Source: Sphingomonadaceae bacterium
GTDB taxonomy: Bacteria > Pseudomonadota > Alphaproteobacteria > Sphingomonadales > Sphingomonadaceae
Length of the DNA stretch: 64,000 bases
Assembly (NCBI GenBank): GCA_025056155.1
Contig: JANWWL010000005.1
Coordinates: 186,001-250,000, forward strand
Reading direction: 5' to 3'
This document shows positions 1 to 64,000 of this stretch, piece by piece. The number at the start of each line of letters is the position of its first letter. Positions within the stretch are counted from its first letter, which is position 1. A model generated the notes under the pieces. It did no database searches and was not told the DNA's origin. It saw nothing but the letters and a program-made list of their open reading frames with translations. Made by a program: the position numbers and the translations under genes.

Positions 1-531
1 GCAGGTGACACGGTGCTGGTGCAGGGCACGGGCGGGGTGTCGGTGTTCGCGCTTCAGTTCGCCAAGGCCATGGGGGCCACCGTGATCGCCACGTCGTCGT
101 CGGAGGCCAAGCTCGAGCGGCTTAAAGCGCTGGGGGCCGATCACGTCCTCAACTATCGCACGACGCCGGGCTGGGGGGCCAAGGCGGCCGAACTCGCCGG
201 AGGCGGGGTGGACCATGTGGTCGAGGTGGGAGGCCCCGGCACCCTGCCCGAGTCCATCACCGCCGTGCGGGTGGGGGGGCACATCTCGCTCATCGGCGTG
301 CTCACCGGTTATGCGGGCCCGGTGCCCACCGTGCAGCTGATGGCCAAGCAGGTGCGCCTGATCGGCATCACCGTGGGCACCCGTCGCGACCAGCTCGACA
401 TGATCCGGGCGGTCGAAGCGACGGGGCTTCGCCCCGTGATCGACCGGCACTTCCCGCTGGCCGAACTGGGGGCCGCCTTCCGCCACCAGGAATCGGGCGC
501 CCACTTCGGCAAGATCGTGGTGGACATCTAG
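1..531 (+). CDS. Zinc-binding-type MDR alcohol dehydrogenase / quinone reductase, C-terminal part
   Basis: The frame enters from outside the window (first codon GCA) and ends with TAG at 529-531, so only the last 176 residues are present. The visible part is the NAD(P)-binding Rossmann domain of a medium-chain dehydrogenase/reductase. The glycine-rich turn reads GTGGVS, followed by the AKAMGATVIATSSS strand-helix and the KLERLKALGADHVLNY segment that typically follows the cofactor-binding strand. The end GAHFGKIVVDI is the usual terminus of this family. The N-terminal catalytic domain, which would show whether zinc is bound, is missing. Substrate cannot be assigned. A DsbA-like gene starts three bases after the stop, suggesting cotranscription. 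Confidence 0.9.
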   Translation, partial: AGDTVLVQGTGGVSVFALQFAKAMGATVIATSSSEAKLERLKALGADHVLNYRTTPGWGAKAAELAGGGVDHVVEVGGPGTLPESITAVRVGGHISLIGVLTGYAGPVPTVQLMAKQVRLIGITVGTRRDQLDMIRAVEATGLRPVIDRHFPLAELGAAFRHQESGAHFGKIVVDI

Positions 532-534
532 GCC

Positions 535-1191
535 ATGGCCCGACCGGCGCTGGCGGTCGACGTCGTTTCGGACATGGTATGCCCTTGGTGCCGCATCGGC
601 TGGGCCCAGCTCGCAAGGGCGCTGAACGACCTGGGCGTCGAGGCCACGGTCCGCTGGCGACCCTTCCGGCTGGCCCCCGACGCGCCCGAGGAGGAGGGCG
701 AGGCGATCGAGGCCTATCTGCAGCGCCGCTACGGCCCGGACGCCGCGGTGCCCGCCGCCGGGCGGGCCACCTTGCGCGCCTTGGCGGAAGAGGCTGGCGT
801 TCCCTTCCTCCACGGCGTTCGCCTGAGGATGTGGAACACGGCGCGCGCCCACCGCCTGCTCTGGTGGGCAGCCCCCTCGGGCCGGCAGACGCGCCTTGCC
901 GAAGCGCTGTTCGAAGCCCACTTCGACCGCGGTGCGCGGCTGTCGGACCCGGCCGTGCTCGTCGCCGCGGCCGAGGCCGCCGGGCTCGACCCCGATGCCG
1001 CAGCCCGGGCGCTGCAGGATCCGGCCGTTGCGGCGGCCGTCGCGGCGAGCGAACGGCACGCTCGCGCCAGCGGCGTGGCGGGCGTGCCCACCTTCGTGTT
1101 CGACGGACGGCTCGCCGTGGTGGGCGCGCAAGGCCCCGCCACCTTCACCCGCCTGATCGCGCGCTGGCTCGAGCGGCGCCCCAGCCCCTAG
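535..1191 (+). CDS. DsbA family oxidoreductase (FrnE / 2-hydroxychromene-2-carboxylate isomerase-like)
   Basis: 218 residues, usual size for the FrnE-type DsbA family. A thioredoxin-fold strand leads into the redox motif CPWC at residues 16-19, and a cis-proline loop (GVPTFVF) with an all-helical insertion between them completes the fold. There is no signal peptide, so the protein is probably cytoplasmic, unlike periplasmic DsbA. Family members act as thiol-disulfide oxidoreductases or use glutathione for isomerisation; the substrate here is unknown. ATG follows the preceding stop by three bases. Its TAG stop shares the palindrome CTAG (1188-1191) with the stop of the convergent MaoC-like gene. 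Confidence 0.9.
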   Translation: MARPALAVDVVSDMVCPWCRIGWAQLARALNDLGVEATVRWRPFRLAPDAPEEEGEAIEAYLQRRYGPDAAVPAAGRATLRALAEEAGVPFLHGVRLRMWNTARAHRLLWWAAPSGRQTRLAEALFEAHFDRGARLSDPAVLVAAAEAAGLDPDAAARALQDPAVAAAVAASERHARASGVAGVPTFVFDGRLAVVGAQGPATFTRLIARWLERRPSP

Positions 1192-1676
1192 CCGCGGCCC
1201 GCCACCAGCCGCTTCACCTCATACGAGAGCACCTTCTCGCCGCGCTGATTGTAGACGGTCACGAACTGCGTGACGACCGCGCGCCCGCCCTTGGACGTCG
1301 GGCGGATGTCGCGGATCTCGAGCGTCGCCCAGATGGAGTCGCCCACGCGGACGGGGGCGTGGGCGAACGTGTGGATCTCGAGCAGGGCGAGCCCCACGCC
1401 CTGGATGACCGACTGGAACAGCATCCCTTCGACGAGGCCTTGCGTGAGCGCCGCCGGCACCAGCCGACCGTCGATGGCCCGACCGGGATACGCGGCGTCG
1501 ATGAAGATGGCCTCGAGCATGCCGGTCACCGAGATGAAGTTGATGAGGTCGGCCTCGGTGATGGTGCGCCGCAACGTGCGGCCCACGAGGCCCGGCCTCA
1601 GCTCGTCCCAGGTGGGCCCTTTGCCCAGCACCGGTAGGGAGTTGAACAGGTCCACACCGTCCCCCTCATCCGCCAT
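1188..1676 (-). CDS. MaoC-like hotdog protein (acyl-CoA hydratase family) lacking the usual catalytic residues
   Basis: 162 residues from ATG at 1676; an in-frame ATG at 1691 would add five residues. The fold is the MaoC/hydratase-2 hotdog: PGLVGRTLRRTITEADLINF, then a helix, then PVRVGDSIWATLEI and a C-terminal strand with VTVYNQRGEKVL. In active R-specific enoyl-CoA hydratases the segment after the N-terminal strand is G-D-x-N-P-x-H-x-D. Here it reads GMLEAIFID, so the catalytic Asp and His are replaced by Met and Phe. The protein may be a non-catalytic partner subunit or act differently. It overlaps the end of the upstream dehydrogenase gene by 11 bases, which suggests one operon and a shared acyl-CoA pathway. 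Confidence 0.8.
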   Translation of the reverse strand: MADEGDGVDLFNSLPVLGKGPTWDELRPGLVGRTLRRTITEADLINFISVTGMLEAIFIDAAYPGRAIDGRLVPAALTQGLVEGMLFQSVIQGVGLALLEIHTFAHAPVRVGDSIWATLEIRDIRPTSKGGRAVVTQFVTVYNQRGEKVLSYEVKRLVAGRG

Positions 1677-2613
1677 GGGCATCCTCCCCAAGCTGCCGCA
1701 CGAAGTCGGCGGCGTGGCCGGCTCCCCCGAAGGCCAGGCGTCGCTCGGCCAGCCGCCGGGCCCAGACCGCCTCGCCGCCGAAGGCCAGACGCGACTCCTG
1801 CAGGCGGCGGGTGAAGAGCCCGAGGTCGTATTCGTCGGTCATGCCGATGGCGCCGTGCACCTGGTGCAAGATGGCCGCCGCCGCGGCCGCCGCCTGCCCG
1901 GCCCGCACCTTGGCCACCGCGGCCGGTCCCAGGGTGAAGTCCGGCCCCTGGAAGGCGAGGGCGGCGGCCGCCCGCGCGGCGACCGCTTCCGCAGCGGCGC
2001 GGGCCATGTGCTGCTGGATCGCCTGGAACCCGGCGAGGAGCCGGCCGAACTGGCGGCGGGCCGTCACATGAGCCTGGGCCAGGGCGAAGGCCCCCTCGAT
2101 CAAGCCTGCGATCCGTGCCGCCGTCAGGGCGGCGGCGGCGGCCTCCAGGTCGGGGCCGTGCACCTTGGCCAGGGGCGCCCCGGGCTCGAGGACGGTGGCC
2201 GCCCTCGTCCGGAAAGGGTCGGCCCCGCCGGCCTCGATGGGCACCAGGGCCAGCGTGTCGCCCTGGCGCACCACGGCGTGCCGGGCGATCCGGGCCAGGG
2301 GCACGAGGGGCGAAGGAGCCGCCAGCACGGCGAACTGGCCCGCAGGCAGGGCGCCCGGAAACCAGGCCCGGGCCACCACCGTTTCGGCGAAGGGCAGGGG
2401 CAGCAGGTGCCGGCCGGCGGCCAAGGCCAGCGGCAGCAGATCGGGGGGAGCGAGCCCCGCCCCGCCCGCCGCCGCAGGCACCATCAGGTCCAGGAATCCC
2501 GCCTGCACCAGCGCCCGGGCCAGATCGGACGGTGGATCCCCCGCCTCGGCCGCGCGCGCGGCCGCCGGGCCGGCCTCACGAGCGAGCAAGCGCTCGAAGG
2601 CCTCTTCGATCAC
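1666..2613 (-). CDS. Short acyl-CoA dehydrogenase family protein (possible partner subunit)
   Basis: 315 residues with a GTG start at 2613 that overlaps the TGA of the upstream dehydrogenase (2610-2612). Acyl-CoA dehydrogenases are normally about 380-400 residues; this one has a short N-terminal helical part and a reduced middle beta domain. The C-terminal helical domain is clear: ARRQFGRLLAGFQAIQQHMA, then ILHQVHGAIGMTDEYDL, the flavin-contacting segment. The C-terminal GT-S-E-I motif of full-length members is absent. Tandem pairs of one full and one degenerate dehydrogenase are known from heterotetrameric acyl-CoA dehydrogenases of steroid side-chain oxidation (ChsE1-ChsE2 type); by analogy this could pair with the 2610-3764 product. 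That pairing is inference. Confidence 0.8.
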   Translation of the reverse strand: MIEEAFERLLAREAGPAAARAAEAGDPPSDLARALVQAGFLDLMVPAAAGGAGLAPPDLLPLALAAGRHLLPLPFAETVVARAWFPGALPAGQFAVLAAPSPLVPLARIARHAVVRQGDTLALVPIEAGGADPFRTRAATVLEPGAPLAKVHGPDLEAAAAALTAARIAGLIEGAFALAQAHVTARRQFGRLLAGFQAIQQHMARAAAEAVAARAAAALAFQGPDFTLGPAAVAKVRAGQAAAAAAAILHQVHGAIGMTDEYDLGLFTRRLQESRLAFGGEAVWARRLAERRLAFGGAGHAADFVRQLGEDAHGG

Positions 2614-3764
2614 CCGCGCAGCCCCAGCGCACGGGCCGCCATGCCGCGCAGGATTTCGCTGGTACCCCCACGGATCGTGAAGGCGGGCGACAGCTGCAAC
2701 AGGAAGGCCAATGTTTGAACGAGCTCCGGATCGGTGTCCTCCGGGTCCAGGCGGGCCGCGACCGCCCGGGGGATCTCCTGCTCGAGCCGCGTGCCCAGAT
2801 CCTTGAGGACGGCCGCCGCCGTCACCGGAGCCTCGCCGGCGGCCAGCCGGGCGGTGACGGCCACGGCCATGGCCCGCAGCGTGGCCAGATCGGCCAGCAG
2901 CCGGCCCAACAGCTCCTCGCCAGCGGGGTCGGGCCGGCGGGTGAGCGCTGCGGCCAACAGGTCGAGCAGGATGGCCGAAGAGTAGAGCCGTTCGGGCCCT
3001 GCCCGCTCGAACGCGAGCTCGGCGGTCACCTGCGCCCAACCCTCACCCTCCCGGCCCACCAGGGCCTCAGGAGGCAGATGGACGTCGTCGAAGGTCACCT
3101 CGCTGAACTCTTCGTCACCCGTCACCAGGCGGATGGGCCGGATGGTGACGCCGGGTGCCGACAGGTCGATGAGGAACTGCGAGAGGCCGCGCTGGCGGTC
3201 CTCCGAGCCCCCCGAGGTGCGCACCAGCGCGATCATCCAATGGCAGCGGTGCGCCCAGGTGGTCCAGATCTTGCGGCCATCGAGGCGCCAGCCGTCGGGG
3301 CGCCGCTCGGCCCGCGTGGCCACGGCCGCGAGGTCCGAGCCAGCCCCCGGCTCCGACATCCCGATGCAGAAGAAGAGCTGGGCCTTGGCGATGGCGGGCA
3401 GGAAGCGGCGCTTCTGCTCTTCGGTGCCGAAGCGCAGCAGGAGCGGGGCCGACTGCCGGTCGGCGATCCAGTGGGCGGCGACCGGCGCGCCGGCGGCCAG
3501 CAACTCCTCCACCAGCACGAAGCGGTGGAAGGGGCCGAGGCCCGCGCCGCCGTATTCCCTGGGGATGGAAAGGCCCACCCAGCCGCGGGCCGCCAACGCG
3601 CGCGAGAATTCGGGGTCGAAGGCGGTCCAGGTGCGGGCCCGCTCGGCGGCGGGGCGACCGGCGAGCGTCCGGCCCAGGAAGGCCTTCACCTCGGCCCGCA
3701 GCGCTTCGGCCTCGGGCGGGATGCAGGCCGGCGCGAACGAGGCGAGGAGGTTGGCGAGCGCCAT
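2610..3764 (-). CDS. Acyl-CoA dehydrogenase
   Basis: 384 residues, full family length. It should catalyse FAD-dependent alpha,beta-dehydrogenation of an acyl-CoA thioester. Signatures include the N-terminal helical domain with IPREYGGAGLGPF, the middle-domain FAD motif FCIGMSEPGAGSDLA (about residue 130), the IWTTWAHRC strand and the C-terminal FTIRGGTSEILRGM. The residue before the C-terminal GT is Gly rather than Glu, so the base may sit elsewhere, as in isovaleryl- and long-chain-type enzymes. It is the first gene of a three-gene minus-strand unit (this gene, the short dehydrogenase, the MaoC-like gene) with overlapping junctions. It faces an enoyl-CoA hydratase gene across a 113-base divergent promoter region. 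Confidence 0.92.
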   Translation of the reverse strand: MALANLLASFAPACIPPEAEALRAEVKAFLGRTLAGRPAAERARTWTAFDPEFSRALAARGWVGLSIPREYGGAGLGPFHRFVLVEELLAAGAPVAAHWIADRQSAPLLLRFGTEEQKRRFLPAIAKAQLFFCIGMSEPGAGSDLAAVATRAERRPDGWRLDGRKIWTTWAHRCHWMIALVRTSGGSEDRQRGLSQFLIDLSAPGVTIRPIRLVTGDEEFSEVTFDDVHLPPEALVGREGEGWAQVTAELAFERAGPERLYSSAILLDLLAAALTRRPDPAGEELLGRLLADLATLRAMAVAVTARLAAGEAPVTAAAVLKDLGTRLEQEIPRAVAARLDPEDTDPELVQTLAFLLQLSPAFTIRGGTSEILRGMAARALGLRG

Positions 3765-3877
3765 CCCGCCGCCGGAACAGCCGGCGCGGCGGCTGGCAAG
3801 CGGGAAAAAAGCGCAGGGGGAAGACCCCGTTGCTGCCGCGGCCGGCCACGGCCTATGGGCGCACCTCGGGAGGGACC

Positions 3878-4675
3878 ATGCGCACGCTGGCCGACTACAC
3901 GCGCTTCCGCTTCCGGCGCGACGGGCGGATCCTGGTCGCGCCCATCGCCGCCCCCGGGCCGGTCAACGCGGTCGACGCCGTCCTCCACGAGGAGCTGGCG
4001 CACCTGTTCGACACGTTGGCCCGGGATCCCGAATCCGACCTCGTCGTGCTGACGGGCGAGGGTCGCGCCTTCTCGGCCGGGGGCGACTTCGCCTGGTTCC
4101 AGGAGCAGGTGCGCGAGCCGGCCCGCTTCCGTGCGCTGGTGCCCGACGCACGGCGGATCGTCACGTCGCTGCTCGACTGCGACAAGCCCGTCATCTGCCG
4201 GCTGAACGGGCCGGCCGCCGGGCTGGGCGCCACGATCGCCCTGCTCTGCGACGTGATCGTGGCCGACGAGACGGCCCGAATCGGCGATCCGCACGTGAAG
4301 GTGGGCCTGGTGGCGGGCGACGGCGGGGCCATCCTGTGGCCCCAGCTCGTGGGTTTCGTGCGCGCCAAGGAATGGCTGCTCACGGGCGACCTGATGACCG
4401 CGGCCGAAGCCGCCCGCATCGGCCTCGTGAACTATGCCGTGCCCGCCGACCAGCTGGACGCCAAGGTGGCCGAAGTCGCCGCCCGGATTCTCGCCAACCC
4501 CCGCTGGGCGGTGCGCTGGACGAAGACGGTCGTCAACCAGCCGCTCAAGGCGCTGGTGGCGCAGATGATGGATTCGAGCCTGGCCCACGAGCTGCTGTCC
4601 AACCTGACGGCCGACCGCGCGGAGGCCGTGGCGGCCCTGGTGGCCAGGCGCCCACCCCGTTTCACCGGTGAATGA
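3878..4675 (+). CDS. Enoyl-CoA hydratase/isomerase family protein
   Basis: 265 residues, normal for the crotonase fold. ATG at 3878 is preceded by a purine-rich site (GGGAGGGA); the frame is open further upstream but without homology. The oxyanion-hole segment FSAGGDFAWF follows the LVVLTGEGRA strand, and the second glycine-rich helix (NGPAAGLGATIALLCDV) is present. The downstream segment GDPHVKVGLVAGDGGAILWPQL matches crotonases. The protein would hydrate a trans-2-enoyl-CoA produced by the neighbouring dehydrogenases, or isomerise a related thioester. Its TGA overlaps the ATG of the next dehydrogenase (ATGA), showing translational coupling. Confidence 0.92.
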   Translation: MRTLADYTRFRFRRDGRILVAPIAAPGPVNAVDAVLHEELAHLFDTLARDPESDLVVLTGEGRAFSAGGDFAWFQEQVREPARFRALVPDARRIVTSLLDCDKPVICRLNGPAAGLGATIALLCDVIVADETARIGDPHVKVGLVAGDGGAILWPQLVGFVRAKEWLLTGDLMTAAEAARIGLVNYAVPADQLDAKVAEVAARILANPRWAVRWTKTVVNQPLKALVAQMMDSSLAHELLSNLTADRAEAVAALVARRPPRFTGE

Positions 4676-5841
4676 CGGATCCGCTGCCCGTCCCTGAAGA
4701 GCCGGACCACGTCGGGCGGATCCGGGCGACGGTGGCCCGCTTCGTGGCCGACCATTGTCCGCCCGCGGCGCGTCGCGCCTGGGACCAGGCGATGACCTGG
4801 CCGCGCGAAGTGTGGGCGGCTTTCCGCGCGCTGGGCTTCACGGCCCTGACCGTGCCGCCCGAGCATGGCGGCACCGGAGTCGACATCCCTGCGGCGCTGG
4901 CTGTCGTGGAGGAGCTGTCCCGCGCGGGGCCGTTCCTGGCCGGCCCCTACATCCATGCGGCCTTCTACGGCGGCCTGAACCTGGCCGAGAACGGCTCGGC
5001 CGAGCAGAAGGCCCATTGGCTTCCGCGCCTGGCGCGCGGCGAGGCGTTCCTGGCCTACGGCCTGTCCGAGCCGGACGTGGGCGGCGACCTGGCCAGCGTA
5101 ACCACCCGGGCCGAGCGCGACGGCGACTCCATCCGAGTGACCGGGGTCAAACGCTGGTGCACCGGGGCGGATTGGGCCGACGCCATCTTGACGCTCGTGC
5201 GCTCCGGGCCGGCCAATGAGCGAAAGCGGAACCTGAGCTTCCTGTTGATCCCGGCCGATGCCCGCGGCGTGCGGCTGAGCCCGCTGGCGCACGCCAACCT
5301 GCGGTATTCGGGCAGCTTCGACGTCGTGTTCGACGACGTGCGGGTGCCCGAAGGTGCCGTCTTGGGCGGACCATCAATGTGGAACCGGGGGTGGGAGCAG
5401 CTCGTCGGCCGGGCGCTGGCGGTCGAGCGGCTCGAGATTGCGGCGGTGGCGCTGGGGATGGCCCGCGCCGCGCTCGACGAAGCGCTGGCCTACGCCCGGC
5501 AGCGCGTGCAGTTCGGCCAGCCCATCGCCCGGCATCAGGCCATCCGCCACCGCCTGGCCGACGCCGCCGCGCGGCTTGCGGCCGCGCGGGCGATCCTGGC
5601 GGCAGCCGCCCGCGCCGTGCAGGCAGGCCAGGACGGCGGGCTGTTCACTTCGATGGCCAAGCTGTTCGTGACTGAGACGGCGCTCGAAGTCGGCCTGGCC
5701 TGCCAGCGGGTGCTGGGGGCCTACGGTCTTTCCGACGGGTTCGACATGGAACGCAACGTGCGGGATTTGTTGGGCATGCCCATCGTGGGGGGATCGTCGG
5801 ACATGCAACGCAACAACGTCGCCGCGCTCTTGGGGCTGTAG
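4672..5841 (+). CDS. Acyl-CoA dehydrogenase
   Basis: 389 residues, full-length acyl-CoA dehydrogenase. The N-terminal segment LTVPPEHGGTGVDIPAAL, the FAD-binding middle motif AYGLSEPDVGGDLASV and the helical C-terminal domain with YARQRVQFGQPIARHQAI are all present. The C-terminal motif reads IVGGSSDMQRNNVAALLGL, with Ser in place of the usual Thr of GGT-S-E. Two consecutive genes of this superfamily follow each other (the next starts three bases after this stop). With the upstream hydratase this forms a plus-strand beta-oxidation-like unit. The natural acyl-CoA is not evident. Confidence 0.92.
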   Translation: MTDPLPVPEEPDHVGRIRATVARFVADHCPPAARRAWDQAMTWPREVWAAFRALGFTALTVPPEHGGTGVDIPAALAVVEELSRAGPFLAGPYIHAAFYGGLNLAENGSAEQKAHWLPRLARGEAFLAYGLSEPDVGGDLASVTTRAERDGDSIRVTGVKRWCTGADWADAILTLVRSGPANERKRNLSFLLIPADARGVRLSPLAHANLRYSGSFDVVFDDVRVPEGAVLGGPSMWNRGWEQLVGRALAVERLEIAAVALGMARAALDEALAYARQRVQFGQPIARHQAIRHRLADAAARLAAARAILAAAARAVQAGQDGGLFTSMAKLFVTETALEVGLACQRVLGAYGLSDGFDMERNVRDLLGMPIVGGSSDMQRNNVAALLGL

Positions 5842-5844
5842 GCC

Positions 5845-7002
5845 GTGGCAACGCTTCCCTGCCCGTTGGCCGCCGCCCGGGATTTGGTGCCTGTCGTGGC
5901 TCGGCGCGCGGCCGAGAGCGAGGCGGCCCGCCGCCTGCCGGCCGACCTGGCCGCCACCATGGCCGAGGCCGGCCTGTTCCGGCTGGTGGTGCCTAAGAGC
6001 CTCGACGGGCACGAGGCCCATCCCGCGGTCATGGTGGAGACGATCGAGGCCGTGGCCCGTGGCGATGCGTCGGCGGCCTGGTGCCTGATGATCGGGGCCA
6101 CCACAGCGCTGATCGCGGCCTATTTGCCGCGTCACCACGCCGAGGCCGTGCTGGGCGACCGGCGGACGATCACGGGCGGGGTGTTCGCTCCGCTGGGCCG
6201 CGCCGAGCGGGAGGACGGCGGCTATCGCGTCGCTGGGCGCTGGGCCTGGGCGTCGGGCTCGGCCAACTGCGCTTGGCTCGTAGGCGGGGCGGTCCTCCAC
6301 GACGGCGGTCGGCCCGAGATGGATGCCGAGGGGCGACCCCGGCACCGGATGATGGTGTTCCAGCGCGACCAGGTGGAGCTCATCGACACGTGGCACGCGG
6401 CAGGTCTTAGAGGCACGGGCTCGGGCGACATGGCCGTGCGCGACCAGTGGATCCCGGCCGACCGAACCGTCTCGCTTCTGACCGACACCCCGCGCGAGCC
6501 AGGCCCTCTCTACCGCTTCCCGGCCTTCGGGCTCCTGGCCCTGGGCATCGCGGCCGTGGCGTCGGGGAACGCGCGGGCCGCGCTCGACGAAGCCGCCGAG
6601 GCCACCCGCGCGCGCCGCGCTCCGGGCACGGGCCGGGCCGTCGTCGAACGGGCAACGGTGCAGGCCGCCTTCGCCGAGGCCGAGGCGGCCCTGCACGCGG
6701 CTCAGGCGGGCCTGCGCGAGGCCGTCGCGGCGGCTTGGGCCGAGGCGGAAGCCGGCGCGCTGCGCCCCACCACCCGGGCGCGCCTGCGGCTACAGGCCAC
6801 GCACCTCGCCCGCACGGCCGCCCATGCCGTCAGGATGGCCTGGGACCTGGCGGGCGGTGGGGCCCTTTACGACTCGAGCCCGCTTCAGCGGCGCTTCCGC
6901 GATGCCCACGCCATCACGCAACACATCATGGTGCAGCCCGCCACCTGGGAGGCGACGGGACGCATCCTGCTGGGTCTGCCGGCCGACCTGTCGCAGATCT
7001 GA
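5845..7002 (+). CDS. Acyl-CoA dehydrogenase-fold protein, probable flavin-dependent monooxygenase type
   Basis: 385 residues with a GTG start three bases after the preceding stop. The sequence follows the acyl-CoA dehydrogenase-like flavin monooxygenase group (HsaA/hydroxylase type): N-terminal LPADLAATMAEAGLFRLVVP, the ARGDASAAWCLMIGATT helix, a middle-domain GRWAWASGSANCAWL stretch typical of this group, and a C-terminal dimerisation domain with GGGALYDSSPLQRRFRDAHA. Such proteins usually use reduced flavin from a separate reductase to hydroxylate a substrate, but some act as dehydrogenases. No reductase gene lies nearby. It is the last gene of the plus-strand acyl-CoA unit. Confidence 0.85.
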   Translation: MATLPCPLAAARDLVPVVARRAAESEAARRLPADLAATMAEAGLFRLVVPKSLDGHEAHPAVMVETIEAVARGDASAAWCLMIGATTALIAAYLPRHHAEAVLGDRRTITGGVFAPLGRAEREDGGYRVAGRWAWASGSANCAWLVGGAVLHDGGRPEMDAEGRPRHRMMVFQRDQVELIDTWHAAGLRGTGSGDMAVRDQWIPADRTVSLLTDTPREPGPLYRFPAFGLLALGIAAVASGNARAALDEAAEATRARRAPGTGRAVVERATVQAAFAEAEAALHAAQAGLREAVAAAWAEAEAGALRPTTRARLRLQATHLARTAAHAVRMAWDLAGGGALYDSSPLQRRFRDAHAITQHIMVQPATWEATGRILLGLPADLSQI

Positions 7003-7068
7003 CGTTCCCGCCGCCCTGGGCGGGACGCCGCTTGCCACCATGGCGGCCTGGACCCATAGGCCGAAAGC

Positions 7069-8166
7069 ATGGCGGACCGGGACGCGGAACTCCTCCCCGT
7101 AGCCGCGCCGCCGGCGCCCGTCCGGCCTGTCGTGGGGCGGGGTCGCGGCCCCGACCCGCAGCGCCTGGGGGTCGTTATCGTCAACTTCCGGCAGTCGGAC
7201 GCCACGGTCGAGTGCCTGGAATCCCTGCTGCGCATCCCCGGTGGCTTCCGGGTGGTGGTCGTGGACAACGGGTCGGCCGACGGCTCGGTCGAGCGGCTGA
7301 GGGCCTGGGCCCGGGGCGACCAGCCGCCGCCCGTCGTCTCGGGCCCGCTCGCCCGGCTGTCGCAACCGCCGGTGCCCAAGCCCTTGGCGCTGGCCGAGCC
7401 GGCCGCGGGCGAGGTGGGCCAAGGGCCCGTTCCCCGCCTGTCGCTCATCGCCTCGCCCAAGAACCTCGGCTTCGCCGGGGGGAACAACCTTGCAACCCGC
7501 TTCCTGCTGGGCGATCCCGCGGTCGATCGGATCTGGTATCTCAACAACGACACGGTGGTGGAGCCCACCGCCGTCGACCAGGTGCTGCGCACCTTCGAGA
7601 CCGATCCCCGCATCGGCATGGTGGGCACGCAAGTCCGCTTCTACCATGCGCCGCGGCGGCTCCAGGCCCTCAACGGCATGACGTTCCGGCGGCTCACGGG
7701 CGACGGCGTTCCGATCCACGGCGGCCGCTCGGTGAGTGAACCGTTCGACCCCAAGCAGGTGGTCGACCGCACGAGCTTCGTGCTGGGGGCCTCGCTGGCG
7801 GTCAGCCGCGCCTTTCTTCAAACCGTGGGTCTCATGTCCGAGCGCTACTTCCTCTACTATGAGGAGATGGACTGGGCCGCGCGCAACCGGGGCCGGTTTC
7901 GCATCGGCTTCGCCCGCGGGGCCATCGTCTATCACAAGCACGGGGGGTCGATCGGCTCCTCGTCGGTCAGAGGCGGCCGGTCGGCGCTCGCCGAACACTA
8001 CATGCTCAAGAGCCGCCTGCGTTACTACCTGGCCCACGACCCGCTACTGCTGCCGATCGTGTGGACCCGGGGCTGGCTGCAAACCGGCGTGCGCCTGGCC
8101 CGTGGCCAGCCGGCCAAGGCGGTCGCGATGCTGCGCGCCCTGTTCTTCAGGCCCTGGCGCGACTGA
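7069..8166 (+). CDS. Glycosyltransferase family 2 (rhamnosyltransferase-like)
   Basis: 365 residues. After a proline-rich N-terminal tail of about 30 residues the GT-A domain begins with LGVVIVNFRQSDATVECLES, then VVVDNGSADGSVE (nucleotide-binding Asp). The acceptor-side metal motif sits in YLNNDTVVEP, and the GASLAVSRAF and YYEEMDWAAR motifs follow in the order seen in dTDP-rhamnosyl transferases of polysaccharide synthesis. An insertion of about 40 residues rich in Pro and Ala lies between the first two motifs. ATG at 7069 follows a 66-base gap. The last 123 bases overlap the convergent SGNH gene. It is cytoplasmic or membrane-associated, and the sugar is unknown. Confidence 0.9.
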   Translation: MADRDAELLPVAAPPAPVRPVVGRGRGPDPQRLGVVIVNFRQSDATVECLESLLRIPGGFRVVVVDNGSADGSVERLRAWARGDQPPPVVSGPLARLSQPPVPKPLALAEPAAGEVGQGPVPRLSLIASPKNLGFAGGNNLATRFLLGDPAVDRIWYLNNDTVVEPTAVDQVLRTFETDPRIGMVGTQVRFYHAPRRLQALNGMTFRRLTGDGVPIHGGRSVSEPFDPKQVVDRTSFVLGASLAVSRAFLQTVGLMSERYFLYYEEMDWAARNRGRFRIGFARGAIVYHKHGGSIGSSSVRGGRSALAEHYMLKSRLRYYLAHDPLLLPIVWTRGWLQTGVRLARGQPAKAVAMLRALFFRPWRD

Positions 8167-8889
8167 CCGATCCATCCCCGGCCCCGAGGGACAGACGATC
8201 GGCCGCAGCGCCTCGTCCAGCCGGGGAACCAACAGGGTGGCCATCGCCTCGGGCGTGGGATGCGAGCCGTCGGGCACGGCCCGGGCCAAGGCCCCAGGGC
8301 TCAGCGCCTGCCACGGGGGAAGCGTGTCCACCAGCATCGCCCCCGTCTTGCGCGCAATCTCGCCATAGAGCGCTCGATAGGCCGGAAGCCCCGGCCGTTC
8401 CCACCGTTCCCGGCCGTGCACCACCCCCATCACGACGAGCACCGGGAGCGCACCGGCCGCGCGAGCGGCCTCCACCATTCCGGTCACCCGCCGCCGGCTC
8501 TCGCCCAGGGTGACCCAGCGGAGGAGTGCTGCGTCATTCACCGTGAACTCGATCAGCACCAGGTGGGGGGCCGGCGGCCGCGCCAGCCGGGCTGCGAGCG
8601 CCGGCTGGCCCCAGCGGCTGGATGCGCCGACGCGGGCGACCCGTTCCACCTGCACGGGGCCACCCCGGCAGGCCTGAAGCGCCCGCCCCAGCTGCTCGAC
8701 CCAATCGCCCCGGGCGGTAAGGCTGGTGCCTGCGGCCAGCAGGACGAGCGGCCGGTCGGCCGGCGGCAGAGGCGGCACCCACGCGGGTGGCCGGGAGCCG
8801 GGCGGAGGGGGATGGTGCAGCAGTCCCAGCCGCCCGGCCGCCAGGACGGCGAGGCCGGCGAGCGCCAGCCCCCCCACCGCCCCCCACAC
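8044..8889 (-). CDS. SGNH/GDSL-type hydrolase with N-terminal membrane anchor
   Basis: 281 residues from a GTG at 8889. The frame is open further upstream into the preceding gene, and a CTG that overlaps its stop is another possible start. A hydrophobic segment covers roughly residues 1-22 (signal anchor), then a proline-rich stretch. The SGNH blocks are recognisable: block I around AAGTSLTARGD (Ser nucleophile, GTS instead of GDS), block III IEFTVNDAAL (Asn) and block V DGSHPTPEA (Asp/His). The catalytic domain therefore lies outside the membrane. The last 40 or so residues overlap the GT2 gene on the other strand and look unlike an SGNH terminus, so the true end may be earlier. A role in removing or transferring acyl groups on surface sugars is inference. 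Confidence 0.75.
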   Translation of the reverse strand: MWGAVGGLALAGLAVLAAGRLGLLHHPPPPGSRPPAWVPPLPPADRPLVLLAAGTSLTARGDWVEQLGRALQACRGGPVQVERVARVGASSRWGQPALAARLARPPAPHLVLIEFTVNDAALLRWVTLGESRRRVTGMVEAARAAGALPVLVVMGVVHGRERWERPGLPAYRALYGEIARKTGAMLVDTLPPWQALSPGALARAVPDGSHPTPEAMATLLVPRLDEALRPIVCPSGPGMDRSVAPGPEEQGAQHRDRLGRLATGQAHAGLQPAPGPHDRQQ

Positions 8890-8900
8890 GGCGCGCCGGG

Positions 8901-10616
8901 TCAGTCCTCGACCTCGACCGGACGCCCGGGCGGCGGCAGCTTCACCCGTCGCTTCACGGCCCGGATCCGCGCCATGGTCACGCCGTCGCTCTTGCGCGCC
9001 AGCGAGGCCAGGTAGCGCACTTCCCGATCGTCCTCCGCCCAGTCGTGCAGGCGAAAGATCAGCGTGTCGGTGGGCTCGGCGTTGGCGAAATAGCAGATGT
9101 CGCGCTCCACCGTGCTGGTCTCGAAGGCGAAGGCGGGGCCTTTCAGCCGCGTGAGGCACAGCTCGGCGATGGCGGGATACGCCGCAAAATACAGGAGGCC
9201 CACGCCGTTGATGTCGTGGAAGGGCTGGATCTCGTAATCGAGCTCGGCCTGGGCGGGGGGAAGCGGGGTGGCCCGCAGCTGCCGATATTCCACGGCAAAT
9301 GGAGGAAGCTCGCCCAGGTCGCGGATGGCGCATTCGGGCGGGATCACCGGCTGGCCCTTGAGCAGCGAGGTGTTGGCGCCGGCCTCACCGAACCGCGCAA
9401 AGGTCGTCATGAGCCGTGCGGTCGCCACGCCGCGCACGCCCTCGATGCGTGCGTCGCCGAAGAACATCGCCGCTCCGAAGCGGCTCTCGTCGATCCGGAT
9501 CGCCAGCCGCTCGTTCTCCCGATAGTCGGTGAGCGGCACGTTCGACGTGAAGGCGACGCGCGTGAAGGTGGCGTACAGGCGATGGCCCGCCCCATCGGCG
9601 AGGCTTGCCGACTGGGTCTTGAGCTCGTGCATGAGGACGGCCCAGTGCAGGTCGCCCAGCTCGCGGAACAGCCAGCCTTCCGAAAGGCCCCGCATGGCCA
9701 TCTGGGGCAGGTTGATCCGGTAGTGCCGTTCGTTGGGCGGCAGGGCCGCCGGCCCATCGGGCGCATCGCCGCGTTGGGGGGGCAAAAGGCTGTAGCGCAC
9801 GCGCGGTTTGGCCATCGGCACGACGGTGGCGGCGGGCGGCGGTGCCGCCGGGCGTCGCTCCGCTGAGGGCTCGGGTTCGGCTGCGTATCGGTCCGCGGCC
9901 GGCTGGGCCAGGTCGGCCGGGCAGCGCAGCGACTGCCATCGGGCATCCGGAATCGCGCGGCCGAGCCGGGTTTCCAGGTCGGCGCGCAGGCTGATGAGGT
10001 CGAAGCTGTCGAGGCCGAGCTCGACGAACGGCCGGTCGAGGTCGGCATCCTCGAGCTCCGGCCGCCGCTCCCGCAACATGGCCAGGAGTTCGGCGCGCGA
10101 CAGATGCGCCGCGTCGGCGGGCGACGGCGGCGGCGGTTCGACCGCAGGGGCCGGGCGGCCCGCCGCTTCCTCCTTGGCGAGGAAGCGGGGATCCCCAATC
10201 CCCCAGCGGCCGGTCACCACGCCCGAACGCACGACGCGAGCAGGATTGCCCGACACGACGGAACGGGGGGGCACGTCCGACATGACGACGGCCCCCGCCC
10301 CCACCACCGAGTGATCCCCGATCCGCACCCCCGGCATGATGATGGCCCGCGCGCCGATGAAGCAGTGCGAGCCCACCCAGGTGTCGACATGCCGGTTCGA
10401 CTGCATGTCGTGGGTCAGGATGGCGGCGTCGAAGGTCACCGCCGTCCAGTCGCCGATGTGCACCCCCTTGGGATTGGTGCGGTCGAGCCGGGCCGAGCGC
10501 GACAGCTTCACCCCCCGGCCGATGTCCATGCCCCAGACGGTGCGGTACCACCAGCGCTGCAGCCCGCTCGAGACGTGGAAGCCGTGGCGGCGAAGCGTGG
10601 CAAGAAGCGTCGTCAT
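8901..10616 (-). CDS. Three-domain protein: left-handed beta-helix acyltransferase, acyl carrier domain, LnmK-like hotdog domain
   Basis: 571 residues from ATG at 10616. Domain 1 (about 30-135) is a hexapeptide-repeat acyltransferase: repeated I-G-x-x turns, the catalytic-type His in ILTHD (His69), and the GNPARVVR motif. Domain 2 (about 172-235) is an acyl carrier protein with the phosphopantetheine site [12 protein letters not shown], Ser204. A Pro/Ala linker (240-270) leads to domain 3 (about 290-560), which I recognise as the Pnap_2097/LnmK-type hotdog family from segments such as [26 protein letters not shown] and [13 protein letters not shown]. LnmK itself is an acyltransferase/decarboxylase that loads propionyl on a carrier from methylmalonyl-CoA. 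The fusion suggests acyl capture, carriage and transfer in one chain; the acceptor is unknown. An SGNH hydrolase follows 11 bases downstream. Confidence 0.85.
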
Positions 10617-10727
10617 GGCGCTCCTCAAGAGGCGGCCGGTTGGGGCCCGGCTATAGCCCCAAGGGATGGCGATTCCACCCTCGCCGGCCGTTTTCCTCCG
10701 CACGTGGCCGAGGCTATGGCACGGCCC

Positions 10728-11015
10728 ATGGCCGTGACTGCCGAAACCGTCCGGACCGTGGCCCGCCTCGCCCGCCTGCGGGTGAGCGACGACGAAATCC
10801 CCGCCCTGCAGGAGGAACTGACGCGGATCCTATCCTGGGTCGACCAGTTGCAGGCCGTCGACACCACGGGGGTCGAACCTATGACCCGCGTCATGCCCGT
10901 CACGCGCGCTTGGCGGGCGGACGAGGTGACCGACGGCGACTGTCGCGACGCCCTGCTCGCCAACGCACCCCAGGCCGTTCACGGCTTCTTCGCCGTGCCC
11001 AAGGTCATCGAATGA
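10728..11015 (+). CDS. gatC: Aspartyl/glutamyl-tRNA amidotransferase subunit C
   Basis: 95 residues, the standard GatC length. It stabilises the GatA-GatB complex that converts Glu-tRNA(Gln) and/or Asp-tRNA(Asn) to the amidated forms. Family hallmarks are [16 protein letters not shown] near the N-terminus, [22 protein letters not shown] in the middle and AFRADEV-like [10 protein letters not shown], ending near [17 protein letters not shown] chose ATG at 10728 rather than the in-frame ATG at 10716, because the family starts close to the VTAETV helix. TGA overlaps the gatA start as ATGA. Confidence 0.95.
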
Positions 11016-12511
11016 CCGCACTCACCGAGCTCACGCTCACCGCCATGCGGGCGGGTCTGGCGGCGCGGGAGTTCTCGGCCCGCGAACTTACAACCGCGCA
11101 TCTCGAGGCGGCGGAGGCCGCGCGGGCGCTCAACGCCTTCATCACCCTGACCCCGGATCACGCCCTGGCGGCGGCCGAGGCGGCTGATGCCGCGCTCGCG
11201 CGCGGTGCCGCCGGCCCCCTCGCGGGCATTCCCATCGGCCACAAGGACCTGTTTGCGACCGCCGGTATCCGCACCACGGCCGCCTCGCGGATGCTGGCCG
11301 ATTTCGTGCCGACCTACGAGTCCACCGTGACCGCGCGGCTGCTGGCCGCCGGCGCGGTCCCCATCGGCAAGCTCAACCTCGATGAATTCGCCATGGGCTC
11401 GTCCAACGAGTCGTCGGCCTTCGGGCCGGTGGTCTCGCCCTGGCGGGCGGGCAACTGCGACGAGGCGCTGGTACCGGGCGGCTCCTCGGGCGGATCGGCC
11501 GCGGCCGTGGCGGCCCGGTTGGTGGCGGCGGCCACCGGCACCGACACGGGCGGCTCGATCCGGCAGCCGGCCGCCTTCTGCGGCGTGGTGGGAATCAAGC
11601 CCACCTACGGGCGCTGCTCGCGCTTCGGCATCGTGGCCTTCGCCTCCTCGCTCGACCAGGCGGGCGTCCTGGCCCGCACCGTAGCGGACGCTGCGGTGGT
11701 GCTCGAAGCCATGGCCGGGTTCGATCCCCGGGATTCCACGTCGCTGCCCGAACCCGTGCCCCCCTGGTCGGCGCGGCTGTCGGCCGACCTTACGGGGCGG
11801 CGGGTGGGCATTCCCGTCGAATACCGGGCCGACGGCATGGACGAAGCGGTGGAGCGGCTGTGGGCCGAAGGTGCGCGCTGGCTTCAAGACGCAGGCGCCC
11901 AGGTGGTCGACGTCTCGCTGCCGCACACGGCCCAGGCGCTGCCCGCCTACTACGTCATCGCCCCGGCCGAGGCCTCTTCGAACCTCGCCCGGTACGATGG
12001 TGTCCGCTACGGCCTGAGGGTAGTGCCCGAAGGCGGCGGGCTCATGGAGATGTACGAGGCCACGCGTGCGGCCGGCTTCGGACCGGAAGTGCGCCGGCGC
12101 ATCCTGATCGGCACCTATGTGCTGTCGGCCGGCTACTACGACGCCTACTACGCCAAGGCCCAGAGGGTGCGTACGCTGATTGCACGCGATTTTGCCGAGG
12201 CCTTCCGGGTCTGCGACCTGCTGCTGGCCCCCACCGCGCCGACGGGGGCGTTTCCGCTCGGCGCCAAGTCGGCCGATCCCATCGCCATGTATCTCAACGA
12301 CGTGTTCACGGTGCCGGCCTCGCTCGCCGGGCTGCCGGCGATCTCCGTGCCGGCCGGGCTTGATGCGCGGGGGCTGCCGCTGGGGCTGCAGCTGATCGGC
12401 CGGCCGCTTGATGAGCAGGGGGTGCTGGATGCGGCCCTGGCCATCGAAACGCGCGCGGGCTTCTGCGCCTCCCCCGCGCGCTGGTGGGGGGATGACTCAG
12501 GCCCTTCTTGA
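11012..12511 (+). CDS. gatA: Glutamyl/aspartyl-tRNA amidotransferase subunit A
   Basis: 499 residues. GatA is the amidase that releases ammonia from glutamine for transamidation on tRNA. The Ser-cisSer-Lys triad of the amidase signature family is intact: Lys78 in GHKDLF, Ser158 in PGGSSGGS and Ser182 in TGGSIRQPA. The sequences [10 protein letters not shown] and [12 protein letters not shown] are typical of GatA rather than other amidases. It is translationally coupled to gatC. gatB is not adjacent: 5 kb of surface-polysaccharide genes lie between. The last 15 bases overlap the convergent flippase-glycosyltransferase gene. Confidence 0.97.
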
Positions 12512-15082
12512 GGCCACCGCAAGGAGGGCGGCCCGCAACCTCTGGCCCACCGCCTCCCAAGTGAATTCCTGCGCCCGCCGCCGGCCGGCCTCGCTCATGG
12601 CCTGCCGCGCCTCGGCGAGGCCCGGCAGGCGGGCGATCGCCTCGGCCCATACGTCGGCCGACACGCTGTCGATCACCATGCCTTCGATGCCGTCGCGGAC
12701 GAAGGCGCCCGCCCCCATGGGCGACACCAACCCCGGCACGCCACAAGCCGCGGCTTCATAAGTCACCTTCGGCATCCCCTCCTCGAGGGTGGGGAACACG
12801 AACCAGTCGGCCGATCGAAATAGGGCACCGACGTCGTCGACGAACCCCAGCCGAATGACGTCGGGACGGTCGAGCAAGTGGCCGAAATGTCGGGCGACCA
12901 AGGGATCGGTGTCGCCGGCGAGGACGAGCCGACCTTCGATCCCCGCCCGCGCCCAGGCTTCGAGCAAGATAGGCACTCCTTTGCGAACGTTGAGCGTTCC
13001 GCAGAACACGAGGGTGAGCCCAGGTGCCGGAGGCAACAGCCGCCGGGTGCCGGCCAGCCGGGCCGGTTCCCAGCCCCGGCAGGATTCGACCAGCTTCTCG
13101 CGCGGGATGCCGATTTCGAGCAGCGACTGCAGGACGCCTGGGCTCGGACAGAAGATGGCATCCGCCTGCGCCAGCTCCGCCTCCTCCTGGGCGACGGCCT
13201 CCTCGGTCACGCCGTCGAACGGGGGCAGGCCCAGACGCTCGTGCTCGGCGGCCAGCACGCGGCGGTGATAGGCTCGCGCACAGTTCGTCTTCTCGCGCAC
13301 CACGAGCGCGCCGGCCGACCGGATGTCGCGGGCGATCGTGGGCCCAAGGTCGCCGAACAGCCAGGTGATGGTGCGTTCCGGAGCTCGAGCGATGGCCGCC
13401 ATCAGCCGCCGCGTCGCCCGCTCCCGGAGCTCGGCAAGCATGACCGACCGCAGGATACGCTCGGCCGTCACGCCAAGTCCGGGCCCTCCGCTCACGACCG
13501 GAACTTCGATCGGAGGGCCCAACCAGCAGTTGGCGGGTGTAAACAGGGTGGTGGGGAGGTCGGGATGATGGACCGCCTGCGCCATCATGACGGCGGAATA
13601 GGAGGGGCCCTTCTGGCTCAAGGGCAGCCCCACGACCGTGAACAGCTGGAGCCCACCAGTCGGGGGCAGGCGCGCCGGGCGGCCGGTGCGATATCCGCGC
13701 TCGCCCGAATTCGGGGCCGAGTCCGCACCGTCGCCCAGTCGGGGCGCCCGCCCTGGCGAAGATGGATCGATGGACCCTGGCGAGGTTCGGGAAGCGGGTT
13801 CGGTTTCCGGTCGCCGCAAGTAGGCCTGCGCCAGCGCCAGCGAGGTCAAGTTTCGAAAGACGAGGGCAGCGGCGGAGGCGATCGCCGCTCCGGCGACCCC
13901 CAGCCCCGGAACCAGGGCTACGGCGAGCGCGATCAGGAGGAAGAGCCCACCTAAGGTCACCAGCAGTTGGGAGCGCTCGCGGCCCACCATGATCATCAGA
14001 CCGCCCACCGGCCCTGACACGACGTTCACGACCTGGCCCAGGGCGAGGATGACGAGGGCCGGCGCGGCCGCTCGCGCCTCGGAGCCGAACAGGATCCCCA
14101 GCAGCCATTCGGGCGCCAGGATGGCCACGAGCAGGACCGGCCCCGCCCCCAGGAGCATGAGGCGCCGGGTACGGTCGTAGCGGGTGCGCAGCTGGGCCCA
14201 TCCGGCGACCCGGAAATCGCCGGCGAGAAGGGGTGCGGAATAGTTCTCGCCGGTCGAGACGACGGTGGCGGGGATCATGGTGATCTGCAGGGCCATCCTG
14301 AGGGTGCCGGCCGCCTCCAGCGACCATTGGTGCGCGACCAGCGACAGCAGCAGCCATTCCCCGAAGGCGATCGCCAGCGACGCCGCCAGGACGAAGACGC
14401 CCTGCTTCCGGAGAGACCCGAGGCGGAAGGTCGTTGCCGTGGGCCACATGCGGACAAGCCTCGCCACGACGCCCAGGGACAGGCCGGCCGAGATTGCGAG
14501 GGCGACGAGGAGGAGACCCGCGACGACCGGTTTAGACACGGTCTCTCGGGCGGCCGTTATCGTGAGCAGCAGGACGAAGAGGATCGACGAGTGCAGACCC
14601 TCGAGGCCCTGGCCCAGGACCTGGCGGCCGGCCCCGCGAATGGCGGCGACTGCCATCCGGTTGAGCGCCATGAGCGGCACCGAAACCGCCGTCGCCAGCA
14701 GCACGGGTGCGGACAGTGCGGACAGGACGTGCGCCGGCCGCACGGCGGCCAGCAGCGCGAGTCCTCCCGCCAGCACGAGACCCGTCAGCCCGACCGCGGT
14801 GAGGGACCGAACGATGGCGCTGCGGGCCTCCCCTTGCGCTCCGATGCGCAGGTCACCCGCCACCTTGCGGACCAACGGCTGGTCGAGCCCGGCGGTGGCG
14901 ACCAGCCCCAAGACAAAGCCCGTCGACACGACGAGCGCGTAGGTGCCGACCACGGCCAGTCCCCCGGCGCGCGCCAGGATGAGGGTCACGCCAAAGGCTG
15001 CCGCAGCGTGCACCGCCTTGAGGGCATAGGCGGCCAGTTCGGGTGCCGTCTGGACGCGCACGGCAAGGGCCCTGGGGTTCAT
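12497..15082 (-). CDS. Oligosaccharide flippase fused to a GT4 glycosyltransferase
   Basis: 861 residues from ATG at 15082. About residues 1-430 form a polytopic flippase of the MOP/Wzx type with roughly a dozen hydrophobic helices (for example [20 protein letters not shown] and [17 protein letters not shown]). A Pro/Ser/Gly/Arg-rich linker of about 45 residues follows. Residues from about 476 are a GT-B glycosyltransferase with [19 protein letters not shown] and the GT4 motif [15 protein letters not shown] (E-x7-E) plus a DGIEGMVID loop. No ATG occurs near the linker, so the two activities appear to be one polypeptide. It would add a sugar and help export lipid-linked oligosaccharides at the inner membrane. 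The gene points against gatA and away from the sulfotransferase. Confidence 0.88.
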
Positions 15083-15202
15083 CGCCGACCGGTGACAACG
15101 CCGTCGGTGAGCGACCTGACGGCCATGAGGCCCTCGCCGACCGATCCGTTCCGCACCACAAGCCTTGCCATGACCTTCAGCCACGTGGCAACGCCGACGG
15201 CG

Positions 15203-15820
15203 ATGGCCAAGTATCTTTGCCTCGGCCTGCCCCGGTCGGGGACGTCGTCACTCCACCATGGGGTCCTGGCGCTTGGCCTTCGCTCGGTCCACCACATCGC
15301 CGATCCCGATACCCGTCGGGAGCTCGAGCGGGGTCGGTACCGCTTGTCCATCTTCGAGCGCACCGACCTCCTGATCGACGAGGTGGCGCCGGTCGTCTTC
15401 GTCCAAATCGCCGAGGCGATGCCGGAGTTGCGGTTCATCTACACCTTCCGGGACGAAGACTCTTGGCTGGCCTCGATGGCGAAGCTCGCCCATCTGCACG
15501 AAGTCCCCAGGACGGGAAGTTTCCGATACTATAGTCGACTCGCAATGTTTGGCGTGACGGTTTTTCACGAGAGTCGCTTGCGCCAGGTTTGGCGCGAGCA
15601 TGATGCGCGGGTGCGCGACTACTTCCGTGGCCCACGCGCCGAGCGGCTGCTCATCATGGACATCACGGGTGGCGACGGGTTCGACAAGCTCTGTCCTTTC
15701 CTTGGCCTGCCGGAACCAGGCCTCCCCTTCCCGCACGTAAACCGCGACGGTTCGATCCGCCGCAGCCCGGCCTCGCTCGGGCGGCGGCTGCGCCGCCGCT
15801 ACCTGGAACTGCTCGGCTAA
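15203..15820 (+). CDS. Sulfotransferase family protein
   Basis: 205 residues from ATG at 15203; in-frame ATGs at 15170 and 15125 would extend it and no ribosome-binding site decides between them. The N-terminus CLGLPRSGTSSLH is the PAPS 5'-phosphosulfate loop of the sulfotransferase fold. The segment ELRFIYTFRDEDSWLASM corresponds to the strand-helix holding the second PAPS-binding motif in bacterial Sulfotransfer_4 proteins. The product would transfer sulfate from PAPS to a hydroxyl, here most plausibly of a surface glycan given the flanking flippases. Codon and base use is visibly less G+C-rich than the neighbours (for example 15520-15620), which hints at acquisition by transfer. Confidence 0.8.
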   Translation: MAKYLCLGLPRSGTSSLHHGVLALGLRSVHHIADPDTRRELERGRYRLSIFERTDLLIDEVAPVVFVQIAEAMPELRFIYTFRDEDSWLASMAKLAHLHEVPRTGSFRYYSRLAMFGVTVFHESRLRQVWREHDARVRDYFRGPRAERLLIMDITGGDGFDKLCPFLGLPEPGLPFPHVNRDGSIRRSPASLGRRLRRRYLELLG

Positions 15821-15841
15821 TCTTCCGCGAACGCCGACGTT

Positions 15842-17395
15842 TCAGGAATTGATCCATCTGCCAAGGCCGCGGGAGAGGGCGCCAAGGTGCTGGGCGACGA
15901 TCGTTTCCGCCGAGTTTTCGGGGCGACCCGCCCAATGCCAGGCCACCGCCAGCACCGCGCCGTAGACCAGCAGGCCGAGCGCGACCCGGCCTACCACATG
16001 AAGCGCCACCGTCGCGGTCGGCAGGCGCTGCCATTCCGGATCCGGGAGCCCGAGAAGGACGGCGGCCATCAGGCCGACGGCAAGGAAGCTGCGCCGGCCC
16101 GCCACCAGCCCCTCCCACCACCGCCCCCCCGTCAACCGGGCGGCAAGCCAAAGGTTGTAGAAGGGAAAGAGCAGGCCCGAGGTCAGCGCGGCACCGGCCA
16201 GAAGGCCCGGAAATCCGCCTGCGAAGAATCCCCCCGCCACCATCGCCGCCCGCAGCGGTGCGAACACCATCGAGCGGGCGGCCAACGCCCGCGTTCGGTC
16301 GAGCGCCATGGCGACCCCTTCGGTGCCCGCCGACAGGGCCTGCAGTGCGAGCACGGGGGCCAGCACCTGCGTTACGGTGGCGGCCAACGCCCAGCCGGGC
16401 CCCAACAGGAGCAGCACGAGCGGCTGGGCCAGCACCCCCAACCCCACCCCGAGGGGCAAGGAAACGGCCAACGCCACGCCCTGGGCCTTCAAGTAGGCAG
16501 AACGCAACCGGGCCGGGTCATCCTTCAGCATCGCAAATGCCGAATAGAGCGCTCGTGAAACGGCCAGCACCATGTCGTTGCCGGCGGCACGGTTGATCTG
16601 GCCCGACACATGGTAAGCCCCCAGCGTGGCGGTATCGAGGACCTTGGGGATGAAGACGTAATCGAAACGATTTCCGAGGTATTGCAGGGCCCGATAGACC
16701 ACGAGCCACGACCCGAAACCGAAGATGGCCCGGAACTGGGCCAGCGACCACCCCGGCCGACCGGGAACCCGCCACCAGGTGAGCGCCGACCCCACCACCG
16801 CCGACACGATGGTCGAGGCCACGAGCGCCCAATAGGTGCGCAAGTGGAGCGCCAGCGCGATCGCCACCACGCTGCCCGCGACAGCCGCCACCGCCCTTCG
16901 CCGGGTCTCGAGCCGGAAGTCGAGGTCGCGCGCGTAGAGCACGAAATAGGGATTGGTCAGATTGACGGCGAACGCCGCGGCGGTGAGCGCGTAGAGCACG
17001 CCCTCGAGTCGGGAATCCCCCATCCAGCCAGCGAGCGGCCGGGCGATGACGGCCAGGACCGCCGCTGAGGCGACCCCTCGTAGCACGTTGATCGTGAAGG
17101 CGGTGTCGAAGTGCGCTTTCTTAAGCTCGGTTTCCTTGATGAGGGCGGCCGAGGTCTGGACGTTCGACAGAATGTCGATGATGCCCATCACGGCCGTGGC
17201 CAGCGCCACCAGGCCGAAATCGGCCGGCACCAGGATCCGGGCCAGGACCAGCGTGGTGAGGAACCCCACGCCCTTGAGGCCCATGGCCAGAAGCCACAGC
17301 AGGCTGGCCCCGGCGGCCGTGCGCCGTCCGAGCGCGCCGCCCGGGCGCCTGGCCGACCTGTCCGCACGCGTCCCCGAAGGCGGGCTGTCGTTCAT
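15842..17395 (-). CDS. Polysaccharide/oligosaccharide flippase (Wzx-like, MOP superfamily)
   Basis: 517 residues from ATG at 17395, which follows a short soluble head of about 30 residues. The remainder is a multi-spanning membrane protein. [27 protein letters not shown] is the classic first-helix region of Wzx/RfbX-type lipopolysaccharide O-antigen flippases, and [28 protein letters not shown] is the typical central loop. Family members move undecaprenyl-linked oligosaccharide units across the inner membrane. It is the second flippase in a 5-kb segment, so the region may export two glycans or one may be accessory. It ends 22 bases from the convergent sulfotransferase stop and diverges from gatB. 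Confidence 0.88.
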
Positions 17396-17491
17396 GAGGC
17401 TCCAGCACCGGGCACCCCGCCCGGCAGGAGGGCCCGCAACCCGGCCCGGGATGCCTTGCCAGTGCCCGCAACCTCCCGCAAGGGCACGGCC

Positions 17492-18994
17492 ATGGGATCG
17501 GAACCCTTCCGGATCGAGGGCGAGACGGGCCCGTTCGAGGTGGTCGTGGGGCTCGAGGTGCACGCCCAGATCGTCTCGCGTTCCAAGCTGTTCTCGGGCG
17601 CGGCCACCGCCTTCGGCGCCGAGCCCAACACGCAGGTGAGCCTGGTCGACGCCGCGCTGCCGGGGATGCTGCCCGTCCTCAACGGGGAATGCGTGCGCCA
17701 GGCCGTGCGCACGGGGCTTGCGCTCGGCTGTCGGATCAACCGCGTCTCGCGCTTCGACCGCAAGAACTATTTCTACCCCGATCTGCCCGCTGGCTACCAG
17801 ATCAGCCAGTACAAGGAACCCATCGTGGGCGAAGGTGTCGTCGAGGTCGAGCTGGACGACGGCACGATACGGCGCGTCGGCATCGAGCGGATTCACCTGG
17901 AACAGGACGCCGGCAAGTCGATCCACGATCTGCACCCGAGCTTCAGCCTGGTCGACCTCAACCGGGCGGGCGTGGCGCTGATGGAGATCGTGTCGCGGCC
18001 CGACCTCCGGTCGCCGGCCGAGGCCGGCGCCTACGTGGCCACGCTGCGGCAGATCCTGCGTGCCATCGGCGCCTGCGATGGCAACATGCAGGAAGGCTCG
18101 CTGAGGGCCGACATCAACGTCTCGGTCCGCCGGCCCGGCACCCCCCTGGGCACGCGCTGCGAGATCAAGAACGTGAACTCGATCCGGTTCATCCAGCAGG
18201 CGGTGGCCTGCGAGGCCGCACGACAGGTGGCGGTGATCGAGGCGGGAGGGGCGGTCCAACAGGAAACGCGGCTGTTCGATCCCGAGCGCGGGGAGACCCG
18301 GCCCCTGCGTTCGAAGGAGGACGCCCACGACTATCGCTACTTTCCCGACCCCGACCTCCTGCCGCTGGAACTGTCCGAGGCCTTCATCGAGGAGTGCCGG
18401 GCGAGCCTGCCCGAGCTGCCGGCGGCCCGCCGACGCCGCTACCAGGAGGAGCTGGGGCTCTCTCCCTACCTCGCGCGGGTGCTGACTGCCGACGTGGCCG
18501 AATCACGCTGGTTCGAAGCGCTGCTCGCCGCCACGGCGACACGGCTCGGCCAACCCCCCTGCGCGGTCGCCGAGCGGGCGGCCAACTGGATGACGGGCGA
18601 CCTGTTCGCGGCGCTCAAGCGCCTTGACCGCGACATCGAGACGAGCCCCGTGACCCCCGAGCAGGGGGCGGAGCTGCTGGCGCTGGCGGCCGATGGCACG
18701 CTGTCCGGGCCGCTTCAGAAGCAGGTGTTCGAGATCATGCTCGAGACGGGCGAGAACCCGGGCGTGATCGCCGCGACCCGGGGGCTGCGCCAGGTCTCGG
18801 ATGCCGGCGCCATCGAGGCGGCCGTGGCTCGGGTCCTGGCCGCCGAGGCCGACAAGGTGGCCGAATATCGGGCCGGCAAGGAGAAGCTGTTCGGCTTCTT
18901 CGTAGGCCAGGTGATGAAGGCGACCGGCGGCAAGGCCAACCCGCAGCTCGTCAACGCGGCCCTGCGCCGGGCGCTTGCGGCCGAGACCCGCTAG
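17492..18994 (+). CDS. gatB: Aspartyl/glutamyl-tRNA amidotransferase subunit B
   Basis: 500 residues. GatB binds the mischarged tRNA, activates the side-chain carboxylate with ATP and transfers ammonia from GatA. Diagnostic segments are [11 protein letters not shown] near the start, [42 protein letters not shown] and [16 protein letters not shown]. The C-terminal YqeY-like tail with [17 protein letters not shown] is complete. ATG at 17492 was chosen because it precedes the conserved core by 16 residues; an upstream in-frame start would add unconserved sequence. The stop shares CTAG (18991-18994) with convergent serB. Confidence 0.96.
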
Positions 18995-19899
18995 CCCTCC
19001 GCGTCGGACCCTGCGTCCACCCACGTCGCGCGAGGGATGCCGGCCGCCCAGAGCACGGCCGCCAAGTCGCCATGGCGGATGTGGCCATGCGCGGCGGCCG
19101 CCGCGGCCGGTTTGGCTCGCCAGGCGATGCCCAGGCCCGCCTCCTGGAGCATCGGGATGTCGTTGGCGCCGTCGCCCACGGCCAAGGTTTGTGCGGGCCT
19201 TAGGCCCAGCGCTTCCCGCTCGTCGACCAGGACCCGGCGCTTCGCCGCCGCATCGACGATCGGGGCCCTCACCGTGCCCTTGAGCCGGCCGGCCTCGATG
19301 TCGAGCCGATTGGCGACATGCCGGTCGAACCCCGCGGCCGCTGCCACGCGGCTGGTGAACGCCGTGAACCCGCCCGAGACGAGCACGCAGCGGCAGCCCT
19401 GGGCCTTGAGGGTGGCCACGAGCGTGCGCGCCCCCGGGTTGAGGCGGACCCGCTCCAGGAGCACCCGCTCGATGGCCGTGGCCTCGAGCCCGGCCAAGGC
19501 CGCCACCCGCGCGGCCAGCGCCTGGGCGAAGTCGAGCTCCCCCCGCATGGCGGCCGCCGTGATGGCCGCGATCCGGGAGCGCTGCCCGGCAATCGCGGCC
19601 AGCTCGTCGATGCATTCCTGCCCGATGATCGTGGAATCCATGTCGGCCAGCATCAGGCGGGGGGGGCTGGCTTCCTGAGCGGGCCGCGCCACCACGTCGA
19701 CGTCCTCGACCGCCGCCTCGACCGTGGCGCGCACTGCGCCCGGGGCCAGGCCCGCCACCCGCAGGCCAAGGGCGAAGGGAGGATCGAGCAGCACCTCGCC
19801 CGCCAGCCGCCCGCCCTGGCGCTCGATCGCCCGGCCCGCGCGGCGGGCGGCCTCCTCCACCTTGCCGAGCGGCGAGATGAGGGTCAGCAGCACGTCCAT
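18991..19899 (-). CDS. serB: Phosphoserine phosphatase
   Basis: 302 residues. It hydrolyses O-phosphoserine to serine, the last step of serine synthesis. The C-terminal two thirds is a HAD-superfamily phosphatase with the motif ADMDSTII (nucleophile Asp86, acid/base Asp88), VSGGFTAF (Ser175) and the metal-binding GDGANDIPM. The N-terminal 80 residues form the ACT-like regulatory domain seen in proteobacterial SerB. The start codon lies on the palindrome CATG at 19897-19900 that is also the start of divergent miaA. The stop overlaps that of gatB. Confidence 0.95.
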
Positions 19900-20833
19900 G
19901 GCCCGGCCCCCGCTCGTCGTCGTCGCGGGCCCCACCGCGTCCGGCAAGTCGGCCCTGGCCCGCGCGCTGGCCAAAGCCTGGCGGGGCGTCGTCGTCAACG
20001 CCGACGCGAGCCAGCTCTACCGGGACCTGCGGGTGCTCACCGCCCGGCCGACGCCCGAGGAAGAAGCCGAAGTGCCGCACGCGCTCTACGGCATCCTCGA
20101 CGGCGACGAGACGTGCTCGGCCGCCCGTTGGGCGGAGCTGGCCGCGCATGCCATCGCCGAGGCCCGCGCGACGGGGCGGCTTCCCATCCTGGTGGGCGGC
20201 ACGGGGCTTTATCTCGCCACCCTCGTGGAGGGCATCGCGCCCGTGCCCCCGATTCCGCCCGACGTGCGCGCGGCCGTGCGCGCGCTTCCGGCCGACGCGC
20301 TCCGAGCGGCCCTGGCGGCCGAGGATCCCGTGATGGCCGCCCGCCTGCACCCCGGCGACCGACAGCGTCAGGCGCGAGCCCTCGAGGTTGTCCGGGCGAC
20401 GGGCCGATCGCTCGCCCACTGGCATGCCGAGCGCACGGGCGGCATCGGCCCGGCGGTGGCGCTCGACATCCACCTCCTGCTGCCCGACCGGGCCACTCTG
20501 GCCCGGCGCATCGACCGCCGCATCGACCACATGCTGCAGGCGGGCGCCCTGGAGGAGGTGCGCCGGCTTGCCGCGCGCGGGCTCGCGCCCGACCGGCCCG
20601 TGATGAAGGCCCTGGGCGTGCGCCCGCTGCTCGCGCATCTGGCGGGCGCCACGGATCTTGCCACCGCCGTCGCCCGCCTCAGGCACGAAACGCGGGCCTA
20701 CGCCAAGCGCCAGCGGACTTGGTTCGCCACGGGCGGCCGGGCCCGGGGGTGGCTGGCGGCGGCCCGGCGCTGGCCCTCGGCCGAAGCGGCGGCGGCGGCC
20801 CTTCTGGCGGGGGCCGCGCCCATCATGGAATAA
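19898..20833 (+). CDS. miaA: tRNA dimethylallyltransferase
   Basis: 311 residues, the usual MiaA length. It attaches a dimethylallyl group to N6 of A37 in tRNAs reading UNN codons. The P-loop GPTASGKS is at residues 11-18, followed by [20 protein letters not shown] (substrate base recognition) and [22 protein letters not shown] at 19898 shares two bases with the divergent serB start, so the two genes have no intergenic DNA; each must use signals inside the other. It ends in TAA just before the AT-rich ilv promoter region. Confidence 0.96.
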
Positions 20834-20844
20834 TGTTCTCTTTT

Positions 20845-20855
20845 ATTGAAACAAT
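20845..20855. promoter_or_regulatory. Short inverted repeat in the ilv promoter region
   Basis: ATTG-AAA-CAAT is a perfect inverted repeat lying in the only AT-rich patch (20831-20880) of this part of the window, about 90 bases before ilvI. Its position just upstream of a candidate -35 box fits an operator for a regulator of the ilv operon. No known regulator site is recognised, and chance occurrence is possible for so short a repeat. Confidence 0.3.
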
Positions 20856-20880
20856 CCGACATGGCGTGACGTTTTTGGCG

Positions 20881-20910
20881 TTGACAGTCCGCTGGCGTCC
20901 TCCCTACGGG
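20881..20910 (+). promoter_or_regulatory. Candidate promoter of the ilvINC operon
   Basis: A perfect TTGACA at 20881-20886 lies downstream of an AT-rich patch. At 18 bases spacing a weak -10 (TACGGG) follows, leaving a leader of about 30 bases before the ilvI ATG at 20949. GAAGGAACC at 20936-20944 supplies a ribosome-binding site. The -10 is poor, as is common in high-G+C alphaproteobacteria, so the call rests mainly on the -35 and its position. Confidence 0.4.
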
Positions 20911-20948
20911 CGGGCGCTCCGACCGTCTTGGCCTGAAGGAACCTTCCC

Positions 20949-22699
20949 ATGCCCGCCCGCGAGATGACCGGTGCCGAAATCCTCGTCGAAGCCCTGGTCG
21001 ACCTGGGCGTGGAGGTCATCTTCGGCTATCCCGGGGGCGCGGTGCTGCCCATCTACGACGTGCTGCACCGCCAGCGGCGCATCCGCCACATTCTCGTCCG
21101 GCACGAACAGGGGGCGGTGCACGCGGCCGAAGGCTATGCGCGGGCGTCGGGCCGGCCGGGGGTGGTGCTCGTCACATCGGGCCCGGGGGCTACGAACGCG
21201 GTCACGGGGATCACCGATGCGCTCATGGACTCGGTGCCCATCGTGGTCATCACCGGGCAGGTGCCCACCCACCTCATCGGCACCGACGCCTTTCAGGAAT
21301 GCGACACGGTGGGCATCACGCGCCACTGTTCCAAGCACAACTACCTCGTGAAGGACGTCGGCCGGCTGGGCCCCGTGGTGCACGAGGCGTTCCACATCGC
21401 CACCACCGGTCGCCCGGGCCCGGTCGTGATCGACATCCCGAAGGACGTGCAGGTGGCCCGGGCGCGCTATGAACGGCCCGGGCCCGTGGTGCACCGCACC
21501 TACCGGCCCCGGATCAAGGGGGATCCGGCCCTCGTCGAGACGGCGGTCGAGCTCCTAGCGTCCGCCGAGCGCCCCATCCTCTACACGGGCGGGGGGATCA
21601 TCAATTCGGGTCCGCTTGCCGTGCGCAAACTCCGCGAGCTCGCCCAGCTGTGCGGCGCCCCCGTCACCTCCACGCTGATGGGGCTGGGGGCCTTTCCGGC
21701 CTCGAGCCCGCAGTGGCTCGGGATGCTCGGCATGCACGGTACCTACGAAGCCAACATGGCCATGAACCGGTGCGACGTCATGCTGGCGCTGGGAGCCCGC
21801 TTCGACGATCGAGTGACGGGCCGGATCGACGCCTTCTCGCCGGGCAGCCGCAAGATCCATGTCGACATCGACCCGTCGAGCTTCCACAAGACCGTGCGGG
21901 TCGACCTCGCCATCGAGGGTGACGTGGGGCACGTGCTCGACGACATGGTGCGGATCTGGCGCGCCCGCGCGCTCAAGCCCGCGATCGCCGCCGACTGGTG
22001 GACCGAGATCGCGGCGTGGCGAGCGCGGGACTGCCTGGCCTACGTGCAGGAGGGCCCCGCCATCGAGCCCCAGCACGCCATCCGCCGCCTGTGGGCGGCC
22101 GTGCGGCACCGCGACCCCATCATCACGACCGAAGTGGGCCAGCACCAGATGTGGGCCGCCCAGCACTTCCCGTTCGAGGAGCCCAACCGCTGGCTCACCT
22201 CCGGCGGGCTCGGCACCATGGGCTATGGGCTGCCCGCGGCCATCGGCGCCCAGGTGGCCTTCCCCGACCGGCTGGTCATCGACATCGCGGGCGAAGCCTC
22301 GATCCTCATGAACATCCAGGAGATGGGCACCGCCGCCCAGTACCGGCTGCCGGTCAAGGTGTTCGTGCTCAACAACGAGTACATGGGCATGGTCCGCCAG
22401 TGGCAGGATCTGACCTACGAAGGCCGCCATGCGGAGAGCTACTCGGCCTCGTTGCCGGACTTCGTGAAGCTCGCCGAGGCCTGGGGCTGGCGCGGCATCC
22501 GCATCGCGACGGCCGATGAACTGGACGAGGGCATCGCCCGGATGCTGAGCCATGACGGGCCGGCCTTCGTGGACTGCCGGGTGAAGAAATACGCCAACTG
22601 CCTGCCGATGATCCCGAGCGGCGCCGCCCACACGGAGATGATTCTTAAGGAAAGCGAGATACGGGGCGAGCTCGACGCCGAGGCCGAGGCGCTCGTGTG

Positions 22700-22700
<1 letters not shown>
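20949..22700 (+). CDS. ilvI: Acetolactate synthase large subunit
   Basis: 583 residues. This ThDP- and FAD-dependent enzyme condenses pyruvate with pyruvate or 2-oxobutyrate, the first committed step to valine, leucine and isoleucine. The N-terminal FGYPGGAVLPIYD and catalytic Glu53 in RHEQGAVHAAEGYAR are intact. The ThDP/Mg motif begins GEAS (not GDGS) and ends in VFVLNN, so Glu replaces the first metal-ligand Asp. The C-terminal YMGMVRQWQ is typical of acetohydroxyacid synthases. Equivalent names are ilvB and ilvG. It heads the operon ilvI-ilvN-ilvC, and its TGA overlaps the start of ilvN. Confidence 0.96.
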
Positions 22701-24365
<1,665 letters not shown>

Positions 24366-24369
24366 GCAA

Positions 24370-24383
24370 GGCCCCGCGGGGCC
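24370..24383. other. Perfect 14-bp GC palindrome between ilvC and the GT4 gene
   Basis: GGCCCCGCGGGGCC is a perfect palindrome filling the 20-base gap between the ilvC stop and the GTG of the next gene. In RNA it could form a short GC hairpin. There is no T-run after it, so it is not a standard terminator. It might attenuate read-through or mask the weak ribosome-binding site of the glycosyltransferase. Confidence 0.35.
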
Positions 24384-24385
24384 CC

Positions 24386-25441
24386 GTGCGCACCCTTCTC
24401 GTCCTGCACGACCTGGCGGGCGGCGGCAGCGAACGCGTGGCCCTGGCGCTCGCCCGCGAGTGGGCCGAGGCGGGCGCCGAGGTCGAATTGCTGCTGGCCT
24501 GCACTCGGGGGCCTCAGGCCCCGCCTTCGGGTCTTCGCGTGCATGTGCTGGCGCCCACCCTCTCCCGCGGGCTCACCTCGCGCTGGCGGCTGGGGCCACG
24601 GCTCAAGCCCTTGATCGAGCGCATCGCACCCCAAGTCGTCTTCCTCCCCGGCAACTGGCATCTCGCACTCGCCCGCGGCATCGCCCGGGCGCGGCCGCGG
24701 CCGCGCATCGTGGCCAAGATCTCGAACCCGCCGCTGCCGGCCCTACCGGCCCCGGCCCGGCCCATGGCAGCCGCCGTCTTCCGCCTCTTGGCACGCCCCG
24801 TGGACGGCTTCGCCGCTCCCCCCGGCGCCCTGGCCGAGGAGGTGTGCCGCCTCGTGCCCGCCAAGCCGCTGGCCCGGATCGCCAACCCCCCCGTGTGCCT
24901 GCCCCGCTCGCCCCCCGCGGCGCCGCACCGCTCGGGGCGGGTCGTGGCCATCGGCCGACTCGTCCCGCAGAAGGACATGGAGCTTGCGATCCGCGCCTTT
25001 GCCCTAGCCCAAGCCACGCGACCGCTCACCCTCGACATCGCCGGCGACGGCCCGGAACGCCCGCGGCTCGAGGAGCTGGCGCGCGGCCTGCCCGTTCGCT
25101 TCCTGGGCCACCTGGCCGACACCACCCCCCTGCTGCGCCAGGCCGATGCCCTGCTGCTGACCTCGCGCTTCGAAGGCACGCCGGCCGTCGCGCTCGAGGC
25201 CCTGGGCCACGGCATCCCGGTGATCGCCACCGATTCGGCCCCCTTCCTGCGCGACCTGCTGGACGGCCGGCCAGAGCGCGGTCGGCTGGTGGCCAGCCGC
25301 CGCCCACACGACGTGGCCCAGGCCCTCCTCGACCGGCTGGCCGAGCCGCCGGGCGTGGGCGAGGTGCCTGAGCTCATCGCCCACGAGCCGGCACGAATCG
25401 CCCGTGCCTATCTCGACTTCTTCCGCGAACTGGCCGCCTGA
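24386..25441 (+). CDS. Glycosyltransferase family 4
   Basis: 351 residues from GTG at 24386. It is a GT-B fold retaining glycosyltransferase. The N-terminal LVLHDLAGGGSERVALALAREW is typical of GT4, SGRVVAIGRLVPQKDMELAIRAF is the start of the nucleotide-sugar domain, and RFEGTPAVALEALGHGIPVIATDS carries the E-x7-E motif. It would act on the cytoplasmic face of the inner membrane on a lipid-linked or protein acceptor; donor and acceptor are unknown. It sits 20 bases after ilvC with no metabolic link to branched-chain amino acids and converges on coq7. Confidence 0.9.
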   Translation: MRTLLVLHDLAGGGSERVALALAREWAEAGAEVELLLACTRGPQAPPSGLRVHVLAPTLSRGLTSRWRLGPRLKPLIERIAPQVVFLPGNWHLALARGIARARPRPRIVAKISNPPLPALPAPARPMAAAVFRLLARPVDGFAAPPGALAEEVCRLVPAKPLARIANPPVCLPRSPPAAPHRSGRVVAIGRLVPQKDMELAIRAFALAQATRPLTLDIAGDGPERPRLEELARGLPVRFLGHLADTTPLLRQADALLLTSRFEGTPAVALEALGHGIPVIATDSAPFLRDLLDGRPERGRLVASRRPHDVAQALLDRLAEPPGVGEVPELIAHEPARIARAYLDFFRELAA

Positions 25442-25447
25442 GGCCGG

Positions 25448-25960
25448 CTAGAGCCGCTCGGACAGGCGGATGGCCAGGCGGCAGCCCGCCCGGATCAGGG
25501 CCGCCACCACGGGATAGGCCGGCGCGTCGCGCGCCCCCCGGGCGAACGCCTCGTCGCGGTGGGCCACCTCGTCTGACTGGCATTGGGCGATCAGCGCTTC
25601 GAGCTCGGGATCCTGGCCTGCCACGCGCTCGCGCTGGCGCTGGTAGTGGCGGTCGATCTCGGTTTCGACCGCCGCCGTTACGGCCATCGCCATCTTGGGG
25701 CCCACCAGGGCCGACGCGACGCCCAACGCATAGCCCGCCACGTGCCAAAGGGGCTGCAGCAGCGTGGGCCGCACGCCCCTGCGCAGCAGCAGGGCTTCGA
25801 AGTGGGCCAGGTGGGCCTCCTCCTGCCGCGCCATGCGCCGGATGTCGGGCGAAACGGGGGCGCGATCCCCCATGACGGCGAGCTGACCGGCGTAGATGCG
25901 GGTGGCGCCGTATTCCCCGGCATGATCCACCCGGATCATGCGCTCGACGTCCTCCGTCAT
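25448..25960 (-). CDS. coq7: 5-demethoxyubiquinol hydroxylase Coq7 (di-iron monooxygenase)
   Basis: 170 residues, the length of bacterial Coq7. It hydroxylates 2-polyprenyl-3-methyl-6-methoxy-1,4-benzoquinol in ubiquinone synthesis. Di-iron ligands are visible as Glu16 in GEYGA, Glu47-x2-His50 in EEAHLAHF, Glu99/Glu101 in AVETEID and Glu131-x2-His134 in SDEVAHRDEA. The start RMIRVDHAGEYGATRIYAGQ is diagnostic. ATG overlaps the stop of dsbB (4 bases). It is the last gene of the long minus-strand operon that begins at rplU. Confidence 0.96.
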   Translation of the reverse strand: MTEDVERMIRVDHAGEYGATRIYAGQLAVMGDRAPVSPDIRRMARQEEAHLAHFEALLLRRGVRPTLLQPLWHVAGYALGVASALVGPKMAMAVTAAVETEIDRHYQRQRERVAGQDPELEALIAQCQSDEVAHRDEAFARGARDAPAYPVVAALIRAGCRLAIRLSERL

Positions 25961-26418
25961 CCCCGTCTCCCCAGGAAGGCCGCCACGCCCGCCGCCATCG
26001 CCGAGACGGCCAAGTTCCATCCTGCCATCGACAGCCCCAGGAAGCTCCACGGCACCCGGTCGCAGCGCACGAGGGGCGCCGCCATCAGCTCGCCCCAGAG
26101 ATCGTCGGACCTGGCCGGCGGGGCGGCGCAGCGGGCCGGCCCCAGCCACCAGCCCTGCTCCACGCCCAGGTGCCAGAGGCCGAGGCCCGCAGCGCCCACC
26201 ATGGCAAGGAGCGGCAGCGGCCACCACGCCGGCCGCACCAAGGCCACGGCGGCCAGCGCGATGACGGCGAGATGCGCCCAGCGCTGCCACCGGCACATCT
26301 CGCAGGGCACGAGGCCGCCCAGGAACTGGAAGCCCAGCGCGCCCAGCACCAGCCCGCCCGACACCATCAGCAGGAGGGCGGCGGCCCGTCGGCCGGCCGG
26401 CCTAATCCCTCGCTCCAT
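25957..26418 (-). CDS. dsbB: Disulfide bond formation protein B
   Basis: 153 residues from ATG at 26418; an ATG at 26442 is possible but lies deeper in the preceding gene. It is an inner-membrane quinone-dependent oxidase of DsbA with about four hydrophobic helices. The first cysteine pair is in VPCEMCRWQRW (Cys39, Cys42) and the second pair is Cys96 (ARCAAP) and Cys118 (VRCDRVPWSFLGLSMA), matching DsbB. Its position next to coq7 joins two quinone-linked functions. No periplasmic DsbA gene is nearby. Confidence 0.93.
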   Translation of the reverse strand: MERGIRPAGRRAAALLLMVSGGLVLGALGFQFLGGLVPCEMCRWQRWAHLAVIALAAVALVRPAWWPLPLLAMVGAAGLGLWHLGVEQGWWLGPARCAAPPARSDDLWGELMAAPLVRCDRVPWSFLGLSMAGWNLAVSAMAAGVAAFLGRRG

Positions 26419-27739
26419 CCCACGCTGCGAGCCGCACCTCACCGCCCAGTCGGCTCAGGATGCGCACGGCGTAGTCCAGCTGGAAGTCGGTGATGCCCTG
26501 GGCCTTCAGCTCCTCGGGGGTGGCCTTGAACCGCGGGTCGGGCTTTCCGTCGTCCTCGATCAGCCGGTCGTCGGCCTTGCGCTCGGCCACCAGATGGTTG
26601 CGAAGGTCGGCTTCGCGCACGCGCGGCCGTTCGATCCGGCCGGTATCCGACAGTTGCGGCACCACGATGTCGGGCTCGATTCCCTCCTCCTGCACCGACC
26701 GGCCCGACGGGGTGTAGTAGCGCGCGGTCGTCAGCCTCAGGCCCGTCTCGGCCGAGAGGGGGATCAGCGTCTGCACCGAGCCCTTGCCGAAGGTGCGCGT
26801 GCCCACCACCAGCGCCCGGCGGCTGTCCTGCAGCGCGCCCGCGACGATCTCGGCCGCCGATGCCGACCCCTCGTCCACCAGCACCACGAGCGGCCGACCG
26901 CCCGTCAGGTCCGGCTCACGGGCGAAGTAGCGTTCGATCGACTCCTTGGTGCGGCCCCGCTGCGAGACGATCTCGCCGCGGGCCATGAAGGCGTCGGCCA
27001 CTTCGACCGCCTGGTCGAGAAGCCCGCCCGGATTGGAGCGCAGGTCGAGGACAAACCCCTTGAGCCGGGGGCCCGCCTGACGGTCGAGCTGGGCGATGGC
27101 CGCCCGCACCGCATCGCCCGTCTGCCGGTTGAAGGAGGAGATGCGAATCACGCCCACGTCGCCGCGCAGCTCGTGGCGCACGGGCTTCAGGCGGATCACC
27201 TCGCGGGTGAGGGAGAATTCCAGAGGCTTAGGCTGCCCGGGGCGCACCACCGTCAGGCGGATCGACGTGCCGGGCCGGCCGCGCATCCGGTCCACGGCTT
27301 CGTCGATCGACAGGCCGAAGATGAGTTCGCCGTCCAGATGGGTGATGAAGTCGCCCGCGCGGATGCCGGCGCGGGCCGCCGGCGTGTCGTCGGTGGGGGC
27401 CACCACCTTGACCGCACCGTCCTCGGTGGTGACGGTCAGACCCAGGCCTCCATATTCGCCCTCGGTCTGGCTGCGCATCTGTTGGCTGTCGCGCGCATCC
27501 AGGTAGGTGGAATGGGGGTCGAGGCTCGCCAGCATGCCGTCGATCGCCCCCTGGATGAGCTTCGCGTCGTCGACCGGCTCGACATAGTTCTCGCGCACCT
27601 TGAGGAACACCTCGATCAAGGCGTCGAGCTGCCGGTAGGTCTCGTTCTGCCGCGACGCTTCGACGGCCGAGCCCAGGGGCACCCCCACCAACAGGGCGCC
27701 CAGCGCGGCCAGCACGGCGGCAGACGGTCGATGGCTCAT
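26402..27739 (-). CDS. ctpA: Carboxyl-terminal processing peptidase (S41 family)
   Basis: 445 residues with an N-terminal hydrophobic signal segment (AAVLAALGALLVGVPLGSA). It degrades or trims periplasmic proteins from their C-termini. A PDZ domain covers about 90-180 (EYGGLGLTVTTEDGAVKVVAP, then AGIRAGDFITHLDG). The protease core has LDLRSNPGGLLDQAVEVAD, nucleophile Ser in DEGSASAAEIVAGAL and Lys in GTRTFGKGSVQT, the Ser/Lys dyad. The C-terminal LDYAVRILSRL is typical of alphaproteobacterial CtpA. It lies 59 bases after rlmH in the operon. Confidence 0.95.
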   Translation of the reverse strand: MSHRPSAAVLAALGALLVGVPLGSAVEASRQNETYRQLDALIEVFLKVRENYVEPVDDAKLIQGAIDGMLASLDPHSTYLDARDSQQMRSQTEGEYGGLGLTVTTEDGAVKVVAPTDDTPAARAGIRAGDFITHLDGELIFGLSIDEAVDRMRGRPGTSIRLTVVRPGQPKPLEFSLTREVIRLKPVRHELRGDVGVIRISSFNRQTGDAVRAAIAQLDRQAGPRLKGFVLDLRSNPGGLLDQAVEVADAFMARGEIVSQRGRTKESIERYFAREPDLTGGRPLVVLVDEGSASAAEIVAGALQDSRRALVVGTRTFGKGSVQTLIPLSAETGLRLTTARYYTPSGRSVQEEGIEPDIVVPQLSDTGRIERPRVREADLRNHLVAERKADDRLIEDDGKPDPRFKATPEELKAQGITDFQLDYAVRILSRLGGEVRLAAWDGARD

Positions 27740-27798
27740 CGGATCGTCCCTCCGCCCCCTCTCTAGCACAACGGCGGGTGCGGCAAGGTGCTGCGCGC

Positions 27799-28212
27799 TC
27801 AGGCACGATGGTAGGGATGGCCGGCCGCGATGGCCGAGGCGCGCCAGAGCTGTTCGGCCAGCATGGCCCGCACCAAGAGATGGGGCCAGGTCTGCGCCCC
27901 GAAGGCGAGCCGCACCTGGGCGGCCTGGCGTGTGGCTGGATCGAACCCGTCGGGCGGGCCGACGAGGAAGCGCAGCTCGCGCACGCCCGCCTCGCGCCAG
28001 CGCGCAAGGCGCCGGGCGAACTCGGCCGAGGGCCAGTTCTCGCCCCGCTCGTCCAGCACCACCGTGAGGGTGCCGGGCGCGGCGGGCGGGAAGGGTAGGC
28101 GGGTCACTTCCACGAGTTCCGGCCGAGGCGACAGGCGCGACAGGTAGGCCAGGGTCAGCGCCTGCTCCGGCGTGCCGGCACCCCGACCGAAGGCCAGGAT
28201 CCTGATCCGCAA
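27799..28212 (-). CDS. rlmH: 23S rRNA (pseudouridine-1915-N3)-methyltransferase
   Basis: 137 residues. RlmH is a small SPOUT methyltransferase acting on helix 69 of mature 70S ribosomes. The knot region LRFLVGPPDGFD and the C-terminal signature LVRAMLAEQLWRA...GHPYHRA are clear. The N-terminal IRILAFGRG matches the family start, so the start codon must be TTG at 28212; no ATG or GTG is available. It is three bases after the stop of rsfS. Confidence 0.95.
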   Translation of the reverse strand: MRIRILAFGRGAGTPEQALTLAYLSRLSPRPELVEVTRLPFPPAAPGTLTVVLDERGENWPSAEFARRLARWREAGVRELRFLVGPPDGFDPATRQAAQVRLAFGAQTWPHLLVRAMLAEQLWRASAIAAGHPYHRA

Positions 28213-28215
28213 GGC

Positions 28216-28602
28216 TCAGGCTGGGGCGCCCGCGGCGCGGACTGGAGCGCCTTCGGCATCGAACGCCCACATCTTCTCGAGCGCGTAGAACTGGCGCACC
28301 TCGGGCCGGAACAGGTGCACCACCACGTCCCCGGCATCCAGCAGCACCCAGTCGGCCGCCGCCAGGCCCTCCGCTCGCACCCGGATGCCGCATTCGACCC
28401 AAATGCGGTGGATCAGTTTCTCGGCCATCGAGGCCACCTGCCGGCTCGACCGGCCTGAGGCGATGACCATCCAGTCGGCGATGACCGACCGGCCGGCCAG
28501 CGGGATGGTGACGACGTCCAGCGCCTGATCGTCGTCGAGCGACGTCAGCACCAGCCGCAACAGTTCGGCGGCGGGGGGATCGCCGGTCGGCGGTTCAGCC
28601 AA
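28216..28602 (-). CDS. rsfS: Ribosomal silencing factor RsfS
   Basis: 128 residues. RsfS binds L14 and blocks subunit joining in stationary phase. Core segments are DDDQALDVVTIPLAGRSVIADWMVIASGRSSRQVASMAE, WVLLDAGDVVVHLFRPEVRQFYALEKMW in order and spacing. The start is TTG at 28602, overlapping the nadD stop by eight bases. It is followed by rlmH, the usual partner in bacteria. Confidence 0.95.
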   Translation of the reverse strand: MAEPPTGDPPAAELLRLVLTSLDDDQALDVVTIPLAGRSVIADWMVIASGRSSRQVASMAEKLIHRIWVECGIRVRAEGLAAADWVLLDAGDVVVHLFRPEVRQFYALEKMWAFDAEGAPVRAAGAPA

Positions 28603-29206
28603 CGGGGCCCTGTGGGCGATGGATCTCGGCTTCCGCCCAGCGCGGATCCCGGGCTCGGATGGCGGTGGCCGAGCGCGAATCCGGCCGAAGGTTGAGGAGG
28701 AACACGGCGGGCAGCGGGCAGCACCTCCATCGCGCCGGCGAACTGCGGCGGATCCCCCCTACCCAGCGCACCGCCGGCGCCGTCGCCCATCGCATATAGC
28801 CCGGCCGGGGGGCGACGACAACGGGCAGGCGCCGCAGCAGCGTGCGCCAGCGGGTCCAGCGATGGAGCTCGAGCAGATTGTCCGCCCCCATCAGCCACAC
28901 GAAGCGCAGGTGCGGGAAGCGAGCCAAGAGCGCCGCCACGGTGTCGACCGTGTAGCGCGTGCCCTGGCGGGCCTCCCAATCCGTCACGCGGATGCGAGGA
29001 TGGCGCGCCACCTTGCGGGCCGAGGCGAGGCGGGCGGCCAATGGGGCCATGCCGGTCTCGGGCTTCAACGGGTTCTGGGGCGAGACGAGCCACCACACTT
29101 CGTCGAGCCGCAGCCGGCCCAGGGCCGCGAGACTGAGGCGTCGGTGGCCTTCGTGGGCCGGATTGAACGAGCCGCCGAGCAGTCCGACGGCCCGGACCTT
29201 CTTCAA
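28595..29206 (-). CDS. nadD: Nicotinate-nucleotide adenylyltransferase (internal frame disturbance)
   Basis: 203 residues as read, from a TTG at 29206 that overlaps the proA stop (TTGA). The enzyme makes deamido-NAD from nicotinate mononucleotide. The nucleotidyltransferase motif [15 protein letters not shown] (HxGH) and [17 protein letters not shown] are intact, and the end SRSATAIR is the expected SxTxIR motif. Between them, roughly 28705-28760, the frame reads an unlikely Arg/Cys-rich segment. The neighbouring frame gives a plausible helix [11 protein letters not shown]. Restoring it needs one more base in the C6 run at 28754-28759 and one fewer in the G3 run at 28709-28711, so two compensating homopolymer errors are likely. 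The enzyme itself is probably intact. Confidence 0.88.
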
Positions 29207-30465
29207 CCCGGCCTCACCTGGCCCGAGCCTCGCACCACGTACTTGTAGGTGGTGAGCCCTTCCAGGGCGACGGGACCCCGGGCGTGCAGACGGCCGGTGG
29301 CGATTCCGATTTCCGCGCCGAAGCCAAACTCGCCGCCGTCGGCGAACTGGGTGGAGGCGTTCCACATCACGATGGCCGAATCGACCCGGGCGAGGAAGCG
29401 TTCGGCCGTGGCCGCGTCTTCGGTGATGATGGCGTCGGTGTGGCCCGAGCCGTGGGCGGCGATGTGGGCGATGGCGCCCTCGACCCCGTCGACCGTGGCC
29501 ACCGACAGGATGGCGTCGAGATACTCCGTGTCCCAGTCCTCGGGCCGGGCGGGCTTGAGGCGCGGGTCGAGGGGCAGGAGGTCGGGGGTGACCCTGAGTT
29601 CGCAGCCCGCATCCAGCAGACGGCCGAGGATCGGCCCCACCCGATGCGCGATGGCGCGATCGACCAGCAGGGTCTCGGTCGCCCCGCAGATGCCCGTCCG
29701 CCGCATCTTGGCGTTGAACACCACGTCCGATGCCATGGCGAGGTCGGCCGCCTGATCAATGTAAGTATGGCACAGGCCCTCGAGATGGCCCAGCACGGGC
29801 ACGCGCGCTTCGCGCTGGACGCGTTCGACCAGCGAGCGCCCACCCCGCGGCACGACGAGATCGATGGCGCCTTCCGCCCGTAACAGGGCCCCCACCAGCG
29901 CTCGGTCGGCCGACGGCAGCAGCTGGACCGCCTCGGCCGGCAGGCCCGCCGCGGCCAGCCCGCCCACGAACGCCCGATGGATCGCCTGGGCGGACCGGAA
30001 GCTCTCCGAGCCCGGGCGCAGGATGGCGGCGTTGCCCGACATGAGGCACAGGGCCGCGGCGTCCGCCGTGACGTTGGGTCGGCTTTCGTACACGATGCCC
30101 ACGACCCCGATCGGAATGCGCACGCGTTCGATCACCAGGCCGTTGGGCCGGGTCCAGCGGGCGATCACTTCGCCCACCGGGTCGGGAAGCCCTGCCACCG
30201 CCTCCACCGCCGCGGCCATGGCCTCGACCCGCGCGGGCGTCAGGCGCAGACGGTCGACGCGCGCGGGCCCCATGTCCTGGGCGTCGGCCAGGTCGCCCGC
30301 GTTGGCCTGCAGGATGGCCGCCTCCGCCGCGCGCAAGGCCGCGGCGGCTTCCCGCAGCGCGCGGGACTTGGCTTCGGTCGTGGCCTCGGCCAGCCGGCGG
30401 GCGGCGGCCCGGGCCTTGCCGCCCAGCTCGGCCACCACGATGTCAGGTGCCGCAACGACGTTCAT
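29203..30465 (-). CDS. proA: Glutamate-5-semialdehyde dehydrogenase (gamma-glutamyl phosphate reductase)
   Basis: 420 residues. It reduces gamma-glutamyl phosphate to glutamate semialdehyde with NADPH, the second step of proline synthesis. Recognisable segments are [37 protein letters not shown] and the catalytic Cys region [16 protein letters not shown]. The C-terminal [31 protein letters not shown] pattern is complete. ATG at 30465 lies 46 bases after proB, with the 16-bp tandem repeat between them. Confidence 0.97.
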
Positions 30466-30494
30466 CCCATCCCTCCCGCCCGTCTCCGCCCATC

Positions 30495-30526
30495 CCTACA
30501 GCAGCACCATCCTACAGCAGCACCAT
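30495..30526. repeat. 16-bp perfect tandem duplication at the end of proB
   Basis: The unit CCTACAGCAGCACCAT occurs twice head to tail (30495-30510 and 30511-30526). On the minus strand the first copy encodes the last residues and TAG stop of proB, and the second copy repeats them after the stop. It looks like a recent slippage or tandem duplication that left the protein unchanged. Confidence 0.85.
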
Positions 30527-31666
30527 CTGGTCGCGATGGATCACGGCCGATCGCGGCGCATAGCCCAGGACGGCCGCCTGGGCCTCGGTGCGCAGACCCC
30601 GGATCCGTTCGACCTCCGCGCGGTCGTAGGCCACGAGCCCCCGAGCGACCGCCGCGCCGTCATCGCCCACCACGTCGACGGCATCCCCGCGCCGGAACTC
30701 GCCCTCGCATGCGACGATGCCGGCGGCAAGCAGGCTGCGGCCGGCACGGAGCGCGGCGTGCGCCCCGGCATCGACGTGGAGCCGCCCCGCCACCCGCATC
30801 CGGCCCAGAAGCCAGGCCTTGCGCGCAGGAGCCGCCTGGGGCGCGGTGAACAGGGTGGCGGGCCCGCCGTCCAGGAACCGTGCCAGCGGATGCGCCGGCC
30901 GGCCCGAGGCGATAGCCAAGGGAATGCCGGAGACCGCCGCGATCCGGGCCGCCTCGATCTTGGCGGCCATCCCGCCCGAGCCCAGACCCGAACCCGAGCC
31001 CGCACCGGCCAGCCCGGCCACGGCCGCCGGATCGTCCACCACCGCGATCAACCGCGCCGTGGGGTCGCCCGCGGGATCGGCCGTATACAGCCCGTCCACG
31101 TCCGACAGCAGCACCACCGCATCGGCCCGGGCGGCCTGAGCCACGCGCGCGGCCAGGCGGTCGTTGTCGCCGAAGCGTATCTCTTCGGTGGCCACCGAAT
31201 CGTTTTCGTTGAGGATCGGCACCACGCCCAGCTGCAGCAGCCGGTCGAGGGTGGCGGAAGCGTTGAGCCAGTGCCGGCGGTCCTCGAAGTCGCCCAAGGT
31301 CACGAGGATCTGCGCGGCTTCCAGGCCGCGGTCCGCGAGCAGCTCGGCCCACAGGCCCGCCAGCCGGATCTGGCCCACGGCGGCTGCGGCCTGGGCGTCC
31401 TCGAGGCTCGCCCGCCCGCCCGCCTTCAGGCCCAGCCGCCGGGCGCCCAGCGCGATCGCCCCCGAGGAGACGACGACCGGCCGGCACCCGCGGGCGACGA
31501 GCGCGGCGAGGTCGGCCACCAGTGTTGCCAGCCACTCTCGCCGCACGGCGCCCGAGGGATCGACGAGAAGGGCCGAGCCCACCTTGACCACGAGCCGGCC
31601 CGCGCGGTGGAACGCCTGCCGGGCCTCGTCCCCGGCGGCGGACGACCGGCTAGGCGCCGGTCGCAT
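30512..31666 (-). CDS. proB: Glutamate 5-kinase
   Basis: 384 residues. It phosphorylates glutamate in the first, feedback-regulated step of proline synthesis. The amino acid kinase domain has VVKVGSALLVDPSG, VVVSSGAIALGARRLGL, PILNENDSVATEEIRFGDND and GSGLGSGGMAAKIEAARIA. A C-terminal PUA domain (about 290-375) is present, as in E. coli ProB. ATG at 31666 overlaps the end of obgE by 17 bases. The stop lies within a 16-bp tandem repeat. Confidence 0.96.
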   Translation of the reverse strand: MRPAPSRSSAAGDEARQAFHRAGRLVVKVGSALLVDPSGAVRREWLATLVADLAALVARGCRPVVVSSGAIALGARRLGLKAGGRASLEDAQAAAAVGQIRLAGLWAELLADRGLEAAQILVTLGDFEDRRHWLNASATLDRLLQLGVVPILNENDSVATEEIRFGDNDRLAARVAQAARADAVVLLSDVDGLYTADPAGDPTARLIAVVDDPAAVAGLAGAGSGSGLGSGGMAAKIEAARIAAVSGIPLAIASGRPAHPLARFLDGGPATLFTAPQAAPARKAWLLGRMRVAGRLHVDAGAHAALRAGRSLLAAGIVACEGEFRRGDAVDVVGDDGAAVARGLVAYDRAEVERIRGLRTEAQAAVLGYAPRSAVIHRDQMVLL

Positions 31667-32696
31667 CGAGCGGGCTCCAGGCGGCCGGTGCGAGGACGGC
31701 GGTGCGGGGGGCCGGCAGCGCTTCAAGGACGCGACCCAGGAGCTCGTCCAGCCCTTCGCCGCTTGCGGCCGACACCGCGAGTGGTGCCATGCCGGTTGCG
31801 CGCTGGAGCCTGGCCAGCGCCTGGGCCCGTCGTGCGGGCGAGACGGCGTCCACCTTCGAGAGCAGCGGCAGGACGGGCTTGTCCGCCAGCCCGGCGCCAT
31901 AGGCGGCCAACTCCCGGCGCACGGTGCGCCAGTCGGCCACGGGATGGGGCGAGGTCGCGTCGACGAGGTGCAACAGCAGGCGGCACCGCTCCACGTGGCC
32001 CAGGAAGCGGTCGCCGATGCCCGCCCCCGCGGCCGCACCGGCGATGAGGCCCGGGATGTCCGCAATCACCACCTCGCGGCCCCGGTGGGCGGCCACCCCC
32101 AGCTGGGGCTTGAGCGTGGTGAACGGCCAGTCGCCCACCCGCGCCCGCGCACGGGTGAGCGCGTTGAGAAGCGACGACTTCCCCACGTTGGGCAGGCCCA
32201 CCAGCCCCACGTCGGCCAAGAGCTTGAGGCGCAGCCACACCGACATTTCGCGGCCCGGCGCGCCCTTCTGGAAGCGGCGGGGCGCCCGGTTTACCGACGA
32301 CTTGAAATAGGCGTTGCCCTTGCCGCCCACTCCGCCCCGCAACAGCACGACCCGCTGGCCGGGTGCGACCAGGTCGGCGAGCAGCGTCCGCTGCGGATCG
32401 TCGGCCAGGATCTGGGTGCCCACGGGCACGGGGATCACCAGGTCGGGCGCGTCCCGGCCGGTGCGGTTGGCCCCCATGCCGTGGCCGCCGCGGGCGGCCC
32501 GGAAATGCTGTCGGTACCGGAAGTCGATCAGGGTGTTGAGGCCGGGGACGGCTTCGAAGACGATGTCGCCCCCCTTCCCGCCGTCGCCGCCGTCGGGCCC
32601 GCCGAACTCGAGGAACTTCTCGCGGCGAAACGACACGCAGCCGTCACCACCCGCGCCCGAGCGCAGGTGGATCTTGGCCTGGTCCAGGAACATCAT
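31650..32696 (-). CDS. obgE: GTPase ObgE/CgtA
   Basis: 348 residues. Obg GTPases act in 50S subunit assembly and stress control. The glycine-rich Obg domain occupies about residues 1-158 (SGAGGDGCVSFRREKF, GGDGGKGGDIVFE). The G domain follows with G1 GLPNVGKSS at 167-175, switch region FTTLKPQLG, G3 DIPGLIAGA and a TKVD-like LSKVDAV. The C-terminal OCT extension of some Obg proteins is absent. Two adjacent ATGs (32696, 32693) could start it. It is 37 bases after rpmA. Confidence 0.96.
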   Translation of the reverse strand: MMFLDQAKIHLRSGAGGDGCVSFRREKFLEFGGPDGGDGGKGGDIVFEAVPGLNTLIDFRYRQHFRAARGGHGMGANRTGRDAPDLVIPVPVGTQILADDPQRTLLADLVAPGQRVVLLRGGVGGKGNAYFKSSVNRAPRRFQKGAPGREMSVWLRLKLLADVGLVGLPNVGKSSLLNALTRARARVGDWPFTTLKPQLGVAAHRGREVVIADIPGLIAGAAAGAGIGDRFLGHVERCRLLLHLVDATSPHPVADWRTVRRELAAYGAGLADKPVLPLLSKVDAVSPARRAQALARLQRATGMAPLAVSAASGEGLDELLGRVLEALPAPRTAVLAPAAWSPLDATGA

Positions 32697-32733
32697 GGGC
32701 CGGCGGTCCGGGGCAGCCTGGCGCCCGCCCGGT

Positions 32734-33012
32734 TCAGGCCGGGTCGGCCGGCGCGGTCTCCGCGGGCACCACCGACACGTACTTGCGGCCGCGGGGTCCG
32801 GAATGGAAGCGCACGTGGCCGTCGGCTTTGGCGAACAGCGTGTGATCACGGCCCAGGCCCACGTTGAGGCCCGGCCAAAAGCGCGTGCCGCGTTGACGGA
32901 CGATGATGTTGCCCGCCACCACGCGTTCGCCGCCAAACTTCTTCACCCCCAACCGCCGGCCGGCCGAATCGCGCCCGTTGCGCGAGGAGCCGCCCGCCTT
33001 CTTGTGTGCCAT
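32734..33012 (-). CDS. rpmA: 50S ribosomal protein L27
   Basis: 92 residues. L27 lies near the peptidyl transferase centre. The start [16 protein letters not shown] is diagnostic and directly exposes the conserved N-terminus, so no N-terminal cleavage peptide is present. [25 protein letters not shown] and the following [12 protein letters not shown] complete the family pattern. It is 209 bases downstream of rplU; that gap holds no gene that I can recognise. Confidence 0.98.
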
Positions 33013-33221
33013 CGCCCATCGCTCCGTTCGTTCACCTGTGCCCACTGGCGACTGCAACAGCCGCCGTACTGGGCGTAACCCTCCACCCGACGTGCTCCTC
33101 GCGCATGCCGCCCGGCAACGCCCCGCCGGCCGCGCTGGCCCTCGCTTCGCCCGCCCACGCGGCACCCCGGGGGTCGGCTGGCGCCCCTCCCAAGAGCTCC
33201 GCAAGGCCTGCGCCCGAGCCG

Positions 33222-33515
33222 TCAGCCGATCGAGAGGATGCGCAGCACCGTCTGCGGCTGGCGATGACCGCGCTTGCGCCGATAGTTGTGCCGGCGCTTC
33301 TTCTTGAACACGATCACCTTCTCGCCCCGGTTCTGGGCCAGGATCTCCGCCGTGGCCTTGAGGCCGTTGCCCGACTTGAGCACGCCGTCGTCGGCCACCA
33401 AGAGCACGTCGAGTTCGACCCGGTCGCCCGCGGCCCCCGGCAGCCGTTCGACCGTGATGCGCGTGTCGGGAGCCACCCGATACTGCTTGCCGCCCGTGCG
33501 CACGACCGCGAACAT
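33222..33515 (-). CDS. rplU: 50S ribosomal protein L21
   Basis: 97 residues, slightly short of the usual 103. [17 protein letters not shown] at the start and the basic [17 protein letters not shown] stretch near the end are diagnostic L21 features. It binds 23S rRNA together with L20. It is the first gene of the minus-strand operon running to coq7, and its promoter should lie in the 134 bases that separate it from the divergent amidohydrolase gene. Confidence 0.97.
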
Positions 33516-33649
33516 CGCCTGAACCCAACTCGGCCTGAACCACACACGCCTGGGGGCGGCGGCCCCGGGGCCGCCCGACATCACCCGCGGCCGGCTAGGC
33601 CAGTACACGCCGGCTTGTCAACGGGACGGCCCGGCGGCAGGCGAGGGGC

Positions 33650-34936
33650 ATGATCGTGCGCCGCTTGGGTCGGCTGGTGGGCCTTCTCGCCCTCTTCCTG
33701 CCGGCCACCGCCCCTGGCCAGACCATCGCCGTCCGCAGCGAGCGGGTGCTGGCCGATCCCAGCCGAGGCGTTCCGGTGCCGGCGACGGTCGTCGTCGACG
33801 GCGACCGGATCCAGGCCGTGCTGCCCGCTGGGGTGCCGCCGCCCGAAGGAGCGCGCGTGATCGACCTTGGCCGGCTGGTGCTGCTGCCGGGCCTGATCGA
33901 CGGGCACGTGCACTTGACGAGCGATCCCGGCCGCGGGCCGCTTGAGACCGTGACCATCCCGCCCGAACGGCAGGTGGTGATCGGCGTGCGCAACGCGCTG
34001 GCGACGGTGCGGGCGGGCTTCACCACGGTGCGCGACCTGGGTTCGGCGCCACTCACCGCCCTCGCCCTGCGCGACGCCATCAGGGCGGGCGACGTGCCCG
34101 GGCCTCGCATCCTGGCCTCGGGCCCGGCGATTTCGATCATTGGCGGCCACGGCGATGCCTCGGGGTTCCGGCCCGAGGTAGTGGAGGCGTTGAGCCAAGG
34201 AAACACCTGCACCGGCCCCGAAGAGTGCGCGCGGCGCGTGCGCGAGGCCGCCCGCCGGGGGGTGGACGTCATCAAGTTCACGGCCACCGGTGGGGTCCTG
34301 TCGCAGCAGGCCCGGGGGCTCGAACGCCATTTCGCGCCTGAGGAGATGCGCGCCATCGTGACGACGGCCGAGACGCTCGGCCTGAAGGTCGCCGCCCACG
34401 CCCACGGGGATTCGGGCATCGCCGCCGCGGTCGAGGCGGGGGCCACCTCGATCGAGCACGGCACCTTCGCAAGCTCTGCCACGCTCCAGGCCATGAAGGC
34501 GCGCGGCACATGGTTCGTGCCCACGCTGATGGCTACCCAGGGCCTGATCGATCGGGTGGGCAAGTCGGTCTACACCCTCGTCGTCGAAGCCAAGGCGAAG
34601 GCCGCGATCGCCGCGTGGGGCAAGGCCTTGGCGGCCGCCTACCGGGCCGGGGTGCGCATCGGCTTCGGGACCGACGCCGGCGTGTTCGAGCATGGCCGCA
34701 ACGGCGAGGAATTCGCGCTGATGGTGGAGAAGGGGGGCATGAGCCCTCGGGCGGCCCTGGTGGCGGCCACGACCGATGCCGCGCGGATGCTGGGGCTTGA
34801 GGATCGGATTGGCCGGATCGCCCCCGGCCTCAGCGCCGACCTGGTGGCGGTGGACGGCGACCCGCTGGCCGACCCGAGGGCGATGACGCGCGTGCGCTTC
34901 GTGATGGCGGCGGGCCGCATCGCCCGGCAGGACTGA
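33650..34936 (+). CDS. Secreted metal-dependent amidohydrolase (imidazolonepropionase/prolidase-like)
   Basis: 428 residues with a signal peptide at about 1-23 (LVGLLALFLPATAPGQ). It is an amidohydrolase-superfamily TIM barrel. Metal ligands are His86/His88 in GHVHLT, a bridging Lys in VIKFTATGG, His residues in AAHAHGD and SIEHGTF, and Asp in GFGTDAG. Close relatives are annotated as Xaa-Pro dipeptidases or imidazolonepropionase-like hydrolases with loose substrate definition; here periplasmic hydrolysis of a peptide or cyclic amide is likely. It is divergent from rplU and stands alone. Confidence 0.88.
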   Translation: MIVRRLGRLVGLLALFLPATAPGQTIAVRSERVLADPSRGVPVPATVVVDGDRIQAVLPAGVPPPEGARVIDLGRLVLLPGLIDGHVHLTSDPGRGPLETVTIPPERQVVIGVRNALATVRAGFTTVRDLGSAPLTALALRDAIRAGDVPGPRILASGPAISIIGGHGDASGFRPEVVEALSQGNTCTGPEECARRVREAARRGVDVIKFTATGGVLSQQARGLERHFAPEEMRAIVTTAETLGLKVAAHAHGDSGIAAAVEAGATSIEHGTFASSATLQAMKARGTWFVPTLMATQGLIDRVGKSVYTLVVEAKAKAAIAAWGKALAAAYRAGVRIGFGTDAGVFEHGRNGEEFALMVEKGGMSPRAALVAATTDAARMLGLEDRIGRIAPGLSADLVAVDGDPLADPRAMTRVRFVMAAGRIARQD

Positions 34937-35053
34937 GGCCCCGCCAGGGCCCGACGCCACCGCGCGATCGCCCGCCGGGCGTGAGCAGGCCGGCAGCACC
35001 CTCAGGGCCCCGTGGCGGCGTTACTCCACGGGCGCTGGGCGGTCGGGGCGGGG

Positions 35054-35833
35054 TCACCGCTCGATACGGCCCAGGGGTGAGAGCGCGCGGGCGAGCGCCC
35101 GGGCCCGCGCCACCTCGCCTCGGGCGAGAAGCCCCAGCACTTGCCGGCCCTGGGCCTGCACCCGCCGCTCGTAGGCATCCGCGGGCCGGGCTGCCGCCGC
35201 CCGCTCAAGAAGGGCCTGCGCGTCCGGCCCGCGCTCAGGCCCCAGCGCCAGCAGCGCGAAGGCGTGGAAGACGGGAAACAGGGCCGAATCGGGCTTCAGC
35301 GCATGGGCCCGGGCGAAATGCCGCTCGCCCTCGGCCATGCGGGCGCCGAGCGTCGTGCGGGCGAGGAAGGCCCCGAGCGTGGCCACCGCCTCCAGGTGCC
35401 AGCCGCCCAGCACGGCATGGGCCAGGGCCAGCCCCGGATCCAGGTGGAGGGCCGCCTCGGCATCACGGCGCGCGGCCCTGGCCTCGCGCGGGCTGCGCTT
35501 GAGCTTGCTCAGATAGCCCGTGACGATCGCGCGCTCGGCCAAGGCGCGTGCGTTGCGCGGTTCGAGCTCTACCGCCGCCGCGGCGGCCGCGATCGCCTCT
35601 TCAAGCAGCGCCTCGGCGCGGTCGCGCTCGCGCGCCTCGTAGGTGGCGAGCACCGAGAGCGCCCGCGCCTGCGCGATGCGCTCGTCGGCCGTGGTGCCGC
35701 GCGCGCCCAGTTCGGCGGCCCGCGCCCAGTCACCGCCGGCGAACGCGTCGGCGGCCGGCCCGGCGCTTGCCGGCATGGTGGGCGGGGTGGCCAACGCCGC
35801 CCACAGGGCAAGCCCCAGGGCCCGGCCCCTCAC
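35054..35833 (-). CDS. Secreted helical-repeat (TPR-like) protein
   Basis: 259 residues with a signal peptide of about 24 residues (ALWAALATPPTMPASAG). The rest is almost wholly alpha-helical and Ala/Arg/Leu-rich. Segments such as AAAVELEPRNARALAERAIV and DAEAALHLDPGLALAHAVLGG fit tetratricopeptide repeats, about three in number. It is probably a periplasmic protein-interaction module, and no enzymatic motif is seen. Its start overlaps the lysK stop by four bases, so it is translated with the tRNA synthetase, although no functional link is evident. Confidence 0.75.
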   Translation of the reverse strand: MRGRALGLALWAALATPPTMPASAGPAADAFAGGDWARAAELGARGTTADERIAQARALSVLATYEARERDRAEALLEEAIAAAAAAVELEPRNARALAERAIVTGYLSKLKRSPREARAARRDAEAALHLDPGLALAHAVLGGWHLEAVATLGAFLARTTLGARMAEGERHFARAHALKPDSALFPVFHAFALLALGPERGPDAQALLERAAAARPADAYERRVQAQGRQVLGLLARGEVARARALARALSPLGRIER

Positions 35834-37437
35834 GCGGGCTCCATGAGGGCCTGGGCGATGAGTTCGCGCGCCCGGTTCGGCCCCAGAAGCGCGAGGAACG
35901 TCCCCATACGTGGGCCTTCGGCGCGGCCCAACAGGATCTCGTAGAGGGCTCGGAACCAGTCGCGAAGGTTCGCAAAGCCCTGCCGTCGCCCGATGGCGTA
36001 GAGCTCCGTCTGGATGGCCTCGGGGTCGTGGCCCGAGGGGCCCGCCAGGAACCGGTCGAGCTCCGCGAGTGCCGCGGCCTCGCGCTTGTCGGGCGCCCGG
36101 CGCTTCGCGTGCTGGGCCACCCGGTCGCGATGGAAGGCCAAGGCCTTGCCCACGAGGTCGGCGATCCTCAGGTCGCGGGCCGGATCCCAGGCCGGGTCAT
36201 GGCGGGCAAGGTAGCGGCCCACGACCTCGGGTCCTGCGTCCCCGGCCACGGCCACCAGGTTCAACAGCAGCCCGAACGGCACTGGCGGCGGCGCCGGCGG
36301 TGGGCCGCCGTGCACGTGGAAGGCGGGGTTGCCCAGCTTCTCCTTTACGTCCTGCCGGGGCCAGCGCGCGCAGGCCTCAAAATAGTCGTCGACCGCCCGC
36401 GGAATGACGCCGGCGTGCAGCTTCCGGGCCGCGCGCGGCTGCTGGTAGAGGTAGCCGGCAAGGCTTTCGGGCGACGCGTAGTCGAGCCATTCCTCGATCG
36501 TCAGGCCATTGCCCCTTGTCTTCGAGATCTTGGCGCCCGTCTCGTCCAGGAAGAGTTCGTAGATGAAGCCTTCGGGGGGGCGGCCCCCCAGGATGCGGGC
36601 GATGCGCGAGGACAGGCGCACGGAGTCGCTGAGGTCCTTGCCCGCCATCTCATAGTCGACGCCAAGCGCCACCCAGCGCATGGCCCAGTCGACCTTCCAC
36701 TGCAGCTTGGCCGCCCCCCCCAGCACCGAAGTTGTGAGCCGCTTGCCCGTGTCCGGATGGCGCCAGACGACCGTCGCCGCCTCGGGATCGCGCGCCTCGA
36801 TCGGCACCTGCAGCACGCGGCCCGTGTGCGGGCACAGGGGCAGGAAGGGGGCGTAGGTGGCGCGCCGCTCGGGCCCCAGGGTGGGCAGGACCACGTCGAC
36901 CACCTCGTCCCATCGTTCGAGCACCCTGCGCAACACCGCGTCGAACCGGCCCGAGCGGTAGCAGTCCGTGGCCGACAGGAACTCGTAGTCGAAGCCGAAG
37001 CGGTCGAGGAAGGCGCGCAGCCGCGCGTTGTTGTGCGCGGCGAAGCTCTCGTGCGTGCCGAACGGATCGGGCACGCTCGAGAGCGGCCGGCCCAGATGGC
37101 GGCGAAGCTCCTCCTGCCGGGGAAGCCCGGGCGGCACCTTGCGCATCCCGTCCATGTCGTCCGAGAAGGCGATGAGGCGCGTGGGGACGTCCGGGCACAT
37201 CAGTTCGAAGGCCCGCCGCACCATCGTGGTCCGCGCCACTTCGGCGAAGGTGCCGATGTGGGGCAGGCCCGAGGGGCCGTAGCCGGTCTCGAACACCACC
37301 CCACCGGCCGGAAAGCCGTTCGGATAGCGGGCCACCAGGCGGCGCGCCTCTTCGAACGGCCAGGCGCGGTTCACGCGGGCTTCCGCCCGCAGACCGGCGA
37401 TGTCCTCGGGCGGGAGCGATGCTAGGCCCGTGTGCAT
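35830..37437 (-). CDS. lysK: Lysyl-tRNA synthetase, class I
   Basis: 535 residues. It charges tRNA(Lys). It belongs to the class I form found in archaea and most alphaproteobacteria rather than class II LysS. The HIGH-type motif is PSGLPHIGTF (His60-Ile-Gly) and the KMSKS-type motif is GAKISKTRG near residue 300. FSDDMDGMRKVP and SATDCYRSGRFD are typical of this class. No class II lysS lies in the window. The start codon lies on CATG (37435-37438), shared with the divergent helicase gene. Confidence 0.96.
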   Translation of the reverse strand: MHTGLASLPPEDIAGLRAEARVNRAWPFEEARRLVARYPNGFPAGGVVFETGYGPSGLPHIGTFAEVARTTMVRRAFELMCPDVPTRLIAFSDDMDGMRKVPPGLPRQEELRRHLGRPLSSVPDPFGTHESFAAHNNARLRAFLDRFGFDYEFLSATDCYRSGRFDAVLRRVLERWDEVVDVVLPTLGPERRATYAPFLPLCPHTGRVLQVPIEARDPEAATVVWRHPDTGKRLTTSVLGGAAKLQWKVDWAMRWVALGVDYEMAGKDLSDSVRLSSRIARILGGRPPEGFIYELFLDETGAKISKTRGNGLTIEEWLDYASPESLAGYLYQQPRAARKLHAGVIPRAVDDYFEACARWPRQDVKEKLGNPAFHVHGGPPPAPPPVPFGLLLNLVAVAGDAGPEVVGRYLARHDPAWDPARDLRIADLVGKALAFHRDRVAQHAKRRAPDKREAAALAELDRFLAGPSGHDPEAIQTELYAIGRRQGFANLRDWFRALYEILLGRAEGPRMGTFLALLGPNRARELIAQALMEPA

Positions 37438-40186
37438 GGCCGGCCCATCGTCCCTTCCGTCCTGCGTGGCAAGCTCGTGCGGAGAGGCCTGGTTCGCCGC
37501 ACCCGACGGCACGGTCGAGGTGGAGGGCGCGCGGACCGCCGCCCGGCGGCTGGCCCGCCGGCCGCATCTCATCGTCAATGCGCCTTTGGTGGCGGCCCGG
37601 CTTGGCCTGGCCGAGGTTTCGGGCCTCGACCTCCTCGAACTGTTCGCCTTCGTGCATCCCGCCCGGTTCGTGGCCCCGGCCGCCGGCCCCCTGGCCGAAG
37701 CGCTGGGCCTGCCCCGGCCCGCTGACCCCGCCCAAGAGGCGCTCCTCCTGCCCCGTCTGGCCGACCGGATGCTGGCCACCCTGGCCGATCCGGCCTGGGC
37801 CGCCCGCGCCGGCGCGGCCGAGGCCGCGCGTCGGCTCGGCCGCCACGGCTGGCCCTGGGCCGCCCTCGTCACCGCCGCCCTGCCCGCCGGCCCACGGGTC
37901 GAGCCCGACCTGTTCACTGCGCTTCCCGAATGGGAGGAAACCCCGCCCAGGCCGCCGCCCCGCGTCGTCGCGCTGCATCCGACCGACGTCGCTCGCCGGC
38001 TCGCGGCCCTGGCCGGGGCGCGGCGCGAGCCGCGGCCGCAGCAGCGGGCCTATGCCGAGGCCCTGCTACCCGCCTTCGCCCCCCGCGACGCGCAAGGCCG
38101 TCCCCACCTGGTGGTGGCCGAGGCCGGCACGGGGACGGGGAAGACCTTGGGATATCTGGCGGCGGCCACCCTCTACGCCGAACGGACAGACGGGGCGGTC
38201 TGGATCTCCACCTACACCCGGGCGCTGCAGCGACAGCTGCGCCACGAAGCGTCCACGAGCCTTCCTCCCCGCCCGGGCGGGCGACCGGTGGTGGTGCGCA
38301 AGGGCCGCGAGAACTACCTGTGCCTCCTGAATCTCGAGGACGCGCGCCGAGACCTGCTTTCCGGCCGGGCCGGCCAGTTCGCCGAACTGGTGGCGCGCTG
38401 GGCCCGCTTCACCGAGGACGGCGACATGGTGGGAGGCGACTTGCCGGGCTGGCTGCCGACCCTGTTCCGCAGCCGCGGCCACGTTCCCTCCCTCACCGAC
38501 CGACGCGGCGAGTGCATCCGGGCCGCCTGCCCGCACTTCCGCCGCTGCTTCATCGAGCACAGCGTGCGGGCGGCCACCCACGCGAGCCTGATCATCGCCA
38601 ATCACGCCCTTACCCTCCACGCGATCGTGCGCGGCGCCGCCGAGGTGCCCCGGCGCCTGGTGTTCGACGAGGGCCATCACTTGTGGGAGGCAGCGGACTC
38701 CGCCTTCGCTCTCGACCTTACGGGCACCGAAGCCATCGAACTCCGCCGCTGGCTGTTGGGGCCGGAGGCCGCAGGCCGGCGGGCCGCCCGGCGCCGAGGC
38801 CTCGCTGCCCGGCTGGACGGCCTGTCCGACCTGGGCGAAGCCTCCGCCGCCGCCCGCGAAGCGCTCGCGTCCCTGGCGCGGGTGGCCGCCCGCGTGCTGC
38901 CCGCCGACGGCTGGCGTGCGCGCATCCTGGCCGGCGAGCCGGAGGGGCCCGTCGAAGCCTTGCTTGCGGACGTCCGCACCACCGTGCTCGCCCGCGCTCA
39001 CGATGATGGACAGGGCTACAGCCTGGAGACCAGCCTCGACGACCTCCCGCCCGCCGTCATCGGCCGCGCCCGGGAAGCGGCCGAAGCGCTCGCCCACCTC
39101 CGCGCTGGTATGGACCGGCTGCGCCTGGAACTGTGCCGCGTGCGCGACGGCCTGCCGGAGGGCACGCAGGCCCCCTTGCTGGCCCGCCTCGAGGCGGCGG
39201 TCGCGGGCCTCGAGGACCGGTGCGCCCTGCTCCGCGGTTGGGAAGCGCAGCTCGCCCGGGTCGGCGGCCCCTCCGATCCCGAATTCGTCGACTGGCTGGG
39301 CGTCACCCGCGCCCAGGGCGAGGAGCGCGACGCCGGCCTGTTCCGCCGCTGGCTCGATCCCCTGAAGCCTCTGGCCCTGGGCGTGCTGGCCCGTGCGCAC
39401 GGCGTGGTCGTGACCTCGGCGACGCTCATCGATCCCGCGGCGCCTCAAGAGGAGCTGGAGCACGTGGCCGGGGCCCGGTACCTCGGCGTTGCGCCGCGGT
39501 CGTTCCGTGCCCCGAGCCCCTTCGACTACGGGGCGGCCGCCCGCGTGTTCGTGGTGACCGACGTCGATGCTCGGGATCCCGCGGCCGCGGCCCTGGCGCT
39601 GCTGCGCCTGATCGAGGCGGCGCAGGGTGGTGCGCTGGGGCTCTTCACGGCCGTCGCCCGGCTGCGCGCCGTCCACGCCCGCTTGGCGCCCCTGCTGGCC
39701 GAGCGCCGGTTGCCGCTCTACGCCCAGCACGTGGACCCCCTGGATACGGGCACGCTCGTCGACCTGTTCCGCGCCGATCCCCGCGCGTCGATCCTCGGCA
39801 CGGACGCGCTGCGCGACGGGATCGACGTGCCGGGCCATTCGCTGCGCCTCGTCGTGTTCGAAGGCGTGCCCTGGTCGCGACCCTCGATCCTGGAAGTCGC
39901 CCGCCGGCAGGCGTTCGGCGGGCCGGCCTACGAGGACCGGCAGGTCCGCCGGCGCCTCGTGCAAGCCTTCGGCCGGCTCATCCGGCGGGCCGACGATCGC
40001 GGCGTGTTCGTCCTCTTAGGTCCGTCCGTGCCGTCGCGCCTGCTCTCCGCCTTTCCGCCCGAGGTTCCCGTCGCGCGCCTGGGCCTTGAACAGGCGGCGG
40101 CCGCCACGGCGGCCTTCCTGCACGCCGCTGGACAGCCCGTGGGGGCCTTGCCAAGGGGTGAGGGCGCGACCCAGGTCGGGGAGTGA
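37436..40186 (+). CDS. DinG/XPD-type iron-sulfur ATP-dependent DNA helicase
   Basis: 916 residues from ATG at 37436. It should be a 5'-3' superfamily 2 helicase for repair or replication conflicts. The Walker A motif AEAGTGTGKTLGY lies near residue 230 and the DEAH-type box VFDEGHHLWE near 408. Between them are four Cys in the Fe-S pattern (NYLC near 296, then ECIRAACPHFRRC). The C-terminal motor has GTDALRDGIDVPGHSLR and QAFGRLIRRADDRGVF. The first 200 residues are an Ala/Arg-rich extension with LIVNAPLVAARLGL, typical of alphaproteobacterial members. It heads a tight six-gene unit. Confidence 0.92.
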   Translation: MAGPSSLPSCVASSCGEAWFAAPDGTVEVEGARTAARRLARRPHLIVNAPLVAARLGLAEVSGLDLLELFAFVHPARFVAPAAGPLAEALGLPRPADPAQEALLLPRLADRMLATLADPAWAARAGAAEAARRLGRHGWPWAALVTAALPAGPRVEPDLFTALPEWEETPPRPPPRVVALHPTDVARRLAALAGARREPRPQQRAYAEALLPAFAPRDAQGRPHLVVAEAGTGTGKTLGYLAAATLYAERTDGAVWISTYTRALQRQLRHEASTSLPPRPGGRPVVVRKGRENYLCLLNLEDARRDLLSGRAGQFAELVARWARFTEDGDMVGGDLPGWLPTLFRSRGHVPSLTDRRGECIRAACPHFRRCFIEHSVRAATHASLIIANHALTLHAIVRGAAEVPRRLVFDEGHHLWEAADSAFALDLTGTEAIELRRWLLGPEAAGRRAARRRGLAARLDGLSDLGEASAAAREALASLARVAARVLPADGWRARILAGEPEGPVEALLADVRTTVLARAHDDGQGYSLETSLDDLPPAVIGRAREAAEALAHLRAGMDRLRLELCRVRDGLPEGTQAPLLARLEAAVAGLEDRCALLRGWEAQLARVGGPSDPEFVDWLGVTRAQGEERDAGLFRRWLDPLKPLALGVLARAHGVVVTSATLIDPAAPQEELEHVAGARYLGVAPRSFRAPSPFDYGAAARVFVVTDVDARDPAAAALALLRLIEAAQGGALGLFTAVARLRAVHARLAPLLAERRLPLYAQHVDPLDTGTLVDLFRADPRASILGTDALRDGIDVPGHSLRLVVFEGVPWSRPSILEVARRQAFGGPAYEDRQVRRRLVQAFGRLIRRADDRGVFVLLGPSVPSRLLSAFPPEVPVARLGLEQAAAATAAFLHAAGQPVGALPRGEGATQVGE

Positions 40187-40193
40187 CGGGGAC

Positions 40194-40730
40194 TTGCGGA
40201 CGTTGAGCCTGCTGCGTCACGCCAAGTCGAGCTGGGACGATCCCATCCAGCGCGATTTTGACCGGCCGCTCAATCCCCGCGGCCGGCAGGCCGCCCAGCG
40301 GATGGGCGCGCACCTGCGCGAGGCGGGCCTGACGTTCGACCGCGTGCTGGCCTCGCCCGCCCTCAGGGTGGTGGAAACGCTGGCGTTCTTCGAGGAGGCG
40401 TTCGGCCGCCCCCTCGGCGCCCTCCTCGACCACCGCATCTACATGGCCTCGGCCTCGGCCCTTCTCGACCTCGTGCGCGCCACCGAGGACGTGCCCCACC
40501 TCCTCATCGTGGGCCACAATCCGGGGCTCGAGGAGTTGGCCCTGATGCTGACCAGCCCCGACACGGGCCCGCTGCGCCAGGCGATGGCGACCAAGTTCCC
40601 CACCGCCGCCTTCGCCTCGATCGACTTCGCCGTAGGCCGGCTCGCCGACATTCGCGAAGGCGAAGGCCAGCTGCGCCGCTTCGTGCGCCCGCGCGACCTG
40701 GACCCCACGCTGGGCCCCGACGAGCGATGA
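40194..40730 (+). CDS. SixA-like phosphohistidine phosphatase (histidine phosphatase superfamily)
   Basis: 178 residues from TTG at 40194; no ATG or GTG is placed correctly before the conserved core. The RHG-type motif LSLLRHAKSSWD supplies the catalytic His, and LLIVGHNPGLEELALML the second one. SixA removes phosphate from phospho-His of histidine phosphotransfer domains or the nitrogen PTS; other members of this small branch hydrolyse small molecules. It starts eight bases after the helicase stop, and its end overlaps the next ATG (ATGA). Confidence 0.9.
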   Translation: MRTLSLLRHAKSSWDDPIQRDFDRPLNPRGRQAAQRMGAHLREAGLTFDRVLASPALRVVETLAFFEEAFGRPLGALLDHRIYMASASALLDLVRATEDVPHLLIVGHNPGLEELALMLTSPDTGPLRQAMATKFPTAAFASIDFAVGRLADIREGEGQLRRFVRPRDLDPTLGPDER

Positions 40731-41320
40731 TCGGGCCTCTCCGAACCCTCCTCGTGCTCGTCGGCACTTGGGCCTTGGCGCCGGACGCGGGGGCCCAGGA
40801 TCCTCGCCCGATACGCAAGGCCGCGGGTGTGGAGGCACCGGCCGAGCGCGTCCCCACCGACGTGCGGCGCCTGACGATCCTCGTGCGCGACATCGACGCG
40901 AGCCTCCGGCTCTACCGCGACGTCCTGGGGCTGAAGGTGAACTACGACGCCCCCGTCACGGTCTCGGGCGTGGCCTTGCCGGCCGGCGTGCCCGGCAACC
41001 GCACGCGTCTGGTGCTGCTCAACGGCAACGACCCCTGGCTCGGCTGGATCGGGCTGATGCAATTCATCGACCCTCCCCTGCCCGACCCCGGCCCGCCGCC
41101 GACGCGCCTTAGCCTCGGCGGCCACGTCCTCGTCCTCAACACCGACGATGCGGTCAAGCGTTGCGCGATGGCACGCCAGGTGCCGGGCGTCCGCTTCACG
41201 GCCGAGCCCCGCCTGCAGGTCTATCCCGGCCGTGGGGGCGGGCCGCCGATCCGGGTGATGGGCTGCGCCTTCTTCGACCCCGACGGGACGTTCATCGAAC
41301 TCAACCAGATCCTCGACTGA
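40727..41320 (+). CDS. Secreted VOC (glyoxalase-like) family protein
   Basis: 197 residues. An N-terminal signal peptide of about 23 residues (LLVLVGTWALAPDAGA) is followed by a glyoxalase/bleomycin-resistance fold: VRRLTILVRDIDASLRLYRDVLGLKV, and at the end MGCAFFDPDGTFIELNQ. Candidate metal ligands are the terminal Glu and a His in GGHVLVLNTDD. Export of a VOC protein is unusual but known. Function is unassigned. It is embedded between the phosphatase and alr with a coupled start. Confidence 0.82.
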   Translation: MIGPLRTLLVLVGTWALAPDAGAQDPRPIRKAAGVEAPAERVPTDVRRLTILVRDIDASLRLYRDVLGLKVNYDAPVTVSGVALPAGVPGNRTRLVLLNGNDPWLGWIGLMQFIDPPLPDPGPPPTRLSLGGHVLVLNTDDAVKRCAMARQVPGVRFTAEPRLQVYPGRGGGPPIRVMGCAFFDPDGTFIELNQILD

Positions 41321-41326
41321 ACCCCC

Positions 41327-42355
41327 GTGCAGCCTTCGCGCCTCGTCCTCGACCGCACGGCGCTGGTGGCGAACTACCGCTGGCACGAAGCCCGCGCGGG
41401 CGTCCCGCTCGCCGCCGCCGTCAAGGCCGACGGCTACGGCCTCGGCGCCCGGCCGGTGGTGGCGGCCCTGCACGCGGCCGGATGCCGCGCCTTCCTCGTG
41501 TCCACGTTCGCCGAGGCCGACGCCCTGGGCCACCCCGGCGAGGGGGCGAGCGTGCTCGTGCTGCACGGCTTCACGGGCGAGGAGGAGGCCCCCTTGGCCC
41601 AGCGCCTGCCCTGGGTGCGGCCCGTGCTGTCGACCGCCCGCCAGGTGGCCCGATGGGCAGCGGCCTTCCCTGGCCGCCCGGCCGACCTGATGGTGGACAC
41701 GGGCATGAATCGCCTGGGCCTGGCCCCGGCGGAGGTTGCGCCCGCCTGCGCCGCCGTGGCGGTCGCCGTGGTCCACAGCCATCTCGCCACTGCCGACGAA
41801 CCGGGCCATCCCTTGACCGAGCGGCAGCTGGAGCGTTTCCGTGAAGTGGTGGCCGCCACTCCCGGGGCGGCGCACGCGCTCGCCAATTCGGCGGCGATCG
41901 CGGCCGGCCCCCGTTTCTCCTTCGACCTCGCCCGGCCAGGCCTCGGCCTCTACGGCGGCCGGCCGCACCCGGCCTCCGACTCGCGGCCCGTGCTCCGCCT
42001 CGAGGCGCGGGTGCTCCAGCTGCGCACCGTGCCCAAGGGTGCGCCCGTGGGCTACGGGGCCACCTGGACGGCTCCCCGCCCGTCGCGGATCGCCACGATC
42101 AACCTGGGCTATGCCGATGGAGTTCCCCGCGCCCTCGCCCCCCACCTTAGCTTCGGCGCGGGCGACCGTCGGTGCCCCGTGGTGGGGCGCATCTCGATGG
42201 ATCTGATGGCCGTCGACGTCACCGAGGCCGAGGTGAGCGAGGGCGACTGGCTTGTGCTCGAACCCGACCTGGCCCGGCTGTCGGCCCGCTCGGGCCTGTC
42301 GCAGTACGAATTGCTCACCGGGCTTGCCCGCCGCCTGCCCCGGACGTGGCGATGA
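41327..42355 (+). CDS. alr: Alanine racemase
   Basis: 342 residues from GTG at 41327. It interconverts L- and D-alanine for peptidoglycan. PLP binds Lys in LAAAVKADGYGLGA (about residue 34). The catalytic Tyr of the C-terminal domain is in PVGYGATWTA, and RISMDLMAVDVT is the standard beta-domain strand. The sequence is about 20 residues shorter than E. coli Alr, mainly at the N-terminus. Its TGA overlaps the start of the MlaE-like permease. Confidence 0.95.
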   Translation: MQPSRLVLDRTALVANYRWHEARAGVPLAAAVKADGYGLGARPVVAALHAAGCRAFLVSTFAEADALGHPGEGASVLVLHGFTGEEEAPLAQRLPWVRPVLSTARQVARWAAAFPGRPADLMVDTGMNRLGLAPAEVAPACAAVAVAVVHSHLATADEPGHPLTERQLERFREVVAATPGAAHALANSAAIAAGPRFSFDLARPGLGLYGGRPHPASDSRPVLRLEARVLQLRTVPKGAPVGYGATWTAPRPSRIATINLGYADGVPRALAPHLSFGAGDRRCPVVGRISMDLMAVDVTEAEVSEGDWLVLEPDLARLSARSGLSQYELLTGLARRLPRTWR

Positions 42356-43137
42356 CGCCGCTCGTCACCCTGTTGGCCGCGATCGGACGGGGTCCGCTGA
42401 CGCTCCTGGCCGACGTGGGGCGGATGGCGACGCTCGCCGCTACGGCGCTCGGCCGGGCCGCGCGCCCCCCGTGGTATCTGGTCCAGTTTCTCGAGCAGAT
42501 GCTGCTAATGGGCTGGCTTTCTCTGCCGGTGGTGGGGCTGACGGCCCTGTTCACCGGCGCGGCCCTGGCCCAGCAGATCTGGGTGGGCGGCAGCCGGTTC
42601 AACGCCGAATCGACCCTTCCGGCGATCACCGTGATCGGGATCGTGCGCGAGCTGGGCCCGGTGCTGGCGGGGCTGATGGTGGCCGGCCGCTGCGCGTCGG
42701 CGATCGCGGCCGAGATCGCCACCATGAAGGTGACCGAACAGCTGGATGCGCTGGTCACCCTGCGCACGGATCCCTACCGCTACTTGCTTGCTCCGCGGCT
42801 CCTGGCCGCCACCCTCACGCTGCCGCTCCTGGTGGCGGTGGCCAACGTGATTGGCGTCCTCGGCGGCTTCCTGGTGGCCACCACGCGGCTCGACTTCAGC
42901 GCGGCGGCCTACCTCTCGGGCACGGCGCGCTACCTCGAGTGGGAAGACGTGCGCTCCTCGCTCATCAAGGCCGCCGTCTTCGGCTTCATCCTGGCGCTCG
43001 CCGGCTGTCACCACGGCCTGCGGGCCTCGGGCGGGGCGGCGGGCGTGGGCCGGGCCACCACGGATGCGGTGGTGACGGCCTTCGTCCTCATCTTGCTCGC
43101 CAACCTCGTGATCACGGTGGCGGTCTTCGGGCGATGA
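42352..43137 (+). CDS. mlaE: MlaE-family ABC transporter permease
   Basis: 261 residues with five or six hydrophobic segments. MlaE forms the inner-membrane channel of the phospholipid (or related lipid) transport complex that keeps the outer membrane asymmetric. Conserved parts are TALFTGAALAQQ, ESTLPAITVIGIVRELGPVLAGLMVAGRCASAIAAE (coupling region) and EQLDALVTLRTDPYRYLLAPRL. The gene overlaps alr and mlaF by four bases each. No MCE-domain mlaD gene follows in the window. Confidence 0.92.
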   Translation: MTPLVTLLAAIGRGPLTLLADVGRMATLAATALGRAARPPWYLVQFLEQMLLMGWLSLPVVGLTALFTGAALAQQIWVGGSRFNAESTLPAITVIGIVRELGPVLAGLMVAGRCASAIAAEIATMKVTEQLDALVTLRTDPYRYLLAPRLLAATLTLPLLVAVANVIGVLGGFLVATTRLDFSAAAYLSGTARYLEWEDVRSSLIKAAVFGFILALAGCHHGLRASGGAAGVGRATTDAVVTAFVLILLANLVITVAVFGR

Positions 43138-43907
43138 CCGCGCGCCTCCAGGTCCGCGGCCTGCGGAAGTCCTTCGCGGGGCGCCCCGTCCTGGCCGGCG
43201 TCGATCTCGATCTTCACGCCAGGGAATCCCTCGTTGTCATCGGCGCTTCGGGCACGGGCAAATCGGTGCTGGTGAAGTGCCTTCTGGGCCTCCTCGTCCC
43301 CGAGGGCGGCTCGATCCGCCTCGACGGCCAGGAGCTCGTGGGGGCCGACCGGCGCACCTGGGAGGCGGCCCGGGCCCGGATGGGCATGTTGTTCCAGGGG
43401 GGCGCCCTGTTCGATTCCCTCCCCGTGTGGCGCAACGTCACCTTCGCGCTGACGGCCGGGCGCCGGATCGAGACCCGGGCCATGCGCGCCCGCGCCATCG
43501 CCGAACTCGCCCGCGTGGGCCTCGAGCCTCAAGTGGCCGACCTGCGCCCGGCCGAACTGTCGGGCGGCATGCAGAAACGCGTGGCCCTCGCCCGCGCGAT
43601 CGCGGCCCGGCCCGAGATCCTGTTCTTCGACGAACCGACCACCGGCCTCGACCCGATCCTGGCCGACGCCATCGACCGGCTCATCCTGGACCAGGTCCGG
43701 GCGCTGGGGGCCTCGGCGCTCACCATCACCCACGATCTGGATTCGGTCCGGCGGATCGCCGACCGCGTGGCCATGCTGGCCGAAGGGCGGGTGGTGTGGA
43801 CCGGCACCGTGGCCGCGCTGGATGCACCGGGTCATTCGCTCGTCGAGCAATTCGTGCGGGCCCGGCCCGTCACGCGCCACGATCCAAGCCCGGTGCAGCG
43901 AGGTTAA
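43134..43907 (+). CDS. mlaF: MlaF-type ABC transporter ATP-binding protein
   Basis: 257 residues. It powers the MlaE permease. Walker A is GASGTGKSVL, the Q-loop FQGGALFDSLPVWRNV is typical of MlaF, the signature is LSGGMQKRVALARA and Walker B is EILFFDEPTTGLDP with the H-loop in TITHDL. It is translationally coupled to mlaE and ends in TAA 113 bases before a 30-codon membrane peptide gene. It lacks an adjacent substrate-binding MlaD/B/C set. Confidence 0.94.
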   Translation: MTARLQVRGLRKSFAGRPVLAGVDLDLHARESLVVIGASGTGKSVLVKCLLGLLVPEGGSIRLDGQELVGADRRTWEAARARMGMLFQGGALFDSLPVWRNVTFALTAGRRIETRAMRARAIAELARVGLEPQVADLRPAELSGGMQKRVALARAIAARPEILFFDEPTTGLDPILADAIDRLILDQVRALGASALTITHDLDSVRRIADRVAMLAEGRVVWTGTVAALDAPGHSLVEQFVRARPVTRHDPSPVQRG

Positions 43908-43911
43908 ATCC

Positions 43912-43963
43912 TGTTACGTCGATTGCCAGGCCGGCGCCGTTCTGTCACGACAGCGCTGTAACA
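43912..43963. promoter_or_regulatory. Spaced inverted repeat upstream of the small membrane peptide
   Basis: TGTTAC (43912-43917) and GTAACA (43958-43963) are inverted copies separated by 40 bases, with an imperfect CTGTCACGACAG palindrome between them. Their location between the mlaF stop and the strong ribosome-binding site at 44008 suggests a regulatory region for the peptide gene. No known regulator motif is assigned. Confidence 0.3.
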
Positions 43964-44019
43964 CGCGCGTGGAGCACGTGGACGGGCGGTCCGCTCCGGC
44001 ACCGCCCAGGAGGGTTGGC

Positions 44020-44112
44020 ATGCTGTTCTCCTCGCTGTGGAGGCCGGCCGTGGCGGCGCTGCTCGTGGGCTTCGTGGCCGGCTTCGCGCTCACCTGGATG
44101 CGCCTGTTCTAG
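44020..44112 (+). CDS. Small membrane peptide (30 residues)
   Basis: A 30-residue reading frame starts with ATG at 44020. An exceptionally good ribosome-binding site, AGGAGGGT, sits at 44008-44015, five to twelve bases upstream. The product has a short basic/aromatic head (SSLWRPAV), one hydrophobic helix of about 18 residues (AALLVGFVAGFALTWM) and ends RLF. It resembles single-span regulatory peptides that modulate membrane complexes. It sits in the gap after mlaF, where mlaD would be expected. I do not recognise a family. Confidence 0.6.
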   Translation: MLFSSLWRPAVAALLVGFVAGFALTWMRLF

Positions 44113-44325
44113 GGGGGCCGTTCGTCGCCCAGCGGCCGGCAGGCCGAAGGTCGGGGGTTGCGTGCCGAACGCGACGCGCCCGCCGCCGGAGGCGGCCCGA
44201 CCCCGAGCGCGCGGGTCGGTGGCCGCGGGTCGCGTACGAGGCCACGTGCGAGGCCTCCCCTTGCCCTTCGCCGGAGGCCGCGGGCCGGTGGGCCATCGGA
44301 GCGACTGCCACGAGCGGCCGCGGGG

Positions 44326-46170
44326 TCAGGCCGGCGGACGGACGAAGGGGCCCGCCAGCGCGCTGAAGCTCGCTGCCTCGCCCTGCTGCCGCTCCCACAG
44401 TTCGCGATAGAGACCGCCCTCCGCCAGCAGCCGGCTATGGGTGCCGGCCGCCACGATCCGGCCGTCCTCCAGCACCAGGATCCGCTCCGCGTCCGCGACG
44501 GTCGAGAGCCGATGAGCGATGACGATGGTGGTCCGCCCGCGGGCCAGTGCGTCGAGGGCGGCGCGGATCTCGGCCTCGGTGCGCGAATCGAGCGCGCTCG
44601 TGGCCTCGTCCAGCACCAGGATGGGCGGGTCCTTCAGGAGCACCCGGGCGATCGCCACCCGCTGACGCTCCCCGCCCGACAGTCGGAAACCCCGCTCGCC
44701 CACCGGCGTGTCGAGTCCTGCGGGCAGCCGGGCGATGAGGGCCCCGAGCTGGGCCGCCTCGGCCGCCCGGCGCACCTCCTCGGGCGCGGCGTCGGCGCGG
44801 CCAAACCCGATGTTGGCACCCAGCGTGTCGTGGAACAGCGCGGGCTCCTGCGGCACGATGCCGATCGCCCGCCGCAACGATTGCTGCCGCACGGCCCGGA
44901 TGTCCTGCCCGTCGATCCGGATGGCCCCCGCGTCCACGTCATGGAGCCGGAAGAGGAGCCGCACGATCGTCGACTTGCCGGAACCCGACCGCCCGACGAT
45001 CGCCACGCGCCCGCCCGGCGGCACGCGGAAGCTGACGTCCCGCAGGACGGGCACCCCCGGCCGATAGGCGAAGCGGACACGGTCGAAGACGATTTCGCCG
45101 CGCCGCACGACGAGGGCCGGCGCTCCGGGGGGATCGCGCACCTCGACGGGCGTGTCCAGAAGGTGCCACAGCTGGGCCATGTCGACGAGGCCCTGACGCA
45201 CGTCGCGGTACACCCAGCCCAGCGCCTCGAGCGGCCGGAACAGCTGCAGCAGCAGGGCGTGGACCAGCACCACGTCACCCGGCGACAGGCGGCCCTCGGC
45301 CCATCCGACGACGGCCCAGGCCATGGCGCCGCCTAGGATGGCGGCCATGATGGCCGCCTGGCCCAGGTTGAGGAGGGCGAGCGACGTCTCGACCTTGAGC
45401 GCCGCCTCGGCATGGGCGCGGCTTAGCCGGGCGAAATCGGCCACCTCGCGCGCTTCCGCCCCGAACTGCTTCACGGCTTCGTAGTTGAGCAGACTGTCGA
45501 CCGCCCGTGCCGCCGCCTTGCCGTCGAGTTCGTTGGCCCGGACTCTCAGCCTCGTGCGCCAGCGGGTCACGCGCCAGGTGAACACGGCGTAGGCCACGAT
45601 CCCAGCCAGCGTGCCCAGCGCCAGGCCACCGCCCAGCCGGGCCGCGAAGATGCCCAGCACGGCCAACAGCTCCAGCGCCACGGGCATGAGGTTGAACAGC
45701 GTGAGGTAGAGGACGGAATCGATCGCCTTGGTGCCGCGTTCGAGCGTGCGGGCGAGCTCGCCCGTGCGCCGGTCGAGGTGGAAGCCGAGCGACAGCTCGT
45801 GCAGGTGGGCGAACGTGCGGGTGGCGAGTTCCAGCCACGCCGCCTGCGCCACCCGCTCGAAGAGCAGGTTGCGCAGGTTGTCGAACAGGCTCGTGCCGAA
45901 CCTGGCCAGGGCCCAGGCGGCCACCAACCCCAGCGCCACGCCCACGGCCTCGGCCCCGGGGGCGGCGCTCATCGCATCCACCAGGCCCTTGAGCGCGAAC
46001 GGCATGAGCACGGTCGTCGTCTTCGCCGCCACCACGAGGCCGACGGCCGCCACCACCCGGCGCTTCAGGTCAGGCCGACCGGCGGGCCACAGCAGCGGAA
46101 GAACGCGGCGCAGCGCCCTCCAATCCTCACGGGAAGCGGGGGGCGGACGGGTGGCATGGGGCTTGGCCAT
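44326..46170 (-). CDS. ATM1-type ABC exporter (fused permease and ATPase)
   Basis: 614 residues. The N-terminal six-helix exporter domain has the Atm1 signature VDSLLNYEAVKQFGAEA (glutathione/Fe-S-related exporters). The C-terminal ATPase has Walker A GRSGSGKSTIVRL, signature RLSGGERQRVAIAR, Walker B ILVLDEATSALD and the H-loop IVIAHRLSTV. Atm1 homologues export glutathione-linked sulfur or metal complexes. ATG at 46170 follows a purine-poor region; upstream frame is open without homology. It diverges from the MBL-fold gene with 78 bases between them. Confidence 0.93.
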   Translation of the reverse strand: MAKPHATRPPPASREDWRALRRVLPLLWPAGRPDLKRRVVAAVGLVVAAKTTTVLMPFALKGLVDAMSAAPGAEAVGVALGLVAAWALARFGTSLFDNLRNLLFERVAQAAWLELATRTFAHLHELSLGFHLDRRTGELARTLERGTKAIDSVLYLTLFNLMPVALELLAVLGIFAARLGGGLALGTLAGIVAYAVFTWRVTRWRTRLRVRANELDGKAAARAVDSLLNYEAVKQFGAEAREVADFARLSRAHAEAALKVETSLALLNLGQAAIMAAILGGAMAWAVVGWAEGRLSPGDVVLVHALLLQLFRPLEALGWVYRDVRQGLVDMAQLWHLLDTPVEVRDPPGAPALVVRRGEIVFDRVRFAYRPGVPVLRDVSFRVPPGGRVAIVGRSGSGKSTIVRLLFRLHDVDAGAIRIDGQDIRAVRQQSLRRAIGIVPQEPALFHDTLGANIGFGRADAAPEEVRRAAEAAQLGALIARLPAGLDTPVGERGFRLSGGERQRVAIARVLLKDPPILVLDEATSALDSRTEAEIRAALDALARGRTTIVIAHRLSTVADAERILVLEDGRIVAAGTHSRLLAEGGLYRELWERQQGEAASFSALAGPFVRPPA

Positions 46171-46248
46171 GCCGCGCCCTTGGCCCGGGCCATGCGCCCA
46201 GGAAAGCGGGGGATGGACGCGGGCCGGTCCCGCTCCCACATGGGCGGT

Positions 46249-46905
46249 ATGGCTAACCCCCCGCTCCGGGCCGTCGTCATTCCCGTGACGCCCCTGCAGC
46301 AGAACGCGACGCTCCTGTGGTGCACGAAGACCCGGCGGGGGGCGATCACCGACCCCGGCGGCGACCTCGACCGCCTTCTGGCCGCCGCCCGCACCCATGG
46401 GGTCACGGTCGAGAAGCTCTTAGTGACCCACGGGCATATCGATCATTGCGGCGAGACGGGCGTGCTCGCCCGGCGCCTGGGCGTGCCCATCGAAGGCCCG
46501 CATCCCGAGGACGAGTTCTGGATCCGCATGAACCCGCTCGTGGGCGCCCAGTACGGCGTGCCGGGGGCCGAAGCCTTCACGCCCGACCGTTGGCTGTTCC
46601 ACGGCGACAGGGTGCGGGTGGGCGAGGTCGAGCTCGACGTCTACCACTGCCCCGGACACACGCCGGGCCACGTCGTCTTCCACCACCCGGCCTCGCGGCT
46701 TGCCATCGTGGGCGACGTGCTGTTCCAGGGCTCGATCGGCCGCACCGACTTCCCCCGGGGCGACCATGCGGCGCTCATCCGCTCGATCCGCACGCACCTC
46801 TGGCCTTTGGGCGACGACACGGTCTTCATCCCCGGGCACGGGCCCCCGTCGACCTTCGGGCACGAGCGACGCACCAACCCCTTCGTCGGCGATTTCGTGG
46901 TCTGA
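46249..46905 (+). CDS. MBL-fold metallo-hydrolase (glyoxalase II / YcbL-like)
   Basis: 218 residues from ATG at 46249; ATG at 46240 would add three residues. The dinuclear-zinc motif THGHIDHCGE is present, followed by His in PGHTPGHVVFHH, Asp in VGDVLFQGSIGRTDFP and the C-terminal His in FIPGHGPPSTFG, all as in hydroxyacylglutathione-hydrolase-like YcbL. It may hydrolyse S-D-lactoylglutathione or a related thioester. It converges on the radical SAM gene 14 bases away. Confidence 0.92.
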   Translation: MANPPLRAVVIPVTPLQQNATLLWCTKTRRGAITDPGGDLDRLLAAARTHGVTVEKLLVTHGHIDHCGETGVLARRLGVPIEGPHPEDEFWIRMNPLVGAQYGVPGAEAFTPDRWLFHGDRVRVGEVELDVYHCPGHTPGHVVFHHPASRLAIVGDVLFQGSIGRTDFPRGDHAALIRSIRTHLWPLGDDTVFIPGHGPPSTFGHERRTNPFVGDFVV

Positions 46906-46918
46906 CGGGCGCGACGAC

Positions 46919-47977
46919 CTAGAGCAGACGCGGCTGGCGCGGATCTGCCGGGGGCACGAATTGGCTGGTGTCGAGTGCGGGGAGCGGACGGTCGAGCCCG
47001 CAGCGACGCCGCACGGCCGCAAGCCGTGCCTCGAGCAGCTGGCCCCACGGGCCATCCGCCCGCATCCGATGCCCGAAGCGGGGATCGTTGAGCCGCCCGC
47101 CCCGCATCGCGCGGATGGCGTTCAGCACCCGTTGGGCGCGCGCCGGGCGGTGGTGGTGAAGCCAGGCGGCGAACAGGGGGGCCACCTCGTGGGGCAGGCG
47201 GATGGGGATCGCCGCTGCGGCCACCGCCCCCGCCGCGGCCGCCGCCTCCACGATGGCCTCGAGCTCGTGATCGTTGAGGCCTGGGATCATCGGCGAAGCC
47301 GAGACCACCACCGGAACGCCGGCCTGGGCCAGGCCGCGGATTGCCGCGAGCCGCCGGTGGGGGCCGGGTGCGCGCGGCTCCATGACGCGAGCGAGCGCCG
47401 GATCGAGCGTGGTGAGCGAGATCATCACCCGCGCGAGCCCCCGCCGCGCGAGCGGCCCCAGCAGGTCGAGATCCCTCAAGCAGCGGTCGGACTTGGTGGT
47501 GATGGCCACGGGGTGGCCCGTCTCCCGGCACAGCTCCAGCACGGCCCGCGTGATGCGGAAGCGGCGCTCGATGGGCTGATAGGGGTCGGTGTTGGTGCCC
47601 ATGGCCAGCACGTCCACGCGGTAGCCGGGCCGGGCGAAGGCCCGGCGCAACAGCGCGGGGCCGTCGGGCTTGGCGAAAAGCCGGCTTTCGAAGTCCAGCC
47701 CGGGTGAGAGCCCATGAAACGCGTGGGTGGGCCGAGCGAAACAGTAGATGCACCCGTGCTCGCAACCACGATAGGCGTTGAAGCTGCGGTCGAAGGGGAT
47801 GTCGGGGCTGTCGTTGCGCGTGAGGACCGAGCGCGGCCGCTCGATCACGACCTCGGTGCGCAGCGGCCGCTCGCCCTCGGCGGCCAGCAGCCAATCGCGA
47901 AACTCCCCCGACACCCGCCGCTCGGGATCCCCGAACCGGGCTGAGACGGGGTTGGCCGTGGCCCCACGGCGCGCCAT
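46919..47977 (-). CDS. PA0069-family radical SAM protein (SplB-like)
   Basis: 352 residues. The Fe-S motif is Cys-x3-Cys-x2-Cys in RGCEHGCIYCFARPTH. The preceding SFNAYRGC and following GTNTDPYQPIERR are hallmarks of the PA0069/spore photoproduct lyase-related group. The reaction of this family is not established. ATG at 47977 is chosen because MARRGA fits the family start; an upstream in-frame ATG would add three residues. It is 38 bases downstream of the pyruvate kinase gene. Confidence 0.92.
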   Translation of the reverse strand: MARRGATANPVSARFGDPERRVSGEFRDWLLAAEGERPLRTEVVIERPRSVLTRNDSPDIPFDRSFNAYRGCEHGCIYCFARPTHAFHGLSPGLDFESRLFAKPDGPALLRRAFARPGYRVDVLAMGTNTDPYQPIERRFRITRAVLELCRETGHPVAITTKSDRCLRDLDLLGPLARRGLARVMISLTTLDPALARVMEPRAPGPHRRLAAIRGLAQAGVPVVVSASPMIPGLNDHELEAIVEAAAAAGAVAAAAIPIRLPHEVAPLFAAWLHHHRPARAQRVLNAIRAMRGGRLNDPRFGHRMRADGPWGQLLEARLAAVRRRCGLDRPLPALDTSQFVPPADPRQPRLL

Positions 47978-48015
47978 GGGCGGAACATAAGGCGAACAAA
48001 GGCCGTCCGCAACCC

Positions 48016-49491
48016 TCAGCCCCGCGGGCGATACCGCTCGAGCTCGTCGCCCGCCACCTGCACGACATGCAGCACGTTCGTGCTCCCGGGCGTGCCGAAC
48101 GGCACGCCAGCCAGCAGCACCAACCGGTCGCCCGCCCGCGCCACGCCATGCCGCAACGCCATGCGCTTCGACTTTCCCACCATCTCCTCGAAATCCGCCA
48201 CGTCGCGCGTGTGGACGGCATGCACCCCCCACACCAACCCCAGCCGCCGCGCCGTGGCCAGGATGGGGGTCAGCACCAGAAGCGGCGTGCGGACCCGCTC
48301 GCGCGCGATGCGCCGCGCGGTCGAGCCCGTGCGCGTGAAGCAGACCACGGCCCGGGCGCCCAGCACCTCGTGGATCGTGCGGGCCGCCGCGCACATCGCA
48401 TCGGCCGTCGTCGGCTCGGGCCGGGCGGCGGCGTAGGCCAGTTGGCCGGCATAGGCCTCGTCCCCCTCCACCGCCACGGCGATGGCATCCATCATCGCCA
48501 CCGCCTCGCGCGCGTAACGGCCCACCGCGCTCTCGGCCGAGAGCATCACGGCATCCGCGCCGTCGTAGATGGCGTTGGCCACGTCCGAAACTTCGGCCCG
48601 GGTGGGGACGGGCGAGGTCACCATGGACTCCAGCATCTGGGTCGCCACCACCACCGGCTTGCCGGCGGCGCGCGCCGCTGCCACCAGGGCCTTCTGCACC
48701 CCGGGCACCCGCTCGGGCGGCAGCTCCACCCCCAGATCCCCGCGGGCCACCATGATGCCGTCGGCCAGTTCCAGGATGGGCCCGATGGCGGCCAGGGCCG
48801 CCGGCCGCTCGATCTTGGCCATCAGCGCCGCCCGCCCGCCGATCAGCTTGCGCGCCTCGGCAACGTCTTCGGGCCGTTGCACGAACGACAGGGCGATCCA
48901 GTCGGCCCCAAGCTCGAGCGCTCGGGCCAGGTCCTCGCGGTCCTTAGGGGTCAAGGCCGGCAGCGGCACCACCACGTCGGGCAGGCTCACCCCCTTGGCA
49001 TCCGCAAGCTCGCCCGCGACCTCGACCTCGCACTCGACGGCATCGGGCTCGGCCGAACGCACCCGCAGCCGCACCCGCCCGTCGTCCAACAACAGCCCAT
49101 GACCCGGCCTCAGCACCGCCAGCACCTCGGGGTGGGGCAGCTGAACCCGCGTGGCATCGCCGGGCGCGGGACTGGCGTCCAGCCGGAAGCGCTGCCCCAG
49201 GGCCAGCGCCACCCGCCCCCCCTGAAATCGCCCAATCCGGATCTTGGGGCCCTGCAGGTCGACCAGCACCGTCATGGGCCGGCCCACCTCGGCCTCGAGC
49301 GCGCGCACGGCCGTGATCAGCGCCGCCCGTTCCGCCGCCGTGCCGTGGCTCATGTTGATGCGAAAGGCATCGGCGCCGGCCTCGAAGAGGGCGCGGATCT
49401 GGGCTGGCGTGGCGCTGGCCGGCCCCAGCGTGGCCAGCACCTTCACGTTGCGCCGCCTGGGGGGTCTGTGCGGCTTGGAGCTGGGGGCCAC
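48016..49491 (-). CDS. pyk: Pyruvate kinase
   Basis: 491 residues from GTG at 49491, preceded by GGGAAG; a GTG at 49446 lies closer to the core VKVLATLGPAS. It converts phosphoenolpyruvate and ADP to pyruvate and ATP. Key segments are FRINMSHGTA, DLQGPKIRIG, LMAKIERPAAL with the catalytic Lys, GIMVARGDLGVELP and VVVATQMLESM. The C-terminal domain (VCFTRTGSTARRIA) is complete. It diverges from the DUF1244 gene. Confidence 0.96.
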   Translation of the reverse strand: MAPSSKPHRPPRRRNVKVLATLGPASATPAQIRALFEAGADAFRINMSHGTAAERAALITAVRALEAEVGRPMTVLVDLQGPKIRIGRFQGGRVALALGQRFRLDASPAPGDATRVQLPHPEVLAVLRPGHGLLLDDGRVRLRVRSAEPDAVECEVEVAGELADAKGVSLPDVVVPLPALTPKDREDLARALELGADWIALSFVQRPEDVAEARKLIGGRAALMAKIERPAALAAIGPILELADGIMVARGDLGVELPPERVPGVQKALVAAARAAGKPVVVATQMLESMVTSPVPTRAEVSDVANAIYDGADAVMLSAESAVGRYAREAVAMMDAIAVAVEGDEAYAGQLAYAAARPEPTTADAMCAAARTIHEVLGARAVVCFTRTGSTARRIARERVRTPLLVLTPILATARRLGLVWGVHAVHTRDVADFEEMVGKSKRMALRHGVARAGDRLVLLAGVPFGTPGSTNVLHVVQVAGDELERYRPRG

Positions 49492-49590
49492 GATCGCTTC
49501 CCGTCCCGGCGCCGCTTGGGCGGCCGACGACCGCCGCCTATAGCGAGGACGCGGCGATTCGCACGCCACCGGCCGACGAGGGAGGAGCCC

Positions 49591-49917
49591 ATGCCGCTCG
49601 ACGAGGCGAACCGCGACCGCATCGAAGCCGCCGCCTTCCGCCGCCTGCTGGCCCACCTGCGCGCCCGCGACGACGTGGCCAACGTCACGCTGATGGGCGA
49701 GGCGGGCTTCTGCCGCAACTGCCTGGCCGATTGGCTCGTGGAGGCCGCGCGCGAGGCCGGGGTTTCCCTCGACCGCGACGAAGCGCGCCTCCATGTCTAT
49801 GGCGAGCCCTACGAAGCGTTCCGCGCCCGCCAGCCACCCGCGACACCGGAACAACTGGCCCGGATGGAAGCGAGCCTGGCGGAAAACCGCCGACGAGGCA
49901 CCAACGCGCACGGCTAA
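49591..49917 (+). CDS. DUF1244 domain protein
   Basis: 108 residues with a good ribosome-binding site (GAGGAG) before ATG at 49591. The family signature is AAAFRRLLAHLRARDDVANVTLMGEAGFCRNCLADW, with a conserved Cys-x2-Cys (FCRNCL) that could bind metal, and VYGEPYEAFRA. DUF1244 proteins are small cytoplasmic proteins widespread in proteobacteria with no established role. A small membrane protein gene follows 33 bases later. Confidence 0.88.
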   Translation: MPLDEANRDRIEAAAFRRLLAHLRARDDVANVTLMGEAGFCRNCLADWLVEAAREAGVSLDRDEARLHVYGEPYEAFRARQPPATPEQLARMEASLAENRRRGTNAHG

Positions 49918-49950
49918 ACCTGCCGGCCCCTCGACCGTTGGGGAAGGGGC

Positions 49951-50334
49951 ATGCCCCCCGCCGCCCCAGACACGCCGCCTCCAGGATCCTCCGCCGCGCC
50001 CCCCGCCGCCTCGGCCCCTGCCGCACCGCGGCGGTCGCCGCGCCCCGCCCGCCGACGCCTGCGGCGCCGCGCTGTCGTCGATGCCGTGGTGCTGGCTTTG
50101 GCCGTGGCCGTCCTCCCCTGGTTCGCTCCCGACACCGAGGACGCGCTGCGGTGGACCGCCGCAGCACTCGGCGCGGCGGTGGTCGCCTACGTCGCCCGTC
50201 GCAGCCACGACCTTGCGACCCACGCCCGCGAGCTGCGCCGGCAGAGCGAGCGGTTGGCCGCGCGCGGCGTGCCGCTCGCCGCCTGGCATGCCGGCGCGCG
50301 CCTGCCGCCCTGGCGTGAACGGACCCCGGCCTGA
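49951..50334 (+). CDS. Small hypothetical membrane protein
   Basis: 127 residues preceded by GGGAAGGGG. The first 25 residues are a Pro/Ala/Ser tail, then an Arg-rich block (RRSPRPARRRLRRR) and two hydrophobic segments (VVDAVVLALAVAVLPWF and AAALGAAVVAYVA), ending in a basic helix. The positive block suggests an N-in orientation. I recognise no family. The coding case rests on the ribosome-binding site and the membrane pattern. Confidence 0.6.
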   Translation: MPPAAPDTPPPGSSAAPPAASAPAAPRRSPRPARRRLRRRAVVDAVVLALAVAVLPWFAPDTEDALRWTAAALGAAVVAYVARRSHDLATHARELRRQSERLAARGVPLAAWHAGARLPPWRERTPA

Positions 50335-50552
50335 GCCCCCGATGAGGGCCCCGCGTGGCGCCCGCCGCCCGCGGCAGCCGGCCGCCTCAAAATTGCTCGC
50401 CACGCCCTGCGGGATCGGCTAGACACGCGGCAGCGAGGCGATTCCGGACTGGCCCATCACGTGACGTTCCCCCCCGCCAGTCCCTGCGTTCCCCGGCCAA
50501 GCGCCTCGGCGTGTCCGCTCGCCCGAAAGTCGGGCCCCCGGAAGAGAGACGA
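50335..50552 (+). promoter_or_regulatory. Intergenic region and probable long 5' leader of the cold-shock gene
   Basis: These 218 bases hold no gene that I can support. They include the only room for a promoter of the cold-shock gene and leave a leader that could exceed 100 bases, as is usual for csp mRNAs. CACGTG occurs at 50458-50463. GGAAGAGAG at 50540-50548 is the ribosome-binding site. No specific promoter boxes are convincing. Confidence 0.35.
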
Positions 50553-51230
50553 ATGAGCTACGACGACAAGAAGCGCCGCGGTCGCGGCGAGCGCCGCCGC
50601 GGCGGTTGGGATGATTTCGGCCCGTCGATGGCCGACCTGGGCTTGGGCGGCGAACGCGCCCCCCGCTTCGGGCCTCGCGCGGGCGGCTTAGGCCCCCGAC
50701 CGGCCGGCCGCTTCGCCATGGCCCCCCGCCCCCCCGCCAACATCGTCGGCGAAGGTCGCGGCAAGGTGAAGTTCTTCAACCGCGACAAGGGATTCGGTTT
50801 CGTGGTGCGCGACGACGGCGGGGACGACGTCTTCCTTCACGTCTCGGCCCTGGAACGCGCCGGCCTCGACGATATCGCCGAAGGCCAGCCCATCCGCTTC
50901 CGACTGTCCGAACGCAACGGCCGGATTTCGGCCGTCGACGTGGAGATCGAGGGCGAACGTCTGGAAGTGCGGCCCCGTGGGGCCCGCCCCCGCGGGCCGC
51001 GGCCCGAGCCGGTGACCGACGGCGTCCGGCACGACGGCACGGTCAAGTTCTTCAATGCCGTCAAAGGGTTCGGCTTCATCGCCCGCGACGGCGGGGAAGA
51101 CGTCTTCGTCCACATCTCGGCCGTCGAGCGGGCGGGCCTCACGAGCCTTGCCCCCAACCAGCGCGTGACCTTCGAGCTCGAGACCGACCGCCGCGGCAAG
51201 CCGGCGGCCGTCCGCCTCGCCCTGGCCTAG
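50553..51230 (+). CDS. Double cold-shock domain protein with RG-rich N-terminus
   Basis: 225 residues. Two cold-shock OB-folds are present, about residues 69-135 and 160-225. Both carry the RNP1-type strand (NRDKGFGFVV and NAVKGFGFIA) and RNP2-type strand (VFLHVSAL and VFVHISAV), so both should bind single-stranded RNA or DNA. The N-terminal 60 residues are rich in Arg and Gly and likely disordered, and a similar RPRG linker joins the domains. Tandem-CSD proteins are known in alphaproteobacteria. The stop shares CTAG (51227-51230) with the convergent zinc transporter gene. Confidence 0.93.
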   Translation: MSYDDKKRRGRGERRRGGWDDFGPSMADLGLGGERAPRFGPRAGGLGPRPAGRFAMAPRPPANIVGEGRGKVKFFNRDKGFGFVVRDDGGDDVFLHVSALERAGLDDIAEGQPIRFRLSERNGRISAVDVEIEGERLEVRPRGARPRGPRPEPVTDGVRHDGTVKFFNAVKGFGFIARDGGEDVFVHISAVERAGLTSLAPNQRVTFELETDRRGKPAAVRLALA

Positions 51231-52192
51231 GGCGCGACCTCGCGGGTGACCGGGGAAAGCCGGGCCGACTCCGGCGCGCAAGGGTTGCAGTCGGGCAGGT
51301 CGGTCCGCTCCACCTGCAGCGTCACGTGCTCGAGGCCGAAGCGTCGGCGCAGGCCTTCGCCGGCCGTCCGCAACAGGTCATCCCCGCCGCCCCCGGGCAC
51401 CACCAGGTGCGCAGTGAGCGCCGCTCGTTCGGGCGACAGCGGCCAGACGTGGAGATCGTGCACGGCCGTCACCCCCGGCAGCCCGCGCAGGAAGGTCCGC
51501 ACCTCCTCCACGTCGATCCCCGGCGGGGCGAAATCGAGGGCGTAGGCCAGCGCCTGCCGCGACAGCCGCCACGCCGACACGCAGAGGACCGCCACGAGGG
51601 CCAAGGTGGCCAGTGGATCGACCACCGGCCACCCCCCGAGGGCGATCGCCCCCCCGGCGGCCAGCACGACGCCCGAGACCGCCGCATCCCCCAACAGGTG
51701 CAGCACAGCCGCCCGCCGGTTGAGATCCTGCGCTCGGCCCCGCGCCAGCAGCCAGGCCGAGAGCAGATTGCCCACCACCGCGACCGCGGCCGTGGCCATC
51801 ATGGGTGGCGCCGGCGGGGCCGGGACCCCTTCCGCCAGCCGGCGCGCGGCCTCGAGGCCGAGCCACAGGGCCGCCACCATCAGGGCCAGGCCGTTGCCCA
51901 AGGCCGCCAACACGCCCGCCTTGCCGAAGCCATAGGTGCGCTGGCGGGTCGCCGGACGCGTCATGAGCCAGGCGGCAAGCCCGGCGACCACGAGCCCCGC
52001 CACGTCGGACGCGTTGTGCGCGGCGTCGGCCAGCAGCGCCGCCGAACCGATGGCAAGCCCCACGCCCACCTGCAGCGCGATGACCGCCAGGTTGACAAGA
52101 ATGGCGGCCGCGTAACGCCCCACCTCGGCCGGCCCCGGCACGTGATGCGCGTGAGGGAGATGCGGATGGGCGGGAGGCGACGCCGCAGGCAT
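51227..52192 (-). CDS. Cation diffusion facilitator (CDF) zinc/cobalt exporter
   Basis: 321 residues. The His-rich N-terminus (HPHLPHAHH) precedes six hydrophobic helices. The metal-site motif HNASD in helix 2 and HLLGDAAVS in helix 5 are the CDF transport-site residues. A cytoplasmic C-terminal domain follows (DVEEVRTFLRGLPGVTAVHDLHVWPLS pattern) with a Cys-Pro-Cys-like DCNPCAP tail that could also bind metal. It exports Zn(II) or related ions using the proton gradient. It stands opposite the Rrf2/suf operon. Confidence 0.93.
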   Translation of the reverse strand: MPAASPPAHPHLPHAHHVPGPAEVGRYAAAILVNLAVIALQVGVGLAIGSAALLADAAHNASDVAGLVVAGLAAWLMTRPATRQRTYGFGKAGVLAALGNGLALMVAALWLGLEAARRLAEGVPAPPAPPMMATAAVAVVGNLLSAWLLARGRAQDLNRRAAVLHLLGDAAVSGVVLAAGGAIALGGWPVVDPLATLALVAVLCVSAWRLSRQALAYALDFAPPGIDVEEVRTFLRGLPGVTAVHDLHVWPLSPERAALTAHLVVPGGGGDDLLRTAGEGLRRRFGLEHVTLQVERTDLPDCNPCAPESARLSPVTREVAP

Positions 52193-52318
52193 GCGGCGAT
52201 GCTACGCCACCCTGAGCCGGCCCGGAACCCTTGACGGCGCGCCACCCCTCGCTAATCAGGATGGTAGAGGTCGGATTTCGCCGCACCCGGGCCCCGGCGC
52301 CAACGATGGCCCGACCCG

Positions 52319-52352
52319 CCGGGCGGGCGGCACGGCCGGGCGGGCGGCACGG
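52319..52352. repeat. 17-bp perfect tandem repeat upstream of the rrf2-suf operon
   Basis: The unit CCGGGCGGGCGGCACGG occurs twice in direct tandem (52319-52335, 52336-52352), ending 16 bases before the GTG of the Rrf2 regulator. It lies where a promoter or operator for the suf operon is expected. It may be a binding site for the regulator or only a tandem duplication. Confidence 0.85.
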
Positions 52353-52368
52353 TAGACGGAGCGAGCTT

Positions 52369-52806
52369 GTGCTCAGGCTGTCGAACTTCGCGGACTACGG
52401 CGTCGTCATCATGACGGCGGCAGCCCGCGCGGGCGGACAGCTGGTGGCCGCAAGCCACGTCGCCGGTCAGACCGGCATCCCGGCACCCACCGTGGCGAAG
52501 CTCATGAACCATCTGGCTCGGGCGGGCCTTCTCGTCTCGCACCGTGGGGTGGCGGGCGGGTTCGCGCTGGCCCGGCCGGCCTCGGCCATCACGCTGGCCG
52601 AGATCGTCGAGGCCATCGATGGGCCGATCGCGCTCACGCACTGCTGCGGCCGGCATCCCGAAGGGTGCGATCTGCTCGACCTGTGCAGCGTCCGCCCCCA
52701 CTGGGAGCCCGTCAACCGGGCCGTCCGCCATGCGCTGGCCGGCGTGACGCTGGCCACGCTCGCCCTCCGGCCCGAGGTCCCGACGCCCGAGGAGGCCAGC
52801 GCCTGA
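52369..52806 (+). CDS. Rrf2 family transcriptional regulator of the SUF operon
   Basis: 145 residues from GTG at 52369, with GGAG eight bases upstream. The frame is open upstream but the family begins with the [14 protein letters not shown] helix. It is a winged helix-turn-helix protein ([35 protein letters not shown]). Three Cys in the spacing [16 protein letters not shown] can hold an Fe-S cluster, so it should sense cluster status like IscR or SufR-type regulators. Its stop overlaps the sufB ATG (TGATG), making it the first gene of the operon and a likely autoregulator. Confidence 0.92.
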
Positions 52807-54293
52807 TGTCCGCCACGATGCCCGAGCCCGTGCGCAACCCCGAGGCGGCCTCGGCCGTTGAGGAGCTGTCGACCTACCGTTGGGGGTTCACCACGCCCAT
52901 CGAGCAGGAGCTGGCGCCCAAGGGCCTGACGGAAGACACCGTCCGCTTCATCTCGGCCCGCAAGCAAGAGCCCGACTGGCTGCTCGAATGGCGGCTCAAG
53001 GCCTTCCGGATCTGGCAGACGATGGCCGAGCCGCGCTGGGCGCACCTTAGGATCCCGCCCATCGACTATCAGGACGCCCATTACTACGCCGAGCCGCGCC
53101 GGCGCCCGGCGCTCAAGTCGCTGGACGAGCTCGATCCCGAAATCCGCCGCACCTACGAGAAGCTCGGGATCCCGATCGAGGAACAGAAGGTGCTGGCCGG
53201 TGTCGAGGGGGCACGGAAGGTGGCGGTGGATGCCGTCTTCGATTCGGTGTCGGTGGCCACCACGTTCCGCGAGGAGCTCAAGCGGGCGGGAGTCATCTTC
53301 CTGTCCATTTCCGAGGCGGTGCGCGAGTACCCCGACCTCGTGCGCCGGCACCTGGGTTCGGTGGTGCCGGTGCGCGACAATTTCTTCGCCTGCCTCAACT
53401 CGGCGGTCTTCTCGGACGGCACCTTCGTCTACGTGCCCAAGGGGGTGCGCTGTCCGATGGAACTGTCCACCTATTTCCGCATCAACGCGGAGAAGACAGG
53501 CCAGTTCGAGCGCACCCTCATCATCGCCGACGAAGGCAGCTACGTGTCCTATCTCGAGGGCTGCACGGCCCCCATGCGCGACGAGCACCAGCTGCACGCC
53601 GCCGTGGTCGAGCTGGTGGCCGAAGCCGGAGCCGAGATCAAGTATTCGACCGTCCAGAACTGGTATCCGGGCGATCGCGAGGGGCGGGGCGGCATCTTCA
53701 ACTTCGTCACCAAGCGGGCGCTATGCCGGGGCGCCCGCAGCAAGGTGAGCTGGACCCAGGTGGAAACCGGTTCGGCCATCACCTGGAAATATCCCTCGTG
53801 CATCCTGATGGGCGAGGAATCGGTAGGCGAGTTCTATTCGATCGCCGTCACCAACAACCACCAGCAGGCGGACACGGGCACCAAGATGATCCATTTGGGG
53901 CCGCGCACGCGCTCGCGCATCATCTCCAAGGGCATCTCGGCCGGCCGGTCCGACAACACCTATCGCGGCCTGGTGCGCGTGGGGCCCTCGGCCGAAGGTG
54001 CCCGCAACTTCACCCAGTGCGACTCGTTGCTGTTGGGCCCCAATTGCGGCGCCCACACCATCCCCTATATCGAGGTGAAGAACCCCTCGGCCCAGGTGGA
54101 GCACGAGGCCACCACCTCGCGCATCTCGGACGACCAGCTGTTCTACGCCCTGTCCCGCGGCTTGCCGCCCGAGGAGGCGATCGCCCTCATCGTCAACGGT
54201 TTCTGCCGCGACGTGCTGCAGACGCTGCCCATGGAATTCGTGGTCGAGGCGCAGAAGCTCCTGGGCATCAGCCTGGAGGGCAGCGTGGGATGA
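52806..54293 (+). CDS. sufB: Fe-S cluster assembly scaffold protein SufB
   Basis: 495 residues. SufB forms the SufBC2D scaffold on which Fe-S clusters are built. Typical segments are [75 protein letters not shown] and [15 protein letters not shown]. The Cys and Glu residues implicated in sulfur transfer within the core are present (CTAP region and beta-helix). It is translationally coupled to the Rrf2 gene and to the small secreted protein after it. Confidence 0.97.
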
Positions 54294-54697
54294 GGCCTCG
54301 GGTCCTCATGGGTCTGCTCTTGGGGCTGGTCGCAACCCCGGGGCTCGCCAACGCGCTGGGGGAGAACGTGCCCCGGCCGGCCATCCCGCTCGCCCTGCAC
54401 GGCGTGTTCGCGACCGATCCCGCCGGGTGTCGCCGCCAGGATCACGACGGGCGGATCGAAATCACGGAACGCGAGGTGCGCTTCTACGAGTCGACCGCTC
54501 GGCCCGATCAGCTGTTGGAGCTCCCTGGGGGTGCGGTCGTCATTTGGGCGGACGTCGAGGGGGAGGACGCGGGCTGGAACGAGCTTCTGGCCTTCCTGCC
54601 GGCCCCGAACGGCGGACTGGTCCGCCTGATCGCGAGCGACGGCCACGCCGGGCCGTCGCGGGTGGACTACGTCCGCTGCCCTGGGGCCCGGAGGTAA
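54290..54697 (+). CDS. Small secreted protein encoded between sufB and sufC
   Basis: 135 residues. ATG at 54290 overlaps the sufB stop (ATGA). A signal peptide of about 21 residues ([18 protein letters not shown]) precedes a mature part with two Cys (Cys47, Cys130) that could form a disulfide in the periplasm. The mature sequence has beta-strand character ([28 protein letters not shown]). I do not recognise a family. Its insertion into the suf operon is odd because Fe-S assembly is cytoplasmic; sufC follows only three bases later, so the gene is cotranslated with the pathway. Confidence 0.8.
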
Positions 54698-54700
54698 CCG

Positions 54701-55441
54701 ATGCTCGCGATCCAGGATCTGCACGTGTCGGTCGAGGGCCGGCCGATTCTCAAGGGCCTGTCGCTTGCCATCGGGGCGGGCGAGGTCCATGCGCTGATGG
54801 GCCCCAACGGGGCGGGCAAGTCGACGCTCGCCCACGTGCTGGCCGGCCGCGAGGGCTACGAGGTGACCCGGGGCTCGGTCACCTTCCTGGGCCGGGATCT
54901 GCTGGCGCTGGCCCCGCACGAGCGGGCGGCCGCTGGCCTATTCCTGGGTTTCCAATATCCGGTCGAGATCCCGGGGGTCTCGAACCTCCTTTTCCTGCGC
55001 ACGGCGCTCAACGCCCAACGCAAGGCGCGCGGCGAGCCGGAGGTGCCGGCCAGCGCGTTCCTGAAGCGCGCCCGGGCCGAGGCGGAGGCGCTGGGGCTCG
55101 ACGTCGAGATGCTGAAGCGGGGGGTCAACGTGGGCTTCTCCGGCGGCGAGAAGAAGCGTGCCGAAGCCTGGCAGATGGCCCTGCTGGAGCCGCGGCTTGC
55201 CGTGCTCGATGAAACGGATTCGGGCCTCGACATCGACGCGCTCAAGGTCGTGGCGGCGGCCATCCAGCGCTTCCGCGGCCCCGATCGCGCCGTCCTCCTC
55301 ATCACCCACTACCAACGCGTGTTGGACCATGTGGTGCCCACGCACGTTCACGCCTTCTTGGACGGGCGGATCGCCGAAAGCGGCGGCCCGGAACTCGCCC
55401 GCCGGCTGGAAGCCGAAGGCTATACCCGGATTGCGGCCTGA
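54701..55441 (+). CDS. sufC: Fe-S cluster assembly ATPase SufC
   Basis: 246 residues. SufC is a soluble ABC-type ATPase that drives conformational change in SufBD. Walker A is MGPNGAGKSTLAHVLAG, the family-specific QYPVEIPGVS follows, the signature is GFSGGEKKRAEAWQMA and Walker B is AVLDETDSGLDIDALK with LITHYQRVLD. It is directly followed by sufD. Confidence 0.97.
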   Translation: MLAIQDLHVSVEGRPILKGLSLAIGAGEVHALMGPNGAGKSTLAHVLAGREGYEVTRGSVTFLGRDLLALAPHERAAAGLFLGFQYPVEIPGVSNLLFLRTALNAQRKARGEPEVPASAFLKRARAEAEALGLDVEMLKRGVNVGFSGGEKKRAEAWQMALLEPRLAVLDETDSGLDIDALKVVAAAIQRFRGPDRAVLLITHYQRVLDHVVPTHVHAFLDGRIAESGGPELARRLEAEGYTRIAA

Positions 55442-55445
55442 GGCG

Positions 55446-56552
55446 ATGGGCGAGACACCCGCTCTCCCCTCCCGCCGCGAGGAGGATTGGCGATGGGCCG
55501 ACCTGTCGTGGGCAGAGCGCCTGGCCGACACGCCCGCCCCGGCCAACGATCCCCTCCCCGACGTGGCCGCGTTCCGACTGGCCTCAAACGCGCCGCTCAC
55601 CTTCCTCGCAGCGGGCCGGCCGGTAGCCGGCGCGAACCACGCCCCCCGGCCCGACCCCACCGCCCCACCCCATCCGCTGGCCGACCTGGCGACCGCCCAT
55701 GCCTCGGCCGGCCTCGACCTCGCGGTGGGCCCGGGCCAGGACGCCGGTGTGCACGAGTTCCTGCATCTTGGCTCGGCAGGTGCGGCGCATTCGGTGAACC
55801 GCATCGTGCTTGGGCCGGCAGCACGGCTCGTCGTCGTTGAAGTGCTGGCGGGCACCGGGCACGACCATTGGCTCAACCATCGCCTGGACGTCGACCTCGG
55901 CGACGGGGCCGAGCTCGTGCGGGTGCTCGTGGTGCCGAACGGGCAAGGCCTCGTGTCGGAGCGGACCTTCGCCCGGGTAGGCCCCCGCGCCCGACTGGTG
56001 GCCTTGACCCTGGTCGCCTCCCCCGCCGCGGTGCGTGCCGAGGTGCGGGCCCAGCTTGTGGGCGCCGAGGCCGACGCGGTGGCCGATGGCGTGCTGCTGG
56101 GCCATGGGGCCGGGGCCGTCGACGTGCTGACCCGCATCGAACACCTCGTCTCCCAAGCCCGCTCGCGCCAGACCTTCCGACTGATGGCCGCAGGGCGGGC
56201 CCAGGTCTCGGTGGCCGCCGGCGTGAGCGTGGCGCGCCACGCCCAGAAGACGGACGCGGCCCAGTCGCTCAAGGCCCTCGTCCTCGACCGCACGGCGGCC
56301 GCCAACCTGAAGCCCGAGCTCGAGATCAGGGCCGACGACGTGACCTGCGCCCACGGCTGCGCGGTGGGCGAACCCGACCCCTGGGCTCGTTTCTATTTGG
56401 CAAGCCGCGGCATTCCCCCGGCGGACGCCGATCGGCTGTTGCTGCGGGCGTTCGTGGCCGACGCCCTTACTCACCTGCCGGCCCAGTTGGCCCCGGCCGT
56501 CGAGGCGCGCCTCGACACCTGGCTCGACCTGTCGCGACCCGCCGCGCCATGA
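55446..56552 (+). CDS. sufD: Fe-S cluster assembly protein SufD
   Basis: 368 residues. SufD is the paralogue of SufB in the scaffold complex. REEDWRWADLS near the N-terminus, a beta-helical core and HAQKTDAAQSLKALVLDRTAAANLKPELEIRADDVTCAHGCAVGEPD in pattern identify it, including the conserved Cys-His (CAHGCAVG). The C-terminal GIPPADADRLLLRAFVAD helix is typical. TGA overlaps the sufS ATG. Confidence 0.95.
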   Translation: MGETPALPSRREEDWRWADLSWAERLADTPAPANDPLPDVAAFRLASNAPLTFLAAGRPVAGANHAPRPDPTAPPHPLADLATAHASAGLDLAVGPGQDAGVHEFLHLGSAGAAHSVNRIVLGPAARLVVVEVLAGTGHDHWLNHRLDVDLGDGAELVRVLVVPNGQGLVSERTFARVGPRARLVALTLVASPAAVRAEVRAQLVGAEADAVADGVLLGHGAGAVDVLTRIEHLVSQARSRQTFRLMAAGRAQVSVAAGVSVARHAQKTDAAQSLKALVLDRTAAANLKPELEIRADDVTCAHGCAVGEPDPWARFYLASRGIPPADADRLLLRAFVADALTHLPAQLAPAVEARLDTWLDLSRPAAP

Positions 56553-57778
56553 CCCCCCTGCCGCTCGCCGCCGTCGCCCCGCCACCCCGCCTGCTTGAGG
56601 TGCGCGACCAGTTTCCGGCCGTGCCGCCCGATTGGGCCTACCTCGACTCGGCGGCCACGGCGCAGAAGCCGCAGGCGGTGATCGATGCGGTCACGCAAGT
56701 CTACGCCCGCGACTACGCCACGGTGCACCGCGGCGTCTACGCGCGCTCGGCGCAGATGACGGAAGCTTACGAAGCCGCCCGCGCGGCGGTCGCCCGCTTC
56801 CTGGGCGGCCGGGCGGACGAGGTGATCTTCGTGCGCGGGGCGACCGAGGGCATCAACCTCTTCGCCCAGAGCTGGGGGTCGCGCCACCTGCGGCCCGGCG
56901 ACCGGATCCTTCTGACCCAGCTCGAGCATCATGCGAACATCGTGCCCTGGCGGATGCTGGCCGACCGGACGGGCGCCACGATCGACATCGCCCCCCTTAC
57001 GCCGGACGGCCGGATCGACACGGCCGCCCTGATCGACCGGATCGGCCCCCGCACGCGCGTGGTGGCGATCGCGCACGTGTCGAACGTGCTGGGGTCGGTG
57101 GCCGAGGTGACCCGCATTGCGGCCGCCGCGCGGGAGATGGGCGCCGCCACCCTGGTGGACGGGTGCCAGGCCGCCCCGCGGCTGCCCATCGACGTGCGGG
57201 CCCTGGGCTGCGACGCCTACGTCTTCTCGGGCCACAAGCTCTATGGGCCCACGGGCATCGGCGTGCTGTGGGTGCGCGCCGAACTCTTGGCCGAGATGCC
57301 GCCCTGGCAAGGCGGGGGCGCGATGATCGAGGAGGTGGCGTTCGATCGCGTGACCTACGCCCCGCCCCCTGGCCGGTTCGAGGCGGGCACCCCCCACATC
57401 GCCGGGGCCATCGGCCTCCACGCCGCCCTGCGCTGGGTCGAGGCCCTGGGCCTGGAGGCCATCGCCGCGCACGAGCAGGCAATGACCGCCCTCGTGCGTG
57501 CGGAGCTCGCCCGGGTGCCCGGCGTGCGGCTCCTGGGGCCCGAGGAGCCCTTGGGCATCGTGTCGTTCACCTACCGCGACGTGCACCCGCACGATGTCGC
57601 CACCATCCTCGACGGGGCGGGGGTGGCGGTGCGCGCCGGGCATCATTGCGCCCAGCCGCTGATGCGCTGGCTCGAGGTGCCGGCCACGGTGCGCGCCAGC
57701 GTCGCCGCCCACACCACGCCCACCGACGTCGAACGGCTGGTGGCCGGCCTCGAGCGGGTGAGGAGGATCTTCGGATGA
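56549..57778 (+). CDS. sufS: Cysteine desulfurase SufS
   Basis: 409 residues. It takes sulfur from cysteine as a persulfide for cluster assembly. The PLP Lys is in FSGHKLYGPTG (about residue 230) and the persulfide Cys in AGHHCAQPLM (about 367). YLDSAATAQKPQAVIDAV and RGATEGINLFAQSW are class V aminotransferase marks of SufS. No sufE or sufU gene lies in the window; the MIP18-like and SufA proteins follow instead. It overlaps sufD and the next gene by four bases each. Confidence 0.96.
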   Translation: MTPLPLAAVAPPPRLLEVRDQFPAVPPDWAYLDSAATAQKPQAVIDAVTQVYARDYATVHRGVYARSAQMTEAYEAARAAVARFLGGRADEVIFVRGATEGINLFAQSWGSRHLRPGDRILLTQLEHHANIVPWRMLADRTGATIDIAPLTPDGRIDTAALIDRIGPRTRVVAIAHVSNVLGSVAEVTRIAAAAREMGAATLVDGCQAAPRLPIDVRALGCDAYVFSGHKLYGPTGIGVLWVRAELLAEMPPWQGGGAMIEEVAFDRVTYAPPPGRFEAGTPHIAGAIGLHAALRWVEALGLEAIAAHEQAMTALVRAELARVPGVRLLGPEEPLGIVSFTYRDVHPHDVATILDGAGVAVRAGHHCAQPLMRWLEVPATVRASVAAHTTPTDVERLVAGLERVRRIFG

Positions 57779-58260
57779 GCGATCAGGAACCGGCGCCCCG
57801 CCGCTTCACGGTGGAGCTGGTGGACCATGTGGAATCGCCGCCCCGCCAACCGCCCCTGGCGGCCCCCGAACCCGCTTCCCCGCCGCGGGACTTCCTGGAA
57901 GGATTCCTGCGCGCTCGCCCCGATCCGGCGCCCGAGGCCGCCCCAGCGTCCGAAGGGGACGCGGCCCTCAAGGACGCCGTCATCGCCGCGCTTCGCGAGA
58001 TCTACGACCCTGAAATCCCGGTCAACATCTATGACTTGGGCTTGGTCTACGGGGTCGAGGTGGCAGAGGGCCACGTCGCCATCACCATGACGCTCACCAC
58101 CCCCCACTGCCCGGTGGCGGAATCGCTGCCGGGGGAGGTGGAGATGCGGGTGCTGGCGGTTCCAGGAGTCGCCACCTGCGAGGTGAACCTAGTGTGGGAC
58201 CCGCCGTGGAGCCCGGCTGCGATGTCCGACGAAGCGAAGCTCGAGTTGGGGATGCTGTGA
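57775..58260 (+). CDS. sufT: SUF-associated MIP18-family (DUF59/SufT-like) protein
   Basis: 161 residues. The C-terminal 100 residues are the MIP18 fold (ALREIYDPEIPVNIYDLGLVYGVEV, then MTLTTPHCPVAESLP with the conserved Cys, and VNLVWDPPWSPAAMSDEAKLELGM). The first 60 residues are a Pro/Ala-rich extension not usual in SufT. Family members help mature Fe-S proteins. Genes upstream and downstream are coupled (ATGA, TGATG). The symbol is by family and context. Confidence 0.9.
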   Translation: MSDQEPAPRRFTVELVDHVESPPRQPPLAAPEPASPPRDFLEGFLRARPDPAPEAAPASEGDAALKDAVIAALREIYDPEIPVNIYDLGLVYGVEVAEGHVAITMTLTTPHCPVAESLPGEVEMRVLAVPGVATCEVNLVWDPPWSPAAMSDEAKLELGML

Positions 58261-58622
58261 TGGCAACCTCGGCTGCATCATCCCGCGACCGGCCCGCCCC
58301 CATCCGCCTCACGCCCGCGGCCGAGGCGCGGATCGCCCATCTCATCGCCACCGCCCCCCGGCCGGTGGCCGGTGTGCGGCTGTCGGCACCCCGGCGCGGC
58401 TGTTCGGGGCTCGCTTACGCCCTCGACTATGTGGAGGCGCCCCGCCCGGGCGACGAGGCGATCCCGACGCCTGGGGGGACGCTCTTCGTCGACGGCGCCT
58501 CGCTCCTTTACCTCGTGGGCTCGGTGATGGACTGGCGCGAGGACGACTTCTCGGCGGGATTTGTCTTCACCAATCCGAACGCCCGGGGCACCTGCGGCTG
58601 CGGGGAAAGCTTCACGGTCTGA
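58260..58622 (+). CDS. sufA: A-type Fe-S carrier SufA
   Basis: 120 residues. A-type carriers accept clusters from SufBCD and pass them to targets. The three cluster-ligand Cys are present: RGCSGLAYALDY and GTCGCGESF. RLTPAAEARIAHLI is the family N-terminus after a short Ser/Arg tail. It is the last gene of the rrf2-suf operon; hom follows after 62 bases. Confidence 0.95.
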   Translation: MATSAASSRDRPAPIRLTPAAEARIAHLIATAPRPVAGVRLSAPRRGCSGLAYALDYVEAPRPGDEAIPTPGGTLFVDGASLLYLVGSVMDWREDDFSAGFVFTNPNARGTCGCGESFTV

Positions 58623-58684
58623 CACCGACCGTCGGGGGCGCGCGGCCGTTGCCGGGGCGCCCAGGCCAGGGCTAGGGGGCGGCC

Positions 58685-59977
58685 ATGGCGGCGCCCCTGC
58701 GCATCGGGCTGGCAGGCCTCGGAACCGTGGGGGCCGGCGTGATCCGGCTGCTCGAGGCCAACGTCGACCTGGTCGCCCGCCGGGCCGGCCGGCCCATCCA
58801 AGTGGCCGCCGTTTCCGCGCGCGACCGCACGCGCGCGCGGGGCGTCGACCTTTCCGCCTTCGCGTGGGAAGACGACGCGACCCGTCTTGCCGCGCGCGAG
58901 GACGTCGACGTGGTCGTCGAACTCATCGGCGGGGCCGACGGCCCGGCGCTTACGCTCGCGCGGGCCACGCTCGCTGCCGGCAAGCCGTTCGTCACCGCCA
59001 ACAAGGCGATGCTGGCTCACCACGGGCTGGAGCTCGCCCGCCTGGCCGACGACCGGGGGGCGGCCCTGCGCTTCGAAGCGGCGGTGGCGGGCGGCATTCC
59101 CGTCATCAAGGGCTTGCGGGAAGGGGCGGCCGCCAACCGGCTGGTGCGCGTCTACGGCATCCTCAACGGCACGTCGAACTACATCCTCTCGCGCATGGGG
59201 GCGGCCGGGCTCGACTTCGCCGAAGCGCTGCGCGAAGCCCAGGCCGCAGGCTTCGCCGAGGCCGACCCATCGTTCGACGTCGACGGGGTGGACGCCGCCC
59301 ACAAGCTCAGCATCCTGGCGAGCCTTGCCTTCGGCACCCGGCCCGACCTTTCGGGCGTGCAGGTGGAGGGGATCCGGCACGTGCGCCTGGCCGACATCCG
59401 CGAGGCGCGCGCCCTGGGCCACGAGATCCGCCTGATCGGCCGGGCCGAGATCGACGGCGACCGCCTGCACCAGCAGGTGACCCCGGCCTTGGTGCCGGCC
59501 GCCCACCCGCTGGCTGCCATCACGGGGGCCCTGAACGCCGTGGTGGCCGAGGGCGACTTCGTGGGGCGGCTGCTGTTCGTGGGCGCCGGCGCCGGGGCTG
59601 GCCCTACGGCGAGCGCCGTGGTGGCCGATCTGGTGGGCATCGCCCGCGGTGAGGCGGGCCCCGCCTTCTCGCTGGCGGCCGACCTTCTGGCCGAGGCCCG
59701 CCCGGCCCAGCCAGGGCCGGCGCGCTTCTACCTGCGGCTCGACGTGGCCGACCGGCCGGGGGTGCTGGCCGACGTCGCCGCCGTCTGCCGCGACGCCCAC
59801 GTGTCGATCGAAAGCCTGTCGCAGCCCGCGGCCGGACCCGAAGGGACGACCCGGATCGTGATGGTGACCCACGAAAGCCCCGAGCCTGCCGCACGAACCG
59901 CGGCCGAACGCCTGGCCGGGCTGTCCAGCACGCTAGCACCCCCGCTCCTCATGCCGCTTCTGCCTTTGGAGGGTTGA
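58685..59977 (+). CDS. hom: Homoserine dehydrogenase
   Basis: 430 residues. It reduces aspartate semialdehyde to homoserine, branching to threonine and methionine. The Rossmann motif is IGLAGLGTVGAGVI at residues 5-18, the catalytic region is KPFVTANKAML then AAVAGGIPVIKGLREGAAANRLVRVYGILNGTSNYIL, and a C-terminal ACT domain (DVADRPGVLADVAAVCRDAHVS in pattern) supplies regulation. It is followed two bases later by glpX, as in many alphaproteobacteria. Confidence 0.96.
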   Translation: MAAPLRIGLAGLGTVGAGVIRLLEANVDLVARRAGRPIQVAAVSARDRTRARGVDLSAFAWEDDATRLAAREDVDVVVELIGGADGPALTLARATLAAGKPFVTANKAMLAHHGLELARLADDRGAALRFEAAVAGGIPVIKGLREGAAANRLVRVYGILNGTSNYILSRMGAAGLDFAEALREAQAAGFAEADPSFDVDGVDAAHKLSILASLAFGTRPDLSGVQVEGIRHVRLADIREARALGHEIRLIGRAEIDGDRLHQQVTPALVPAAHPLAAITGALNAVVAEGDFVGRLLFVGAGAGAGPTASAVVADLVGIARGEAGPAFSLAADLLAEARPAQPGPARFYLRLDVADRPGVLADVAAVCRDAHVSIESLSQPAAGPEGTTRIVMVTHESPEPAARTAAERLAGLSSTLAPPLLMPLLPLEG

Positions 59978-59979
59978 CG

Positions 59980-60996
59980 ATGGCCACGTCCCCCGCCTCC
60001 CCCCCTGGCCCTGAGGGTTCGCCCCGGCCCAGCCGCGTGCTCGACCGGGTGCTGGTGCTGGAGATGGTCCGCGTGACCGAATATGCCGCCATCGCGGCCT
60101 CGCGCTGGATCGGGCGCGGCGACGAGAAGTCGGCGGACCAGGCGGCGGTGTCGGCCATGCGCGACGCCCTGAACCGCCTTGCCTTCGACGGCCGGGTGGT
60201 GATCGGCGAAGGCGAGCGCGACGAGGCGCCGATGCTCTACATCGGCGAGCGGGTGGGGACGGGCGCGGGCCCCCGGATCGACATTGCGCTCGACCCGCTG
60301 GAGGGCACCACCATCACCGCCAAGGCTGGCCCCAACGCCATGTCGGTGCTGGCCATCGCCGAGGAAGGGGGCCTTTTGAACGCTCCGGACGTCTACATGG
60401 AGAAGCTCGCCATCGGCCCCGGCTATCCGCCGGGGATCGTGGGGCTCGACCGCAGTCCGTCGGCGAACGTGAAGGCGCTGGCCGAGGCCAAGGGGGTGAG
60501 ACCCTCGGAGATCATCGCCTGCGTGCTCGACCGGCCGCGGCATGAAGCGCTCATCCGGGAGCTGCGGGAGTTGGGCTGCGGCATCCATCTCATCGGCGAC
60601 GGCGACGTGGCGGGTGTCATCGCGGTCACGAACCCCGAGACGACGATCGACATCTACCTGGGCCAAGGGGGGGCGCCCGAAGGCGTGCTCGCGGCGGCGG
60701 CGCTGCGCTGCGTCGGCGGGCAATTCTACGGCCGGCTGGTGTTCCGCAACGAAGCCGAGCGCGAGCGCGCCCGGCGCGTGGGCATCGCCGACCTCGACCG
60801 GATCTACGCGCTCGAGGACCTCGCCCGGGGCGACGTGATCTTCGCCGCCACCGGGGTGACCGACGGGTCGCTGCTCAAGGGAGTCAAGCGGCTGCGCAAC
60901 GGACGGATCACGACCGAATCGGTCGTCATGCGGGCGTCGTCGGGAACGATCCGTTGGGTCCGGGGCGACCGCCGGGGCGATCCCCCCACCCGCTGA
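59980..60996 (+). CDS. glpX: Fructose-1,6-bisphosphatase class II
   Basis: 338 residues from ATG at 59980, overlapping no gene. It hydrolyses fructose-1,6-bisphosphate for gluconeogenesis. The metal/phosphate motif GEGERDEAPMLYIGERVG and DPLEGTTITA are diagnostic of GlpX, and GVTDGSLLKGV occurs near the end. The recJ gene that often follows hom-glpX is absent; a tonB-type operon starts 109 bases later. Confidence 0.95.
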   Translation: MATSPASPPGPEGSPRPSRVLDRVLVLEMVRVTEYAAIAASRWIGRGDEKSADQAAVSAMRDALNRLAFDGRVVIGEGERDEAPMLYIGERVGTGAGPRIDIALDPLEGTTITAKAGPNAMSVLAIAEEGGLLNAPDVYMEKLAIGPGYPPGIVGLDRSPSANVKALAEAKGVRPSEIIACVLDRPRHEALIRELRELGCGIHLIGDGDVAGVIAVTNPETTIDIYLGQGGAPEGVLAAAALRCVGGQFYGRLVFRNEAERERARRVGIADLDRIYALEDLARGDVIFAATGVTDGSLLKGVKRLRNGRITTESVVMRASSGTIRWVRGDRRGDPPTR

Positions 60997-61105
60997 CGCC
61001 CCATGGCTTCGCAACCCGCGAAGAACCCGCCGCGGCCTTCACGGACCTGTCACATCCGTTTTCCATACAGGGTTGGCCCTGAGCGACGAACGAGGGGGCG
61101 TGGGG

Positions 61106-61864
61106 ATGCGGCCCGGCTGGGCGTGTCTGGTCTGGGGCGGTGTGGCCGCGCCGGTCGCGGCGGCCGAGCGGTCGGCCGATCCGCTCAGCGGAATCGGCCG
61201 GCTGATCGAGCTCGGGGGGGCCGGTGGTGCCGGTCCAGCTCGCGCTCTCGGTGGTCGCCTTGGCCATCATCCTGGCCAAGGTCGTGCAGTTCGCCCGGGT
61301 CCGGGTGTGGCGGCGTTCCTTCGTGGACGGGGTCGCCGCGCTCATGCACCAGGGCGAGTTCGCTCAGGCGGCCGCCGCGCTCGAGAGGGAGATTGGCCCC
61401 GTGGCCGCCGTCATGAAGGCCGCCGCCGCCGGCCGGTCGGCCGGGGTTGCCGACGCGCTCGTGCGCGAGGAGGTCGAACGGATCGCCCAGGCCCACCTCG
61501 ACTCCCTGAACGGGGGCTGCCGCAACTGGGCCTCATCGCCACCGTCAGCCCGCTGCTCGGGCTCTTGGGAACGGTGACGGGCCTGGTCGACGCCTTCCAG
61601 CAGCTGGCGGCCGCCGGCGACCGCGTGGATCCCGCCATCCTGTCGAGCGGGATCTGGGAAGCGCTGCTCACCACCGTCATCGGCCTCGTGATCGCCATTC
61701 CCGCCGCCGTGGCCTTCGGGCTTCTGCAACGCACCGTCGATCTCGTGGCACGCCGAGCCGAAGACGCGGCCACCCGCGTCTTCACGGTGGACCTGTATCG
61801 GCGCCGGGCGGCCGGCGCGGTGGTGGCCGGCAAGCCGGAGCCGGCATGGGCCGCCGCCCGATGA
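61106..61864 (+). pseudogene. exbB: ExbB/MotA/TolQ-type proton channel protein, frameshifted
   Basis: The gene starts at ATG 61106 (GRPGWAC-like signal segment) and ends at TGA 61862-61864, but the frame changes twice. The start frame runs to GIGRLIELGG, then the reading continues one frame over as VVPVQLALSVVALAIILAKVVQF and on to QAHLDSLN. The original frame resumes with GLPQLGLIATVSPLLGLLGTVTGLVDAFQ, the ExbB hallmark. The first shift is an extra G in the G7 run at 61214-61220, and the second a missing base at the G5 run at 61512-61516. Both fit homopolymer errors. The intact protein would have an extra N-terminal signal and three membrane helices and energise TonB. Confidence 0.85.
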
Positions 61865-61883
61865 CCGCCGACCCGCGTCGGAG

Positions 61884-62316
61884 ATGGCCTACGTGCGCCT
61901 GAGCAGCAGGCGCCGGCACGGCCCCGTGGGGCTCAACATCACGCCCCTCATCGACATGGTGTTCATCCTGCTCGTCTTCTTCATGCTGGCGGGAACCGTC
62001 CGCGAAGCCGACGCCTTCCCCGTGCGCCCGCCGGCCTCGACCAGCCGAATCTATCTTCGGCGACGAGCGCGAGGCCGTGATCCTGGTGCGGGCCGACGGC
62101 ATGGTGGGCCTGGGCGGCCGGGTCGTGAGCCACCCCGAGATGATCCGGGTGGTCCGCGCGCTGCTGCAGGAGAATCCTTCGGCACTCGTTCAAGTGAAGG
62201 CCGACGCCGACACTGAGGCCAACGTCGTCATCGAGGTGATGGAAAAGCTGCGCGAGGCGGGGGCGGGCTACCTCGTGCTGCTTACCAAGGATGAGGGCCT
62301 GGCGGAGGGCCGCTAG
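61884..62316 (+). pseudogene. exbD: ExbD/TolR-type protein, frameshifted
   Basis: ATG at 61884 follows CGGAG; an ATG at 61861 overlapping the exbB stop is an alternative first codon of the original gene. The N-terminal frame encodes the single helix NITPLIDMVFILLVFFMLAGT with the conserved Asp of ExbD. At about 62035-62041 the frame must shift to read PAESIFGDEREAVILVRADG and the periplasmic domain, ending LTKDEGLAEGR at TAG 62314-62316. One extra base near 62040 would explain it. Together with exbB and tonB it would form an energy-transducing complex. Confidence 0.82.
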
Positions 62317-62319
62317 GCC

Positions 62320-63053
62320 GTGGCCCGGATTGTGGAGAGCGCGCTGGGCGACGTGATCGTCGAGGCGCTGTCGCCTCGCGGCTTCACGCTTGCGCTCATG
62401 GCCGCCGCGGGTCTCCACCTGGCGTTGGGGGCCGCCTTCCTCGAATGGCAGGCCCGGCGCGCACGGCCGGCCGACGAGCTTACCGCAACCCGGATCGACG
62501 TCCGCCTCGGCCCGCCTGGCGGTCGGCTCGAGCCGCCGCCCCCTCCGGCCGTGGCACCCGCCGCCGAACCGGTGGCGCAACCGTCGCGCACCGAGCGGGC
62601 GGCGATGTCGCCCCCCATCACGCCGACCGCCCCCCCGCCCCCGGCCCCGCCCTGCGCCCGGCTGTCGAGCGGCCTGGGCGAAGGTGAGGGCGGCCTCGCG
62701 CCACCCGAACCCACGGTCGAAGCGCCGCCAGCGGCCGCCCCGCCCCCCATCGATCCGGCGGTCCTCAAGGCCTACGCCAACCGCGCGGTGGGCTACATCT
62801 ACGAGCGGCTGGTCTACCCCCGTCGGCGCTGCGCAACCAGATGGAGGGCCGGGCGGTGCTGGTGCTCACGGTCGACCGGCGCGGGCGCCTTATGAACCTG
62901 CGCATGGTGCAGGGCACTGGCCACGAGCCGCTGGACGAGGCAATCCGTTCGGCCGCCCGCGAGGTGACGAGCTTCGGCCGCCTCCCCGACGGCTATCCCG
63001 ACGCGACGCTAAGCTTCAGCGCCTCGATCCGTTTCGTGCTGGTCGACTCGTGA
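62320..63053 (+). pseudogene. tonB: TonB family protein, frameshifted
   Basis: The gene begins with GTG at 62320, three bases after exbD. A membrane anchor (TLALMAAAGLHLALGAAFLEW) and a Pro/Ala-rich periplasmic linker follow. The frame runs to YIYERLVYP. One C is missing from the C5 run near 62816-62821; restoring it gives PSALRNQMEGRAVLVLTVDRRG and the rest of the TonB C-terminal domain to TGA 63051-63053. The intact protein would link ExbBD to outer-membrane receptors, none of which is in the window. The last bases overlap the V-ATPase gene start. Confidence 0.83.
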
Positions 63054-64000
63054 ACTCGCCCCATCCCCTCGGACCGCACATGTTGCGCAGCCGGCCGGCG
63101 GCGGCGCTCGTCCGCCATCGGCGGGTGCGCGCGATCGTGGGCGACCAGCTGGTGGTGGAAGTTCCCGAAACCGCCCACCCCGATCAGACCCCGGCACTGG
63201 GGGACCTCGCCCTCGTGCGCGAGGACGCCCCTCTAACCCGCTCGGCGCTGGCCGAAGTCGTCCGCATCTAGGGCTCCCAAGTCCATCTCCAGCTCTTCGA
63301 CCACGCCGCGGGGCTTTCGACGGCGGCCGCCGTCAGCTTCCTGTTCCGCCCGGTCGAGGTCGTCTCTCCCGCGCTGCCCTCGGTCGAACGTTCGACGGCC
63401 TGGGCCGGCCGATCGACGGCGGCCCGCCGCCCGATCTCGAGCCGACGATCCCGGCGCACAACAGCCCCGTCAACCCCGTGCGCCGCGAGCTGGGCCAGGC
63501 GATGCTGCGCACCGGCATCCCCATGATCGACCTCTTCAACACGCTGGTCGAGAGCCAGAAGATCCCGATCTTCTCGGTGGCGGGCGAACCCCACGACGAG
63601 CTTCTCCTGCGGATCGGCCTGCAGACCGATGCCGACATCGTGGCGGTGGGCACCATCGCCATGATACACGAGGCCTTCCTGGCGCTCCGCCGGCGGCTGG
63701 AGGAAGCCGGGCGGCTCTCGCGGACCATCCTGTTCGCGAACCTCGCCTCCGACCCCGTGGCCGAACGGCTGCTGGTACCCGATCTGGCGCTCGCCGTGGC
63801 CGAGCGCTTCGCGGTCGAGGAGCGCGCCCGCACCCTCGTGCTCCTGACCGACATGACGGCCTTCGCCGACGCGCTGACCGAAGTGGGCCTCGCCCAGGAC
63901 CGGGTGCCGGCCAACCGAGGGTATCTGGGCGACCTCTATTCCGAACTCGCCCGCCGCTATGAACGGGCCTGCCGCTTCCGCGACGGCGGTTCGGTCACCG
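63050..64000 (+). pseudogene. atpB: V/A-type ATPase subunit B, frameshifted and cut by the window end
   Basis: GTG at 63050 overlaps the tonB stop. The N-terminal part (RVRAIVGDQLVVEVP) ends at an in-frame TAG at 63269-63271, where GAG (Glu) is expected before GSQVHLQLFDHAAGLST. Near 63385 the frame shifts (one C missing from a C3 run), after which FDGLGRPIDGG, RTGIPMIDLFNTLVESQKIPIFSVAG and VLLTDMTAFADALTEVG identify subunit B, the non-catalytic nucleotide subunit of V-type ATPases. The rest lies beyond base 64000. The symbol is by family; whether the gene is truly broken is unclear. Confidence 0.8.

Follow-up and report, generated by a model that had tools for sequence, protein, structure and literature searches.

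Results

A three-domain protein encoded among glycan genes

The window, by which we mean the whole stretch of 64,000 nucleotides analysed here, encodes on its minus strand a 571-residue protein, P0001; the sequence-only reading of this DNA had reported the protein without its strand. The same reading had joined an acyltransferase, a carrier and an LnmK-type hotdog domain in one chain, and this is borne out by profile matches, as PF00132, PF00550 and TIGR04098 all score above their cut-offs. The gene and its landmarks are the following.

8901..10616, minus strand: P0001, a fusion of a left-handed beta-helix (LbH) acyltransferase, an acyl carrier (ACP) and an LnmK-type hotdog domain, 571 aa (open reading frame without internal stop, plus domain matches)
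10224..10562, minus strand: LbH acyltransferase domain, residues ~19-131 (PF00132, and an NF058585 match at 19-131)
Codon 10412-10410, minus strand: candidate catalytic His69; the HD motif containing it is kept in the aligned stand-alone LbH relatives
9903..10055, minus strand: acyl carrier (PP-binding) domain, residues 188-238 (PF00550, 30.4 bits)
Codon 10007-10005, minus strand: Ser204, the predicted attachment site, in LGLDSFDL (DSFD starts at residue 203)
8961..9719, minus strand: LnmK-type acyltransferase/decarboxylase double-hotdog domain, residues 300-552 (TIGR04098, 144.7 bits)
Codon 9575-9573, minus strand: Tyr348, an invariant column aligned with LnmK Tyr62
Codon 9209-9207, minus strand: Asn470, an invariant column aligned with the DxNG Asn of LnmK

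The Hexapep model PF00132 matches residues 78-111 with 38.9 bits (Pfam cut-off 27). The PP-binding domain exceeds its Pfam cut-off of 20.8 bits and contains Ser204, so the attachment site that had been described as intact is indeed there, and the LnmK_bifunc match (E 3.1e-42) lies well over the TIGR04098 cut-off of 100 bits. The related model TIGR04099 (Pnap_2097) gives 121.7 bits, just short of its cut-off of 125, which leaves P0001 outside that family, and the Mad hotdog model PF09500 has no match in P0001 at E up to 1 in the Pfam search. For the LbH domain, the best NCBIfam model is NF058585, heptaprenylglyceryl phosphate acetyltransferase, a lipid-type model and not one of a sugar enzyme, whose 78.9 bits fall far below the cut-off of 300. 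Single-sequence structure predictions had a mean pLDDT of 29.8 for the domain and 33.7 for the whole protein, and the double-hotdog fold of the C-terminal domain is predicted from the sequence match.

The surrounding genes agree with the earlier description, which had listed an SGNH hydrolase 11 bases downstream and glycosyltransferase, flippase and sulfotransferase genes nearby.

7069..8166, plus strand: GT2 glycosyltransferase, convergent with the SGNH gene, the 3' ends overlapping (PF00535; syntenic in congeners G002 and G004)
8044..8889, minus strand: SGNH/GDSL hydrolase with a hydrophobic N terminus (PF13472, 50 bits; Ser of GTS, ND and DGSHP blocks by eye)
12497..15082, minus strand: fused flippase and GT4 glycosyltransferase (GT4 part by PF13692; flippase part by congener similarity and reading)
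15185..15820, plus strand: sulfotransferase, start unsettled (PF17784, 101 bits)
15842..17389, minus strand: second flippase, Polysacc_synt_3, start unsettled (PF13440, 203.8 bits)

The 11 bases separate the P0001 stop from a GTG start of the SGNH gene, and a CTG start overlapping that stop is also possible. The flippase-GT4 gene, the sulfotransferase and the second flippase sit among gatC, gatA and gatB, and the GT2 gene lies on the opposite side, beyond the SGNH gene. The flippase part of 12497..15082 has no Pfam flippase match and was recognised because residues 1-412 or 183-412 resemble L050/L049; this single frame joins flippase-like and GT4 sequence, where the congeners have only a flippase-like ORF of 426 aa. 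Across 10728-18994 the glycan genes are interleaved with the gat genes, and the same gaps hold fewer of them in two congeners, as in a hot spot.

In both G002 and G004, MaoC is followed by acyl-CoA dehydrogenases, enoyl-CoA hydratase, two further dehydrogenases and then GT2, gatC, gatA, flippase and gatB; tblastn at 1e-8 found neither the SGNH gene nor the fusion at the syntenic place, implying that the pair was either acquired in this genome, between GT2 and gatC, or lost from the congeners. TIGR04098 has no match at E 0.001 in congeners G001, G003 and G004, and only a weak one below the cut-off in G002 (E 3.1e-4). By eye, positions 1-24000 of the window show no ketosynthase, no nit1 genes and, in the ORF list, no adenylating ligase beside the LbH and ACP of P0001.

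The LnmK-type active site is conserved

When a profile of 14 LnmK-type domains from all settings was compared with the PDB at E up to 0.1, the only matches were LnmK chains (best E 5.8e-24). The profile alignment pairs Asn470 with the Asn of the LnmK DVNG and Tyr348 with Tyr62, which we take to be the required active-site Tyr of LnmK. Both residues are invariant, and Asp468 nearly so, in the alignment of these 14 domains; the catalytic residues expected of an LnmK-type domain are thus kept in P0001. In PMC8666670, LnmK (printed there as LmnK) is described as using an Asn on a loop that resembles the loop of MadB. From family membership and the conserved Tyr348 and Asn470, we infer that the P0001 hotdog domain would decarboxylate its substrate.

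The domain might instead transfer a ready-made acyl group (acetyl or hydroxybutyryl, for example) from CoA to the ACP, or edit wrong acyl groups off it, with the LbH domain still acylating a glycan. Such a non-decarboxylating role would suit a family whose members occur in settings as different as nit1, PKS/fatty-acyl and glycan loci, and a glycan clade that is distant from LnmK: the A1 profile reaches LnmK itself at 88 bits, and the end branch of L033, the most LnmK-like locus by eye, measures 4.92 in the tree of LnmK-type domains. The invariance of the Tyr62 and DxNG Asn counterparts in all 14 aligned rows speaks against it, as do the Mad hotdogs, which according to PMC8666670 decarboxylate with a similar Asn loop. 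We consider this alternative rather unlikely, although it keeps an appreciable share of our expectation.

Malonyl thioesters are the likelier acyl donor in this host

LnmK acts on methylmalonyl-CoA, and the sequence-only reading had named methylmalonyl- or other CoA esters for an acyl-loading assay; decarboxylation of (2R)-methylmalonyl-CoA would give propionyl-ACP and a propionylated glycan. However, the window genome G000, which is 99.99% complete, has no match to methylmalonyl-CoA mutase, whereas G001, G002 and G004 have one each. It also lacks a PccB-like carboxyltransferase that G001, G002, G004, G671 and G483 carry at E 1e-197 to 1e-199; the missing enzyme is presumably PccB. Because the two genes lie ~690 kb apart on one contig in G002, a single assembly gap is an unlikely cause of their absence from G000. 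With both genes missing, methylmalonyl-CoA is an unlikely substrate in this host and malonyl-CoA or malonyl-ACP the likelier donor; on this ground, conversion of malonyl to acetyl is likelier here than conversion of methylmalonyl to propionyl. The mutase is present in eight of eight other genomes searched, among them the genomes that carry L019 and the four other fusions (below), and a Caballeronia relative of the nit1 type overlaps the start of a mutase gene. The case for methylmalonyl-CoA is therefore weakened for G000 and keeps some footing in the hosts of the other fusions; as an account of P0001 we find it improbable.

A precedent for the malonyl route involves GlmU, which is an LbH enzyme. 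In E. coli a hotdog malonyl-ACP decarboxylase makes acetyl-ACP, and GlmU prefers acetyl-ACP, with a KM of 20 vs 400 uM, according to PMC8666670.

The fusion recurs, its neighbours vary

To place the fusion among genomes, TIGR04098 matches were counted at E 1e-10 in overlapping class, family, phylum and order samples, to which the window's own genome belongs. They are rare: 3 of 385 genomes of the class, 6 of 397 of the family, 7 of 398 of the phylum and 4 of 396 of the order, the order-level search adding no new loci. Five of the six family matches are LbH-ACP-LnmK proteins, namely P0001 and those of loci L018, L020, L021 and L022, which match P0001 with 40.8-41.9% identity across 537-609 aligned positions (tblastn). 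The L021 fusion contains one in-frame stop, and the ACP of L020 and L022 was recognised by alignment and a DSFG motif, with no Pfam PP-binding match at E 0.01. The sixth match, at L019, is a protein of ACP-LnmK order whose gene cluster also holds SGNH (PF13472), capsule synthesis, Wzy_C and WecG genes, with LbH encoded by two genes of its own. The TIGR04099 cut-off that P0001 narrowly misses is passed by L018, L019 and the plasmid locus L010 (below) and missed by L020, L022 and the stop-interrupted L021. A single-protein search of the genome contigs also found at least one weak LbH-only locus.

That the same three-domain order occurs in four further genomes shows that the fusion is more than chance. 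Between L020 and L022, the one pair compared, with a simple method and domain borders that we set ourselves, dN/dS is 0.30 for LbH, 0.43 for ACP and 0.40 for LnmK; by the same simple method the linkers of this pair give 1.36 and 1.12. In this pair the three domains are under purifying selection and the linkers are free. A decaying, accidental fusion without joint function could be read into the sparse distribution, with six of 397 family genomes including its own, one of them carrying a stop. Five genomes with the fusion, selection on the domains but not on the linkers of one pair, and conserved catalytic residues make this hardly credible.

The flanks of the other fusions were scanned with Pfam (14 ORFs in total, gene calls in unannotated stretches being made in this analysis), and a glycosyltransferase was found only at L018, where a GT2 gene, 52.6% identical to that of the window and again convergent with the fusion, is followed by an NAD kinase and a radical SAM gene. 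Among the scanned ORFs, no glycan gene lies at L020 (GNAT, GST, HisS), L022 (GcpE, GNAT, HisS) or L021 (MotA, a beta-helix gene, a TonB receptor). At L021 (3613-6589), the stop-bearing fusion lies beside a right-handed beta-helix gene that seems to be split in two frames, and a gene of the same kind also adjoins the LbH-LnmK gene of the Roseobacter locus L010. GT2 was rejected as a specific partner, its family being present in nine of ten genomes searched, with or without the fusion. The expectation that SGNH would be a conserved neighbour failed as well: none of the 14 ORFs flanking L018, L020, L021 and L022 has an SGNH match in Pfam, only the window among the five three-domain loci shows an adjacent SGNH gene, and SGNH was dropped as a constant partner. 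The glycan setting on which the earlier proposal of polysaccharide acylation was built is seen in the window but, among the ORFs scanned, not at three of the four other fusions; with the flanks of L020, L021 and L022 empty in this respect, it draws its support from the window, L018, L019, L010 and the LbH relatives.

Relatives of the LnmK-type domain occur in three settings

Plasmid sequences contain 59 records with an LnmK-type domain, of which nine hand-picked neighbourhoods were inspected. One, L010 on Roseobacter litoralis plasmid pRLO149_63, encodes an LbH-LnmK protein without ACP amid glycosyltransferase, sulfotransferase and SGNH genes. Its SGNH protein belongs to a different Pfam family (PF19040), and its LbH domain seems, by reading, to be without the His motif. 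According to PMC3141670, an rfb cluster is present on this plasmid, which is described there as important for the biosynthesis of the cell envelope. The other eight neighbourhoods divide into nit1 clusters (five: L011, L013, L026, L028, L029) and places beside PKS or fatty-acyl genes (three: L025, L027, L030). At Caballeronia L026 (7980-10888), the gene that overlaps the start of the methylmalonyl-CoA mutase gene is the LnmK-type gene of a nit1 cluster, which hints at what that branch may use as substrate.

The tree of LnmK-type domains has 21 rows and excludes L021 because of its in-frame stop; in it, the six LbH-type or glycan rows and the stand-alone L035 form one group with support 99/99. 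The nit1 rows fall on the other side, and the PKS rows L025 and L030, together with L033, lie closer to the glycan group, on a branch that has no star (94/93). A stand-alone LnmK-type gene of the glycan clade, at L036 (2210-4845), comes from a low-GC genome of another class and has, by eye, a GNAT-like gene adjacent.

The LbH domain groups with carrier-linked acyltransferases

Locus L051 (10731-12869, genome G524) contains, by Pfam, a GT2 gene followed by a stand-alone LbH gene, a free ACP and an AMP-binding ligase, and its LbH protein is 60% identical to that of P0001 over 139 aa. G524 also carries, elsewhere, the fusion L020, whose LbH is of a different type. The same trio of LbH, ACP and ligase, followed by an SDR gene, occurs on Haematobacter and Qingshengfaniella plasmids (L053, L054; Pfam). 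These two came from a plasmid survey that took all 12 records matching the LbH domain at E 1e-20, one place each; two records are unannotated, and the stretches L012 and L063 end at the record end. Glycan genes surround most of the ten annotated places, of which two have the trio, eight have no ACP directly adjacent, and four (L055, L059, L061, L062) have an SGNH gene within the stretch. On plasmid pSC52_6 (SC52, L057), an ACP with an HAD-IIIC gene lies ~5 kb from the LbH gene; this upstream part of the stretch (687-6474), with the ACP, the HAD-IIIC phosphatase-family protein and an MBOAT gene, is perhaps another loading variant.

A tree of 16 LbH rows, which left out L059 (nearly the same as L055), L010, L020 and L022, puts all six of the carrier-linked domains (P0001, L018 and L021 with the trio LbHs of L051, L053 and L054) on one side of a branch. 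Its support of 89/91 is below the usual star, the branch appears in 96% of 200 bootstrap trees, and none of 500 shuffles scored as low as the observed grouping. L057 falls outside this group and was labelled as not linked in the test despite its ACP 5 kb away. We regard the support for a carrier-linked LbH group, as judged from these trees, as good but not decisive.

Pairwise comparison shows that the domains of P0001 have different nearest relatives. The LnmK domain is nearest to L020 and L022 (59 and 56%), whereas the LbH domain is nearest to L021 and L018 (59 and 54%, scores 440 and 446) and much further from L020 and L022 (40 and 46%, scores 133 and 154), so that in G524 and G733 the LnmK domain closest to that of P0001 carries a different LbH type. 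The best NCBIfam LbH models, all under cut-off, divide likewise into NF058585 (P0001, L018, L021), TIGR03308 (L020/L022) and a WbbJ model (L010). Together, this mismatch and the models indicate that one loading module has seemingly been paired with three LbH types. These patterns fit a P0001-type LbH that would be an ACP-dependent acyltransferase with exchangeable loaders, the LnmK-type domain being one of them. The earlier idea that acyl generation, carriage and transfer could proceed in cis likewise gains backing from the trios and the LbH swap.

The settings bear as well on whether the fusion might feed acyl-ACP to some other pathway (a small polyketide, a lipid or a fatty-acyl starter), the nearby glycan genes being incidental. 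LnmK-type domains do adjoin PKS and fatty-acyl genes, the L020, L021 and L022 flanks lack glycan genes among the ORFs scanned, the insertion site adjoins gatC and has acyl-CoA dehydrogenase genes upstream, and the best LbH model, though far below cut-off, is a lipid acetyltransferase. The window locus, L019 and L010 are nevertheless rich in glycan genes, most of the ten annotated stretches with stand-alone plasmid LbH relatives are too, and the by-eye survey of window positions 1-24000 showed no ketosynthase. On balance, such a role outside glycan acylation seems to us very improbable.

Discussion

We propose that P0001 acylates a cell-surface glycan in a carrier-dependent way and loads its own carrier, a reading from sequence comparisons that we hold with about even confidence. 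The ACP domain would be phosphopantetheinylated at Ser204. The LnmK-type domain, judging by its family and by Tyr348 and Asn470, would decarboxylate a malonyl-type thioester and so place an acyl group on this arm. In the cytoplasm, the LbH domain would then pass the acyl group on from the arm to a sugar or glycan intermediate, at a hydroxyl or an amino group. The SGNH, GT2, GT4, sulfotransferase and flippase genes in the window point to a surface glycan as the target, and the SGNH protein, at a guess, may trim or move the acyl group outside the membrane. The carrier-dependent part of this proposal is better supported than the decarboxylation step or the acetyl product. Several observations weigh against the proposal: three of the four other fusions have no glycan gene nearby and the GT2 of L018 is no specific partner, and the L010 copy has no ACP, L021 has an in-frame stop and L057 lies outside the ACP-linked group.

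More broadly, and tentatively, some Alphaproteobacteria may acylate surface glycans by way of an acyl carrier reserved for this task and served by interchangeable loaders, the fused form paying for each acyl group with malonyl-CoA, not acetyl-CoA, through LnmK-type decarboxylation on its own arm; we rate this wider proposal somewhat short of an even chance. If it is true, polyketide-type acyl loading would be tied to bacterial glycan decoration, and the acyl groups of surface glycans need not derive from acetyl-CoA. Carrier-dependent LbH acylation, which to our knowledge is known mainly from lipid A enzymes, GlmU and O1 tetronate, would become directly testable in one protein, with the LbH/ACP/ligase trios as a natural comparison. 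In the portions of open-licence PMC text covered, no description was found of the LbH-ACP-LnmK architecture or of such a glycan-acylation route.

Among known systems, LnmK, the bifunctional acyltransferase/decarboxylase of leinamycin (PDB 4hzn-4hzp, 6x7l-6x7p), resembles P0001 in its TIGR04098 match, Tyr62 and DxNG. LnmK acts on a separate ACP within a polyketide pathway, whereas the P0001 domain follows an LbH domain and an ACP in one chain and falls in a separate clade with glycan-type loci. The Pnap_2097 family of nit1 clusters (TIGR04099) has a homologous domain in common with P0001, but P0001 scores just under its cut-off, sits on a separate tree branch and has no nit1 genes in view at window positions 1-24000. 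The plasmid LbH acyltransferases of Alphaproteobacteria are 44.5-56.3% identical to the N-terminal domain of P0001 and mostly share its glycan surroundings; unlike P0001, eight of the ten annotated ones have no adjacent ACP, and those of the eight in the tree fall outside the ACP-linked group.

MadA/MadB with GlmU in E. coli also unites a hotdog decarboxylase that makes acetyl-ACP with an acyltransferase, MadA itself being an acyltransferase-hotdog fusion (PMC8666670). MadA differs from P0001 in that it fuses a GNAT and not an LbH domain, has no ACP domain and carries a PF09500 hotdog, a model that P0001 does not match. The nearest known logic for the trios is that of the Vibrio cholerae O1 tetronate genes rfbKLMNO (wbeK-O), which the trios of L051, L053 and L054 resemble; RfbO is an LbH-type acyltransferase. 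PMC12208996 and PMC3441752 describe RfbL as activating the acid and, putatively, loading it onto CoA or the carrier RfbK. The rfbKLMNO system thus loads by an adenylating ligase from separate genes, whereas P0001 would carry an LnmK-type loader in the same chain as its carrier and acyltransferase.
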